Shown one piece after another: positions 1-64,000 of a DNA stretch of 64,000 bases. This stretch comes from Xiphophorus maculatus. Taxonomy: Eukaryota; Chordata; Actinopteri; Cyprinodontiformes; Poeciliidae. The DNA is taken from the NCBI RefSeq assembly GCF_002775205.1, contig NC_036457.1:4139650-4203649 (forward strand). Direction: 5' to 3'. The translations under genes were made by a program, and so were the position numbers. The notes under the pieces are model-generated. The model was not told the DNA's origin. It made no database searches and saw only the letters and a program-made list of their open reading frames with translations. Each line of letters starts with the position of its first letter. The first letter of the stretch is position 1.

Positions 1-3000
1 TCAGAGTTTCCTTTTCTCCTTTATACAAGTTTAATTATTTCTTTGTTATCTTTGTTGTTTAAAACAGTTATAAATGTGTCCATAACATAAGGCCATAATG
101 GATAAAAATAGACAATCGTCGTCATAAAAGTTCCAGAGCAGGTTTTGTTAGATGTACTCTGAACTCATAACAGCATCTCTGCTTTCTGAAACTTATTTAT
201 TTACGTCTCCAGCGGATGAAAACTTCCCCCATAATACTTTTAGCTGTAACAACAGTGAAAGGTGGTTCAAATGATCAAAACCACAATTTTTAAACTACTT
301 CTAAAACCAAAGTTATGCACTACTTTGCTTTTTTCCAGCACATAAAATACATATAAAGTACATAGAAGTTTGTGGTTGTAATGTTGATCAACATCAGGTT
401 GTGTCAATATATTTGCATACCACTGCATGTCTGGCTACTTTTGGTTTCAATGTTTTCTTCTTTGAATCTGTTATGAATGCAGATTATAATCTGTGCAGTA
501 AATCTACTTATCTTTATCAGTTCAGAGCATTAGCAGGAACTCTGCTCAGTATCAGTTTACTCAGGGTTAAAGTGCAGAAGTGTGATCTCATGAAAGTACA
601 AGTACAGTGTTGGTATTAGGCCATTAGCTCTAATCGCAGCTGTATGATAACAGGCCACGCCCCCGGTGTTGTATACAGGTGTAGGTTATACAGATAATCT
701 TGACTCTGCCTTCTCCCAGCCATTTGCCTACATTACTAATACTCTCACCTATCTATCTTCTTCTATCTAATGATTTATTTGTAAATTCATCTGACTCTCC
801 AGTTCAATTTAGTGTCAACATACAAAGTGATAAGTTTATGTTTGTGGTTGTAAGACATTAAGGGGCTATATATTTATATGATTTTATATGATCCCTCATT
901 AATGTGCTGTGCAATAATGAAAATAACTGGAAGCTTGGACACATTAAGTGTAAAAAAAAATCCAACATTTATTCACATAATTTACAAAATAAACCAAATA
1001 AAATAAACAGTCAAAACAAACATGTCAAAACTACAAAGATAGGTGGCTGGTTTTTAATCACTGTTTTACATAAACATGTTCGTTAGCAGTCACATCTTTT
1101 CAACCAGGTGTTATGGCAGAAACCTAAAACTAGGAATACAACTGTAGAACAAATACAAAAACAAAGATTCAGATTTTTCTGTGTTTTAGAAGAAAAGAGG
1201 CAAAGAGAACACTGATTTTTACTGATCGGCAGAACTGCTGACTGTTAATACTCAGAGTAGTTTGGACGGAAAAATGAGATTAAATTGTTTAGATAAACTA
1301 AAACCAGAAGTTTGATGGAAGAGAACATTTACAGCAACTTTATATAAATGTCTTGTTTGATTCCTGCTGTGCTCCAGTTGTCTTGAAAGTTTGAAGTTAG
1401 AAAACCAGCTAATTTTTGTCTTCAAAAGCCAAACTAACAACTATAACCAACTCAACTCAAGAACATTTAATGAGAGAACAGTTTATTACTGTTTATTTTT
1501 TTTTATCAAATTTTAAGGTGAGGGAGTGCAGGACAAATATTTGTTGGTTTTTATTTGAACACAGTTTTAGCTAGCTCCCTTGATGTACAGTTAGCTAACA
1601 ATTAGCAAGCTTGAAGCTCAAAAGTAAACACAAAGTAGCTATTCCAGCACAATTTTTCAGCTACACTCAGTGTTTAAATAAATTAAACAACAAAAATATT
1701 GGTGATTAAATTTACACATGGATCAGTTTGGTACATAACTCAAAATATGAGCAGCTATAACTAAATTAAACCACTAGCTAACATTAAAGCAAACAGTTCA
1801 ATACTGATTTTTTAAATTGAACAAAACAATGAAGGTTAGGTAAACTTTCCTTAAGCTGTTTTTTTTTAATCTCCCAAAGAAAACATTGATGGAACATAGA
1901 AGAACCTATAAAAATCATGGCTACAGCTTTACTCACAGCCAACACTCATCTAAACTTAAACAAATGTAGAAACTGGGCATTCAGGAAGTGAAACACTGTT
2001 GTAGCCTTGATGGAAAAACTAATTTATTTAAAGCTACAAGCTTTTTATCGCTACTTCCAGTGTGAGATTATTGTAAATCAACTGCTATAATACTGTTTTA
2101 TGTCACTTTTGTCTCATCAAACTTACTTTATGGTCAAATACTATTTCATTTCTCATATCTTCTGTTTTGCAGGTGGAAATTTATTCAGTTAGCAAAACCC
2201 ACCTAGCTGTAGCATCTTTGTAGTTGGATTTAACAGCCCTGTCAAAAATGATATATTTTCTGCAATTCAGATTTAAAACCGAACCAATACGGAATATTTT
2301 CTGTTTTATCTTTAAAGGTCATATTCTATCACATGACGGAGCCAGACAACCTAGAATCTCACCACAGTGCCAAATCCTTATGTTTTATACAAAAATCTGA
2401 CTGTATTGTTGTCAATAAAGATTTTTCTAATGTTATTCTAATTCAGTCAGGTTGTGATGAAAACAAAAAACAAAACAAAATCTCTAAACTTTTCTTCAGC
2501 ATTTGTGACCAAAAAACATAGAAGGGTAACCAGACTGTGCGTCCTCCATATTGTGAGTGGCACGGTCTCCTTGATAATTATTAGAACTGTGTGTGCAAAC
2601 TGAATGTTCAAAATAAAATCCTGATATTTCATTCAGCAAAATTACAAATTAAATTGTTTTACACACAATGAAACACTTATTTAGTATTACTGGCAAAAAT
2701 ATCTGCAAATCAGAATAAGCTAAATCACTATGAAACACAAACGCACTTAGATCTACATTAATTTACCTCTTAAAACATAACAGACCACTTAATTATTTAG
2801 TTTTTGTCATAACAACAAAACTGTATCTATTTTGTTTCTCCAGAAATATATGTGCTGTTCAAAAGGGTCGCTGTAAAATCTTTCAAGTGTTTCAAAATGC
2901 CACTCACAATATGTCTTTTACAGAGCCGTAGTTTCTACTCTTTTATGTCTATCGTTTTATCCACAATAATTGGCTGCAAGGCCAAGCAGCTTTTCCTCTC

Positions 3001-3388
3001 CAGTGTCTGAGCTAAATGACATAATGAGAGTCTGAATGATGTGACAAACTATAAGCTGTAAAGGAATAAAATATTACCATCCTGAGCTACAAGCCCAAAA
3101 CCAACTGGAAAGGAAAATATGTAAAAAATCATCAAACTTTAAAGGAAAACCATTTTCTGCTCATTTCTGAAGGTTTTGTAAAGCTGTTTATCTTCTGCTT
3201 ATCAAACCACATCTTTTTTTGGAATGAAACACATCAGTAAGATTTAAACCAAAGTTACACATGTAAACACATCAAGACTTTTCTCTTTTTTTAGAACAAA
3301 TAAGGTGACTGAGTGAACAAACATTGGCACTTTTTTCAAAACTAACTTCTGTAAAATATTTAATAGCTTTCCTTTAATCAGTCTGACT
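1..3388. other. AT-rich non-coding stretch downstream of mboat2
   Basis: No exon, RNA gene or recognisable transposon coding sequence was found. Open frames are short, many lack an ATG, and none carries a motif I recognise. Poly-A/T runs are frequent. The right end is probably the distal 3' UTR or downstream flank of mboat2, which is transcribed leftwards. Confidence 0.6.
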
Positions 3389-3394
3389 TTTATT
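3389..3394 (-). terminator. mboat2: Candidate poly(A) signal of mboat2
   Basis: The minus strand reads AATAAA about 450 bases past the mboat2 stop codon. It is the first canonical hexamer after the stop. The cleavage site itself cannot be seen. Confidence 0.4.
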
Positions 3395-3842
3395 CACACA
3401 ACCCCTGTTGTCATCAAATTGTGTATTCCAGCTTTTCACCTCTTTTTCTTTTCAAATCTCTTCATATCATCATATATTTCCTCCTTAATCCACAAGTTTC
3501 TGACAAGTAAGAAAAGGGAGTTGGTTTAAAATCATGGTAGTTCAGGCAGTTTGCACTGATCACACGCAGGTCTCCCATGTAAACTCACATTAGGTATTTA
3601 TATTCTTAAACATGGCAGGTTTTTCTGAGTCTGTTTGCTGTCATTTCTGGCAGTCAAGATTCCTTTAAGAAAAAAAAAGAAACCCAGAGCCTGCTTTCAC
3701 TTTTATCCCCCACTGAATCCAAATTAATCAGGTTTGGCCTTTTTTCTGTACCTAGTCCAGCAGGAGCATCACTGGGTCCGTCCGGCTTCACATCCTCCCA
3801 CACAAGTCCATGGAAATTTACAAGATGCTTTTGGCCCCGGCC

Positions 3843-6800
3843 TCAGGAGGCTTTCTCTTTGTGACTGTGGGTCTCTGCAGCCTCCAGGGGCTTCAGGCCT
3901 GCATCCTGGGAGCAGCTTTTCTGCTGCTCTTTGAGGCGCAAATGTCTGGGTTTGACCGGCAGCGCTACAGCCAAGAGGATGCATATGACGTGGAGGCTGA
4001 AGTACCACGATCTGCAGGAAGGAAGAAATAAGGAACACGAACCTCAATTCCATGCAAATCTGATTGTCAAAGTACAAAATTAAATGTACAACCTGAGAAA
4101 AGAAAGAGATGGCTGACCTGTAAAACTTTAGGGACGGGCCCACAGACAGCAGGACAAAAGGCACCACCGTGTAGCAGATGGCGATCTGAGTGGCTGCCCA
4201 CGTGATGACATCATACAACAGTTTGTGGGCCGCAGAATGCAGGAAGTGGGGCCGAACTTTGTGTCTCACCTGAGAGGACAGAAGATGGACAGGTGAGGAC
4301 GGACCATTACTCAGCCGCAGGACTGATAGAGTATTAATAACAAAGTACAATGATGTAATAATATTAGCCTAATTAGTCCATCCATCCATCCATCCATCCA
4401 TCCATCCATCCATCCATCCATCCATCCATCCTCTCACCGCTCTGGCCGCCAGAGTGACAACTATGCCAGTCAGGAAGGTTAGGTAGTATCCTGGATAGGC
4501 GCCGTGCCACATGGCGGACAGGATGAACGTGGCTGCTGTTGGGTGGTAGGGACATCGCTCGTAACAAACCCTGTTTTCCAACAGATAAAGACAATATGGT
4601 TACAGAAAAATGTGTCCGTTAACTGGCATAAACAGCCATGGATCTCCAGACAGACCTTTTGAGCCATTGCACCGTCTGAATGTTCCAGTTGTCAAGAAAA
4701 ACTTTGAAACTAGTGGCAAGCTGGAAAACACAAAGTCTAATTAGTCCAGCTGCCAACCTATAATGTTCTAAAACATAATAAGGATATGTTCTCTCCTAAC
4801 GATCCTGACCTCAATGTTGAGTATCCTCAGGTTGGAGATCAGGTCCCAGCGGGGTGCGCCATTACTGTCATAGCCGTTAAAACCAAAGCCGGCAGCATTG
4901 TTGATGGCATCAGCTGTTTGGTGAGACAGTCTCAGGTGAAATATGAGCAAACAGTCCAATAGAATAAAGAAGTTTGGGAAAGATGAACACAGTCACCCAC
5001 CGAGTGTCCAGACAAAGTAATACTTGGGTCGTGTGGTTAGCATGGAGAGGTACAGGTAGACCACCTGAGCATAGAACGGCGTGTTGGCAATGAAGTCGTC
5101 CTCGATGTTTCGCTCCACTGGAAATACTTTACACACTGACAGGAAGACCAGCAGGCAGAAGAAGGAGGTGGCCACTTTACGAACCACCTCCATCTAAGGA
5201 GAGACACATTTGTTCTGGTCAAGTTTCTGCTTGTAGACAGGAAGATACTTTTGTCCTCATTTTCTCTCCAAGAAGGAACTTCCATCGCTTCCTGGTTGCT
5301 GATTGGAGCAGCAGTAAACCTTCAATGGCATGTTGAGCAGTAAATTTCTAACTGAACCTCTACATTATGGCTTTTTTGAGTTGTTTCACACATAAAACTC
5401 TAAATCAAGACATCATGAAATCAGGAAACAGCAATCATCAACTGTTCTCAAGCAAGACAATCTTTGTTGGATCTCTCTTCGTCAACATAATACAAGCAAA
5501 GCTATCCAACTGCCAAAGAACTAGCCGAGTGCAACAGGCTCTTGAGATTCTTTCACATCTGCAGAATAAGAACTGCTGCAAGACGCTGGCGGCGACAAAG
5601 ATCTGCATCGTTAAGGATGTTGTCCCAGCTGATAGTCTGGGAGACTCTATTCGATTGGGGACCAGAACCGCAACGTTTGTTCCATTTTCCTCTGGTGCTG
5701 TTTTCTTTCACACTGCACTGTGTCAAACCAACCAAATCCTTTGAGCAACCCGTTTCTCCTCTCGCCTGCTGGACTGAGAACCACTGAAGGAAATGACACA
5801 AAAACCTCTGAAGAAGACACTGAGCGCAGCTGTGAGGTTTTAGCGGTTGGAGGATTTCTCTTTTGTCTTTGGGAAAAGACCACAAGCCATTTCTTCTGCT
5901 AGCACTACACTCCCTCATTTGTTTTTGTTGTATTTACCCAGAATGCCCTGCACTATAGTCCACTTGCTGCTTTTAGATTAGAGGTTTTAGGTAGAGAATA
6001 ATCATTATCTTAAGACTTTTTAAGCCATGAGATTGATTATGTCTGGTGGATGATTGCTATAGAGCCAAACCAGTCAGGTGACCTACGTTTGGCGATGGCT
6101 CGCCTTGACCCAGTCTGGTCTTGGACTTGTCGGCCTCTTGTTCTCGGTGGCGATACGGTTTCCCCTCGATGAAGGCAATGTAGTCGTTGTAAGAGCAGGT
6201 TGGACCGGCCAGAATCCCCATGAAGTTACAATTGTAGCTGAAATACTCGAGAAGGCTCGGCATTCGCCTAAAGAAACACACAAACACATAGGTGCTCAAA
6301 CTTCCAGAGGGAAACTGCTTTAAACCCAATGTTAAATATTAAAAACGATGGAAAAAACCTTATGGCTAAAATCTTCTGTCCTGCGGTCAGATGTTCTTCC
6401 TTCCTAGCCATTCCTACCAAAACAAGAGAGACCTTTAACACCTGAGTCCCAGTCGTCCCAGTGTTGTACAACTACAGCAGAAGCAGCTCACCATCATGGA
6501 TCTCAAAGGCCAGGCTTGTGATCTTCTGAGTTATCACCATCATGGGACTGGAAAAGGAAGCAAGACAGCAGATCAAACATCACTGATCATAACTCAAGGC
6601 TTTTTAACCAACATGACAAACAGGAGGAGTTTTACCCTGTGAAGTCAGCAGAGTACATGCCGTAGTCAAAGACGTAGACTCGAGTGATCTGGCACAGACT
6701 CAGGTAGCTGAGAGCCACCACGAGGCAATACCTGCAACCAAAAGAGAGTCAAACCAACAACAGCTCACTGATCTCAGGTCAGTTAGTCTGTCTCTGTTAG

Positions 6801-9800
6801 AGAGACTTCAGAAAGACTTCCCCAACCTGCTTCTTTAGAGGTATGACCACAGTTTCAGCTCTTGAACTAAATATGTAGTAACAATGTTGGGTGCAAAGAC
6901 TTTAAAAGATGCATTGGGCTTCTTCTTTTCAAGAATCTCCAGAACATCTCCAGCCTGGATCATTGGAGTCATGACCCAAAGAAAGAGATCCTGGATGCAA
7001 ACACCTGAATATAGTTCCTAGGTAGAGTGACGAGGCTTGAATGTAAGGACACGGTAGAGTTAGAGTCAAGAGACTGAGTGAAGGCACCCAGATACTCTGG
7101 CATATTCTGTGAGCCGTATGGACTCTGTATGAACAGATGAGATTTCACAGTAAATCTTGCAGATTGCCTACATTTCTTGTGACAAATTCCTGCATTTCTC
7201 GCAATCCAAAGTTTGGTGGGCTAATTGGGAACCTAGTCCTATTTGTGATTGACCAGGGCAACCACTGCATATCTGTCAGTGCAGCACAGAGAGTGGCGAT
7301 CACTCTATGCATCCTTTTGGCTGGTTGCGCCCACTTGCTGCCTTATTTTGGTATTGCACTATCTCCTGCTGAGGGTCTGCTATACGACACCAAGTGTCTG
7401 ACACTCACTCATCGTTGCGTTCACTTGAGCACGTGTGGAGTACTCAAGTACTCACTGTACTCCTCCAAACTGGACTCAACTGATCAGAATACCTTCCGGA
7501 TGGCTTGATCTGGGGTTTCTCTGGACATATTCCACAGAAAACCCTCCACACCCAGAACACACTGGAGGAAATCTGCACAACCTCTTTAGCTTGAAAACAT
7601 CTTAAGATCTTTGAGGAGGAGGTGGATGGGATGGCCTGTACTTGTATGGCACTTCATCAAACCCAGAGGACTTAATTCACCCATTCATGAACACATTTAC
7701 ACACTGATGGCGGCAAGCTACCCGGTCTGGGTATATCTGACCCCTCAGACCACCAAGGCGGGTGAAGTGTCTTGACCTGGGACACAACAATGGAGACAGA
7801 TGGAGCGCGGGATCATACCGGCATCCCACCAACTGCGGATCGAAGTCCTCCCACAGTCGACACCATTGGCCCAAGAAGAATGTTGGGGTTTTATTCCTGA
7901 ACTGTTGACGATTGAAAGAAGGATACTGATTCCACCCATCTAGTTATCTTTGCCTCTTATTTAAGATGCGACTAATTTCTGAAACAAGTCCCCATGAAGG
8001 AATCCTTTTAGTGTCTTCTGGACTAGATAAAAGAGCTTTATAAGTACAGACCATTCACCATATGCCTCTGTCTGATATGGGGAAGCGGTGACTCTACTCT
8101 GGGCTCCTCCCTACGTTTGAGTCCAGCCTCCTGAGATCAGTTTGGCTCAGTAGACGGCTAAAGCTCCTGTGTTGGAGCTTTAGCCGCTTGAATTCATTAT
8201 CTTATTTATATTTTAGACTTCCTGATGTAAAACTGATACTTTTCAGTACTGAGTTTTAATCTTCAGTTTGTGTGAGTTCTGAATTAGTTGTATGACCATA
8301 ACATAATCTACTTATTGGCAGTCTGTCTGGAAAAAGCATTCCACTATTTAATGTACACAAGGAGCAGGAAGTTGTTTTCTACGTGAACTGAGAAAACTGT
8401 GGAGTTTAATGGATCAAACAGATTAATTTCACGGCTGCTGCTTCCTCTGACAGTTTTAATGTCTCTATAATGATGCCGTTATCTAAGGAGTCCATGATGC
8501 TCACTTGTGCATGTGCTCCACTCCGGTCAGGATCATGATGCCGTAGGTGAGTCCGCTCTGAAGCAGGAAGTGAAGCGCATACCTGCAGAAAGAAGGAGCA
8601 GACTGTCAAAGAAAAACTGACGGACCTTCTTTAAAGATGTGAACAATAACAATAAACAAACATTTAGCAATCATTGAGCCTCCTTTAGTATAAGTCCTAT
8701 TTCAACCTGTCATTGATCACAGTGTGTCTGCTTCTGTTTTGGTAGCATCATGCTATGGGCTAACTGAATAAGGTTGGAAATTTTCCTCAGTACTATGTTC
8801 TGTTCTTCACTTTGAGATCATTTTAGCCTTGAGACTCTGTGTTTTATCAGGAAACCCAGAAAATCACCATCAAAGTGTTTCTGGATTGTAGGAAAAAGTT
8901 GATTCTGGAGGACATGGAAGAGTTGTTAGGATTGGAAAACTAAGTATTTAGTTGGCAAGCTAAACATTTAATTAGCTTTCAGCCAGCTAGCTTTGTCAAA
9001 TATGTAGTTGACCAACAAACTATTTAGCTAGCTCAGAGCTAAATATTCAGATAACATGCAAATTCACTTGCATATTAGGCTCTAGGTCCATTGGTAAACG
9101 TCTGTACTGCCTTTAAAACGGATCATCTTTGTTTAAGCTGAAATGTTTGGAAAAAGAGGAAAAGAAACAATAAAGAGGTGATTTTCAAAGTTTATGTTTG
9201 ACAGTCCACTTCCAGTTATTGGCAAGTAAATCTGAATATTACCTAATTAATTAGGTCAAATTAAATATTTAGCTATCTAACTAAATATTTTCGTTGGATA
9301 ATTTGGTCAAATAACCAAATTATTGCTGTTAATGTTAGACTCAGTACAAACGGCACCCAATGCTGGCCTCATGGCAGCTTGCAACGTTTCTTCTCCAAAT
9401 GTCCCAAATAATCAGAATTTATCAGGAACATTAATTTCTTCTGCTAGCATTTTAGCCACTTTTCACCATTCTTCACCTCGAGGTGATCCAGAAATTAGTT
9501 TTTTCCACTGCAACATATTGATCAGTTTGGCAAAAACAAGCTAAAACTGGGAACCAGGAAGGTTTTGCAGCCGTCGCCTCACCAGCCGAAGCAGAACAGG
9601 GCGAAGTAGAGCCCCAGCACAGTTGCCACCACATGTCTAATGAAAGGACTGGTTTTACTGGGATGGAGGAAGAGACGAAACCAGAAGGCTGAGATCAGAG
9701 CACAGAGCTGACACACCACGAAGTTGACCTGTAGACGGAGCAGAGGGAAAAGTGGCGTCAGAGTCAGGAAGGAGGAGGAGCTCACACACATCATCTCAGT

Positions 9801-12800
9801 TTCCCGTTAACACATCAGTGTCACTAGATTACATTAAAGTCTTGGAAAACCTTTTAAATGCAGCAGAGTCAAATTTATCTCCTGTTTCTCCAAACCAACA
9901 GCGAGAAATTCGACCTGCGAGACCTTCAGATTCGCCTCACTCCTTCACGTTAAAGAACCAGCAGAGCTGTGGTTGTTTTTTCTGCTGTTCTGAGTGAAGT
10001 TCTGGTCCTTTCTGTCCGTCCCAGCAGGAAGTCGACCGCGGCGGGTCAGACGAGGTTTGTTCAGCTGCTCAGATGGTTCCCATCAGCAGCAGCGTGACGA
10101 AGCCGGGTCAGGACAAGACGGCCCACATGGTGCGACACCTTTCAGTTCGCCCAACAGTGACAGATTTATCTCAACAATGAGAGGCGAACGAACTGATCTA
10201 CCGTCAGAATCAGGAAGTAAACTTTATTCAAATCATCAGGTTTTACAGGCCAGAAACCAGAAATAAAAATACAAATGATAAAACAACAACCAGGTGGAAT
10301 AAATGAGCCTTCTGCTGGAGTGGCCTAGTCAAAGTTTGGATTTTAGTCTGATGGAGATGCTATAACCTGGGTGTTTATACGTAGTAGGAAGCCCTCCAAT
10401 GGATCTAAATGAAATCAATTCAGCAAAGCAGAGTGGGTCAGTACTGTGATGCTAAAGGCTAATTAGTAGATCTGATGAACTTGATGGTGGAACCAACAAA
10501 TAAATCAGGTAAAACAGACCGGAGCTCCAGTGTCAGATTTATTCACGCTTCCATCGAAGTGTGAGGAATTTTAAAACTTTGTGTTTTGATTAATGAGACT
10601 CGAGTCGGTTGGTTCCCGTCTGAATTTTTATTAGATGCGTCAACACGGGTCAGACTCGGTTTTACAGAGATTATTCTGAGGTGTCAGGAAGATTACATAG
10701 TGGGTCCATCGCCATGGCGCCCGTCATTATGAAGTAGGACGGGCTGGACACCATGCAGGAGAGAGAGTCTGTGTGTGAGTGTGTGTTGGTGTGTGTGTAT
10801 CTGGGGAATGTAGCCCGGCGTCATCTGCTGAGTGACCTTCACTGCCACAGACATGAACATTTCTCTGCAGAGATGATCCAGTTCTGACAGCGCAGAGAAG
10901 TATCCATCCATCCATCCATCCATCCATCCATCCATCCATCCATCATTTATCATCTCAGCCTCTTCTTCACCACAAACTGATCTAGAGACACCAACATCCT
11001 GAACTTCCTCAGACAGACATCGAATCCTGATCTCTGAGAACCGACATCTGGTGGAAGGTGGACTTACCAAAACCCAGCCTGTTTGGATTTAATACTCTGA
11101 CTTTTCTGATCTATGCAACCGTCATAAATCACCACCAAAACACACTAAATGCTCTGCTGTCACCAAATCTCACGGCCAACTGCAGGTCTGTGTTTCTGCT
11201 GATGACGAGCAGCATCTTCATCCCATGTAGTCTTGTATTTCCAGAGAGTGATCTCACTGAGCATCTGATCTGTCTGTAATCTGAGACCAAGTGTCATAAA
11301 TAATAGAAAGTGTGTAAACTGAGCGATTACTCATCCGACACTAAACTCCGACCCGCAGCGGCTGGACTGAGACATTCGGTCTGGAGAAACGAAGATCGTC
11401 TTTCCTTTTCTTTAGGAAGTTTAAACTGGGAGAAAAGATCCAGAAGTAGAAATAGAATCACAAAGTATTTCTGTTTGATGCTCTGAAGCAACATTCCAGG
11501 GCAGAACGATATCAGCAGTAGGCCTGTCGTAATGAGTAATAAATCAATAAATCAATTAATGACATAATAAATTAAAACAAGCTCAATAATTTCCATTTGC
11601 AAAGACTGGATGATAAAAGCTTTCAGTCTGGTGCTTTTGGCTCAGCTAAAGGACAGTCATGTTTACAGAGACTTCATCATTCATCTTATCTGTTGTTTCT
11701 GTTTCATTTATTTATTCTGGTTATTTAAAATGTCTTCCAGAGTTAAATGTTGATTAGAATTTAAGGTTTATTGATCTTTGAGGATGAGTTCTTGCATTAT
11801 TCTGCCATTACCATTAGATTAGTGGAAAATGGTCGAAAACAAAAAGTTTTATCACGACACTTTGTGATAATGAAAAAAGTGACGATAATAACTATTAAAT
11901 ACTTAATTTTTATGTGTGACTGAGTTACAGCAATGATATCCCCACAAACTACTGAAAAACATTTTTAATGTGCGTCTAAAAGAATCATGTAGTTATTTGT
12001 ATCACTAAGCTGCACAATGTAACTTTATTTCCATATTTTTCATATGTATTGTTGTTTTTTATTTAACAAACTGGATAAAATAGGAAAACTATGAATCCCA
12101 ACAATAAGGAAAGTTTTAAACATCATTAATTGGAATTTATTCTGATGTCAATAAATCTAAATTTTAAATAAATCCCCATTTCTTGTTGTAAGAGACTGAA
12201 ACCAGGAAAGACAAACTTCGGTTCATCTGATCAACCTGCAAACATTTTCATGAAACGTTTTTCCATTTTTCAGCCATTTTCTTCCCTGAATCAGATTTCG
12301 AACCGGTGAGACGGACAGATCTCGGTTCAGGAAGCCATCTGGACATTCGGGTCTCGGTATCACCAACCAGAGACCTTCTGACCTCCAGCAGCAGCACCAA
12401 CCACCTGATCCACCTGCATCCAGTCAGCTGGCTCTCAGCCAATCAGAGCGCAGCATCGTCTACCTGTTACACGCTGAGGTATCACCTGTTGGTCTGGAGG
12501 CTCAAAGCTCTTCAGGAAGTTTTTATCTTCTGTCAGCTGCAGGAATTAAAGTGTTGATGGTCGACGCTGCATTTCACAGCTTTAACAGAATATTAACCTT
12601 TGACCTTTAGCTTAGCTCGGTCAAACGCAACGTTGCCACATAGTTTATCTGCTAATTCATAAATGACTTTTTTTTTTTTTTACATTTTATCACCATAACA
12701 ACAGAAATATTTTTGCTCTCCTATTGTTTGAATCAAACTAATTTATAATTTGAGACAAAAATAACCAATAATAATTTAATAACTTGAAGTCGAGTCTTTG

Positions 12801-15667
12801 GCATCATTTTTCAGGAAGTTTGACCTTCAGTGCTTTGATGAGTTTATTTCATTTAGACAAATTGGGAGATTTTTAAAATATAAATACTTGCTTGTGATCA
12901 GCCAGTGGAATCTGAATTTCTTCAGATTCGGGGTCGGGATGTGTTTGTGTTTTTGATTTATTGCAGATTTATTGACTTCATGCTGTCATGCAGGCCCTAT
13001 TTGAGTGACTTTGTGATGAAGACGTATTTAAAACCGTCCCTAATTCATCAACTTTTATAAAACAAACAAACAGAATCCTAATCTAATTAAACATAATCCC
13101 AGAGCATGATACTCCCACTACCGTGGTTTTACTAATGTTACTGACTTGTTTTTGTCCCTAAAGTACGGTGGCCGACAGGTGCAAATGCGCAGCAAAAGAG
13201 AAAACATGCAAACAAAAAAGAAGACACCCCCGAATGAAATGCAGCAAACAAAAAGAGAGACGCAAACACCCCGAATGAAATGCAGCAAACAAAAAGTGTT
13301 GAAAACGGAAGTGCTCCAGACCACTAGGGGGAGTCAAAGAAAATAGTATTCATTTCTATGGGACCAGATGCAAGATTCTTCTTCTTCTTGGTATTTATTG
13401 GCAGTTGGCAACAAACTTACAGTAGCATTACCGCCACTTACCAGTATGGAGTGTGGTTCGAGATGGTCTATAAACTTTCACTTTCTACCTTTTCCCTCCA
13501 TTAACTCCTGATAAAACATACCACCACACATACACACCTGCTTATATTATCCAACTTGCTTATAACTTTATATACCCCTCTTTGATATTCTTTACACATT
13601 CACACCCAACTTGCTCTACTCATATCCTATGAAATAGCTTTGTTTTTTTAAGATACCGAATAATTATTTGAATATGTCTACTCCCAAAATCTCTCCTCAA
13701 AAATTCTATTAAATTAAACCTTTCTTTAATACCTACACACTCTCTCAGCATGCATCTTCTCTCTTCTTCATACTTTCAACACTCTAAAATAACATGCTCT
13801 ATTGTTTCAGACTTCTCACAATAATCACACTTTCCAGATGCAAGATTCAGAGAGATACCTTTACTTTCTTTCAAATTTCTTTCTCTGAATCTTGCATCTG
13901 GTCCCATAGAAATGAATACTATTTTCTTTGACTCCCCCTAGTGGTCTGGAGCACTTCCATTTTCAACACTTTTTGTTTGCTGCATTTCATTCGGGGGTGT
14001 TTGCGTCTCTCTTTTTGTTTGCTGCATTTCATTCGGGGTGTTTGCGTCTCTCTTTTTGTTTGCTGCATTTCATTCGGGGGTGTTTGCGTCTCTCTTTTTG
14101 TTTGCTGCATTTCATTTGGGGGTGTCTTCTTTTTTGTTTGCATGTTTTCTCTTTTGCTGCGCATTTGCACCTGTCGGCCACCGTACTAAAGGATCCAAAA
14201 GTTCAGATTTATTTCCCAAAGGGACATTCTCCAACGACAATCAGGAAGATTTTCGGCAGGTTTGAATGTTTTCCGTCAGAGGAGAATCCATGGAGACGAC
14301 AGCAGATTATTGACACCCAACACAGCCAGAAATTACTGCAGCTTTTCAGCGTTACAATAAGGCTCTTAGCAGCCTCTCTGATCGGTTTCTACACGCCGGT
14401 TCAGGATTTTTTCTCCATATTGTTCGTAAATCACATATAAAAAAATCAAAAGAAAACGCTACGTGGAAAGCTCAGATAGCTTAGTTGCTAACTGCTAGTG
14501 GATGGTGTTTACAAAGCAGCCAATCCAGAAGCCATATTCATTTTCCTGGGTGCTGATTGGCCTGAGAAGCAGAAATAAGGAAGACTGTGGATGCTAGCTT
14601 CTGTGACAGCGCTAAAGCTGTTTACACTGAGCGTACTGATGCATATTAGGGTATATTTACTGTTTGAACTGTAAAAATAAGCAGTTAGAGGCATTTTAGA
14701 GGAGGTCTCAACTATTTGTGGATTTTAGCTCCTTGAAACAGTTGTAATCCAAAATCCTCACAAATACCAGGCTGGTTAAACTGTTTTAAACCTTCTCCTG
14801 ACTGGTACCTTGGATCTGATCCTTTGTAAACTCTCTACAAACGCTAGCTTTACTAAATTATCCTACCAGGACATCTGAACTTTATTTATTGTTAATTATA
14901 ATTCATATTAGTGTGTCTCAAACAAAATAGTGTGCAGCAGTTTGTTAATCCGTTAATATTTTTCTCCCTGTGCTTGTTTCAGCTGAAATCTGGATATTTT
15001 ATGACACATTAAAGGTGGAAAATGTTGGAAAATTAGAGATTAACTGTAAATAGACCCCATATGTGAATGATATATCCCTGAATTTGGGAACCAGAGGAGA
15101 ATATCTGAAGAAGTCAACACTAGTTCCTGTTGGTCTGGGCTCCAGAGGTGGGGGAATGATTGAATCACCTGATAACTGATTCTGTTATTGATGAACCCTT
15201 CATCCTGGTTGGGCTCTTAAGCTCCTCCTCAGCGTTTTATTTGGTATAAATGATCTGGATTTGCAGATGTTTGGAGCCTCTGCTGCAGACCGAGGCTCAT
15301 AGATTCCTGATTATTTCCACCACAAAGAGGCGCATCTTCTCCTCAGACCTGATCATCGTTACAAAACACATTCCCCTCCCACAGCTGGACTCTGAGAGGC
15401 CTCCGTCCAGCCAGGACTCATCGACCGCCTCGCCGCCCTGTTCAGGCATCTTTTGTTCGGCAGAGGCGCCTGTTGGAGACCCGATCCCCGCCTCGGAGCT
15501 GCGGCGCGGCGTCCGCCAGGCTCCGAGGCACGGCCCCCGGGAGGATGCATGGGGAAAGAGCCCGGTCCGGGTCCTACCTGGTCCAGCGGCAGGTTGGTCA
15601 TCTCGCTGACCGGCTGCAGGAGGCTGGAGCCGGTGCAGGCCGTGGTTCGGGTGCTTTCGTCGGCCAT
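3843..15667 (-). CDS. mboat2: Membrane-bound O-acyltransferase 2 (lysophospholipid acyltransferase), 13 exons
   Basis: Exons, minus strand, in order: 15578-15667, 9583-9728, 8505-8582, 6636-6731, 6492-6547, 6359-6413, 6087-6267, 5001-5193, 4810-4913, 4656-4720, 4438-4570, 4118-4269, 3843-4011. All junctions are GT-AG and all phases agree, giving 505 residues; human MBOAT2 has about 520. The family is a multipass ER enzyme that re-acylates lysophosphatidylcholine and lysophosphatidylethanolamine, favouring monounsaturated acyl-CoA. The MBOAT active-site pair is present: Asn in FLDNWNIQT (about residue 344-346) and His377 in [33 protein letters not shown] and the exon 2 sequence [18 protein letters not shown] resemble MBOAT2 more than MBOAT1; the a or b paralogue is not resolved. 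The start is the ATG at 15667, because the open frame upstream of it has no ATG. Intron 1 (9729-15577) holds a composite transposon. The C-terminal tail is short and Lys/Glu rich. Confidence 0.93.
4377..4431. repeat. (TCCA)n microsatellite in mboat2 intron 11
   Basis: About 13 tandem TCCA units, reading GGAT on the mboat2 coding strand. They begin six bases after the exon 11 donor, so the repeat fills about a third of a 168-base intron. Confidence 0.95.
7490..7620 (+). repeat. Decayed RTE/Rex3-type LINE 3' coding remnant
   Basis: The order of short phrases (GGATGGCTTGAT, the ACCCAGAACACACTGGA region, GATCTTTGAGGAGGAGGTGG) follows the 3' coding end of fish RTE/Rex3 LINEs as I recall it. No open frame remains. 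It lies in mboat2 intron 3. The family call rests on memory of the consensus. Confidence 0.4.
7677..7875. repeat. Probable teleost dispersed short repeat
   Basis: The phrases ACACATTTACACACTGATGG and GTGAAGTGTCTTGACC recall a widespread fish short repeat that runs past a 'cttgcccaaggacact'-like block. The copy is diverged. Class not assigned. Confidence 0.35.
8935..9305. repeat. Cluster of TAAATATTTA-like palindromic words in mboat2 intron 2
   Basis: Variants of CTAAATATTTAGCTAG and TTAATTAGGTC recur at irregular spacing on both strands through this AT-rich block between exons 2 and 3. The words suggest a degenerate palindrome-rich repeat. No transposase frame is present. Confidence 0.5.
10316..10372 (+). 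repeat. Short Tc1-like transposase remnant
   Basis: GGAGTGGCCTAGTCAAAG followed by GATGGAGATGCTATAACCTG matches the region of Tc1-like transposase genes encoding 'EWPSQSPDLNPIEMLWHDL'. The short, diverged piece lies in mboat2 intron 1. Confidence 0.5.
10902..10946. repeat. (TCCA)n microsatellite in mboat2 intron 1
   Basis: About 11 tandem TCCA units, the same motif and strand as the tract at 4377-4431. The minus strand gives a spurious MDGW-repeat frame. Confidence 0.95.
11500..11900. repeat. Probable old dispersed repeat in mboat2 intron 1
   Basis: AGGCCTGTCGTAATGA at the left and ATCACGACACTTTGTGATAATG at the right recall the 'ggcctgtcacgataa' teleost repeat, also seen at 25618-25800. The centre is too diverged to class. 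Confidence 0.35.
13164..14185. mobile_element. Composite long-TIR DNA element, copy 1 (in mboat2 intron 1)
   Basis: The ends are TACGGTGGCCGACAGGTGCA and its reverse complement. The 6-bp duplication CTAAAG lies on both sides (13158-13163 and 14186-14191). The arms are about 200 and 340 bases and contain a 41-42-bp unit beginning TTTGCGTCTCTC, in more copies in the right arm than in the left. The arms meet near a palindrome built on CCAGATGCAAGATTC. A 455-base LINE tail sits inside it. No transposase is encoded, so the element is non-autonomous. The superfamily is not assigned; 6-bp duplications are uncommon, and Dada-type elements make 6-7 bp. The second copy is at 59024-60056, inverted. Confidence 0.85.
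13379..13833 (-). mobile_element. 5'-truncated LINE 3' end nested in composite copy 1
   Basis: Flanked by the 15-base direct repeat CCAGATGCAAGATTC (13364-13378 and 13834-13848). On the minus strand it encodes the tail of a reverse-transcriptase protein with a C-x2-C motif, then a 3' end with GGTAATGCTACTGTAAGTTTG-like sequence and a (GAA)n terminus. This is typical of the I/Nimb group of fish LINEs. Family from recall. Confidence 0.7.
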
Positions 15668-16796
15668 GGCTCCGGCTGCGCTGCTTGGGGTTCCGGCTGC
15701 AGCAGCTCCGTAATCCACCGGGAGGCTGCTCTGTTAGTCTGCCTGAACGTCGTCCTCTTCTTCCTGCTCCTCCTCCTCCTCACCCTGTCTGTCTGCTCCC
15801 CCTCCTCCCTCGGAGCCCCTCTTTCTCCTCCCCCGTCACCCAGATCTTTACTTTCTCCTCCATCTGTATCCCTCAAACCTTCCCTTTTCTCTATAAACAT
15901 ATTCTATTATTTCTCCTGACTCAGTCACTGAAATACCACAAATTACTGAGAAACAAAACATCAGCTTTTATTTATTTATTTATTTATTTGTTTGTTTGTA
16001 TTAATTAAAATTGATGTATTTTTTATTTGAATAGTTTTTAATGTTTTTTTTAATGTTCTATTTTAATATTTTTCCGTATATTTCCATGTTATTATTTATA
16101 GTTTTTTTTTAAGCAAACCGAAAATTGCATATGAAACAAAATGTGTTTCTAAAATTGCAACCAAATTCTAATAATTGTAGGGAAAAAAGATAAAGAAAGA
16201 AAGGAAGGAAGAAACAAAGAATTGGAATGCATTTTGTAAAACTATTTTTATGCCAAAAGAAACAAACAACTGAAGTGCAAACAATGTTTATTTATGCTAT
16301 ATTTTTATATGTCTTTAATTTTGTTTATTAACTTCTATTATTATTATTTTATGTTTATTTTCTATTCAATCACATCTACAGTTATTAGTACATTATAGTT
16401 AGTTTATAGAATAACCTTTATATTTGAATATGTTTGTGATGAAGCTGGTGTACATATTAATTAAACAAAGTATTAATTTTTATGCTAAAATGAAAAGGAC
16501 GACAAATAAATTTGCATTGTAATTGTGATTTTCAAACCAATTTAATTGGACGTTTCATTTGTTTGATTCATTATTTTAATATTCATTTAACGTTTTTAAT
16601 TTAATAACACTTCGAATTTCAGTAAACAACCTTTTGTGTTTTTAAACTTACCATGTAAACCGGTTTGGTGGTAAACGGGTATTCATGGTGTCGTCCAGCA
16701 GGTGGCGGTAAACACCGGAAGGAGCATCAGCAGCAGCACTTCCGTATAGTTTGTTTTGGTCTGTTGTCCTGACAGCAGCGGCTAGCTTATATCCAG
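15668..16796. promoter_or_regulatory. Divergent mboat2/cep43 promoter interval
   Basis: The two start codons face away from each other 1.13 kb apart. Close to the cep43 start are two opposed ETS-type sites, CCGGAAG (16715-16721) and ACTTCCGT (16738-16745), as in TATA-less housekeeping promoters. CCAGCAGGTGGCGG (16695-16708) fits the 14-base CTCF core consensus. The mboat2 side (15440-15840) is GC-rich. The middle (15900-16650) is AT-rich and shows nothing else. Transcription starts cannot be placed from sequence. Confidence 0.6.
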
Positions 16797-19700
16797 ATGA
16801 ACATGTCGGCTGCTGAAGATGATACCGAGCTGCGGGACCTGCTGATCCAGAACCTGGAGAACAGCGGAGTTCTCAACAAGCTGAAGGTCAGAGATCAGAA
16901 CCGGAAACAGAACCGAGAAGCCCACGGTTAGCGGCTTTAGCTTAGCGGCTAACATCGAGTTGCTAATGTACTGATGAGGCAGTTTAACCAGTTTAACTTT
17001 GAAGAAACAGCCTTAGCTAACTGTTGGTTAAAGTTGATGAGTATATAGCAAGTTTTATATTATTTTATTTTAATATATTACATAAAAAACGAAATAACAA
17101 TTTAATATTCCCAGAAATATGTAATTTCCATAATATATTTTAGTTGTTATTTTGAGGTCAGACCGTATCAGCACTGGTAGAATGATTTATGCGACCCATT
17201 TAGTACAGCCTGACTTGGAACAGTTCATACTGAACAAGAACTAGTTATAAATTCAATTCAGACAGGCTGAAATGAACTGATTCAACTCAATTCAAAAATC
17301 CTGTTGATCCCAAAGGAAATTAAATGTTGTCACAGCTCATAAATGTGAGTTATGTTGTCATAAATAAATAAAATAAAAAAAAATAAAAAAACTCCATTGC
17401 CTCTTTTCCACAAAGTGGTACGCCGAATCATAAACTTTCTTTAAAGAGTTGTTGTGGATGCTGATGCTGGTGCTGTGGGCAGAAAGGATCTCCAGTTGCA
17501 GTCAGTCGTGCAACAAAACTGAGGAGGCCTCTGACTGAAGACGGCTGCTGTATGACAGACTCATGACTGCAGTGACATGCTAACTGCTCCATATGCAGCA
17601 AGTTTACCACCTAAATATTTTAAACTTAGCTTACAGCCCCGACTTGAAGTAGTTCTTGTGTAATTTGCAAATTAGCATATGGATTTTATGCCATTATTAA
17701 ACATATGTTTTATTCTCTATTCTAATACTTTCATCAGCAGCAACGAGCACGTTGGCTGGTTGTAACTGCGGCCACTTTTTAGCTCTTCTTACTATCAATT
17801 CATCGCTGGAGTGAATTTTCAGAAGTTATTTCTCTTTTGCCCTTTAAACCTTTGACCAAACATACAGCTATGGAGAAGAAGAGCCAAAAACTTAAAGCTG
17901 AATTTGATCCTGAAGGAAATCACTCACTTATTGCACTTTTGTTTTTGATAAATCTACAGCTGTAATGTCAAAATGAATTCAGGCTGTCTTTACTTTATTT
18001 TAGCCTCTAGCAGGAATTCACTGATCTGAACATTTGGGCCAATATTGATATTAATATTGCTGTTTCAGCCGATATTATACATTATTATAATTTTCCTACC
18101 ATTTCAACGCTGTGAACAAATGACCACATTGTGATGCTGCATCACTGTCACATGACCAACCTCCTCATGAAACACAAACAGCAGCAAAATGGAAGCAATC
18201 ATAGGTTGAAATGAGTTTATCAATTTAAATTATTAGGAAATTATCCTCTACAGTACTTGTGTTAGCAATGGTTATCTTCCAATAAAGTCTGTGTGTTTTT
18301 CCTGACAGGCGGAAATGAGGGCAGCTGTTTTTCTGGCCATGGAGGACCAGGACAGACTGGAGGTGAAGCTTCTTCCAGTTTGATCCACAGTTTGTGTTTT
18401 TATCAGCTGACGTTCACATTTATCATGTTCCTCTCAGAACAAAACTCCCCTCATCAATGAAAACCTGAAGAAATGCCTCCACACTAAAGACGGTGAGTTC
18501 AGGGTCTCTCTGGAAACCAGATTGATTTTCCTCTCATGTAAAGATTCATCAGCTTTTTAAGAAAGTCTGGGCATGAGGAAAGAAAATCTAAAGAAATGAT
18601 GGATGGATCGTGTTTGCTGTTGCAGCTGTTGACCACCAGGAGGCACTGTTGCACCATCAGACAGCAGTTTGCTTCAGACCTTTAAGCGTTTAGTTTCTGG
18701 ATCATTTCTCAGATCTGTGTGATGGGCCGTTCAGCTGTGGTTCTGGTTCTGGTTCTGGTTCTGAACCCGTGTGTGTCCCACAGGACACCTGGTGGCCAGT
18801 CTCATCATGGACTTCCTGCAGGTGTTCAACCTGGACTTCAGCCTCTCCGTGTTCCAGCCGGAGATCAATTCGGTGAGTCCAGCGGCGTTCCTGTTAGCGC
18901 ATCATGCTAGCAGCTGCAACTCAGAACGTCTGTGTCTGTGAACGCTGGATCCCACAGAGAACTCAGCCCGGCTCCTGCTGCCTGAAAAATGAAACTCTGA
19001 GACCGAACCAGCCAGCAGGAGAACTGCCTCACATCTGCAGATTTTCACATCATTTCTAACTGGACTGACTGGGGAACAGTCCGGTTTTCCACACTAGGCC
19101 TTAAAGAGGCAGTACTATGTGTTTTCCATTCACATAATGCCATTTTGTAGCCCAATCAAGTAACTATGTTACCTTCAGTTGTTATGAAAATGCTACATAC
19201 ATGAAATATAACTTGAAAGAAGTTTTACTTAGATATTTAACACCTTGAAATTGGGCCTCTGTCTCTTTAAAAACTCCTGCTCTGCCTGAAGCTCCGCCTC
19301 CAGGAAGTCATCCCAACATGGCTCCTCTTTAACCCTTTAACGTTTTTACCACGTTTATTCATCTGAGCAGCAGCTCCTATAATGAGCTCAGCAGATCCAC
19401 CAGCTGTTTGCTAATTGCTGCTGGCTAGTCTGAAGGAGCTGAGTGGGGGAGGAGCTGCGACTCGGAGGCGGGGCCAGGTCCATTCATTCAGACTGATCTG
19501 AACCTGGAGGGGTTTGTTGTGGTTTTAAGTGTTTGACCTTTGACCTCTGTGCAGCTGAACGGTCTGGACAGCCGGGACCTGGTCTGCAGGGAGCTGGGCG
19601 TGTCCGATGCGGAGCTGAACCAGAACGCCCCGGTTCTGCTGGAGCTGGTCCGGAGGGCCCGGTGGAGCGGCGGCCTGTCCCTCTGCTCTGAGGTGAGACC

Positions 19701-22700
19701 CGGTTCCGACCCGGTCCAGGTTCTGATCCGACCCGATGGACACGTCGTCAAGGTGAGCTGAAGGTCGGATTCTGTGATTCAAAACCAAATCGAATCATTT
19801 GGGCCCAAACAAAGTAATCTGTTCTAGATCCTAAAGAAACAAAGAAGGTTCTGGAAACCAATCAGAAAAAAGATTAAGATATAAATGATTTTAAATTAAT
19901 GGCGTTCTGTGAAGTTTAAATAAATGTTAAATGTTCTTGTTCCATCGGCTCCTTTTGTTCTCTGCAGGATCTCTCTCAGAAACAGATCAGTCACGCTCGG
20001 AAGACGTTTGACTCTCACGATAAGGTCAGTGCCACAGTTTAACGTTTTCCGACCAATCACTGACGGCGGTCTCACCTGCGCTCTCTGCTGCCACCTGCAG
20101 GATCAGAGTGGATCAGTCAGGAAGGAAGACCTGAAGTTTGTCTTCACAGATCTGCTGCCCGGCCTCAACAAGTAGGATCCATGTCCTAACTGGTTTCACT
20201 GGTCAGATTCCAGTTAGCTAGCCAGTAATCCGATGGCTCATCTGTGTTCCCTGTTGTGTTTGCAGGAGCATGCTGGAGAGGTTCGTCGACGAAGAGCTCC
20301 GAGCTGCAGACAAAGGTGAGTGTTTGTTTTTTAGCAGAAGCTAAGGCTAAAGCGCTACACAAACATGATATTTAGCAGAAGCTAATGCTAAAACATTAAA
20401 TTCAGCCATGTTGATACGTTCCCCTCGTCAGTGACAGGTGGTACAACACCGTGTGTTGGCAGGTAATTACAGACCTACCTGTATGACTGTGCTGACGTTT
20501 TGCTAACTGTTGCTGATTTTGCCCAACTGAACACCGTAGTATTTCAGTCAGAAAACCTGCAGGACTGCAGTAGATTTTATTATTATTGTTATAAAGTAAC
20601 ATATTATTGTGTTGTTGTGTTTTCTGCAGAGGTCGACTTCCAGGCCTTCCTGTCAACATACAAACGTCTCTTCGATCAGTGCAGGAGTGTGGTGAGAGAC
20701 TCACTTATTCTCATATTTTCCTCCTTCAGGCCAGAAATCTGAAGGGTTTTTCTCAGTTCTTTCACTCTAGAGCCTCGTTTGAATAAAATCCAAACTGTTT
20801 CTGCTCCTTATAAAACGTTTTCTAAAAAGGAATCCCAATCTAATGGACTCAGTTGGAGATGAAATGGAGAAAATCTTTTGGAAAACTTTTTGTCTTTTGG
20901 CTGCTCCAGGAAACCCAAACTGAGCTGTTTGTCTGAACTGCTTGCAGGTCGTTTCGGACTCAGAGGAGAGTCGACATCAGACCCAGACTGCTGAAGACAA
21001 ATCGGGTTCTCTGCCTGTCAGTAAGGTACAGGGGTCAAGTTTTATTGTTCCCTCGAAGAAACAGAGAAATTAACTGGGAATCAGAGAAAATCAGAGAAAG
21101 AGGAACACATGGATTACAAGCTGGAAAAATCTGCTTCTGTGATGTGCAAATAAAATATAGGAAAACTTGGGACAGTATGGGAAATACTGGTGATTGCTTG
21201 GTTCTGCAACCAGAACCAGAACCACAGCTGAACGGCCCATCACACAGATCTGAGATATCAACATGACTGTTGATATCTCATTCAACAGCCATCTCGTTCT
21301 TTTGATCCTTCGTAGTTCCAGTACTCTCCCAAGTTTTGGTTTTTAATTCAATAGAACAGTTACACTATATTTAGAAATGGTTCTAGACTTTAGGTCTGTA
21401 ACTCAGCAGAGCAAAGCCTGCTGTTGGTCTCTGAGTGAGGCGCACAGCATCCAGTCTGTCTGTCTGATGGCTGCTGTCTGTGTTGTGCACAGATCCCCAG
21501 ATTCAAAGCTCAGAGGAGCCAGACAGCAGCGAAGGTAAAAACAAAGAGGGCAGCACTAACACCATCACTATAAACAGCATCTTATCTCACTAACTGGATC
21601 CCTGCTGCATCTAACTCACCATCACATCTCACCCACTGCCTCGTTTCCACTATGCACATCATAAAAAAACGCACTGAACTGCTCAGTGGAAACGTTTCTA
21701 ACCTGTCACCCAGTGAGTAGCACAGAGGGGTTTACTACAGAGCTGCTCCAATCCTGCCCTGCTGAGCTGCTTGGGTCCAAAGTTTCTGCTTAAAATGACT
21801 GGAAGAAGCTTCAGATTATTTTTCTGATCAAATCTCAGGCAGAAACAACATTTAATCTGAAAAGAGATTAGATATACAAATACATATTTTAAGAGTTTAA
21901 ACACCAAATATATTTTAACCTGCATTAATGTGCTTAGCGCTGCAGCAGAAGCTAATATCTAAAGTTTTTCTTATTTCTGCTCCTGGTATGGCTGCTTTGC
22001 AAACGGCAGGTTGTTCAGCTTCCCAAGCTGCATTTTCTATTGAGTGTCGTAGATTTACTCTAAAAAAACCCACAAATACAGAACCATGAACTGTACTGGT
22101 CCTCTGTACTGGTTCACTGCACTCATTTGAACTGGATTTCCCCAAACAGGAAAGTAAAAACTCTAAAAACATCTGAGATAAACCAATTTCTAGACCGTTT
22201 AATAAGTTAAAGCTTTTGGAGATTTTTGTTACAACTTAAACGGCATAAAAAATGTATTTCATGATTAATTTACATATCTAACAGTAATCAGCTGCATTTC
22301 GTAAAGCTTTGAAGCTTTGACGGATCAGAACCAGGTTCTTTTAGATTCTGCTGATGCAGAGAAAGCACTGACTCTCTGTAGCAAACCCTTCTAATGATAG
22401 GTTTCAGTCCTTGGCACCATTCTTTATGTAGGATGTGTTTGTTGGAACTTATTCTGTTTTAGACGTTTGGTTAGAAACTGGTCACGGTTCTGAACGGTCC
22501 CACAGTTCTTAAAAATAACTCAGTTTTCCTTCACTGGTTGCTGATCTGCTTCCATGTTTATTATTTGAGGCTCAACTGTATTATTTATTAAATACAGTTG
22601 AGCCTCTAACTCTCTAGGACTTGGTGGTTCTTTGTAAATGTTTTAATTAATAGAGTAGCGTATCGTTGCTGCTCCAAACCCAATGAAACCCGTCCAAGAC

Positions 22701-25700
22701 TGGAGTAATCGTTAACGGTTTAATAATTATACCTGTTCAACGCTGTAGTGTTGTTGTTCAGGTTAGCATACAAAAACAGATCTGAACACCCACTTTAAAA
22801 ATACTAATCCAACCAGCAGGGAGAGTTTGGGAGGTTATGAACCTACGAGATTCAAATGAATGGAAAACCTCTGAATCCCGGACAGGCCCTCATTTTTAAT
22901 TTGTACATTAGAAAAAACCTACAAAAAAAAACCCCACTGTCTTTGGTTTCCGTATTGATCTAATGCTGGCATTAAATTTATGCGAGATCAACAAAACCCT
23001 GCATTTCTTTTCACATTAATGCATAATTATGAGTTTATTATTAATTTTCTGCATAAACGGTGAAAAATATTGGCTTTGTGTGATTGATAACTCCCACCTG
23101 AAGGTGGCAGTGTTTCTTACTGCTATAACTCTGCTATTTAAACATTGAGCTGTTCTATCTGCCTGTTTGTGGGTTTTGGAAAGGGATTTGATTTGGACAA
23201 AATACTGCACAAATACTTTCAAATATTTATAAAGTACCTCTACAAAATCAGTCAGTTTGACTGACTCCAAAAGCCAATAGTTCCCGGACAGGCCCCCAAT
23301 TTAAACAACAGCCTCGTTGGGAACAATCCCACCAACAAGCAGCAACAGAAACAGTGGAAAGTCCCTGAACGTTCCCGTTCAGGGTCAGTTTGTTTCTGCG
23401 CTGCTTTGTAAGCTTTGCCAATTTATCACCAAACATTTGTTTTTAACAAACCGCATCATAGCAACACTAGCGTCTCTATTTATTTCTGTTAGAAGTCAAG
23501 AGATTTAAGGAAACAAATAAGTACAAACATGCTAATTTTTCTGAAGGATTTACATCAACATCCTACTTTTACTTTCCTTTGTGGTTCTGATTCCTGTCGG
23601 ACTCAAAGCAGGTAAAAACCTCCACTTGCTGATCACCAGTTGATGTGTAGTCGGTAAGAAACATATTTTCTCTGAAAACGGAGGTGTAACAGAAAAAAGT
23701 TGGACAAAATGACCAGTAGAAATGGTTTCAACTGATCTGTCGTCACACAAAATGCCGTTACTGATGAGACAAAACGACTGGGCCGGCATGAGGGAGAACC
23801 TTCAGAAACATCAGCTCCTGTTTCCTGTTTCATACCAGACGGTTCCTGGAACAATCCTCTGTCTTCGTTTGTAACCAGCGTTGCCTCAGTTTGTTGCTCA
23901 GCTGTGGAAACTGTTTGTCATCCAGGACTTGGAGCAGGTCCTCTCCCTGCCCAAACGGTACCTGCAGCAGCAGCCGTCAGCTGGGAGCGCGGAGCATCTG
24001 GACCTGGAGCTGGACGGAGAAGTGGACCATGATGAAGGAGACTCCTTCTTCGACGACCCGCTGCCCAAACCGTTCAAGACTTACGGCTGGTGAGAAAAAC
24101 TCCTTTGGGTTGGAGGAAACAGGCTGGAGACCAGAGAGCCAGCAGAGAGAAAACGTTTATATCTACAAATCTCATATTTAATCATCTGTAATGTTGCATC
24201 AGCTGCAGTTAGAAATGAGGAATAAATGACGACTAACAAGACAACCAGCAAGGCAAAAACAATTATGCTTTTCCAAATTGTTTGCAAATTTTATTTTGTA
24301 AGAAAAAATAATAATGGATTCTGAATTTTAAAAAGAAAGCTGAAGGTTATATTCTTTGGTTGCTTTTTTCTTTTGAAGAACTATGAAATGTTTTTTTTTT
24401 ATATTGTAAAAAGTAAAATAAAAAAACGACAAAAATCCCATAAAAATAATAAACTAAATAAATATTTTTGACATAATAAATATATATTTTAAGAAATTTA
24501 AAGGACTTTTCAGGATTGAGGTTTTAAAATGATTTGTTATCAGCTATTAAAGAAAAAACAGAATTGATTATGAAACACTGGAGTTATATTCAGTATGTAT
24601 CAAATGTTTATTTTTATTTCATTTTGCATCTAGAATATATTTTCAAACAATAAATTATCTTTTCTACATGTTAGATATCTGAAGAAATTACTCTGGATTT
24701 TTTTTCCAGAATATTTTGAAATGAATATTTAACAAATGTCAAACATATTTGTTTTAAATGTCTGTACATTTTCTGTGAAATTTGAAACCATTGAATTTAA
24801 ATTTCTCAGACTTTTGGATCTGATTTTGTTCTGGATTTTTCATGTTTGGACTCAGATAAATCAATAAAAATAATCTGCAATGTGCCGTTTTCATCGGACG
24901 AGGATCAGGTTTAGCGTTTAAACAAACTGAACGTCTGTGTCTCTCTGGTGTTTCGTTTCTCTTCCTGCTGCTTCGGAAGCTCTCCGATCGGAGAAAAGGA
25001 CTCATCAGAGAAGACAAACAGCCCCAAGGAGTGAGTACAAAACCCGAGTCAGAGGAGGGGAAAATCAGAAGGTTAAAGGTCATTTAGGAGAAGACGGAAG
25101 AAAGTATACTTTATTATAAGAAACTTCAGTTTGGGATTTTCTTCCTCCTCTCTGTCCTCTCAGTGAACTCTCACCTGTCCACTCTGTTTCCCTCTGACCG
25201 TCTCTGAAGCGTCTCTGTCCCTGTCCTGCTTTATCCCGTCCTGTAGCGTTGTCCCGCTGAGGGAGGAGAGTCTGTCTGGGCCGCCCGTCTCCCTGATGAG
25301 ACGAGGCCGAAGCCTCAGCGAGTGAGTGTGCATGCGCCGCCCAACCAGACCAGCCTCGTTAACGCTAACGAGCCCGCCGCGTCTAAACCGAATCAGACCT
25401 GATTCAACTCGCCTCCTGCAGCGAGGCGTTTACAGACCTCAGGAGACGATGACTGCAGGATTCAGGAGGGATTCAGGAAGCACGAGAAAACGTTTCCACA
25501 AACTCTTAGAGAGGAAGCAGAATCAGCTGCGATGATTGAAATCATCTAAAAGTCTAACATCTGTTTCGGTTGTCGCAGAAAAAGGTTTTAGCAGTAAACA
25601 AAAACAGACTTCTTGATGTCAGACCTGTCAAGATAACACATTTTGCTAAACAATAAATTGTCCCAGAAGTTATTTGATAAATGATAATATTGTGGTTTTG

Positions 25701-26757
25701 AAATCATGTTTGAGTCGTATAATGATAAAAGCATAAAAATCCAAAACCACATTCTGAAAGACCGATAAACTTTAAATCCTAAAGACATATAACTGAACTT
25801 TAAATGGAAGACATTTTAAATATCAAAAATAAAAAAAACAACAAATAAATGAGTTATGAAGTCTCTCCCTCTCAGCTCCTTCAGACTAGCCAGGAGTAAT
25901 TAGCAAACAGCTGGTCAACCTGTGCTGCTCGTTATAGGAGCTGCTGCTCAGGTAAAAACTTCGTTAAAGGGTTAATATAGGCGGAGCTACAGGAAGAGCA
26001 GGAGTTTTTAAAGAAACAGGTTCAATTTTAAGACTTTAAATCAGGAAATCAGCTTCATATTTGATACATACAGCATTTTAAAAACGACTGAAGGTAACAC
26101 AGTTATGATTGTGCTATAAAATGACATAATTTACCTGGAAAACACATAATACTGCCCCTTTAATGACTTATCATGTGAACAGGGTTATTCACATGTGATT
26201 TTAAATTAATTTCTTATTTAATGGCAACACTGCACTTGTGAAATTGTGTTTGTTTATCAACATTAGCAGAATGTAGTCAAAGATTTGCGTGTATTTCTAA
26301 TTGAAACGCAGCCAGTGTTGGATTTTTCTTGGCCGGTTGAGTAAAATCAGCTGATTCCTCTGAGAATTAAAACTCTTCTACCCTCCAGATAAGGAGGTTT
26401 ATGTGAGCTGAGAGCCTCTCAGGTGTTTTCTCAGGTGAGTTCCTGAATGTTTTGGTTGGGCTGGACCCGATGAATCCTGCAGATCTCTCTGATTGGACAG
26501 ATTTACCCGCCGCCGCTGTTTGGTGTCTGTGCCCCGCCTGCAGCAGGTCCCTGTATCTGTGACCGCTGCGTCCCATCATGTCAGCCGACTCGCTGGGCCT
26601 GCATGGGGCCCGCAGGGCGCCCACAGGGGGCCCCCGGGCGACCGGAGCCCAGTCAGATCACACTCCGCCGTGGGCTGCATGAAAATTTAATGCAGGAGGA
26701 GAAGAGCTGAACGTTCGCCGTGGTCTGAGTCTCTGCGCCTGCTTGTTTAACACCTCG

Positions 26758-26798
<41 letters not shown>

Positions 26799-29411
26799 CT
26801 CAGACACATGACGCTCTCTGATTCTCTCTTTCTGTCCCTTTTCTTCCTCCTCCTCCTCCTCTTCGCTGGTTTCAGCCTCTCGGTTCTGGCTGCAGACCCA
26901 GAACCCGAGCGAGGCGAACCCGTCTCGGATCTCGGCTCAGAGCTCAGGTGAGCTGCAGGTCGTCTTCCCCCTCTGGGATGAACCCAGCAGAACTCTGGGT
27001 CTACACCTGCTGGTTCTGGTTCTTTGGGATCGGATCTTGGTTTTATAAAACCATTTTGATTAAAGCGTTTTGATTCATCAGAACAGAAATATTAGGATTT
27101 TTAATATTTTCCTGCTTTTCACACCTGGAATTAGATTGGATAATCTGGAAAAAGACGACAGCAGGGAACTAAACTAATGAACTTATTAACTGAAAGAGGC
27201 TAATTTTCTGGAGAAAAGCTCCTGACGGGGGAACAAGTGTTTCCTCGCAATCAAAGGTTTGACTCCAACTTCCTCCTGTAATCCAAGATAATAATAAAAT
27301 AATAATCCAACATAATTTCCTTCAGATGTTTTCAGCTCTGTTAGTGTGTCAAAGTCCTGTAACCTTTATTCATACCTCTGCCTGAACAAACGGGTCAGAA
27401 AACCCGACCAGCTCATTTTTTGATCCAATGTCTGGAATCAGATCTGGGTTTTTCCGTCCTCAGCTGAACATTCTGGGTTTGTTTTGGTTCTGGTTCCGGT
27501 TTGACTGAAGGAACCGATGGGAACATGGAGGACGGAATCAACCGGGTTCTGTGTTCTGACCCACAGGAAGCCAGAGGCGTCCGGTACCAGAGGGAGTCCG
27601 GCGGGAAGCATCGGGTCGGAACCGGGCCACAGCAGGAACGGTCAGCTTCACTCAGCCGACCCACAAGGCGGATGAATCTTCTTTCTTTCTTTCTTTCTTT
27701 CTTTCTTAGAGAATCAGTTTCTGAACATCAAATCTTTTTCTTTCCTGTAGGAGAGAAAGACTTCAAAGAGAAATATTTTAAGTCTCCGAGCGACAGAACC
27801 GGGTCTCTGCATTTGGGTCAGAACCATTTGATCTGCTTCTTCCTTTTGCTTCCATTAGTTCCAGGAAGGAAACCGGGTCTAACAGTTGGATTGAATTTTT
27901 TGTCTCCACAGACGAAGACGTGGAATACGACGACGACTTCAACAGGTGAGACGCCGAAATGTTGAGGTTTTACCGTCATCTGATGGTTGAGCTGCTGCAG
28001 AGGGAGGTTGGAGTAGGGGATATGTTGGAGTAGGGGATGTGTTGGAGGAGGGGATGTGTTGGAGTAGGGGATGTGTTGGAGTAGGGGATGTGTTGGAGGA
28101 GGGGATGTGTTGGAGTAGGGGATGTGTTGGAGTAGGGGATGTGTTGGAGTAGGGGATATGTTGGAGGAGGGGATGTGTTGGAGGAGGGGATGTGTTGGAG
28201 TAGGGGATGTGTTGGAGTAGGGGATGTGTTGGAGGAGGGGATATGTTGGAGGAGGGGATGTGTTGGAGGAGGGGATGTGTTGGAGTAGGGGATGTGTTGG
28301 AGTAGGGGATGTGTTGGAGGAGGGGATATGTTGGAGGAGGGGATGTGTTGGAGGAGGGGATATGTTGGAGGAGGGGATATGTTGGAGGAGGGGATATGTT
28401 GGAGGAGGGGATGTGTTGGAGGAGGGGATGTGTTGGAGTAGGGATGTGTTGGAGGAGGGGATATGTTGGAGGAGGGGATGTGTTGGAGGAGGGGATGTGT
28501 TGGAGGAGGGGATGTGTTGGAGTAGGGGATGTGTTGGAGGAGGGGATGTGTTGGAGGAGGGGATGTGTTGGAGGAGGGGATGTGTTGGAGGAGGGGATGT
28601 GTTGGAGGAGGGGATGTGTTGGAGGAGGGGATGTTTTGGAAGAGCTTCAGTCTGAGGAACCTGAGTTTCCCTCCACCTTCTTCAAGTCTAACAACATTAT
28701 TGTCAAACGTCTGTGCAGTAAAAATTTCTGTTTTTGCCGCTATTATTTTAAAGATTTTAAGAAGTTTCTGGAGGTCATCAGAGGTCATCATGAATATCTT
28801 CAATGCAAAAGCAGCACAAGCTGAGCTGATTGACCCCCAATGTGTTGGATTTTGTAAATGTAAGCGGGGAGTGTTTGACCTCTGATGACCTCTGGAAACT
28901 TATATTAATATCTTTAAAATGATAGCAGCACAAATTAAATTTTTGCTGCACAACCAAAATGTTTGACACCAGTTTTGTTTGATTTGAAGGAAGTGGAGAC
29001 CCGGTTAGACCCGGTCAGACCCGGTCAGACCCGGCTTCACTCACGTCTGACCAACAGCAGGAATACAAATTCAAATTCAAAAACACTTTATTGACCCCAA
29101 AGGAAATGTAAACTCGGCAGCTTCAGCTTTAAGGAAGGAAGTTTTGTGTTTCAGCCATCGGTCGGACCTTTCCAACGGCGAGCTGAGCATCGGCGAGGAG
29201 ATCGAGGAGGTTTCCATCGAGGGTCCGGAGACGAGCGACAAGGTTTAACCCTCTTCTGTCTGGTCTGAGCGTCTGACCTGAGGTCAGTTCCAGCTCTGAA
29301 TGTCTGTCTGTCTGTCTGTCTGTCGCTCAGCTTGACGAAACCACGCAGGACCTGAGCGTCTCTCAGATCAGTCAGAGTCACGGAGCCGACTACATGGAGG
29401 ACGTGTCCTGA
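16797..29411 (+). CDS. cep43: Centrosomal protein 43 (FGFR1 oncogene partner, FOP), 19 exons
   Basis: Exons: 16797-16886, 18309-18362, 18438-18492, 18784-18872, 19555-19752, 19968-20024, 20101-20171, 20266-20315, 20630-20691, 20948-21025, 21493-21534, 23926-24089, 24980-25030, 25247-25321, 26876-26947, 27567-27640, 27912-27945, 29155-29242, 29331-29411. All phases close, giving about 494 residues; human FOP has 399. FOP is a centriolar scaffold that dimerises through an N-terminal LisH motif, binds CEP350 and CEP19, and supports ciliogenesis. Seen here: the N-terminus EDDTELRDLLIQNLENSGVL, LisH-type residues about 65-96 (HLVASLIMDFLQVFNLDF), EGDSFFDDPLPKP in exon 12, and the FOP C-terminus SIGEEIEE...DYMEDVS. 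Residues about 163-242 form an EF-hand-like block not in the human protein as I recall it. Exon 5 has a second in-frame donor at 19693. Exons 13-16 are the least certain, being supported by phase and splice sites more than by similarity. Confidence 0.9.
17265..17600 (-). repeat. Decayed LINE 3'-end remnant in cep43 intron 1
   Basis: TTGATCCCAAAGGAAATTAA followed by an A/T tract and a block with AGAAAGGATCTCCAGTTGCA resembles the reverse complement of Rex1/L2-type LINE 3' ends in fish. No coding frame survives. Family from recall. Confidence 0.4.
18707..18754 (+). repeat. 48-bp perfect inverted repeat, left arm (cep43 intron 3)
   Basis: This segment, containing GATGGGCCGTTCAGCTGTGG and ending in GGTTCT units, is repeated without mismatch as its reverse complement at 21208-21255 in intron 10. 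It lies about 30 bases upstream of exon 4. Confidence 0.9.
19098..19490 (+). repeat. Dispersed repeat, plus-orientation copy in cep43 intron 4
   Basis: It begins with a TTAAAGAGGCAGTACTATGT-type end and passes through CTTTAAAAACTCCTGCTCTG, GAAGCTCCGCCTCC and CAGCTGTTTGCTAATTGCT. The same word order appears in reverse at 25866-26162. It is a teleost high-copy repeat as I recall it. Class unassigned. Confidence 0.75.
21208..21255 (-). repeat. 48-bp perfect inverted repeat, right arm (cep43 intron 10)
   Basis: Exact reverse complement of 18707-18754. Together the arms bracket exons 4-10 of cep43. Confidence 0.9.
25618..25800 (+). repeat. Dispersed repeat copy in cep43 intron 14
   Basis: GTCAAGATAACACATTTTGC, AATTGTCCCAGAAGTTATTT and GATAATATTGTGGTTTTGAA run in the order of the common teleost 'gtcacgataacaaatttt' repeat as I recall it. 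Class unassigned. Confidence 0.5.
25866..26162 (-). repeat. Dispersed repeat, minus-orientation copy in cep43 intron 14
   Basis: Reverse-complement partner of 19098-19490. It shares AGCAAACAGCTG, the reverse of the CTCCTGCTCT block, and a terminus reading AACACATAATACTGCCCCTT. Several small gaps separate the two copies. Confidence 0.75.
26761..26797. repeat. (TG)n microsatellite in cep43 intron 14
   Basis: Uninterrupted TG dinucleotide tract about 80 bases before the exon 15 acceptor. Confidence 0.97.
27679..27706. repeat. (CTTT)n tract in cep43 intron 16
   Basis: About seven CTTT units, just after exon 16. Confidence 0.9.
28009..28640. repeat. 17-bp GC-rich minisatellite in cep43 intron 17
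   Basis: Roughly 37 tandem units of GGGGATGTGTTGGAGGA, with G/A and GAG/GTA variants interspersed and one unit near 28438 that is one base short. The unit is strongly strand-asymmetric: G-rich on the cep43 sense strand. Because 3 x 17 = 51, every frame stays open over long spans and gives spurious proteins on both strands. Confidence 0.97.
28701..28968. mobile_element. Small terminal-inverted-repeat (MITE-like) element in cep43 intron 17
   Basis: The outer ends TGTCAAAC and GTTTGACA pair, and about 85 bases of each arm are imperfect inverted copies; the inner ends share GAGGTCATCAGAGGTCA. No coding capacity. No clear target duplication was seen, so the exact ends are tentative. Confidence 0.55.
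29055..29110 (-). repeat. Very short LINE 3' tail just before cep43 exon 18
   Basis: CAAATTCAAATTC units followed by ACACTTTATTGACCCCAAAG read, on the minus strand, as the last bases of an L2/Rex1-type LINE with its TTGAAT-type tail. It ends about 45 bases before the exon 18 acceptor. Confidence 0.5.
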
Positions 29412-29471
29412 AGCTCCCATCATGCACCTCTTCCCCTCTGGATATTTAAATCTGTACAGTTTGATTAAAGC

Positions 29472-29477
29472 AATAAA
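29472..29477 (+). terminator. cep43: cep43 poly(A) signal
   Basis: AATAAA 61 bases after the cep43 stop codon, with a T-rich stretch downstream. Confidence 0.75.
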
Positions 29478-32400
29478 AGGTTTTGTTTTACTGGATTCAC
29501 CTGGATGGAAAGTTTCTGTTCCAGTTTCTGCCTGAAGGAAACTTTACGAGCTCAAAGAAACGTACGGAAGGCCATTAAGGACAAAAAAATTAATATTAAT
29601 ATAAAGGTAATACATTCATTGGTCTGTGGAATAAATGCTACAATAAATAAGTTACACTAAACAATAAGAAATATATGTGACATAAGGAAATAAGAGATGT
29701 ATTTCAAAATAATAGTAATACAGAAAATAATTTTTTACTTCTTATTGAAAGTAGCCAAAATCAAGGAAGCATGCACAATAATATTTTCTTATAAAATATT
29801 AAATAGATGTTACTAAGTAAAAGCTCCATGACTTAAATGCGTGTAGGATTTCAAAATAAAAGTCATGCTATATAAATCATTGATGATGACTTTAATGATA
29901 ATTAATTAATGATAAATCAAGCCAAACATGTGAATGTGCATTTACAAAATAAAAGCACTCCATAACAAATTATGTTTTCTAAGTAATAAAATTTCATCAA
30001 TTTGATATTTTACATATTTTAGATATAAAATAACAAATAGCATCAATCAAGATGACCTAAAATAAAATAAAATTCTTCCAAACCAAATAAAAAATGCATC
30101 TAAATTCACAGCAAAGACAAAACAGGCAACTGCTGAGAAAACTCTAGATCTCCATATGTAGACGGCTCATCCAGCTAAGTACAGCAGTGGAGGTATGATA
30201 CTGTGGGAGATTTCTTTCCAAACAAGAAAAAAACCAGAAATGCAACAACAGAACGTCTGGTTTAACGGCCTAGTCAAAGTTCGGACCTCAGAAAGTTCTA
30301 CTTTAAATCCACTGAATGGTGGATTTAAATAGCAAACAATAAGTTCTGTTTTATTCTGAAGCGGAGCAGCACTCTGATGAAGAGACGGTTCCCGTTGCTG
30401 GACAGTTTGCAGCTGCTGCATGATTTATTAATCGCCCTCTGATGTTTACAGGCTGAACCAGAGAGATGAGATCGGACCTCTGAAAGCTCTTCAGATGAGT
30501 CAGAACCAAATGCTGCGCTGATAGTTTATGCCTGCCTCAGCTGGCTTCGTTAAAAGCTCCAGAATGTTTGCAGAAGAGCCATAAATAAGACGTCCGTTTC
30601 TGCGTCGTAAATAAAGTGATGTAAGTTTAAATAAATGTGAGAGGGCGAAGCTTCGAGTTCAGCAGGAGGAAGCTGGAAGGACAAAGCAAAGATCACTTCT
30701 GCTGGGGCTGAAAGAGGAAGACTTCAGCAGGTTTCACACACACACACACACACACACAGTTTCCCTTTTATCAGCAGGGTTTTAGTGTGTGATGTTGAGC
30801 TGCAGCATCAGTCTCGCCGCCGCTGCTCCCACGCTGCATCACCAACATCAGCCCTACTTCCAGGTGAGCTCTAAATATTTTCTCTAAATGTTTTTTGCTT
30901 TAATCTGTTGAGTCTTAAAGTTCTTAAACCTTCACTTTAGCCGTTTAGTTTTCTTGCTTTCTGCTGTTTTGTCAGTTCAGGTAGAAACACTTCGGCTGAG
31001 GATCCATCAGATTTGAGTCTCTTCATGTCGTTTAAATCATGATGTAATGTCTGTTGTCTCGGATGACGCCACACAGCTGCTCACTTTTATCTCCTTATCT
31101 CTAAAATCTTCACAATGTGGTCATGTTCACGTTTGTCTATTTAAAGCCTTTTCACGCTGGCAGACCACAGATGAATATCAGTGAAACTGACGATGCGCGC
31201 TCTGACTGTGTTAAACCCTCAGATAACAACTTGCTGCTCTTAAATGTAACTGCGTCTGTTAAACTGAGTCTCTAAGACGGCTGGGTGGAAACAAGACAGA
31301 TATTATGCTTTCTTGTCTCTGAGGTTCATCTGAATCTAATCTATTAACAAAATGTTTGAGCTCAGAGCGAAGTGTGTGAAGCTCAGAGCCACAGTTTCCT
31401 GTATCGTTTTTATTTGAGTTTTTTTTTAACACCTTCAATTCATTATGTTCCAACTGCAGGTTAAAGGTTAAACATGTTGGTCATTTGCACAACTTTCACT
31501 TTGTTTTTATTCATAAATCCACCAAATTAAGAACAAAATTCTTGCTGTTCATGCATTTTAGTCAGAATCTGTTTATGTTGTGCAGCTTTTATTAGGCTGC
31601 AGCGACATGTTTATTTGTTTAACCTGAGCTTTATGAGGAAATGTTTGAGAACTGGTTTACAGCCACTAGGTTGTAATTAATTGTTAATTTTGACTTAATA
31701 AAAACAGTATAAAACTAAAAGTAGTTTGACTTTATCCCAGTTATAGAAATGTATCGGCTTTTATTTTAAACAGAAAGGAAATTATTCTTACTGCTGCTGA
31801 AATAATGTAGCATTAATGTATTTAGTGATTCTTCATTATGATTTTAGTTGTTTTTGTTTTTTTTTACATATTTTTGTTGATATAGACTTATTGTAATTAT
31901 TATTATTAAAGTTTTTATTTTTAATCAATTTTTAAAATTATATTTACTTGCAAAAAATAGATCCTAATCACTACATTTGTGTTGTTTCTTAAGACTTTCT
32001 GCTCTTTATTCAAGCTAACACCAGCATAATAAGCTGGTGAATTAGTCAGGCTCTCTGCTCCGGTAGCTAGTCCGTTTAGCAGAAATGCTAACATTAGCTT
32101 GCTAGCTGTGGTTTTTGTACAGCGGTATCTTAATGAGAGTGAAGGCTGCTACTCTTTGGTTCCCCATGATGACTGTGAAAAAGTTTTTTTTAGCAACGGT
32201 TTGGGAACCCGCAAGCCTAAAGGAAACCCAAACACTCTGACCCAAAGTATCGGAAAAAGGAACCAGAGTTCTCCCGGTCCGGACCGGCTCGAGTTTCTGC
32301 TGTGAAGAGAGAAGCTCTGAAACAGAGAAACAGGAACGCATTGTACTGTAATTCAATTAGTCATTTCCAGCTCTGGTTTCTGGATGGACCAGAACCAGAA

Positions 32401-33172
32401 GTCGGTCGGGTTCTGCTGCATAAACGGCTCAAATGGACACAAATGAATGGATTCAGTTTTTAGACAAGAATGAGTCTTTGAGACTCGGTTGGAAATTCAT
32501 AAATACAGTTTTGTTCTTACTGTGTGTGAAACTTGAACTACTCCAATGATGCAGCATAAAATGAAAACACCAACAAGTTTCTGAAGGTTTTTTTTTAATC
32601 TCATCTATGACTGAAATCGTTTTGCATCATCAAAGTTCATATTTTACTCTGACCTGAAGATGAGAGGCGTTAGATTTCCCCCACACAGAGAGACACGTAT
32701 CAGTTATTTATTTCATTTTGAGTAAAATTCAGATTGTTAAAGAATCACATTGTTATGTCAGAGTAAGACTTTTAGGAAAGAAATTAAATGTTTTGGAAAA
32801 AGTAATGATGGGAAAAATGACTCAAATTTAATAACAGGACGATGAGTGGAAGGAAAAAGTGTGATAGGAATGAGAGACGACAAAGCAGACGAGCAGAAGG
32901 CCAACCTGGGCTTCCTGAACACCTCAGCAGAACTTTATGTTCCTGTGACTCTTTAACATCAATGATTTGAATTCTTGTTTCAATTTGCAGTAAGAAAATC
33001 CAGGTTGAAAGGAGAATTAAAGTTATTTTAAAAGGTGAAAGTTCCTCAAAAGCTTCAAGTTCCTGATCTGTACTTCTGCTCAATGGACAGACTTTGGTCT
33101 TCACCGACTTCTCAAATTTAAAATTTCAGTTTCAGCCACAAGGAAGAACAAGCTGACCTCACTGCTCTACGC
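29478..33172. other. Intergenic DNA between cep43 and the repeat block
   Basis: No gene was recognised apart from the candidate exon at 30792-30863. It contains a (CA)n tract (30735-30758), a Tc1-like scrap (GGCCTAGTCAAAGTTCGGAC near 30270) and a perfect 11-bp hairpin at 30302-30329. The rest is AT-rich. Confidence 0.55.
30792..30863 (+). other. Candidate upstream coding exon, possibly of ccr6 copy 1
   Basis: An ATG opens a 24-codon frame (starting MLSCSISLAAAAPTLHHQHQ) that runs to a strong donor, CAG|GTGAGC, in phase 0. The ccr6 copy 1 acceptor (TTACAG, followed by CAAAACAAG and the ATG) is also in phase 0, so splicing would extend CCR6 in frame. Nothing in the peptide is recognised. It could equally be 5' UTR or chance. 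Confidence 0.25.
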
Positions 33173-33236
33173 TGGTTCTCTGGCTCTCTGGGTCTGTGGT
33201 TCTGGTTCCCTAGTTCTGGTTCTCTAGTTCTCTTTC

Positions 33237-33442
33237 TTTTCTTTTTTTTCCCTTTTTCTTTCTCCGAAGAGTTTTTGCGGCGCTAGTGGCTCGTATTTTT
33301 TGTACAGTAGGCAGACAGGAAGGAGGGCGAGGACATGCGGTAAAGGTCGTCGGGACCGGGAGTCGAACCCGCGACATCCGCGTCGAGGACTAAGGCCTCC
33401 AAACGTGGGGCGTGCTAACCCCCTGCGCCACCACAGCACGCC
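33237..33442 (-). mobile_element. tRNA-derived SINE
   Basis: On the minus strand the element begins GGGGCGTGCTGTGGTGGCGC, with a polymerase III A box (TGGCGCAGGGGGTTAGC) and a B box (GGTTCGACTCC), then a SINE body and an A-rich end. It interrupts a GGTTCT satellite. It is not a tRNA gene: there is no cloverleaf acceptor pairing or 3' stem at the expected length. Confidence 0.8.
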
Positions 33443-33446
33443 CCGG

Positions 33447-33722
33447 TTCGTTTTCTGGTTCTGGGTCTCTGGTTCTGGTTCTGGTTCTCTGGTTCTCTGG
33501 TTCTAGTTCTGGTTCTGGTTCTCTAGTTCTCTGGTTCTCTAGTTCTGGTTCTCTGGTTCTCTGGGTCTCTGGTTCTGGGTCTCTGGTTCTCTGGTTCTGG
33601 TTCTCTGGTTCTCTGGATCTGGTTCTCTGGTTCTCTGGGTCTCTGGTTCTGGGTCTCTGGTTCTCTGGTTCTGGTTCTCTGGTTCTCTGGATCTGGTTCT
33701 CTGGTTCTGGTTCTGGTTCTCT
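33447..33722. repeat. GGTTCT/GGTTCTCT satellite
   Basis: Irregular tandem array of GGTTCT, CTCTGGTT and CTGGGTCT variants. A shorter stretch of the same kind at 33173-33232 lies on the other side of the SINE, so one array was probably split by the insertion. Confidence 0.9.
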
Positions 33723-34060
33723 GTTTTGACGTTTTCACCTTTAAAAGATGAAAACTGAACGTGACGGTTTCATGATTCAGTTTCCCAAAGTTTTCAGGAT
33801 TTTAGTTCCTTTTCTTATTGTTTCGACGTCGGCTTGTTTCTCAAAGGAACCAGAACCAGAACCAGAACCAGTTGGAGCAACACAATGATTATAAATAATA
33901 ATAATGAATTATCAATATTATTAATAATTGTTATTGTCATAATAATTATTATTTTAACATAATAAAATAAAATTGTAGTTATTATTTTTATTAATAAAAA
34001 TACAAAACATTATTGAAGATAATGATATTATTTCAATTAATAATAAAATAATTATTAAGA

Positions 34061-37000
34061 TTAGATTAGATTAGATAGCATTTATTGTCATTGAACAGAA
34101 TTCAACGAAATTTCCATTGCAGCTCCCGTGCAAAAGGTCAAATATATACAGTATAAATAAAATAAACAAACACACAATAATAATAATAACAATATATACA
34201 ACTAAATTAACTAAAGGCACTCAACCACACCAAAGAAGTAGCAGCAGGTCCAATTATGGCAAAGTACAGATAATGTGACAGTGCAAAGTGCAGAACAATA
34301 TGGCTGTGTGGGGGTGGGGGATATGTATGTGTGACTGCGAGGTTATGATATGTGTGGGAGGGGGGGGCGGCAGGGAGTAATGGCTCTGACGGCTGTGGGG
34401 AAGAAACTGTTTCTCAGTCTATTTGTTGTAGTCCATATATTCCTGTACCGCTTGCCTGATGGCAGCGGCACAAACAGTCTGTGGCCCGGGTGGCTGGAAT
34501 CCATCGCTATGGATCCAGCTCTCTTCTTGACCCGGTCTGTGTAAATGGAGTCCAGGTCTGGGAGGGGGCATCCCACAATGCCTTGTGCTGTTCTCACCAC
34601 CCGTGTCAGTTGTTTCCTCTCCAATGCTGTGCAGCTACCATACCACACAGTCATGTTGAGGCAGAGGATGCTCTCGATCATCGCCCTGTAAAAGTTCACG
34701 AGCAGCCGTGAGGAAAGTCCAGCCCGTCTCAGTTTCCTGAGGAAGAAGAGCCTTTGTTGTGCTTTCTTCACCAGGTGGGAGGTGTTTGTATTCCAGGAGA
34801 GGTCAGACGTGATGTGGAGGCCCAGGAACTTGATGTTGTCCACACGTTCCACCACTTCTCCATCTATGAGAAGGGGAGTGTGATCCGTCCTCCTGGACCT
34901 TCTGTAGTCCACAATGACCTCCTTGGTCTTCCCTGTGTTCAGCACCAAGTTGTTGGCTGAACACCACTGAGTGAGCTGCAGAATCTCCTCTCTGTAGTGG
35001 GTCTCGTTGTTGTCTGAAATGAGACCCACTACTGTTGTGTCGTCCGCGTACTTCACGACTGTGTTGGTGGGGTGGATGGCCACGCAGTCGTGTGTAAACA
35101 GGGTGAAGAGAGCTGGGCTGAGCACACAGCCCTGCGGCGTGCCTGTGTTGAGGACCAGTGGGGACGATGTTGAGCCACTTATTCTCACCACCTGAGGCCT
35201 GTTGGTGAGGAAGTCTCTGATCCAGTGGCACAGTGAAGCGGGCAGCCCCACCTCGAGTAGCTTCAGCACCAGCTTGTCTGGGATGACGGTATTAAATGCT
35301 GAGCTGAAGTCTACAAATAGCATCCTGACGTAGGTGTTGGGATGCTGCAGATGGGTCAGGGCTGTGTGCAGAGTGATGGAGACAGCATCCTCTGTTGACC
35401 GGTTCGCTCTGTAGGCGAACTGAAGGCTGTCCAGGTTTGCGGGGATGAAGTCTCTGATGTACCTCAGAAGAATCCTCTCAAAGCACTTCATGATCACCGG
35501 GGTCAGAGCGACGGGCCGGTAATCGTTCAGGCTGGTGATGGACCTCTTCTTCGGTACAGGGATGATGGTGGAAGACTTGAGGCACTCAGGAACCATGGCG
35601 AGCTGCAGGGACAGATTGAAAATGTCCAGAAACACTCCTGCCAGCTGGTCGGCGCAGGTTTTCAGCGTCTGGCCTGACACCTTGTCCGGTCCTGGAGCTT
35701 TGTGGGTGTTGATCCTCCTCAGGGTGGACGTCACCTGATGCTTCTGTAAGACGAGGGGCTGGTGCTGCTCTTCCAGTTGGGGTAGATGTACGGCTTCTCT
35801 GCTGCCCGCCGTGTCAAAGCGGGCAAAGAAACTGTTTAAGGTGTCAGGCAGGGTGGGGTCGCAGCTGGTCAGCTGAGTGCTGTGTTTGTAGTCCGTCATG
35901 GTTCTAATGCCTCTCCACATGCTTCGGGGGTTGTTGTTGATGAAATGTTCCTCAATCTGCTGTTTGTACTGGAGCTTGGCCTGCTTAATGCCTTTTTTCA
36001 GTTCCGACCGGGCCCTGATATAAGCCAACCTGTCTCCAGACCTGTAGGCAGCATCCCGGGCTTTCAGCAGGGCCCGTACTGTGCTGTCCAGCCATGGTTT
36101 CTGGTTTGGAAACACTTTTATGGTCTTAACAGGGAGGACAGCGTCGGTGCAGAACTGAACATAGGACAGAACGGACGATGAGTATTCCTCCAAGTCTGCG
36201 CCGTCCCTGAACACACTCCAGTCTGTATGCTCAAAGCAGTCCTGAAGTGCAGAGGAGGCCTCCTCAGTCCAGACCTGAACTATTCTGGTGGTCGGCTTAG
36301 TTCTGCAGGCCAGAGGCTTGTAGACAGGAATCAGCTCCACTGAGATGTGGTCAGACATGCCCAGATGTGGAGCTGCTACAGCCTTGTAGGCTCCGGGGAT
36401 ATTGCAGTAGACCTGGTCCAAAATGTTATTGTCTCTGGTGGGAAAGTTTATGGATTTGTGGAATTTGGGAAACACAGCCTTCAGTTCCACGTGATTGAAG
36501 TCCCCCGCCACAATCACGGCCGCCTCCGGGTTGGAGTTCATCTGCACGCTGATCAGGCAGTACAGCTCCTCTAATGCTAGCTTAGCATTAGCCCTCGGTG
36601 GTATGTAGACGGCCACGATCACAATGGACGAGAGTTCTCTCACCAACTTGAAGGGTCTGCATTTCACCGCCAGATATTCCAAGTCAGGAGAGCAGAATGT
36701 TCCGACAGAGTGTGTGGCTGTACACCAGGCATTGTGTACATACAATGCCAAACCTCCGCCTCTGCCCTTACCCGAAGCTGCAGTCCGATCCGCCCGGAAC
36801 AGAGCGCGCCCCGTTATCTCCACCGCTGCGTCCGGGATGTTATCCTCCAGCCAGGTCTCTGTGACAACAGTCACACAGCTGTCCATCCGGCGAGAAGTAA
36901 TCCGGAGTCGCATCTCGTCGATTTTGTTGACGAGGGACCTGGCATTGGCGAGGAAGAGGCTGGGGAGGGCCGGTTTATGAGGGCTAGCTTGTAGCCTAGC

Positions 37001-37165
37001 ACGCACGCCAGCTCTCTTACCCCTCTTTTGTTTGCGCTGCCTCCTCCGTCGCCTTGGCAGCAGGGGGGGAATGATCATAGTCCCAGGTGTTCGTAGCAGC
37101 TCTGGAGGAATAAAGTCCAGCTTGGTGGGTGTGTGAAGTCCAAACTGTGTTCCTATGTATAACAA
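34061..37165 (-). mobile_element. Nearly full-length LINE (L2/CR1/Rex1-type non-LTR retrotransposon)
   Basis: The minus-strand element ends with ...CAATGACAATAAATGC and TAATC units, the tail of a non-LTR element. It contains one long open endonuclease-reverse transcriptase frame. No separate ORF1 was seen, so the 5' end may be truncated near 37160. Clear target duplications were not found; the flanks are AT-rich. Confidence 0.85.
34343..37078 (-). CDS. LINE endonuclease-reverse transcriptase polyprotein
   Basis: The frame gives 911 residues from the first ATG (37078); it is open for another 29 codons upstream without an ATG. After a basic Arg/Lys-rich start comes an apurinic-type endonuclease: [30 protein letters not shown] and SDHISVEL supply the Asn, Glu, Asp and His signatures. 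The reverse transcriptase follows: [35 protein letters not shown] (motif A), [14 protein letters not shown] (motif B) and [12 protein letters not shown] (the YADD active site), then [13 protein letters not shown]. The enzyme nicks target DNA and copies its own RNA. No stop interrupts the frame and every catalytic motif is present, so the copy is young. Confidence 0.9.
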
Positions 37166-38634
37166 TAGTAATTAAATATTTTAATACATTCAAATAAAAT
37201 ACATTCTTTTTATAACTATTGATATTAAAAATATTATTATGATTATCTTAAAAAGATGCAGGGTTGATGGATTGATCCATGGATTCTCAAAACAAAGTAA
37301 CAAATATTGGAAATAAGACATTTACTTTTTCCCAATAGTCAATAATTGTTAACTTACAGCTGCTCTGTCTAAAGAAGTTACTTGAAAGTAACTGTAACTG
37401 TGGAAACTAGACAAAGTATTTGGTGAGATTTTGTGTTTTTCAATGTAACAAAGCAGATGAAATAAAATATTATATGGTAAGGAACCATTTTCTGTCTGTC
37501 GGCTGAACTCAGCTGGTTGTTACGTTTATTTTCCGTCTGAAGTGCATGAGAGACGCAGCGCAAGTCACAAAATGTACGGCACAAAAAAGAGAAACTGCAC
37601 CTTTAGTTTTGATAGAAGTAAATAAAAAAGAGGAAAGTAACAGAGGAAATGCACATGTGCTTTTATTTCTATAGAGATTGTCTCATTGACTTGAATGGAG
37701 CTGCACTGATAAAGAACAAAACGGTTCCATGATGCTGAATTTTACTCAGGTTTGTGCATTAATTAAATTTCCTCTTCAGAAAGTCACAAAGCTGTGAAAA
37801 GCTGCTGAACTGCTGGAATAAATGAACAAATGTTACTTATATTGGTAACTAAATACGTCAACAATAAGATGCCGTCCTTCTAGACTCTTTTCATGTTTTC
37901 ATCTTTTGGTTTTTCCCCAGATGTGAAATTGTGAGATTCTGTATTTACTCAGTTTTGTAATTTGCGGTTCTGATCTGTGCTGGGGAGGGAAAGAAACCAC
38001 TCGTGAACTGGGTCACTCCGAGTCAGGCTGACCTCTTTTCTGCAAACTTCCTCCCAGCTCTGACTCTTGTAAAAAACAAACCTATCTCACCTTCAGACCT
38101 TCTGCAGACCACAACTGGGACGTCCTGGTCTGATGCCTCCACGCTCTTTACCAGCAGAACCAACCTTTTCAAACGCCGAAACGTCTGGGTACAGATCAGA
38201 TCATTTAAATATCTAATGTCAGGGTTTCTGAACTTCTTCCGTCGCATTGAATAAAACTGACAGAAAGTCAAATGAGAAACAATTTTTGTCTCAACCTGGC
38301 AACGTGGAGGTGGAAAAGTGTGTCAGTGACAAATACCTGAAAGCAGTTTCTTATGATCTCCTGAGGTGTAGCTGCAGCAGTGGTTCAATGGTTTTGTACA
38401 TATTTCCTGTTGATTAGAACTTTATAATGAGAAATCTGCTGCTTCTGCTGTTAACAGACATTTGAACCAGAAACAGAGGAAGAAATGACAGGAAGTAGAA
38501 GCATCTGCACAGAAAGTTCTGCACTCATTTGATCACACGACCTATTTAACAATAACCACAAATGTGTAATTTATTCAGAAAAGTGCCAGAGGTTCAGTTT
38601 ACAGTACTTCAGGTTGTTCTAGTAATGGATCATA

Positions 38635-39990
38635 AAATCTCAGAACCTGCCGAAATGCGGACCAGACTCTGACTGGGGTCATCCAAGGACCTAACAGCCG
38701 GTATCGAAGGGTCTGGTACGCCTGGAGTACTCCCCACACGGTTCCCTGAGGGACACGATCGAACCTTCTCTTAGTCCACAAAGTGCATGTAGACCGGTTG
38801 GGTGAACCCCCACACAGCCTCCAGGACCCTGCTGAGGGTGTAGAGCTGGTTCAGTGTTTCATGAACAAAAACCACGCTGCTCCTCCTGAATCCGAGGTTC
38901 GACTATCCAATGGACCCTCCTCTCCAGAACCGCTGAATAGCCCTTACCACTTAAGAGTGTTATCCTCTGTAGGTGGGACACATTCTGTGGTGATCCTGCT
39001 TTTTGAATAGGAGGACCACCACCCAGGTCTGCCAGTCCAGAGGAACTGCCCTCGATGTCTGCACAATATTGTGTAGACAGCAAAATCCCACAACATCCAG
39101 AGCCTTAAGGAACACAGAGCCAAATCTCATCCACCCCTGGGACCTCAGCTCCAGAGATCGGAAAGTCCGACCTAAAGTCCCCAGGCACTGCTTCCTCAAA
39201 GGAAGACGTGCTGTTGGGAATGAGGGGGTCTTCAAAGTATTTTGCCCACAAGAAAGTCTTTCTCCATGGTCTTTCTGAACTCCTCCCATGGCCGAGTTTT
39301 TGCCCCAATGCCCAACTGAGCCAGAAGGGCAATCTGCAGTGCCCCCTCCACAGACTCCAAAAAGGATGGGTAGTCAGAACCCATCCCCCCACACATAGGC
39401 GGAGGAAGGTACCATCTTGTTCACAGGGGTGAACACAGACGTACAGGCACCAACACTTGGGGACAACTAGCCTAGACTGGGTCCAGAGCCGTGTGTTGAG
39501 GTGAGACTGGCTGTTTTCAACCTCTCAACCTCACGCACCAACCAGGCTCCTTCTCCACCAGAGAGGTGACATTCCACTTCCTGAGAACCAAATCTTGTAG
39601 CCCAGGATCAGACCCCCAATGTCCCCGCCTTTGGCCACCACCCATCTCCCACTGCACCTCCTACAAGCGGTGAGCCCATGGGAAGGGGGACCCATGTCAG
39701 GCTCCGTGGGTGGAAGCCTGGCCACCAGATGCTGGCCAGCATGTCCCACCTCCAGGCCTGACTCCAGGGTGGGACGTTGATTGTACTCATCATATGGGGT
39801 CTTTGGACTGCACTTTGTCTGGTCCCTCAACTGGAACCTGTCTGCCTTAGGTGACTCTACTAGGGGCATGAAGCCCCAGTATGACAGTAAAGCTCAGGGG
39901 TTTCATTGAGTGTCCCAATGATCTCCAGAGTTATTGGATGCACTCAGATCCCTCCACCACAGTAAGATGGCAGCTCAGGGAGGGGAATTT
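38635..39990 (-). mobile_element. Decayed RTE/Rex3-type LINE fragment
   Basis: The plus strand is the reverse complement of the element. TCCACAAAGTGCATGTAGAC, GAATCCGAGGTTCGACTATC, CAACATCCAGAGCCTTAAGG and GATAACTTTTAA-free 3' blocks such as CCATGGGAAGGGGGACCCA follow the order of fish RTE/Rex3 coding sequence as I recall it. Internal deletions remove parts of the reverse transcriptase and endonuclease, and the reading frame is broken many times. Confidence 0.75.
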
Positions 39991-40354
39991 CTCCTCTTCT
40001 TGTTTTCAAAATGTTTCTCAGTGTTTCTTGCCTAAATACATTAATCAGATCACCGAAGCTTTGATACATGCAGAACTTTAGTCAGATCTTCTTTGACTTT
40101 CTGTCTGTACTTTTTAATTCATGATATCAACTGAAAACAATATCTACACTCAAGCTATAATTTAAAAAGAATTTTCTGACTTTGAATGTTTTTACTTGTT
40201 GACCCTTCAGTTTGTGATTAATGTTAACATTATTTCCACCTGCAAGTTTTTAATGACGGTTAGAGTATTTTGTTTGGAATTACTGTTTTTTATTGTCTTA
40301 TTTTAATATATTAACAATAAAGTTTCTCTTTAACTTTTATTACAGCAAAACAAG

Positions 40355-41485
40355 ATGAACATCTCCAATGACTCCACTGCTCCTCCCTATGAATATGATG
40401 AAAATTACCCTGATTATGAACCGTGTTCTTTCAGTAACAACAACAGTTTGAACGTTGTGGTTGGTCCTTACATTCACTCCATCATCTGCATCCTGGGCTT
40501 GGTGGGGAACAGCCTGGTCATCCTCACCTATGCCCTCTACAAGAGAACCAAATCCATGACTGACGTCTACCTGCTCAATGTGGCCATCGCTGACCTGCTG
40601 TTCGTGCTGGCTCTACCTTTCATCGTCTACAACGAGCTGTACTCTTGGCCGATGGGGCAGGTGGCCTGTAAGCTGCTGCGTGGTTCCTACAGCGTCAACC
40701 TGTACAGCGGCATGCTAATGTTAGCCTGCATCAGCACCGACCGCTACATCGCCATCGTCCAGGCTCGCCGAAGCTTCAGGTTACGTTCGGTGTCAAACAG
40801 TCGCATTATCTGTTTCCTGATCTGGATCTTTGCCTTACTGGTGTCTGTTCCCACTTTCCATTTCCACCATTGGTACGAACCATCACATAATAACATCATC
40901 TGGCTCAACAGCAACGAACAGGAAGAGACAACAGATCCACAGTACGTCTGTGAGTTGAAATTTGATGACAGCAACATTGCTAGCATAGTGAAGGTTGCTG
41001 TTCCCAGCACCCAACTGGCCATTGGCTTCTTCCTGCCGCTATTCATCATGATCTTCTGCTACACTTCAGTCATCATCACCCTGCAGAAAGCTAAAAACTT
41101 CCAGAGACACAAAGCTGTCCGAGTGGTGATGGTGGTGGTGCTGGTCTTCATCGTCTGCCACTTGCCTTACAACCTGGCCTTGTTCTATAAGACAGCCAAT
41201 TTGTTCAAACACATTGATTGTGACGAGGAGGACTCACTGCGTACGGCGATGTCTGTGCTGCAGATGGTCGCCTACCTGCACTGCTGCCTGAACCCGCTGC
41301 TGTACGCCTTCATCGGAGTGAAGTTCAGGAACCACTTCAGGAGGATCTTCCGTGACCTGTGGTGTTTGGGTAAGAGGTACATCGACCCGCGCCGTTTCTC
41401 CAGGGTCACTTCGGACACCTTCATGTCCACAATTCGTCGCTCGGTGGATAGCTCCAGTGAAAACGGCACGTCTTTTACCATGTGA
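40355..41485 (+). CDS. ccr6: C-C chemokine receptor type 6, copy 1
   Basis: 376-residue seven-helix receptor in one coding exon. CCR6 senses CCL20 and guides lymphocytes and dendritic cells to mucosal tissue. Seen: N-glycosylation sites near the start (NIS, NDS), an acidic tyrosine-rich N-terminus (YEYDENYPDYEPC), the four chemokine-receptor cysteines, SMTDVYLLNVAIADLLFVL (helix 2), DRYIAIVQARRSFRLRS after helix 3 (CCR6-like), FIVCHLPYN (helix 6), HCCLNPLLYAFIGVKFRNHF (helix 7/8) and a Ser/Thr tail ending NGTSFTM, close to human CCR6 ASSFTM. The ATG follows a splice acceptor by nine bases, so a 5' exon lies upstream. Adjacency to cep43 matches human FGFR1OP-CCR6. This is the only plus-strand copy. 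Confidence 0.93.
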   Translation: MNISNDSTAPPYEYDENYPDYEPCSFSNNNSLNVVVGPYIHSIICILGLVGNSLVILTYALYKRTKSMTDVYLLNVAIADLLFVLALPFIVYNELYSWPMGQVACKLLRGSYSVNLYSGMLMLACISTDRYIAIVQARRSFRLRSVSNSRIICFLIWIFALLVSVPTFHFHHWYEPSHNNIIWLNSNEQEETTDPQYVCELKFDDSNIASIVKVAVPSTQLAIGFFLPLFIMIFCYTSVIITLQKAKNFQRHKAVRVVMVVVLVFIVCHLPYNLALFYKTANLFKHIDCDEEDSLRTAMSVLQMVAYLHCCLNPLLYAFIGVKFRNHFRRIFRDLWCLGKRYIDPRRFSRVTSDTFMSTIRRSVDSSSENGTSFTM

Positions 41486-41974
41486 TCAGATTGAGGCCTG
41501 CAGGTCTCTAAAATTCAAACTTGAGTCTTGTTTTTTACGCTAAAGCTAATTTTAGCCACAATGTGATGAATTTAGACAGAGAAAACAGAACATGACAAAC
41601 TCCTTAGGTTTGTTGTGTTGATTGTTGCTCTGCTGCCGTTAGGATCTTGGCATATTAGGCATAATGATGTCTAAAGGTAAAACTAACCAAATTTAATTGG
41701 AAAGAAGAAGAAAAGTCCAGATTTTCTTCTGTCTGCAGGAGTTTGGTTAAAAAGAGAAAAATGTCCTGACAGCTGATTCCTGTGTCTGTTTGTGGTTCAG
41801 TCTTTGATGCACCAACTTTGATTCTCAATGTTTCTATTTAGGATAAATTTGGACAAGACAAAAAATTGTTCTGGATTTTCCAGTGATTTGAGACGATGGT
41901 TTGTGTCCACCACCCTGTTAAAAGGCAACGTTAAACATTTTATGTGACAAATATCTGTAGCTTATTGGAAAACC

Positions 41975-41980
41975 AATAAA
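41975..41980 (+). terminator. ccr6: Candidate poly(A) signal of ccr6 copy 1
   Basis: AATAAA about 490 bases after the stop codon. Another candidate is near 43187. Confidence 0.35.
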
Positions 41981-42654
41981 TTAGATACAATCCATTATTT
42001 TTATCATCTTAAACTAATACTTTGTTCAAACACCTTTAGGTCAAAGTTCAGCGTTTCTGTAGGAGTTTATCTGCATCTTGACTTATCTTTTTTTAAAAGT
42101 CAAATCTTTTTATCTGTGAGGCCAGCCACTGCATTTTCTGGATTACCCCAGAAATTTAGTTCTAGACTTTGACTAGGACTGCAGTCTGAAACCTTTGCAT
42201 CCATAGAGCCACTTTTATCCTCAGTTTATCTAAATAAACTCATTAAAAAAGAAAGCAAATGATGATTTATGATGAACATGTCCAGGAAAGGTGTCATTTA
42301 TAAAGAAGCACTATTATATTTCTGTAATAAGGATTTACATAAAATATAAACAGAGGATGTTTCGCTGATATTTGTGAAAAGTTATTTAAAAAGCAGGTAA
42401 TTTCCCACTTAATGAGAAAATATGGATCTAAAAATAATATTTCTGGTACTTTGGTTTCAATGTAATTATTCCTTGGAAAGTTGGAAAAACTCTGAAACCT
42501 CCATTTTATAATCTGTATATTGTTATATTGAACAATATTAGTTATTGAGACGAAGTTAAGAATCCTTGTGGTTCATTGCTGCAGATTCTCAGGTAAAGAC
42601 ATTCCAGAACTTTAACTTCGTTTTGTTAATTTCCAAATACGATTGGATTCACTA

Positions 42655-42790
42655 TGACACAGAACCACCGAGGTAACCCCAGAGCCTGATGCTGCCACCA
42701 CCATGCTCCACTGGGGAGTTGTGACCCAAAAGTCCAGATTTTCAGATCAGAACAGAGCACATCCTTGTAAGGTTTAGGGTTACAGATTTA
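42655..42790 (-). repeat. Tc1-like transposase remnant
   Basis: GAGCCTGATGCTGCCACCAC and the following bases are the reverse complement of the transposase stretch coding KHGGGS..., a common Tc1/mariner landmark. Strongly decayed. Confidence 0.5.
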
Positions 42791-43675
42791 GCCTCTAAAA
42801 CTGTTACATTTTTCAAACTCTTTGGAAAATGTTAATCAAAATACAAATTGTAGTTAAATGTTTTTTACTGACTTGGAGATTTTTTTCCGTTTTTTTTTTT
42901 TGTACATTTTTTGGACTTGTGTAACCTGAGGATGTTAAATATAGAGACGTTATTTCTCAGAAGGAAGCAGCTCTAGTTGTTTTTTATCTCCTTCGATCTT
43001 CCAGCTTTTCTCTGCTCAAACTTAATCAGCTTTTAAGGATTAAACTCTGAAACCTTTGCCAGCTTTGAGGCTTTTATTTTGTTGCTTTGAGCTGAAAGAG
43101 TCTTCCTGTCATACTTTAGGCAACGTTAATGTGTGTGAATGTTGTAGCTGATATAAAATCTGTATTTTGGGGTATTTTTGTGTCAAAATAAATATTTTTT
43201 TTTAACATAAAGTTGTTTGTTGTGGATTTCTCACCCTGGTGGTAATTCGACTGTCGATACTGTGAAGATGTCTCGATCGGTTTGGCCTTTTTCTTGACGT
43301 GTTCTAAATGTGTTTGAGTCGCAGCATCGTGAACCCACAGAGGTGAGAAAACCTCACTCTGAGTTTAGTCATTTATCACAGGAAGAAGAAGAGAGTCGGT
43401 GGTGGAAACACGACGTGTAAAACTGCAGCAATGTCTTATAATAACTCTGCCCTTCTTGTTGAATTTCCTCAGTAGAAATTGCAGCAGTTTAATTTTTGTC
43501 ACGCAAAATCAAATCCAGAATAAGTCATGAATCTATATTTACTGCATATTGTGTAAGATGGTTTAGAATGTTGAATTACAATTTATTTGTAGTTAAAATC
43601 CTGATTTATTAATTTAAGAGAAACAAAACCTTAAACGAAGGCAGTTTGTCATGGTAATAAACTTTATGGTGATGC

Positions 43676-43689
43676 CCAGCAGAGGGCGC
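43676..43689 (+). promoter_or_regulatory. CTCF-like motif
   Basis: CCAGCAGAGGGCGC fits the 14-base CTCF core consensus at every position, in plus orientation. Occupancy cannot be judged from sequence. Confidence 0.35.
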
Positions 43690-46272
43690 TGTTGCATGGA
43701 GGGCACTGATGAGAACAAGCTCCAGGAAATAACTGAAAAAACTCCAAATGTTATTTATATCAGTGTTAAATCAGCATCATTATCACACTCTCTACTTTTA
43801 AGACTATGCTTAAAATGAACTTTTTAAAACTGATAGTTAAACTGGCTCAGGTTGTCCTGATCACCTGTACAGTCCTGCTGCTGCGGCCTCAGGATAACCA
43901 CCTCCTACTACTCTCACAGTTTGCTTTATTTACTATTATTTTATGTTGACTGAATCTTTTCTGTCAGTTTTTAACTTTTTATAGAAAATACACCTGTTCT
44001 GGTGTTCTGTTTACCTGTAACACCTTGCTGGAGAGCGGGGCTTTTATTGTGAAATACCTTGAGGCGACATGTTGTGAATTAGTTATGTATAATTAAATCA
44101 ATTAATCAGCAGTAGTGTTCTTAAAAGCCCATTTACAGTTTTATTATTATATTTTATTTTGATAAAAAAGATGTGATTTAATCCTTTTCTGTTCTAAAAC
44201 CTCATAGTTTACTTAAACTTGGGGCCCTAAAGGCCCAAGTCCTTCGCTCTGATTGGACCAAAGTATCTTATTATTGTCTGGGAACATATTAGATCAAAAT
44301 AAATAGGAGAAGGGAAAAACTGAGGCTGATTAAACTGTAAGTTTCCTTCCTAAATGTGACATGTAAATATCAATTTAGCTGAAAAAATGTACATTTTGGC
44401 CAGAAAATACCTCAAAGTATCTAATAACAGGCTGTTAGCAAAGCCAGCTACGATTTAATCTGCAGTAAAAAGTTTTCCAGGGCCAGAGAAGCAGCTCAGG
44501 TGCAGGGAAATGGAAGAAACTGGAGTCAAGTGGACACTAGAACTGGTTTGGAACTGGTGAAGATGGAAAATGTAACTGTGTTGCCCAGGATTCACAGATA
44601 AATATCAGAATATCATCTGCATATCGAGGAATTTCTGCTGCTTTTTCTTTTATTTGATGGAAACAAACAGTTCAAGCACAGGACCTTGTGGGATACCTCA
44701 GTATTTATTTATAGACCTGCTGGGGAAACACCTGTTTGTTATTTGAGGACAGAGGACTAGTTCAATCCCTGAGTTTGGGAACTTTAACATTAAAAAACTA
44801 AATTTTTTAAAGAATTTCTGATTAATGTGGGTAAAAGCACTAAAGTCTAAAAAACATTTTTACAGAGCCACATTATGAGATAACAGGAAGGTCTGACTGC
44901 TTGGATGTGACAAAAACTTTATGGATAAAAAGCAGTAAATACATTTTAAAGATATAAGAGTTCAGCATAAACAACAGAATATAAGCCAAAGTTGATCCAT
45001 ATTTGATTTCCATAAAATACTCATAAAATCAGACATTTTCCAATCATTTCCAAATCTCATGTTTCTGTAATTTCAGCTCTAAAAGTTGGATTTTATGTCT
45101 GGATTATATTTTCTCTCAGACGATTGCTTCATGTTGCAGCTCAGGATCACATTAGTAATCCAGACACATGCAGGATATTAAACTGAGGAGAGGAAATATG
45201 AAAGAGAGCCATTCAGGCCGGAGACACTGCAGCTCTGTTGGCTGTTTGAGGGAAGCAACGCGCTGACTGCAGGAAACACAGCCGTTCACTCACAGCTCCA
45301 AGGATAAAACTGTTTCTGCTCGTCAGATTCCAGCCTGAGGAAGAGGAGGAGAGATTCAGAGGAAGGAGACACAAACCAGTTAAATACTGGAGGCAGCTTT
45401 ATTCTCCAGTTGGATCGGAGTGAAACATTCAAGACTTGAAAACTAAGACATCATTTTAGTTTAATCTGACAGGAAGCAGAAACAGCCCTTAATCTAATCT
45501 GGTCCTGATGGGAAAAACTCCCAAATCATCAAACCTCCACCAACTTTTCGGTAGATTTTGAGGGTATTTGCTGCCTTTCAAAGATTGATGGACAGCAACA
45601 GTTGCTTCTCTAGAGGCATTGCTGGTTGTCTTTTCACCTGGATGTGGTTGACACACCTGTGTGCTCCAGAGCAGGAAAAATCCAAAACGTTTTATTCCAC
45701 CAATAACCAGGCAATTGCTCTGGTCAACCCAGTGGGACCAGAGCATGCCTTACATTTCTGTTGAGACATTTATGAGTTCATGTTTATCACAGATTAGATT
45801 ACCTCAGGATGTGACACCGTCGACCTGAGAGGTTTTGGGCTCTTCGGCCCTCAAAAGGCTCTTAATATTTTAATAAACAGACAACCAATGCTAAGCTGTG
45901 TGATTTGACGTCACATCTATAAAACTTATTTTTGTTTATTTGTTTCATGTAAATCGTACTTTATTTCTTAATGTTGCCTTTATTTATTTCTAGTTGTCCT
46001 CATTTTTTAAAATATATGTTCAATATATTTCATTCTATTCCTCTTTTTCTGCTCAATAAAGATAATTTATCAGGCGATAAACCAAATTATCATTGATTAA
46101 CACATATATGTTTTTATTAGCTGTAAGCAATAATAATCAAAATGAATGTATTTAATTTACAAATTGCACTTTTTGAACTGAATTACTGGTTAAATTAACT
46201 GATACTTTTACTGAACTGGGACTCGAACCAGCAACCTCCCAGCGGAAGGCACCGCGGCTGACCCGGTTCGGG

Positions 46273-47403
46273 TCACTTGTCCAGGCTGAGGACGAACGGT
46301 ACCAGGGACCCGCGGGCCTCCGCGGGACCCGGAAGCACCTCCGACAGGAAGCCCTCGCGCTCCTCACGCACCTCGAACTGCAGCGCGTGGCCGCGGCTCA
46401 CGCAGTAGATGCGGTCTCCGAGCACCGCACAGCGGAACGGCTGCGGGTTGTCGAGCGGGAAGCGCGCGCCGCCGAGCCACACCTTCACCAGCGTGTTGTA
46501 CCTGTACACGCTCACGGCCGCGCGCTCCCGCTCCACGTCGAAGCGGTAGATGAGGCTGCGGTGCGCCACCATGTCGGCGGAGCGCCGCCGGCTCTCGTTG
46601 AACGGACACTCCTCCCACTCGTCGCGGCGGCTGTCGTATCGCAGCAGGCGGTAGAAGAGCGAGCCGCCGGACACGAACAGCGCGCCGCCGCACGCAACAG
46701 CCTCGTGCGCGACGGCAAAGGAGCCTCTGGGCAGCGGAGCCACGTGAGCCCACCTGTCCGCGCGCGGGTCGTAGCGCTCCACGGTGAACAGACACTCCCC
46801 CCCGATGGCGTACAGGTGTCCGTCCATGGAGACCAGCCGCAGCTGGCAGCGCGGCTGCGTCAGCGGGCGGACCCGGGTCCAGAGGCCGGTCCGCGGGTTG
46901 AAGCAGAACACCCGGTCCGACGCCGTGGAGCGGCCGTCCTGCGTCCCCATCCCTCCCGCCACGAACAGGTAGTTGTAGAGGGTGCACATCCCGGAGCCTT
47001 TAGCCGGGACTTCCTCCGGCAGGACGGTCAGCAGCTCCCAGCGCTGGGAGTCCGGGTGGAGGCAGAACACCCGGCGCGGGGCGGGGTCCTCCCGCTGCGG
47101 GCTCTGCGGGCGGCTGCTGTCCAGCACCTCGGAGGTCTCGGCCACCGCCAGCACCTTCCGCCCCTCCATCCTGCGGGCCAGGATGAGCTCCCTCTCCGCG
47201 GCGGTGAGCCGGCCGAACACGGCGGGGCTCCGCAGAACCTGCAGGTACTGGTCACTCATGAAGTCCAGCAGCCGCTGCTTGTCGCGCTCGGAGCCGCAGC
47301 GCTTCGCCTCTTCCAGCAGATCGTAGCAGTTTTCCGCGGTGATCTGCGGCAGGTTGTCGCTGCGGTCTGGATGCTTCACCTCGTCCGCTGCCATCTGGTC
47401 CAT
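46273..47403 (-). CDS. kbtbd11: KBTBD11-like BACK-Kelch protein without a BTB domain
   Basis: Single-exon, 376-residue frame. Residues about 1-85 (TAENCYDLLEEAKRC, LDFMSDQYLQVLRSPAVFGR) resemble the BACK region of KBTBD11. Residues about 110-376 form Kelch repeats: LYNYLFVAGG, LYAIGGECLFTVERYDPRAD, VSGGSLFYRLLRYDSRRDEW and YRYNTLVKVW. KBTBD proteins are usually substrate adaptors of CUL3 ubiquitin ligases, but the BTB domain that binds CUL3 is absent. An in-frame TGA lies a few codons upstream of the ATG and the preceding sequence looks like 5' UTR. An upstream BTB exon is not excluded, because a weak acceptor (CTGACAG) sits just before the start. The coding sequence is very GC-rich, unlike its AT-rich neighbours. 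A phase-shifted open frame on the other strand is a by-product of that composition. Confidence 0.8.
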   Translation of the reverse strand: MDQMAADEVKHPDRSDNLPQITAENCYDLLEEAKRCGSERDKQRLLDFMSDQYLQVLRSPAVFGRLTAAERELILARRMEGRKVLAVAETSEVLDSSRPQSPQREDPAPRRVFCLHPDSQRWELLTVLPEEVPAKGSGMCTLYNYLFVAGGMGTQDGRSTASDRVFCFNPRTGLWTRVRPLTQPRCQLRLVSMDGHLYAIGGECLFTVERYDPRADRWAHVAPLPRGSFAVAHEAVACGGALFVSGGSLFYRLLRYDSRRDEWEECPFNESRRRSADMVAHRSLIYRFDVERERAAVSVYRYNTLVKVWLGGARFPLDNPQPFRCAVLGDRIYCVSRGHALQFEVREEREGFLSEVLPGPAEARGSLVPFVLSLDK

Positions 47404-47730
47404 AGTTACCGGCTCGGTTCGATCGGGATCCTGTCAGGCCCAGTGATCACCTTTTTAATAAAATCCTCAGCAGTTGACGCCCAGTTCGCTGCGCTCTTTC
47501 ATTCACTCTGTTGCTTCAAGTTTCCCTCCTGCTCTTCTTCTCCTCCGGGGCGCGGCGGCTGCAGCCGGGCCGTGTCTCCGGACACAAAGCCGGACACTGA
47601 CCGCTGGACTCCTCCTCCTCCTCCTCTAGACTGGACTTCGCGTCTACGCCCTGCAGGCGGAACTCCGGCTGTTTGGTGGAACAATGGCTTTGCAGAACCT
47701 CCCAGAATGCAGAAAGTTGGGCGGGAAGAA
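47404..47730 (-). promoter_or_regulatory. Likely 5' UTR and promoter of the kbtbd11-like gene
   Basis: GC-rich stretch directly upstream of the start. CCTCCCAGAATGCA (47699-47710 region, ZNF143-type) and TTGGGCGGGAA (47717-47727, E2F-type) are typical of CpG-island promoters. Transcription would run leftwards from about here. Confidence 0.45.
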
Positions 47731-48058
47731 AAATATATAAAAAAACATAAATGGATGATAAATTCTGAAATAAAACACAAAATGCTGGTTTGTTTCTGTG
47801 TTTCTATGTGAAGCGAGTTGCTGTCCTTGGTGCTGAACCGGGACCAGGTTGACCCAGCAGGATGTGCAGCAACCAGAACCAACAAGCAATTCGGACAAAT
47901 TACAAGCAACTCCATCTATATCAGGCAGAACCTCTAAACAAATGAAGATCCGGACTCAAATCGATCATTAATTAACTCCTTAGCTTAATTAAAAGATTAA
48001 TTTATTATTTTCTTGAATGCATTAACAGGATTTCTGCACATTCTGGTTTCCAAGCTAT

Positions 48059-48059
<1 letters not shown>

Positions 48060-48117
<58 letters not shown>
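48060..48117. repeat. (TAA)n microsatellite
   Basis: About 19 uninterrupted TAA units. Confidence 0.97.
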
Positions 48118-48118
<1 letters not shown>

Positions 48119-48931
48119 TTTAGGTGGAGAATTTGATGCTAAATCCGTTAAAACCGTTTCTGTGACACTGAAATGTTCAGTCAGCAGGAGAATTTTCTCC
48201 TTCAACAACCTGCAGTCCAATTAAAGCTAATGCGTCTTTTCTGTAAATCAATGAAAGTGGATGAGATGTTTCTCAAATGAAATGTCAGCGAATTTACTGC
48301 CGAACAGCTCCCCCTGCTGGATGGATGTCGAAATCACTTTTCTGGTGGTTATAACATATTTTTAAAAACGTTCCAGTTGAATTTCCCTTCGGAAACAGTT
48401 GAATGCGATCATGTCTGTCTGTACAGGTAGAGATTAAAATGTTACTCCATCAGTTCCAAAGCCTCAAATGTTTTACTTTGACTGGGCCACTGCAAAATCT
48501 TCATTCCTGTTGTATATTGTCTACTTTTAAGTCAACGTAGTGACAGCAATGTTGAGAAGCTGCAGAGTCCCCGGTCATGATTCCTCCACCACCGTGTGAG
48601 CATGTTGATGAGATCTAATGTTTGACTCAATCCACTCATTTACTTCAATAAAATCACGTTTCCAGCTGTTTCATTAAAAATAAAAGTTACAAAGGGAAAA
48701 ATCCTCCTGATTTTCTTGTTCTGTTATTTTGCATCTTTGTTATTTGTTCATTATTTACAATCTATGTAAAGTTTTAGTTAAATGATGTCATGCATGAACA
48801 AATATCAAGCTGGTTATTCCAAAGCTCTACTTTAAAATTCAAACCAGGATTATTATTAAACTATGGCAACAAAATGAATATTTTCAGTTTTTATGTTGAA
48901 GCTTGTTTTCATCAGTTCTCTTCTAGCAACA

Positions 48932-48945
48932 GCGCCCCCTGCTGT
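48932..48945 (-). promoter_or_regulatory. CTCF-like motif, minus orientation
   Basis: The minus strand reads ACAGCAGGGGGCGC, 13 of 14 positions of the CTCF core consensus. A second, similar minus-oriented match (CCAGCAGGGGGAGC) is at 48307-48320. Confidence 0.3.
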
Positions 48946-49799
48946 GGATCAAATGCATTAAGAAATCCTACTTGCAGCTACAAATATATCACAAAACAAT
49001 TGCCACTGAAATCGGAAATTGTTTTTATAACCAAGATATTATTTGGTTATAAAACAATAACCAAATAATATTAAATATAAACTGTAGATGTAGATTTATC
49101 CTCTTTCTTTCTGGCTCAGTAAAAAGTAAAAGTGCTGTGAAATCTGCTGATGACATTTAGGAACAAAAGGACAGATTTATTATGGGGAAGTGAAGGTTTG
49201 AACATGTTTTATCACTGAATTGTTAAGTTATAAAACTGTTTATATAAGAAAAATACAAACCAGTTGATTGATCTTCCAGGTAGTTTTTATCAAAACAAAT
49301 GGGACCAATAAACCTGCTGGCAGATCAGAGGAGAAAACACAGAATCAGTTTTATGTTGGTTAGTTGATATTCCTGGTTCATGTTCTAGATAATCTACTGA
49401 CTCTTTACATCATCAATGACATCATCCAAACACTTTCCTGCACAACTCATTTCTCATATCCTCTGCATCTGTTTTAGTGAAAACGCGTGAGCAGAAAAAA
49501 AAAAAGCTCGACTTTCCAGGCTTGACCTGGTTTCTGCATTTATCAAAGATGCTGCATCAGCTCCAACTGACAAACGTCCTCCTGGTTTCCTAGGAAACCA
49601 CCTGATGCTGCCAGTAAACAACAAATAAAACCAGACAGGAAAAAGGTCAGAGTGAGACCTCCTCAGGGTCAGAGTTTATTGCTTTAGGTAACAAAAACAC
49701 AAGACAAGCAACAAATATTACATGTTATCAAAATACATAAACATAAAATATAAAATATATGGATCAATGTTTCAGTTATTATTAATCAAAGCAGCTCTA

Positions 49800-50280
49800 A
49801 CCAGCTGGTTTTTATCCTGGATTTAGAGGAGCTCAGTGTTTCGGCTGGTTTCTGGAAGTTTGTTCCAGATTTGTGGTGCATAGAAGCTGAAAGCTGCTTC
49901 TCCATGTTTGGTTCTGGTTCTGATGCAGAGCAGAACCAGAACCAGAACCAGAAGAAATATTATGGTGCTGAACTGTTCAGTGATTTTTAAATTAAAAGAA
50001 GCCTTGCTCTTCTTTCCTGGTTTTAGTCAGAACTCCAGCTGCAGCGTTCTGGATTTGCTGCGACTGAGGATTGATTTGTAATCAGACCTGTGAAGACGCT
50101 GCTGCAGTAATCGACTAAAGAGAAACACATGGATGAGTTTCTCTAGGTCTCCCTGAGACATTAGTCCTCTCACCACGGAGATATTTTTCAGGTGATAGAA
50201 GGCCGACTTTGTAACTGTCTTTGTGTGGCTCTGAATGTTCAGGTCAGAGGTCATCACTACTTCCAGGTTTCAGCCTGACC
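49800..50280. repeat. Dispersed teleost repeat remnant
   Basis: CCAGCTGCAGCGTTCTGGATTTGCTG, GCTGCAGTAATCGACTAAAG, GGATGAGTTTCTCTAGGTCT and GATATTTTTCAGGTGATAGA occur in the order of a very common teleost repeat that I recognise by pattern. Its class is not assigned. Confidence 0.5.
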
Positions 50281-51222
50281 CTATAAAGGTCTTTTGAGCC
50301 GGTGCCAAGGAACATGTAAACCAAAAATAAGTTCCCCAAAACAGAACCTCAGGGTTCAGTTCCCCAAAACAGAACCCTGAGGTTCTGTTTGGTCTCAGTG
50401 TCTTTTGAAGCAGTGAATAAGAAAACAGTTAATGTTGTTTCAGAGTTTTTCAGCCTTCCAAGGTTTAGTTACATGGAATCTCCACAACAGAAAGATGCTA
50501 AAAGTAACAGAAACCTAACCCTCTATGGCATGACTTTTTATTTTTGTGGGGAAGAAATATTTTCCTGCATTCTTTGGGAGCTTGGTGGTCCCTAATTACA
50601 TGTCAATCATAAAATCGGACTCTGACACCTCCTGGAACCAGATTTGGGTTTGTTGCCTCAGGGTAACATTGGTCTAGAACACCAAGATTGTCTACACTGA
50701 TTATGAGAAATGAAATACAAATCAAACAAAAACTATATTCATAAAAGAACTATTTTTTGGACAAAAATATGTCAAAAATTATGCCCCCCAAAAAATAAAA
50801 TAAAGGAGCAATGTGAGGTACAGCTATGTGGTTTGTTGCCTGAGGGCAACGCCATGCCATAGAGGGCTAAAAACATAAATAAAATGTTGGTTCTTTACAA
50901 AAAGTAACACATTTTCCAGACCACGTCTTCAGTTGTAATTTGTCTTTTTTGTAACATTAGAAGTTCAAAGTGAGTTTATGTAGCTGGACTGAGGATAAAA
51001 CTGGCTCAACAGATGTCAAGGTTCAACTCCTATGGGAGTCAAAGTCCAAGTCTCGGGGGTCTCCGTCCAACAAGAAACTTTATCTGAAGGGACATCCAGG
51101 TAGAATAAAGGTGAACTAAACACCCAGAGAGGCATGAATGTCCTCACAGAAGCATCAACTGAGCAGCGGATATTGGAGGACCACCATGGAGAAGCGACTC
51201 AGGCTGCGGGATGATGATCTTC

Positions 51223-52242
51223 TTACCAGCACAGGTTCTGGAAGATCCTCCTGAAGTGGTTCCTGAAGTTCACTCCAATGAAGGCGTACAGCAGCGGGTT
51301 CAGGCAGCAGTGCAGGTAGGCGACCATCTGCAGCACAGACATCGCCGTACGCAGTGAAGACTCAGCGTGACAATCACGAAGTTCGAAATAACTGACGGTG
51401 TCATACAACAAGGCCAGGTTGTAAGGCAAGTGGCAGACGATGAAGACCAGCATCACCACCATCACCACTCGGATCGCTTTGTGTCGCTTGTAGTTTTTAG
51501 CTTTCTGCAGGGTGATGATGACTGAAGTGTAACAAAAGATCATGATGAATAGCGGCAGGAAGAAGCCAATGGCCAGTTGGGTGCTGGGAACAGCAACCTT
51601 CACTATGCTAGCAGTGTTAATGTCATCAAATTTCCACTCACAGACGTACTGTGGATCTGTTGTCTCTTCCTCTTCGGTGATGTTGAGCCAGGTGATCTCA
51701 TTATGTGTTGGTTCGTACCAATGGTGGAAATGGAAAGTGGGAATAGACACCAGTAAGGCAAAGATCCAGATCAGGAAACAGACAATGTGGCTGTTTGACA
51801 CTGAGCGTAACCCGAAGCTCCGGCGAGCCTGAACAATGGCGATGTAGCGGTCGGTGCTGATGCAGGCTAACATTAGCATGCCGCTGTACAGGTTGACGCT
51901 GTAGGAACCACGCAGCAGCTTACAGGCCACCTGCCCCATCGGCCAAGAGTACAGCTCGTTGTAGACGATGAAAGGTAGAGCCAGCACGAACAGCAGGTCA
52001 GCGATGGCCACATTGAGCAGGTAGACGTCAGTCATGGATTTGGTTCTCTTGTAGAGGGCATAGGTGAGGATGACCAGGCTGTTCCCCACCAAGCCCAGGA
52101 TGCAGATGATGGAGTGAATGTAAGGACCAACCACAACGTTCAAACTGTTGTTGTTACTGAAAGAACATGGTTCAGAAAGTCCATCATCATTGCTCTCGTT
52201 GTAATCGTAGGCTGAATAATCAGAGTTAATGGAGAAGTTCAT
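51223..52242 (-). CDS. ccr6: C-C chemokine receptor type 6, copy 2 (shortened tail)
   Basis: 339 residues. Helices 1-7 are almost identical to copies 1 and 3, including SMTDVYLLNVAIADLLFVL, DRYIAIVQARRSF and HCCLNPLLYAFIGVNFRNHF. The N-terminus (MNFSINSDYSAYDYNESNDD) differs and starts MNFS, like the internal MNFS of human CCR6. The frame ends ...FQNLCW soon after helix 8 begins. By comparison with copy 3, about five bases are missing in the LWCxGKR codons, which shifts the frame into a stop; about 35 residues of Ser/Thr-rich tail are lost. That tail normally takes phosphorylation and arrestin, so signalling or internalisation may differ. The start ATG lies nine bases after a conserved acceptor. 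Confidence 0.88.
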   Translation of the reverse strand: MNFSINSDYSAYDYNESNDDGLSEPCSFSNNNSLNVVVGPYIHSIICILGLVGNSLVILTYALYKRTKSMTDVYLLNVAIADLLFVLALPFIVYNELYSWPMGQVACKLLRGSYSVNLYSGMLMLACISTDRYIAIVQARRSFGLRSVSNSHIVCFLIWIFALLVSIPTFHFHHWYEPTHNEITWLNITEEEETTDPQYVCEWKFDDINTASIVKVAVPSTQLAIGFFLPLFIMIFCYTSVIITLQKAKNYKRHKAIRVVMVVMLVFIVCHLPYNLALLYDTVSYFELRDCHAESSLRTAMSVLQMVAYLHCCLNPLLYAFIGVNFRNHFRRIFQNLCW

Positions 52243-52699
52243 CTTGTTGCACTGTGATAAAAGTCAACAAGAAAGTCAATCAAATATGTTAAATTAAGAT
52301 AACAGAAAGCATTGATTCCAAACAAAACACTTTCTGTTATTGTTTTTCATGTCTGGTCCTTTGGCACCACGGCCTGCATGTTTTAGGTGTTACCTTTCTG
52401 ATTCACAGCCGTCTGCAGCACTTGATGGTAAGCAGAGGAGGTCATGCAATCATCTCAATCAGGTGTTGTGCAACAGAGAAAATATAAAATATGGAGGGCA
52501 GTAGTCCATGAGAACAGGGATTCAGACATTGGACATGCCCAGAAAATTTCCATCATCTGTGGTTTGGGTACTTTAGGATCTCAGAGCTGAGATCCTAAAG
52601 TCTCAGAACTTAGGATCTCAGGCATATTTGTGGAGAGAACTATACACATGTTTAAGGCTTTCATATGTTCATAAAAGCCAGAAACAAGATCAGTGTCAA

Positions 52700-52870
52700 A
52701 GGTCAGCCCTGGCAGAGTCCAACTCATAGCTGGAAGAGATGAGACTTTGTGCTGCTTTTGCTTTGGGCAAACAAGGATTGGATATTCATCGGAAGCCACC
52801 TGGATACTCCCTAGAGGACACAGTCTTACGCCTTCTCCAGATCCACAAAACACGTTGACCAGATACTCCT
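52700..52870 (-). repeat. Decayed RTE/Rex3-type LINE scrap
   Basis: GGCAGAGTCCAACTCATAGC and CGCCTTCTCCAGATCCACAAAACACGTTGACC match the same LINE region that opens the fragment at 38635. Heavily mutated. Confidence 0.5.
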
Positions 52871-52999
52871 TAGAAATGTTTCAGCCATTCTGCAAGAGTG
52901 AAACTCTCTTCCACAGTTCAGATTTCAAAAGAGCCACATCTCTGCTGCAAAGGGAGCCACCTGGCAATTTGACAAAATTTTAGTCCATGTGGTCAATGG

Positions 53000-55237
53000 T
53001 GACGTTACATGGAGAGGTGTGATTTACTCCAGCACACCTTGACCCAATCAATGACTGAAGACCAAATTTGAAATGCAAATTGTTGCCCTGTGAGTTGGAG
53101 ACACAGAAAACTGATCACAACCTGGTGACAAAGTGGATCTTATAATATGATGGACTGGTTTCCCAGGAGTCCATCAGGGTCGACCCATTTCATCCACCCA
53201 ATTGGTGTTTGGCAAGAAAACATCAGGGTGGCGACGTGGAGCAGCAGCTTTACCAGATCATTTTATTCACCTTCCTTCCTTCAGCAGACACTGGAATCTC
53301 TCAGTCATGCAAAAAGTTGTTGCAGGGATCACACTCTGATGTTTCGCTCTGTCAGTTAATCAGTGTTTGTGAAAAAAACACACACACAAAAAAACACACA
53401 ACACATAAAAAACACACAACACAATGATGGGTTATCTTGGCGAATATGAATTATAGCTTGTAATACACTGTATTGCCGATAGGTGGCAGTAAATAGCTTC
53501 AAAATAGTCTGAAGCTCCAGTGATGTGCTACAGAATATGACCTAGAACAACCCTAGCTCTCATATAGATTTGTTTCTTCTTCTTCTGTGAAAACATTCTG
53601 TGGTCACTTTATTGACAAAACTCAATTTTATTTTCAATATTTTTCAAGAATTAGTTTTCATCTATGGTTAAGTTTTGATTCCTGTGTATCTGGATCCGGA
53701 AGAAGTTTGTTTTTTGAGATTAAATTTCCTTCTTTTTCTTGCTGCGAATCTCTGGTGACTTCTGTGCCATAATTAGCTTCGTTAGCTAACGAGTAGCCAC
53801 AAGCTAATATTTTGCTGTTATGTAATAAAAGTTATATTGCAATTTAATTTTATAGTTTCAAAACAATCGGAGATGCATGTTTATGGGTAAGAATGCATGT
53901 TCTCTACATGACGGTTTGTCAATGGTCATTATGACTAACTCACAAAGGCTGTTCTGCTAATATTGCGCCTTTTCTTGTTGAAGTGCTGATGCTGATGAAG
54001 TATTTAGTGACAGTGAGTTATTTATTCCACTGTTTGGAATTTAAGAGTGCTGAAAAAAAGATATTGATGTCAATTCAGTGAATATTATTTTGTGATGTTT
54101 CTTTTTAACTAAAAGACAAAAGTTATTTATCACAATAATTTTATCTACATGGAGTGAGGAGATAAAATTTCACTGAAGTGACTTAAAATCGTACATGACA
54201 CTACAGTGAAAGATGTTTCTGCTGCATGCAGGTTGGGTTTTTTGTGATGAGAGACAACGCATGAAGAACGGCGAGCCAGGATCCACAAGGGCGGATTCAC
54301 ATTGTGTCCACTACGATGCCAAAGAAGAACCTGCTTCTGTTCCACCAGATTGGTGGGTTTGCACATATGAACACCACCCGGGTAGCTACAATACAACATT
54401 CAGATCTGAAAACTGAACTGAAAACAAATCAAAGGAATAGAAACTCTTGAACTTGTACGACTTGACTATTAAAAGGAAACAGTGACTATTTTGTTCTGTT
54501 AGTGTTATTGTCAAAATGTGTAATAAATATGTGTTTTGTTCAACACAGTGTTTCCCTTGCTGCTCCTGAGATGAACCTGGTTCTGATACGTTATTTGATT
54601 ATAAAGATTCATAGTCACTGATTCCCTTGTCGCAGGTGACTGACAAGGTTAGTAGATCTTAAAACAAAAAACACACAACACACAAAAAAACCACAACAGA
54701 AAAACCACAAAACATAAACCACAAAACACACAAACACTATCCAGAAGAAAAAACCACTAAAAACAAAACAAAGCTGATAAAAAAGAGAAGTTCTTTGCAG
54801 AATCTTCCCACAGTGTTCGCTGTGGCATGAAGTCAGACTTTTATCTTTATTGCAGCTATAAAACTTTTATCAACCATAAAACTATGAAAAGGTCAAAGGT
54901 TACTGCAGTACCTACTATTAAATAAACACTAACCCTTAACATGTCAGTTCATTGTCCAGAATAAATGTCAGGCGTTGCTAAAAGGTCACTGTTATAGTTC
55001 CACTTTAACAACTCAGTCAGACCTGAAATGTCATCATGATGAGAATTTGCTCTGCATCGTCACTGAAAGATATGATACCTGCACTATATATATATATTAT
55101 ATGTAAAAATACAGATGTATTTTTCTTTAGTCCTTAGCAATAATAAGAGCACACCCTGTAAAATTATTAAGAACTTATTCATCCAAACAATCCAGCATTA
55201 ACTGATCTTCAGCTTCATATTACAGCAGGATTCTCAC
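53000..55237. other. Intergenic DNA with no recognised feature
   Basis: AT-rich. Short A/C-rich tracts built on AAACACACAAC occur near 53370-53425 and 54660-54740. No gene, RNA or classifiable transposon was found. Confidence 0.5.
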
Positions 55238-55539
55238 CTCCTGAAGTCGATGTACAGACGGTTTCCTCCTTCCTGTGGTGAATTCACGCTCAGATACCAG
55301 AACCTGATTGTTTCCAGCTCAGAGCTGCTTTTTATGTCAAAATGATCCAACTGCTGCTGAACATCCTTGTTGCTCCGGTGCCTCATAAAACTCACTCTGT
55401 CCTGTGAGGTTGTTCCTCCAGTCGTCCACCTAGTGGAGTAAATGTGCCAAACACATTTACCACATTTCCTCCGTATGCAGAAAACACAAACCGTCTGCCC
55501 TCCAGAGCCAGGGAGTCCAAACTGCGGACTGGAGTTCAT
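55238..55539 (-). other. Candidate first exon upstream of ccr6 copy 2
   Basis: An ATG frame on the minus strand (MNSSPQFGLPGSGGQTVCVF at its start) runs about 100 codons to the donor TTCAGGAG|GTGAGA; an inner donor CAGA|GTGAGT also exists. The peptide is not recognised. Joining the outer donor to the copy 2 acceptor would hit a stop within a few codons, so if it belongs to ccr6 it is non-coding leader. Confidence 0.2.
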
Positions 55540-55919
55540 TCTGGATGGTTCTGTTCGCCTCCCTCCTCTTTGCTTCTTCTTAACAAAAACTCTTTACATT
55601 TTCATAGAGTGAGATTTTTAAAGAGGAAAAAATTTAAAAAATATATATTTTTTTATTTTTTGACACAACACAAAGCATTTGTCTGGTATTAACAGCTGTT
55701 ATGCTTAACTAAAAACTGAAAGTCCTGATCCATGTCCTGCTTCTGTTGAAGTGAATCCAAAACAAGGCTTTTATGTCTACAACCTTTATGATGCTTTAGA
55801 CAAAAAAAGATTTAGATTACTTTTATACAAACAATACATTTATTTGTTTACTAAATGAAAATATTGTACATTGTTATACTTTGTAATAATAACAATAATA
55901 ATAATATATTAATGATAAT

Positions 55920-56924
55920 GATTTGGTGAGCATGGCAAGTTCGCAATTTGGCCACTCCCCCTAGACATGGTCAAAAACTCAAGATTTTGATAACTTTTAA
56001 CCCTCCATTTCTTAACTGCATATTGAAAGAGGCTGAAGCCAATAGCTCAAAACCATTGGAGAAAGACTCCAAAGTTTGAGTTGTGTAAATGTGAAAAGAG
56101 GCTGAAATGACCCAAAACAGCAACCTCCCTGTAGATTTCAGGACATATTTAAGAGACTTTGTTTACTTGATTTTTGGAGCATCCACCTACATAACCAGTT
56201 TCAAATTCCTAGGATGTACTATTTTTATCTGTTTACACGTTGAGCAGTTTGACCACACCCACTTTTGATTCCATTAAAAAATTTTAATGCGAGGGACAGA
56301 TATGGTGAAAATTGGTGAGTTTTCAGATATGCTCAGGTTCCTGAATTAGTGTTTTTGGATGGAAAAGCAGAAACTGAGCAACAATTAACACAGATGATGA
56401 AGTTTGTTTTTGTTTTCTCTTTTAATCCTTTTTAAGTCTAACATATTGTGGCTGAACTGTGCTTGAGAATAAAAGTAATTTTCAGTTTTAGTCAAGTTTG
56501 GCATTTATAGACCTCCATGGCAAGATCAGAGCTTCTCACACAAATATCTTCATGTAAGAAAAGATGTGCTGGTTCTGCCGCGACCGTCAACCGAGCGGCG
56601 AATTGTGGACATGTAGATATCGGATGTGACCCTGGATGAGTGGCGCGGGGCGATGCACCTCTTACCCGCGCACCACAGGTCATGGAAGATCCTCATGAAG
56701 TGGTTCCTGAAGTTCACTCCGATAAAGGCGTACAGCAGCGGGTTCAGGCAGCAGTGCAGGTAGGCGACCATCTGCAGCACAGACATCGCCATACGCAGTG
56801 AAGACTCAGCGTCACAATCACGATGTTCGAAATAACTGACGGTGTCATACAACAGGGCCAGGTTGTAAGGCAAGTGGCAGACGATGAAGACGAGCATCAC
56901 CACCATCACCACTCAGACCGCTTT
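55920..56924. repeat. Segmental duplication, left copy
   Basis: About 1005 bases nearly identical, in the same orientation, to 61316-62319. It contains a dispersed-repeat segment, the ccr6 3' flank and the 3' third of a ccr6 coding region. The boundaries are sharp at GATTTGGTGAGC on the left and at the GATCGCTTT/GACCGCTTT word on the right. Confidence 0.9.
56550..56924 (-). pseudogene. ccr6: ccr6 3' gene fragment
   Basis: It encodes only helices 6-7 and the C-terminal tail (LVFIVCHLPYNLALLYDTVS... ending RTSTSFLT). It differs from ccr6 copy 3 by only a few residues, for example Cys for Tyr in AGKRCIAPR and GRGR for GPSR. Helices 1-5 are absent because the duplication ends inside the gene. 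Sequence upstream of 56924 is unrelated, so no receptor can be made. Confidence 0.9.
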
Positions 56925-57362
56925 CCCAAACCTCTGTGACCACAGAGCCGATAAAAGTCCAACAGGTTCGGTCGGTTCGCGAGTCCAGCAGCCACACACC
57001 ACAGAACCGATTCCAGAAGAAAATCCAGTAAAACCCCCAACATACCAAACATGAATTTAGAATAATCAAACCCGGATGACGATGTAGAAGCAGCAGTGAT
57101 AGTTTGTGGCTCATTTTAAGCGATAAAAGACGAAACAAAAAGAAAAGGTGTTTGATAAATATTTTCTGAGCAGCCGCTCTTTACTGAACTATGATCTGGA
57201 GGTGAGTTATGTTTTTTCATAGTTAACATTTTTAACTGAATAAACAGTTAAATATAAACATTATATATGTTTATTTGTATATAATAAACATATATAAAAA
57301 TGACCTTTTCATGTAGTAATAAACATTTCCACATATCACCTCTGTTGTCCACCGGACTCTCA

Positions 57363-57425
57363 GTTGCCATGACAACGGTTTGGGATTTCCCTCCGTTCTT
57401 ACGTCACCGCGCTTTCTGATTGGCT
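57363..57425. promoter_or_regulatory. X-box-like, CRE-like and CCAAT cluster
   Basis: GTTGCCATGACAAC (57363-57376, RFX/X-box-like palindrome), TACGTCAC (57400-57407, CRE-like) and CTGATTGGCT (57416-57425, Y-box/CCAAT) lie within 63 bases. No gene starting here was found. Confidence 0.4.
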
Positions 57426-57509
57426 ACCTGTCACATTCAACAGGCTACGTTTCGCTCCCAGTCAGTAAAAACCCACAGGATGAGATAATTGGGTCAAGAC
57501 AAGATAAAA

Positions 57510-57520
57510 ACAACAACAAC

Positions 57521-57565
<45 letters not shown>
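57510..57565. repeat. (AAC)n(AAT)n microsatellite
   Basis: A short AAC run leads into about 15 AAT units. Confidence 0.95.
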
Positions 57566-57568
<3 letters not shown>

Positions 57569-58450
57569 GATCCAAAACAACAATCTACATTCAGAGTTTA
57601 TGCTCATCTAATGTGGAACAAATTCACAGAAAATTTCACTCTAATTAAAATGTATCAGTTATCTCAGGCATCAGTTAGCTGTGCAACCACAAACATCACA
57701 ACACAAATCTTTTGATTAAAATGATTTTTATTGTTATGCTTAAAATCTCAAGTATGCAGATTTTAGCTCAGTATCAATGGTAACATTCAAACAGCATATA
57801 AATGTTGCCTAAAGTGTAACATCAGTGCCTGAAGTTCTGACTCCTTAAACATTTAGCAGCAAATAAAAGCATCAAAGTTGGCAAAACGCTCAGAGTTTAA
57901 TCCTTAAAACTGAATCCAAGGCTGATTAAGTTTGAACAGAAAACAGCTGGAGGGAAACTGACAGAGAGAAACAACAAACATATCAAACATCCTCATGTTA
58001 TACAAATTCAACAAATCATCAAAAGTCATACAAACATAAGGTTTTATTTACAAAGATGTACTTTAGGTAAAAATGTTCCAGTCTGAAGAAATTAGCCAGT
58101 TTTTGGGTCTAAATCTACAACCTGAATAGCAACAATATTTTACAGCAGCTTTTCCCTGATTCACACATTTAAGCTGAGATTTTATTCAAAAATGTTTTAT
58201 TCAGTTTTAACTGCGTCTCCCTGAGGTCAGCCTGCCATCATGGTGAATCTGGTCAACTTGAAATAAAACTTTGTTGTCCTAGACAATATTTTCTGATATT
58301 TGTTGAACAGCTGAGAGCAGAGGAAGAGCGGAAGAACGTCACTGTTAAAGACAAGACAATAAACAGCATTTTATTCATAAAACTGGACATTAAAGACAAG
58401 AGTGTGAGAAAATATGGGACAGGAGTGACACAATCCAAACTAGACACTCT
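57566..58450. other. Intergenic DNA with no recognised feature
   Basis: AT-rich; no gene, repeat family or RNA recognised. Confidence 0.5.
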
Positions 58451-58700
58451 GAATCAGAAGCCATTGCTGTAGAGAAAACCTCTGGACCTGGCTAAAATAA
58501 CCTCAGATCTTGATGTGTTCTGGTCTGATGAGACCTGAACTGATGACACCAAACCCAAAGTGAAGCACGGTGGTGGCAGCATTTGCTTGTGGAGTTATGT
58601 TTGGGGTCACAGTGAATCCAGACGTACATGAACATTAACAAAACAATGACTTTATCAGATGAAAATTAAAGTTCTGGAATGGCCTAACCCAAGAATCTTG
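58451..58700 (+). mobile_element. Decayed Tc1-like transposase remnant
   Basis: TTCTGGTCTGATGAGACC (coding WSDET-like) and AAAGTGAAGCACGGTGGTGG (coding KVKHGGGS) lie in the right order for a Tc1-like transposase, ending near GAATGGCCTAACCCAAG. Internal parts are missing and no terminal repeats were seen. Confidence 0.6.
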
Positions 58701-59023
58701 AATCACAAGTTGATCTTTAGACCTTATTGTTAAATAAAGACAATAACACAAGTTGTAGATATTAAATTTTTCTATACAATAACTAAATAGTATCTCAACA
58801 GTAACATAGCATCATGAATGCTCTCATGTAATTCACGCACATGTCCACCAGGCGACGTGTTTGGCAAATCTCCCAAGTCACCTTCAGTTCAGTTCAGTCT
58901 GAGTCCAACAGCAAGTCTTTAAGGTTAGGTTAAGAACTGACAGGAGGAATTGTCACTTCCTGTTTCCTCATATATTGGCCACGACTTGCTGCAGGCTTTT
59001 GAACACATTATGTTAGTGGATAC

Positions 59024-60056
59024 TACGGTGGCCGACAGGTGCAAATGCGCAGCAAAAGAGAAACATGCAAACAAACAAAAAAAAACACGCGCACAAATTA
59101 AATGCGGCAAGCAAAAAGAGAGACGCAAACACCCCCGAATGAAATGCAGCAAACAAAAAGTGTTGAAAACGGAAGTGCTCCAGACCACTAGGGGGAGTCA
59201 AAGAAAATAGTATTCATTTCTATGGGACCAGATGCAAGATTCAGAGAAAGAAATTTGAAAGAAAGTAAAGGTATCTCTCTGAATCTTGCATCTGGAAAGT
59301 GTGATTATTGTGAGAAGTCTGAAACAATAGAGGATGTTATTTTAGAGTGTTGTAAGTATGAAGAAGAGAGAAGATGCATGCTGAGAGAGTGTGTAGGTAT
59401 TAAAGAAAGGTTTAATTTAATAGAATTTTTGAGGAGAGATTTCGGGAGTAGACATATTCAAATAATTATTCGGTATCTTAAAAAAACAAAGCTATTTCAT
59501 AGGATATGAGTAGAGCAAGTTGGGTGTGAGTGTGTAAAGAATATCAAAGAGGGGTATATAAAGCTATAAGCAAGTTGGATAATATAAGCAGGTGTGTATG
59601 TGTGGGGGTATGTTTAATCAGGAGTTAATGGAGGGAAAAGGTAGAAAGTGAAAGTTTATAGACCATCTCGAACCACACTCCATACTGGTAAGTGGCGGTA
59701 ATGCTACTGTAAGTTTGTTGCCAACCGCCAATAAATACCAAGAAGAAGAAGAAGAAGAATCTTGCATCTGGTCCCATAGAAATGAATACTATTTTCTTTG
59801 ATTCCCCCTAGTGGTCTGGAGCACTTCCGTTTTCAACACTTTTTGTTTGCTGCATTTCATTCGGGGGTGTTTGCGTCTCTCTTTTTGTTTGCTGCATTTC
59901 ATTCGGGGGTGTTTGCGTCTCTCTTTTTGTTTGCTGCATTTCATTCGGGGGTGTTTGCGTCTCTCTTTTTGCTTGCCGCATTTAATTTGTGCGCGTGTTT
60001 TTTTTTTGTTTGCATGTTTCTCTTTTGCTGCGCATTTGCACCTGTCGGCCACCGTA
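59024..60056. mobile_element. Composite long-TIR DNA element, copy 2
   Basis: Same structure as 13164-14185 in inverted orientation: TACGGTGGCCGACAGGTGCA ends, a 6-bp duplication GGATAC on both sides (59018-59023 and 60057-60062), arms of about 230 and 300 bases with one and three copies of the 42-bp unit, and a palindromic centre holding a LINE tail. The arms differ in a few words from copy 1 (for example AATTAAATGCGGCAAGC), so the copies are related but not identical. Confidence 0.87.
59296..59756 (+). mobile_element. 5'-truncated LINE 3' end nested in composite copy 2
   Basis: Flanked by GAATCTTGCATCTGG (59281-59295 and 59757-59771). It is open to 59509 and encodes a reverse-transcriptase tail with [18 protein letters not shown], the Cys-rich motif found near the end of I/Nimb-group proteins. 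A 3' end with AAGTGGCGGTAATGCTACTG and a (GAA)n terminus follows. Confidence 0.72.
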
Positions 60057-60479
60057 GGATACCCTTTCAATCTCCTGTCACACACTGGGACATACTGGAG
60101 AATTCAATCTGGAGAGACTCAGACGGAGAAAAGGGAAGCAATTAGAAAAGTTTATTAGCAGCATGATTTAAATCTTTGGCGCTCGGGCCCCAGCTGAGGA
60201 CTTTGATTATCGCAAACTTGCGATGGGCTCGGATGAGCATTCCATATGCTGTTAGGAATGTCATCCCCCGGGACCCGGCACTGGTGGTGGAGGCCATGAA
60301 GGATGCGGCCGGATAGCCGAGCGAGTGGAGGTGAAGGGGTGGAGGTGGGTTGAGCTCTGCTGGAAAGCGCAGGATGCCATGGATGGTGGTCCTTATCAGC
60401 TAGAGCTTGGACGGTGATTGGACATGACGAGTCTTGGACCGGCGCTGATCAATCAACAGTGATGAGCCGGAAGCTTCGG

Positions 60480-61315
60480 TTGGATGATGTAGGTGGGGCT
60501 AAAAGAGGCTTCGAGTTTGAATTTGCGCCTAGGCTTCATGTCACCAGTTTGTTCATTGAGTGGGCGGGGCTTAGGTGATGTCATAAATATCATCAAGGTC
60601 TTACATATCCAGTTTGGTGCAAATCGGACAATGCGTGTTGATTTAGAGCCAACTGGATGCAAACGGCGAAGGATTGGAATTTGCCAATCTGCCAGGCCCA
60701 GTTTGGTAAAATAAGCGACTTCCTTTTGGAAGGGGGCGGGGCTAAAGTGATGTCACCATCTGACTATGTGAATGTGATGATTGCTGGTCTGTTATGACCA
60801 GCAATCATAACAGACTGCTGGTCATAGTGAGATGAAGCTGGGAGTTGGCGCGAGAACATCTTGGTGTTTTATGGCGAATGGTCAGATTTTGAAGCTTCGC
60901 CACGCCCGCATGCTTTCATGAAGAGGAAAAAAAAAGCAGTGGGAGAAGTTTGCTCAGATCTGTGTGCAAAAGAGATAAAATAGTGACTTTGATCCAAAAT
61001 GGCCAACTTCCTGTGGAAGTTACACATATATACAATTTCATTGCTGTTGATCAAAGGATGGGTTGGGGTTGATTTTTAAAAAAATTGTAGGGGGATGAAT
61101 TATTCCACACAAACTAAATATTAGGATTAGGACTGATCATATCGAATGTGGAGCAGATCGACTGAAACATTTAGAGCCAGACGTATGAACACAGGGGCGG
61201 GGATGTGATGATGTCAGCATATAGCCACATAGTAACATCCAGTATACAACATGGATGACTCAGATTAAGGCTGGTGTAATTCAGCCATTGTTGTGAAAGT
61301 TACAGCATTTCCTTT
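60480..61315 (+). repeat. Dispersed teleost repeat
   Basis: GGGCGGGGCTTAGGTGATGT, CAGTTTGGTGCAAATCGGAC and related words are typical of a long non-coding repeat common in fish genomes, as I recall it. Its further course (GGTGAGCATGCCAAGTTCGC onward) continues into the duplicated block at 61316. Class unassigned. Confidence 0.45.
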
Positions 61316-62319
61316 GATTTGGTGAGCATGCCAAGTTCGCAATTTGGCCACTCTCCCTAGACATGGCCAAAACCACAAGATTTTGATAACTTTTAATCCC
61401 CCATTTCTTAACTGCATATTGAAAGAGGCTGAAGCCAATAGCTCAAAACCATTGGAGGAAGACTCCAAAGTTTGAGTTGTGTAAATGTGAAAAGAGGCTG
61501 AAATGACCCAAAACAGCAACCTCCCTGTAGATTTCAGGACATATTTAAGAGACTTTGTTTACTTGATTTTTGGAGCATCCACCTACATAACCAGTTTCAA
61601 ATCCCTAGGATGTACTATTTTTATCTGTTTACACGTTGAGCAGTTTGACCACACCCACTTTTGATTCCATTAAAAACTTTTAATGCGAGGGACAAATGTG
61701 GTGAAAATTGGTGAGTTTTCAGATATGCTCGGGTTCCTGAATTAGTGTTTTTGGATGGAAAAGCAGAAACTGAGCAACAATTAACACAGATAATGAAGTT
61801 TGTTTTTGTTTTCTCTTTTAATCCTTTTTCAGTCTAACATATTGTGGCTGAACTGTGCTTAAGAATAAAAGTAATTTTCATGTTAGTCAAGTTTGGCATT
61901 TATAGACCTCCATGGCAAGATCAGAGCTTCTCACACAAATATCTTCATGTAAGAAAAGATGTGCTGGTTCTGCTGGGACCATCAACCGAGCGGCGAATTG
62001 TGGACATGTAGATATCGGAGGTGACCCTGGATGAGTGGCGCGGGGCGATGTACCTCTTACCCGCACACCACAGGTCATGGAAGATCCTCATGAAGTGGTT
62101 CCTGAAGTTCACTCCGATGAAGGCGTACAGCAGCGGGTTTAGGCAGCAGTGCAGGTAGGCGACCATCTGCAGCACAGACATCGCCATACGCAGTGAAGAC
62201 TCAGCGTCACAATCACGATGTTCGAAATAACTGACGGTGTCATACAACAGGGCCAGGTTGTAAGGCAAGTGGCAGACGATGAAGACGAGCATCACCACCA
62301 TCACCACTCGGATCGCTTT
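61316..62319. repeat. Segmental duplication, right copy (probable source)
   Basis: Partner of 55920-56924. Here the block is continuous with an intact ccr6 gene on one side and with more of the dispersed repeat on the other, so this is the likelier donor. Confidence 0.9.
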
Positions 62320-63066
62320 GTGTCGCTTGTAGTTTTTAGCTTTCTGCAGGGTGATGATGACTGAAGTGTAGCAGAAGATCATGATGAATAGCGGCAGGAA
62401 GAAGCCAATGGCCAGTTGGGTGCTGGGAACAGCAACCTTCACTATGCTAGCAGTGTTAATGTCATCAAATTTCCACTCACAGACGTACTGTGGATCTGTT
62501 GGCTCTTCCTGTTCGGTACTGTTGAACCAGGTAATCTCATTATGTGATGGTTCGTACCAATGGTAGAAATGGAAAGTGGGAACAGACACCAGTAAGGCAA
62601 AGATCCAGATCAGGAAACAGACAATGTGGCTGCTTGACATCGAACGTAACCTGAAGCTCCGGCGAGCCTGGACGATGGCGATGTAGCGGTCGGTGCTGAC
62701 GCAGGCTAACATTAGCATGCCGCTGTACAGGTTGACGCTGTAGGAACCACGCAGCAGCTTACAGGCAACCTGCCCCATCGGCCAAGAGTACAGCTCGTTG
62801 TAGACGATGAAAGGTAGAGCCAGCACGAACAGCAGGTCAGCGATGGCCACATTGAGCAGGTAGACGTCAGTCATGGATTTGGTTCTCTTGTAGAGGGCAT
62901 AGGTGAGGATGACCAGGCTGTTCCCCACCAAGCCCAGGATGCAGATGATGGAGTGAATGTAAGGACCAACCACAACGTTCAAACTGTTGCTGTCACTGAA
63001 AGAACACGGTCCATAACCAGAATGGTCGTAATAATAGTCGTCTGTGTAATTATCTGAGGAGTTCAT
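61945..63066 (-). CDS. ccr6: C-C chemokine receptor type 6, copy 3
   Basis: 373 residues, complete. The N-terminus MNSSDNYTDDYYYDHSGYGP is strongly acidic and tyrosine-rich (candidate sulphation sites) with an NSS glycosylation site. The seven helices match the other two copies almost residue for residue, with DRYIAIVQARRSFRLRS and HCCLNPLLYAFIGVNFRNHF. The tail keeps the Ser/Thr cluster (SSRVTSDIYMSTIRRS) but ends TSTSFLT, not SFTM. The ATG lies nine bases after the TTACAG acceptor, as in copy 1, implying a 5' leader exon to the right. Confidence 0.92.
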   Translation of the reverse strand: MNSSDNYTDDYYYDHSGYGPCSFSDSNSLNVVVGPYIHSIICILGLVGNSLVILTYALYKRTKSMTDVYLLNVAIADLLFVLALPFIVYNELYSWPMGQVACKLLRGSYSVNLYSGMLMLACVSTDRYIAIVQARRSFRLRSMSSSHIVCFLIWIFALLVSVPTFHFYHWYEPSHNEITWFNSTEQEEPTDPQYVCEWKFDDINTASIVKVAVPSTQLAIGFFLPLFIMIFCYTSVIITLQKAKNYKRHKAIRVVMVVMLVFIVCHLPYNLALLYDTVSYFEHRDCDAESSLRMAMSVLQMVAYLHCCLNPLLYAFIGVNFRNHFMRIFHDLWCAGKRYIAPRHSSRVTSDIYMSTIRRSVDGPSRTSTSFLT

Positions 63067-64000
63067 CTTGTTTTGCTGTAATAAAAGCCAAAGAGAAAGT
63101 TAATTAAAATATGTTACAATTAAGGCATTTGTTACTTCAAGGCTGTAGTTCAGTAATTCTTTAGAATGCATCAATTTGTTTCTGTTTGTGTTTTAAGTGC
63201 CTTAAAGTGACATTTCTTATGACTTTAAGAATGTTTCACTGATTTCACCAAACAGGTTCTCAGTCCAGTTTTAGAAAACTTCAGGATGAAGGACGGATGT
63301 TTCCAACAGTTTGAACAAAAAGCTAAACAACATTCACTGACTGGCTGTTTCTCTGTCCGTATGTAGATGTGTTCATAATCATCTCTTCACACAACCTGCC
63401 TTTTCTCACAAGAGGAAGGAAAAACACAAACCATATTATATGCAAATAGTCACATGAATGTCAGAGGAAGTTAAAATGACCTTTAAATAAGTAAATATGT
63501 TTACTCAAAATCAAGTTTCCTTAGAAGGTCCATTCAGAGATTAGGAAAAACATTTTAACAGTAACAATTGGGTAATAAACTGATTACATATTCACTGCAA
63601 GATTTTTACAATTTATTACTTTGTTGTCTTTTAAATTTTTCTAAAATTCTCATTCTGAAGAAACAGTTTCCAATCAATCAAACTTTATCTGTAGATAAGT
63701 TTCAATAGAAATGGCTTAAGTGCACTGTCCTGGTTAAAACAGGCAGACAGGAAAAAAAACACAAAGCAGGAGTTAACTTTTTACATCAACTGTACAAAGG
63801 GAAAAGACAAATGCTTCCTTACATTCCCTCTTGTTCTTTTCCTGAACTGATTGGTCATTTTATTGTTTTCACAATAAACGTATATTAAATATGGCGTAGA
63901 ATATAAAGTTAAATTATTTCATTCCCATGTGTTATTTCCTGGAGTGACACATCACCACATACTGGGTGAATAAAACATTTTGGCAAAATCTGAGATTCTA
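63067..64000. other. Upstream flank of ccr6 copy 3
   Basis: It holds the acceptor of the last intron just beyond the start codon and then AT-rich DNA. No leader exon could be identified. Confidence 0.5.

Follow-up and report, generated by a model that had tools for sequence, protein, structure and literature searches.

How did two copies of a DNA element in one stretch of the Xiphophorus maculatus genome come to carry the same piece of a LINE at the same internal position? The stretch, 64,000 nucleotides long and referred to here as the window, lies on contig G000:C15 of an assembly that comprises 101 contigs and 704 Mb. A first-pass annotation of the window had placed the two copies at 59024-60056 (copy A) and 13164-14185 (copy B), coordinates that proved exact, and had described them as a "twice-mobilised" composite in which a LINE inserted once into a DNA element that subsequently moved with its load. 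The features of the two copies are as follows.

59018-59023, + strand: target-site duplication (TSD) GGATAC, left of copy A
59024-60056, no strand assigned: copy A, LINE-loaded palindromic IS3EU-type non-autonomous element, 1033 bp
59024-59247, + strand: left arm of copy A, 224 bp, complementary to the right arm
59248-59275, + strand: loop at the palindrome centre of copy A, 28 bp
59281-59295, + strand: first LINE target duplication of copy A, 15 bp, GAATCTTGCATCTGG
59296-59756, + strand: LINE tail of copy A, 461 bp, 5'-truncated
59757-59771, + strand: second LINE target duplication of copy A, 15 bp
59772-60056, + strand: rest of the right arm of copy A, from the second LINE duplication to the right end
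59839-59987, + strand: 42-bp tandem repeat array in the right arm of copy A
60057-60062, + strand: TSD GGATAC, right of copy A
13158-13163, + strand: TSD CTAAAG, left of copy B
13164-14185, no strand assigned: copy B, LINE-loaded palindromic element, 1022 bp
13364-13378, - strand: LINE target duplication of copy B on the LINE 3' side, 15 bp
13379-13833, - strand: LINE tail of copy B, 455 bp, its CCHC reading frame interrupted by a premature stop
13834-13848, - strand: LINE target duplication of copy B on the LINE 5' side, 15 bp
13882-14185, - strand: right arm of copy B, 304 bp
13969-14125, + strand: 42-bp tandem repeat array in the right arm of copy B
14186-14191, + strand: TSD CTAAAG, right of copy B

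Both copies are palindromic non-autonomous DNA elements with TACGG...CCGTA termini, arms 220-305 bp long and a loop of 28 bp, one side of which is interrupted by the LINE, and the predicted fold of copy A is a single long hairpin whose longer arm contains a gap. The two arms of a copy differ from one another at 2 positions, and arms compared between A and B differ at 9-10 (gaps uncounted). The outer terminal inverted repeat (TIR) is of the older, long-element type in both arms of copy A and of a derived type in both arms of copy B. As the annotation had reported, neither copy encodes a transposase and each is flanked by a 6-bp duplication of its own; the duplications, GGATAC and CTAAAG, differ and are exact over 6 bp, with no match at a seventh. 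At up to 3 mismatches, the outermost 21 bp are found at 4 places in the window and at none in 100 shuffles, and in a scan of the window for TAYGG/CCRTA pairs (48 + 50 sites, spacing 80-9000 bp) the only pairs with identical 6-bp flanks were copies A and B.

The shared load was likewise as described, the same LINE tail at the same internal position with the same 15-bp duplication in both copies. The tails, 455-461 bp long and flanked by GAATCTTGCATCTGG, are 8 substitutions apart and lie in opposite orientations in A and B. In copy A the tail consists of the C-terminal CCHC end of an RT protein followed by the 3' UTR and a (GAA)n tail; the reading frame has decayed in both copies, with the CCHC His lost in A and a stop in B. 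Since the GAA of the 15-bp repeat may belong to the (GAA)n tail, and its CTGG is also found in relatives of the LINE, the part attributable to the target only is TCTTGCAT. The rest of the window was searched for an empty target site, and none was found. Array lengths are swapped between A and B (2/4 versus 4/2 units when counted in LINE orientation), which might have marked a single inversion; we dropped this idea because array lengths in both arms vary by 42-bp steps across elements.

Elsewhere in the window, a cluster of related receptor genes occupies 40334-41485 (+), 51223-52263 (-), 56550-56912 (-, partial) and 61945-63099 (-); its three long frames match 7tm_1 with E of about 1e-60, and we take the cluster, by resemblance, to be chemokine-receptor-like. 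A Kelch-repeat frame at 46276-47433 (-) has a 544-codon open frame opposite it (46177-47811, +), and 28007-28644 is a minisatellite with a 17-bp unit repeated about 38 times, several of its frames being open. Another LINE, at 34343-37171 (-), contains a 942-codon open frame matching RVT_1, together with endonuclease matches below cut-off and a match named ALKBH8_N.

Two receptor segments of the window, 55919-56924 and 61315-62319, are 97% identical, and duplication of this sort could in principle have produced copies A and B from one locus, an outcome that would have undone the proposal of a mobile composite. However, comparison of the 3-kb flanks on each side of A with those of B revealed no significant similarity (best E 0.49), which argues against segmental duplication, the TSDs of the two copies differ, and most TSDs across the genome are distinct from one another (see below). 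We therefore give this origin next to no credence.

The annotation had suggested searching the genome with the terminal bases of the element, counting copies with and without the LINE, verifying 6-bp duplications at other loci and looking for an autonomous relative with the same termini. When up to 3 mismatches were allowed, the 29-base terminus matched 299 + 295 = 594 places, and a reversed control matched none. We examined 53 two-ended elements, comprising both window copies and 51 others on contigs C1-C6; the latter were taken from the first 100 of the 594 ends listed, all of which are perfect 29-bp matches, and the sample therefore leans to young copies. Two loci (L086 and L089) were omitted because no second end was found. 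The LINE is present in 43 of the 53 elements and absent from 10. Exact 6-bp TSDs flank 47 of the 53 (38/43 loaded, 9/10 not loaded); not one of the 47 extends to 7 bp, and they represent 44 distinct sequences. Flanking repeats of 3, 4, 5 and 8 bp were seen at one element each and repeats of 7 or 9 bp at none (n = 53), the 8-bp repeat, GGGGCAGG, standing in place of a 6-bp one at L037 (G000:C1:20938604-20939348), which has the same ends. L011 and L007 have an exact 6-bp repeat if an irregularity at one end (1 bp and 13 bp, respectively) is allowed, the repeats of L003 and L081 contain 1 and 2 mismatches, and L067 is without a repeat. G or C occupies positions 1 and 6 of the TSD in 67 of 94 cases, and A or T the inner positions in 151 of 188.

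The composite is far more numerous than "twice-mobilised" implied: mobilisation itself stands, and the number was too low, as the junction of the loaded form (up to 3 mismatches) occurs at 107 + 123 = 230 places genome-wide, with none in the control. The centre of the empty palindrome occurs at 28 places within 3 mismatches: 21 are exact, 3 have a single mismatch and 4 have three, and the control gave none. The places with three mismatches are the second arm of L083, the rearranged centre of L064, the left TIR of L094 and a site on C21 that lies 3 kb from another transposase match. Our figure of about 24 empty palindromes is a pattern count, 3 of them having been read, and the pattern counts cover copies with up to 3 mismatches; on these counts (230 versus about 24) loaded palindromes are roughly ten times commoner than empty ones.

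Several lines of evidence indicate that the LINE entered the carrier once. The LINE 5' junction is identical in all 43 loaded elements, and both junctions are letter-perfect in 41, with L081 and L082 each having one change in the 3' 15-bp repeat. Removing the LINE and one 15-bp repeat in silico converted 36 of these 41 centres into the centre of L062 and L063, which are real LINE-less palindromes, with identity over 84 bp; the centre of L083, also LINE-less, differs from it by 1 base. In the 41 elements with both junctions exact, the LINE invariably lies on the same side of the asymmetric loop. The cargo sequences of the 43 copies (~462 alignment columns) have a mean pairwise difference of 0.51% and a median of 1 substitution from the majority sequence, and the burst is therefore recent. 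At columns 238 and 287 of this alignment the four allele combinations are found in 7, 5, 3 and 28 copies (43 in total), which suggests exchange between copies or recurrent change.

Could a hot spot next to the loop instead have drawn separate LINE insertions into different palindromes? Hairpin loops could be favoured nicking sites, and the TTC of the target can pair with the GAA tail, a pairing that would also be expected in target-primed reverse transcription of a single insertion. Independent insertions, however, would have had to choose one 5' truncation base in 43 of 43 loaded copies and one side of the loop in 41 of 41, with LINE sequences that are on average only 0.5% apart, and we regard them as extremely improbable. 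The single insertion that the annotation proposed, followed by movement of the loaded element, is borne out by the one truncation point and insertion site that all 43 loaded elements share at different loci, 38 of them flanked by 6-bp duplications that are exact. At the 5' junction, the LINE and the target have CTGG in common, which would fit a microhomology join.

With regard to the source of the cargo, the LINE motif is preceded by ACTGG or ACAGG, and not by carrier sequence, at eight places. Two of these relatives, L096 and L097, match the cargo at 98.5% over 467 bp and 98.9% over 469 bp, respectively. L096, the one relative read at length, has a (GAA)n tail and continues upstream of the truncation point: its CCHC-ending frame also contains RVT_1 (1.2e-37) and RNase_H (4.9e-10) matches, and upstream of it are an endonuclease frame (Exo_endo_phos_2, 4e-21) and a frame with a zinc-knuckle match below cut-off. 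A LINE with endonuclease, RT, RNase H and a simple-repeat 3' tail is presumably of the I type. The LINE tail on its own gave nothing significant in Pfam (best E 0.23) and no match in PDB.

What kind of element is the carrier? IS3EU families are described, in the text of the source available to us, as having TA..TA ends and usually 6-bp TSDs (PMC10045372), and the available part of a study of fungal IS3EU elements gives TAYGG..CCRTA ends and TIRs over 30 bp (PMC12730594). TACGG..CCGTA is found in both window copies, in the 100 of 594 genome ends listed and at both ends of an 11.2-kb element; the arms of the window copies, at 220-305 bp, and the TIRs of a second long element, L061 (360 bp at 98% identity), far exceed 30 bp; and in addition to the 47 of 53 exact 6-bp TSDs, the 11.2-kb element is flanked by TTTTTG. 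Judged on these sequence characters, the ends and duplications match the IS3EU/GingerRoot superfamily.

The two long elements share the ends of the palindromes. L061 is 4868 bp long, with the TSD CCCAAC, and includes the C-terminal portion of an integrase core (rva_4, E = 1.6e-5, 0.8 bits under the curated cut-off) as well as a zinc-ribbon match below cut-off. A protein search with this integrase piece returned 29 genome matches, five of which, L061 included, are identical over the whole piece. The other element, 11,165 bp long and comprising L094 and L095 (G000:C21:23168810-23179974), holds another of these five identical pieces and has the same ends and TIR; it is a candidate for the autonomous relative with shared termini for which the annotation had recommended a search. 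It contains a 262-codon open frame with an integrase-type match (rva_4, E = 5.5e-22; rve and HTH_21 below cut-offs), followed by the frame seen in L061. In this putative transposase we take D152, D211 and E252, with 40 residues between the last two, to be the DDE residues, an assignment made by motif. On the strand opposite the transposase is a frame that matches HECT below the cut-off (E = 0.037), and the element also contains a Tc1-like fragment, likewise a sub-threshold match.

L061 and the 11,165-bp element are 93-98% identical in several aligned blocks, and the ends of L061 align with the short derivatives L037, L039, L044, L066 and L073 and with the LINE-less palindromes; on these alignments the carrier therefore derives by deletion from an IS3EU-type element. 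What links the palindromes to the putative transposase of the 11.2-kb element is the ends and the TSD length that they have in common. Against PDB, neither the transposase exon (E 0.63) nor the second-gene piece (E 0.76) gave a significant match, and four pieces of L061 gave no useful match in NCBIfam. Relatives of the transposase piece at 38-69% identity lie on C6, C19, C7, C13, C22, C96, C21, C4 and other contigs; these distant relatives, some of which score equally, suggest further IS3EU-type families.

Duplications of 6 bp are made by other superfamilies as well. Published Dada transposons make 6-7-bp duplications and occur in fish, and hAT6 is given with 6 bp in a reference list within the available text of PMC12730594. 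However, published Dada transposons are without terminal inverted repeats and reside in small RNA genes, whereas the TIRs here exceed 200 bp and the TSDs differ: the 44 distinct sequences among 47, and a window with no tRNA, would weigh against insertion into snRNA or tRNA genes. Moreover, the long element with the same ends contains an integrase core exon and not a hAT or Dada transposase. We rejected a Dada identity on the long TIRs and the integrase-type exon, and an origin from any such superfamily is hardly credible beside the IS3EU/GingerRoot assignment.

The outer TIRs and internal repeat units of the 53 elements bear upon the order of events. Among the LINE-less elements, 9 of 10 have the long-element outer TIR in both arms (L061 has one unclassified arm), and all 10 have a 53-bp unit in at least one arm, with a 42-bp unit in none. 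Among the loaded elements, a 42-bp unit is found in at least one arm of 41 of 43 and a 53-bp unit in none; the outer TIR is shortened in both arms of 39, of the long-element type in 2 (copy A and L043) and unclassified in one arm of a further 2, with no element clearly mixed. These types and units therefore give the order long element, palindrome, LINE insertion, shortened ends and burst, in which copy A is of the older type and copy B of the newer.

The order would be reversed if the LINE-less palindromes were loaded copies from which the LINE had been precisely deleted, the loaded form then being ancestral, and the 15-bp direct repeats could indeed permit such deletion by recombination. Loss of this kind would nonetheless have left 42-bp units behind, and the LINE-less elements have none, their units being 53 bp long in 10 of 10 and those of the loaded elements 53 bp long in 0 of 43. 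We consider this history very unlikely and retain the empty palindrome as the earlier form, although occasional LINE loss may account for some empty palindromes, as 3 of about 24 empty centres were read.

The two arms of an element appear to change together. When outer arms were compared as sets of 14-mers, mean similarity was 0.826 within elements versus 0.722 between elements, and none of 2000 shuffled pairings reached the observed within-element mean. The fraction of T-type units in one arm is correlated with that in the other (Spearman 0.80, n = 43), and no element of the 43 combines an all-T arm with an all-C arm; array lengths of the two arms are weakly correlated (0.37, P = 0.015). For 24 of 86 arms the partner ranks first or ties for first, its median rank over all arms being 11 of 85, and exchange between arms is therefore partial. 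The likely cause is such partial exchange, which may take place by gene conversion or hairpin copying.

Alternatively, the likeness of arms within an element might reflect subfamily structure, given that elements split into C-rich and T-rich unit groups and that the partner is the best or tied match for only those 24 arms. In the absence of exchange, however, a change in one arm would stay without a counterpart in the other, and the within-element excess that no shuffle reproduced, together with the lack of all-T/all-C elements, points to transfer between arms. We thus find subfamily structure an improbable explanation, and favour exchange.

Taken together, these observations make it highly probable that we are dealing with a composite non-autonomous transposon of the IS3EU/GingerRoot type, with a history in five steps. 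An element of the 11-kb class, with inverted ends of ~360 bp and an integrase-type transposase, would have given rise to internal deletion derivatives, one of which was cut down to its two ends as a near head-to-head palindrome with a 28-bp loop. A LINE encoding endonuclease, RT and RNase H would then have placed its truncated 3' end once into this palindrome, near the loop. Transposase from full-length relatives would have moved the loaded palindrome in trans, with 6-bp duplications left behind, until it became about ten times as common as the empty form. The arms would meanwhile have kept exchanging sequence, such that both arms of an element change together, while the 42-bp arrays may have grown and shrunk. 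The forms named from the long element to the loaded palindrome are present in the genome; their order we infer, as we do mobilisation in trans by that transposase and the role of gene conversion in exchange between arms.

Whether the LINE helped its carrier is a separate matter. Hairpin instability is to be expected of a near-perfect palindrome whose loop is 28 bp long, and the insertion turned the loop into a spacer of ~0.5 kb; a palindrome stabilised in this way may explain the excess of about 10:1, an idea that we put forward tentatively and think more apt to be wrong than right. If it were true, a chance retrotransposon insertion would have acted as a stabiliser that set off a burst, in a transposon whose arms are kept matched by mutual copying. 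The long element, deletion derivatives, the empty palindrome, loaded palindromes with two end-types and relatives of the LINE all coexist in this genome. With all forms in one genome and loaded copies that are young, the succession of steps can be followed almost directly. The loaded copies, which vary in arm length and unit type, form a natural series in which to ask how palindromic transposon ends stay alike, and the same series bears on whether palindromes transpose better with a spacer.

Known systems share parts of this picture. As in IS3EU/GingerRoot elements, the ends are TAYGG..CCRTA, the TSDs are 6 bp, the TIRs exceed 30 bp and the long copy has an integrase-type DDE; unlike the elements in the available text of those reports, the window copies are without a transposase, are near-perfect palindromes and have a LINE fragment inside (PMC10045372, PMC12730594). 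The TET-bearing IS3EU elements of fungi are described there with TET and alpha-kinase genes, whereas the second gene of the long copy here is weakly HECT-like (PMC12730594). Galileo of Drosophila likewise has long TIRs with variable numbers of tandem repeats and 98-100% TIR identity within a copy, but belongs to the P superfamily, and the accessible portion of its description does not mention LINE cargo (PMC3573991). Tetris of Drosophila virilis is also a non-autonomous foldback element with variable TIR tandem repeats and possible homogenisation; it differs in its 8-10-bp duplications and three structurally complete copies, and LINE cargo is again not mentioned in the portion available (PMC4079207). 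A literature search of open-licence papers found no LINE-loaded IS3EU palindrome, nor any paper containing the end sequence as text, and exact-pattern scans of viral contigs and prokaryote genome contigs gave no match.

The closest parallel is MER6/MER6A, a mammalian composite MITE with a SINE inside, according to the part of the source available to us (PMC6887750). There, as here, a retroelement lies in a deletion-derived MITE and the loaded MITE was then amplified to hundreds of copies (PMC6887750). The window copies and their relatives are composite MITEs in the same sense, being short TIR elements without a transposase and with a retroelement inside (43 of 53 loaded, 230 loaded junctions), and since MER6 has been published the kind is already known. 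MER6, as far as that text describes it, is a Tc1/Mariner element with TA duplications and SINE cargo, whereas the present composite is an IS3EU-type palindrome with a LINE tail; MER6 is old (19-22% from consensus), whereas copies here are 0.5% apart; and the parents of MER6 were not found in mammalian hosts, whereas here the empty carrier, a long relative and LINE relatives coexist (PMC6887750). What is new is the presence of a LINE inside an IS3EU-type palindrome, with the intermediate forms in one genome and arms that change together.
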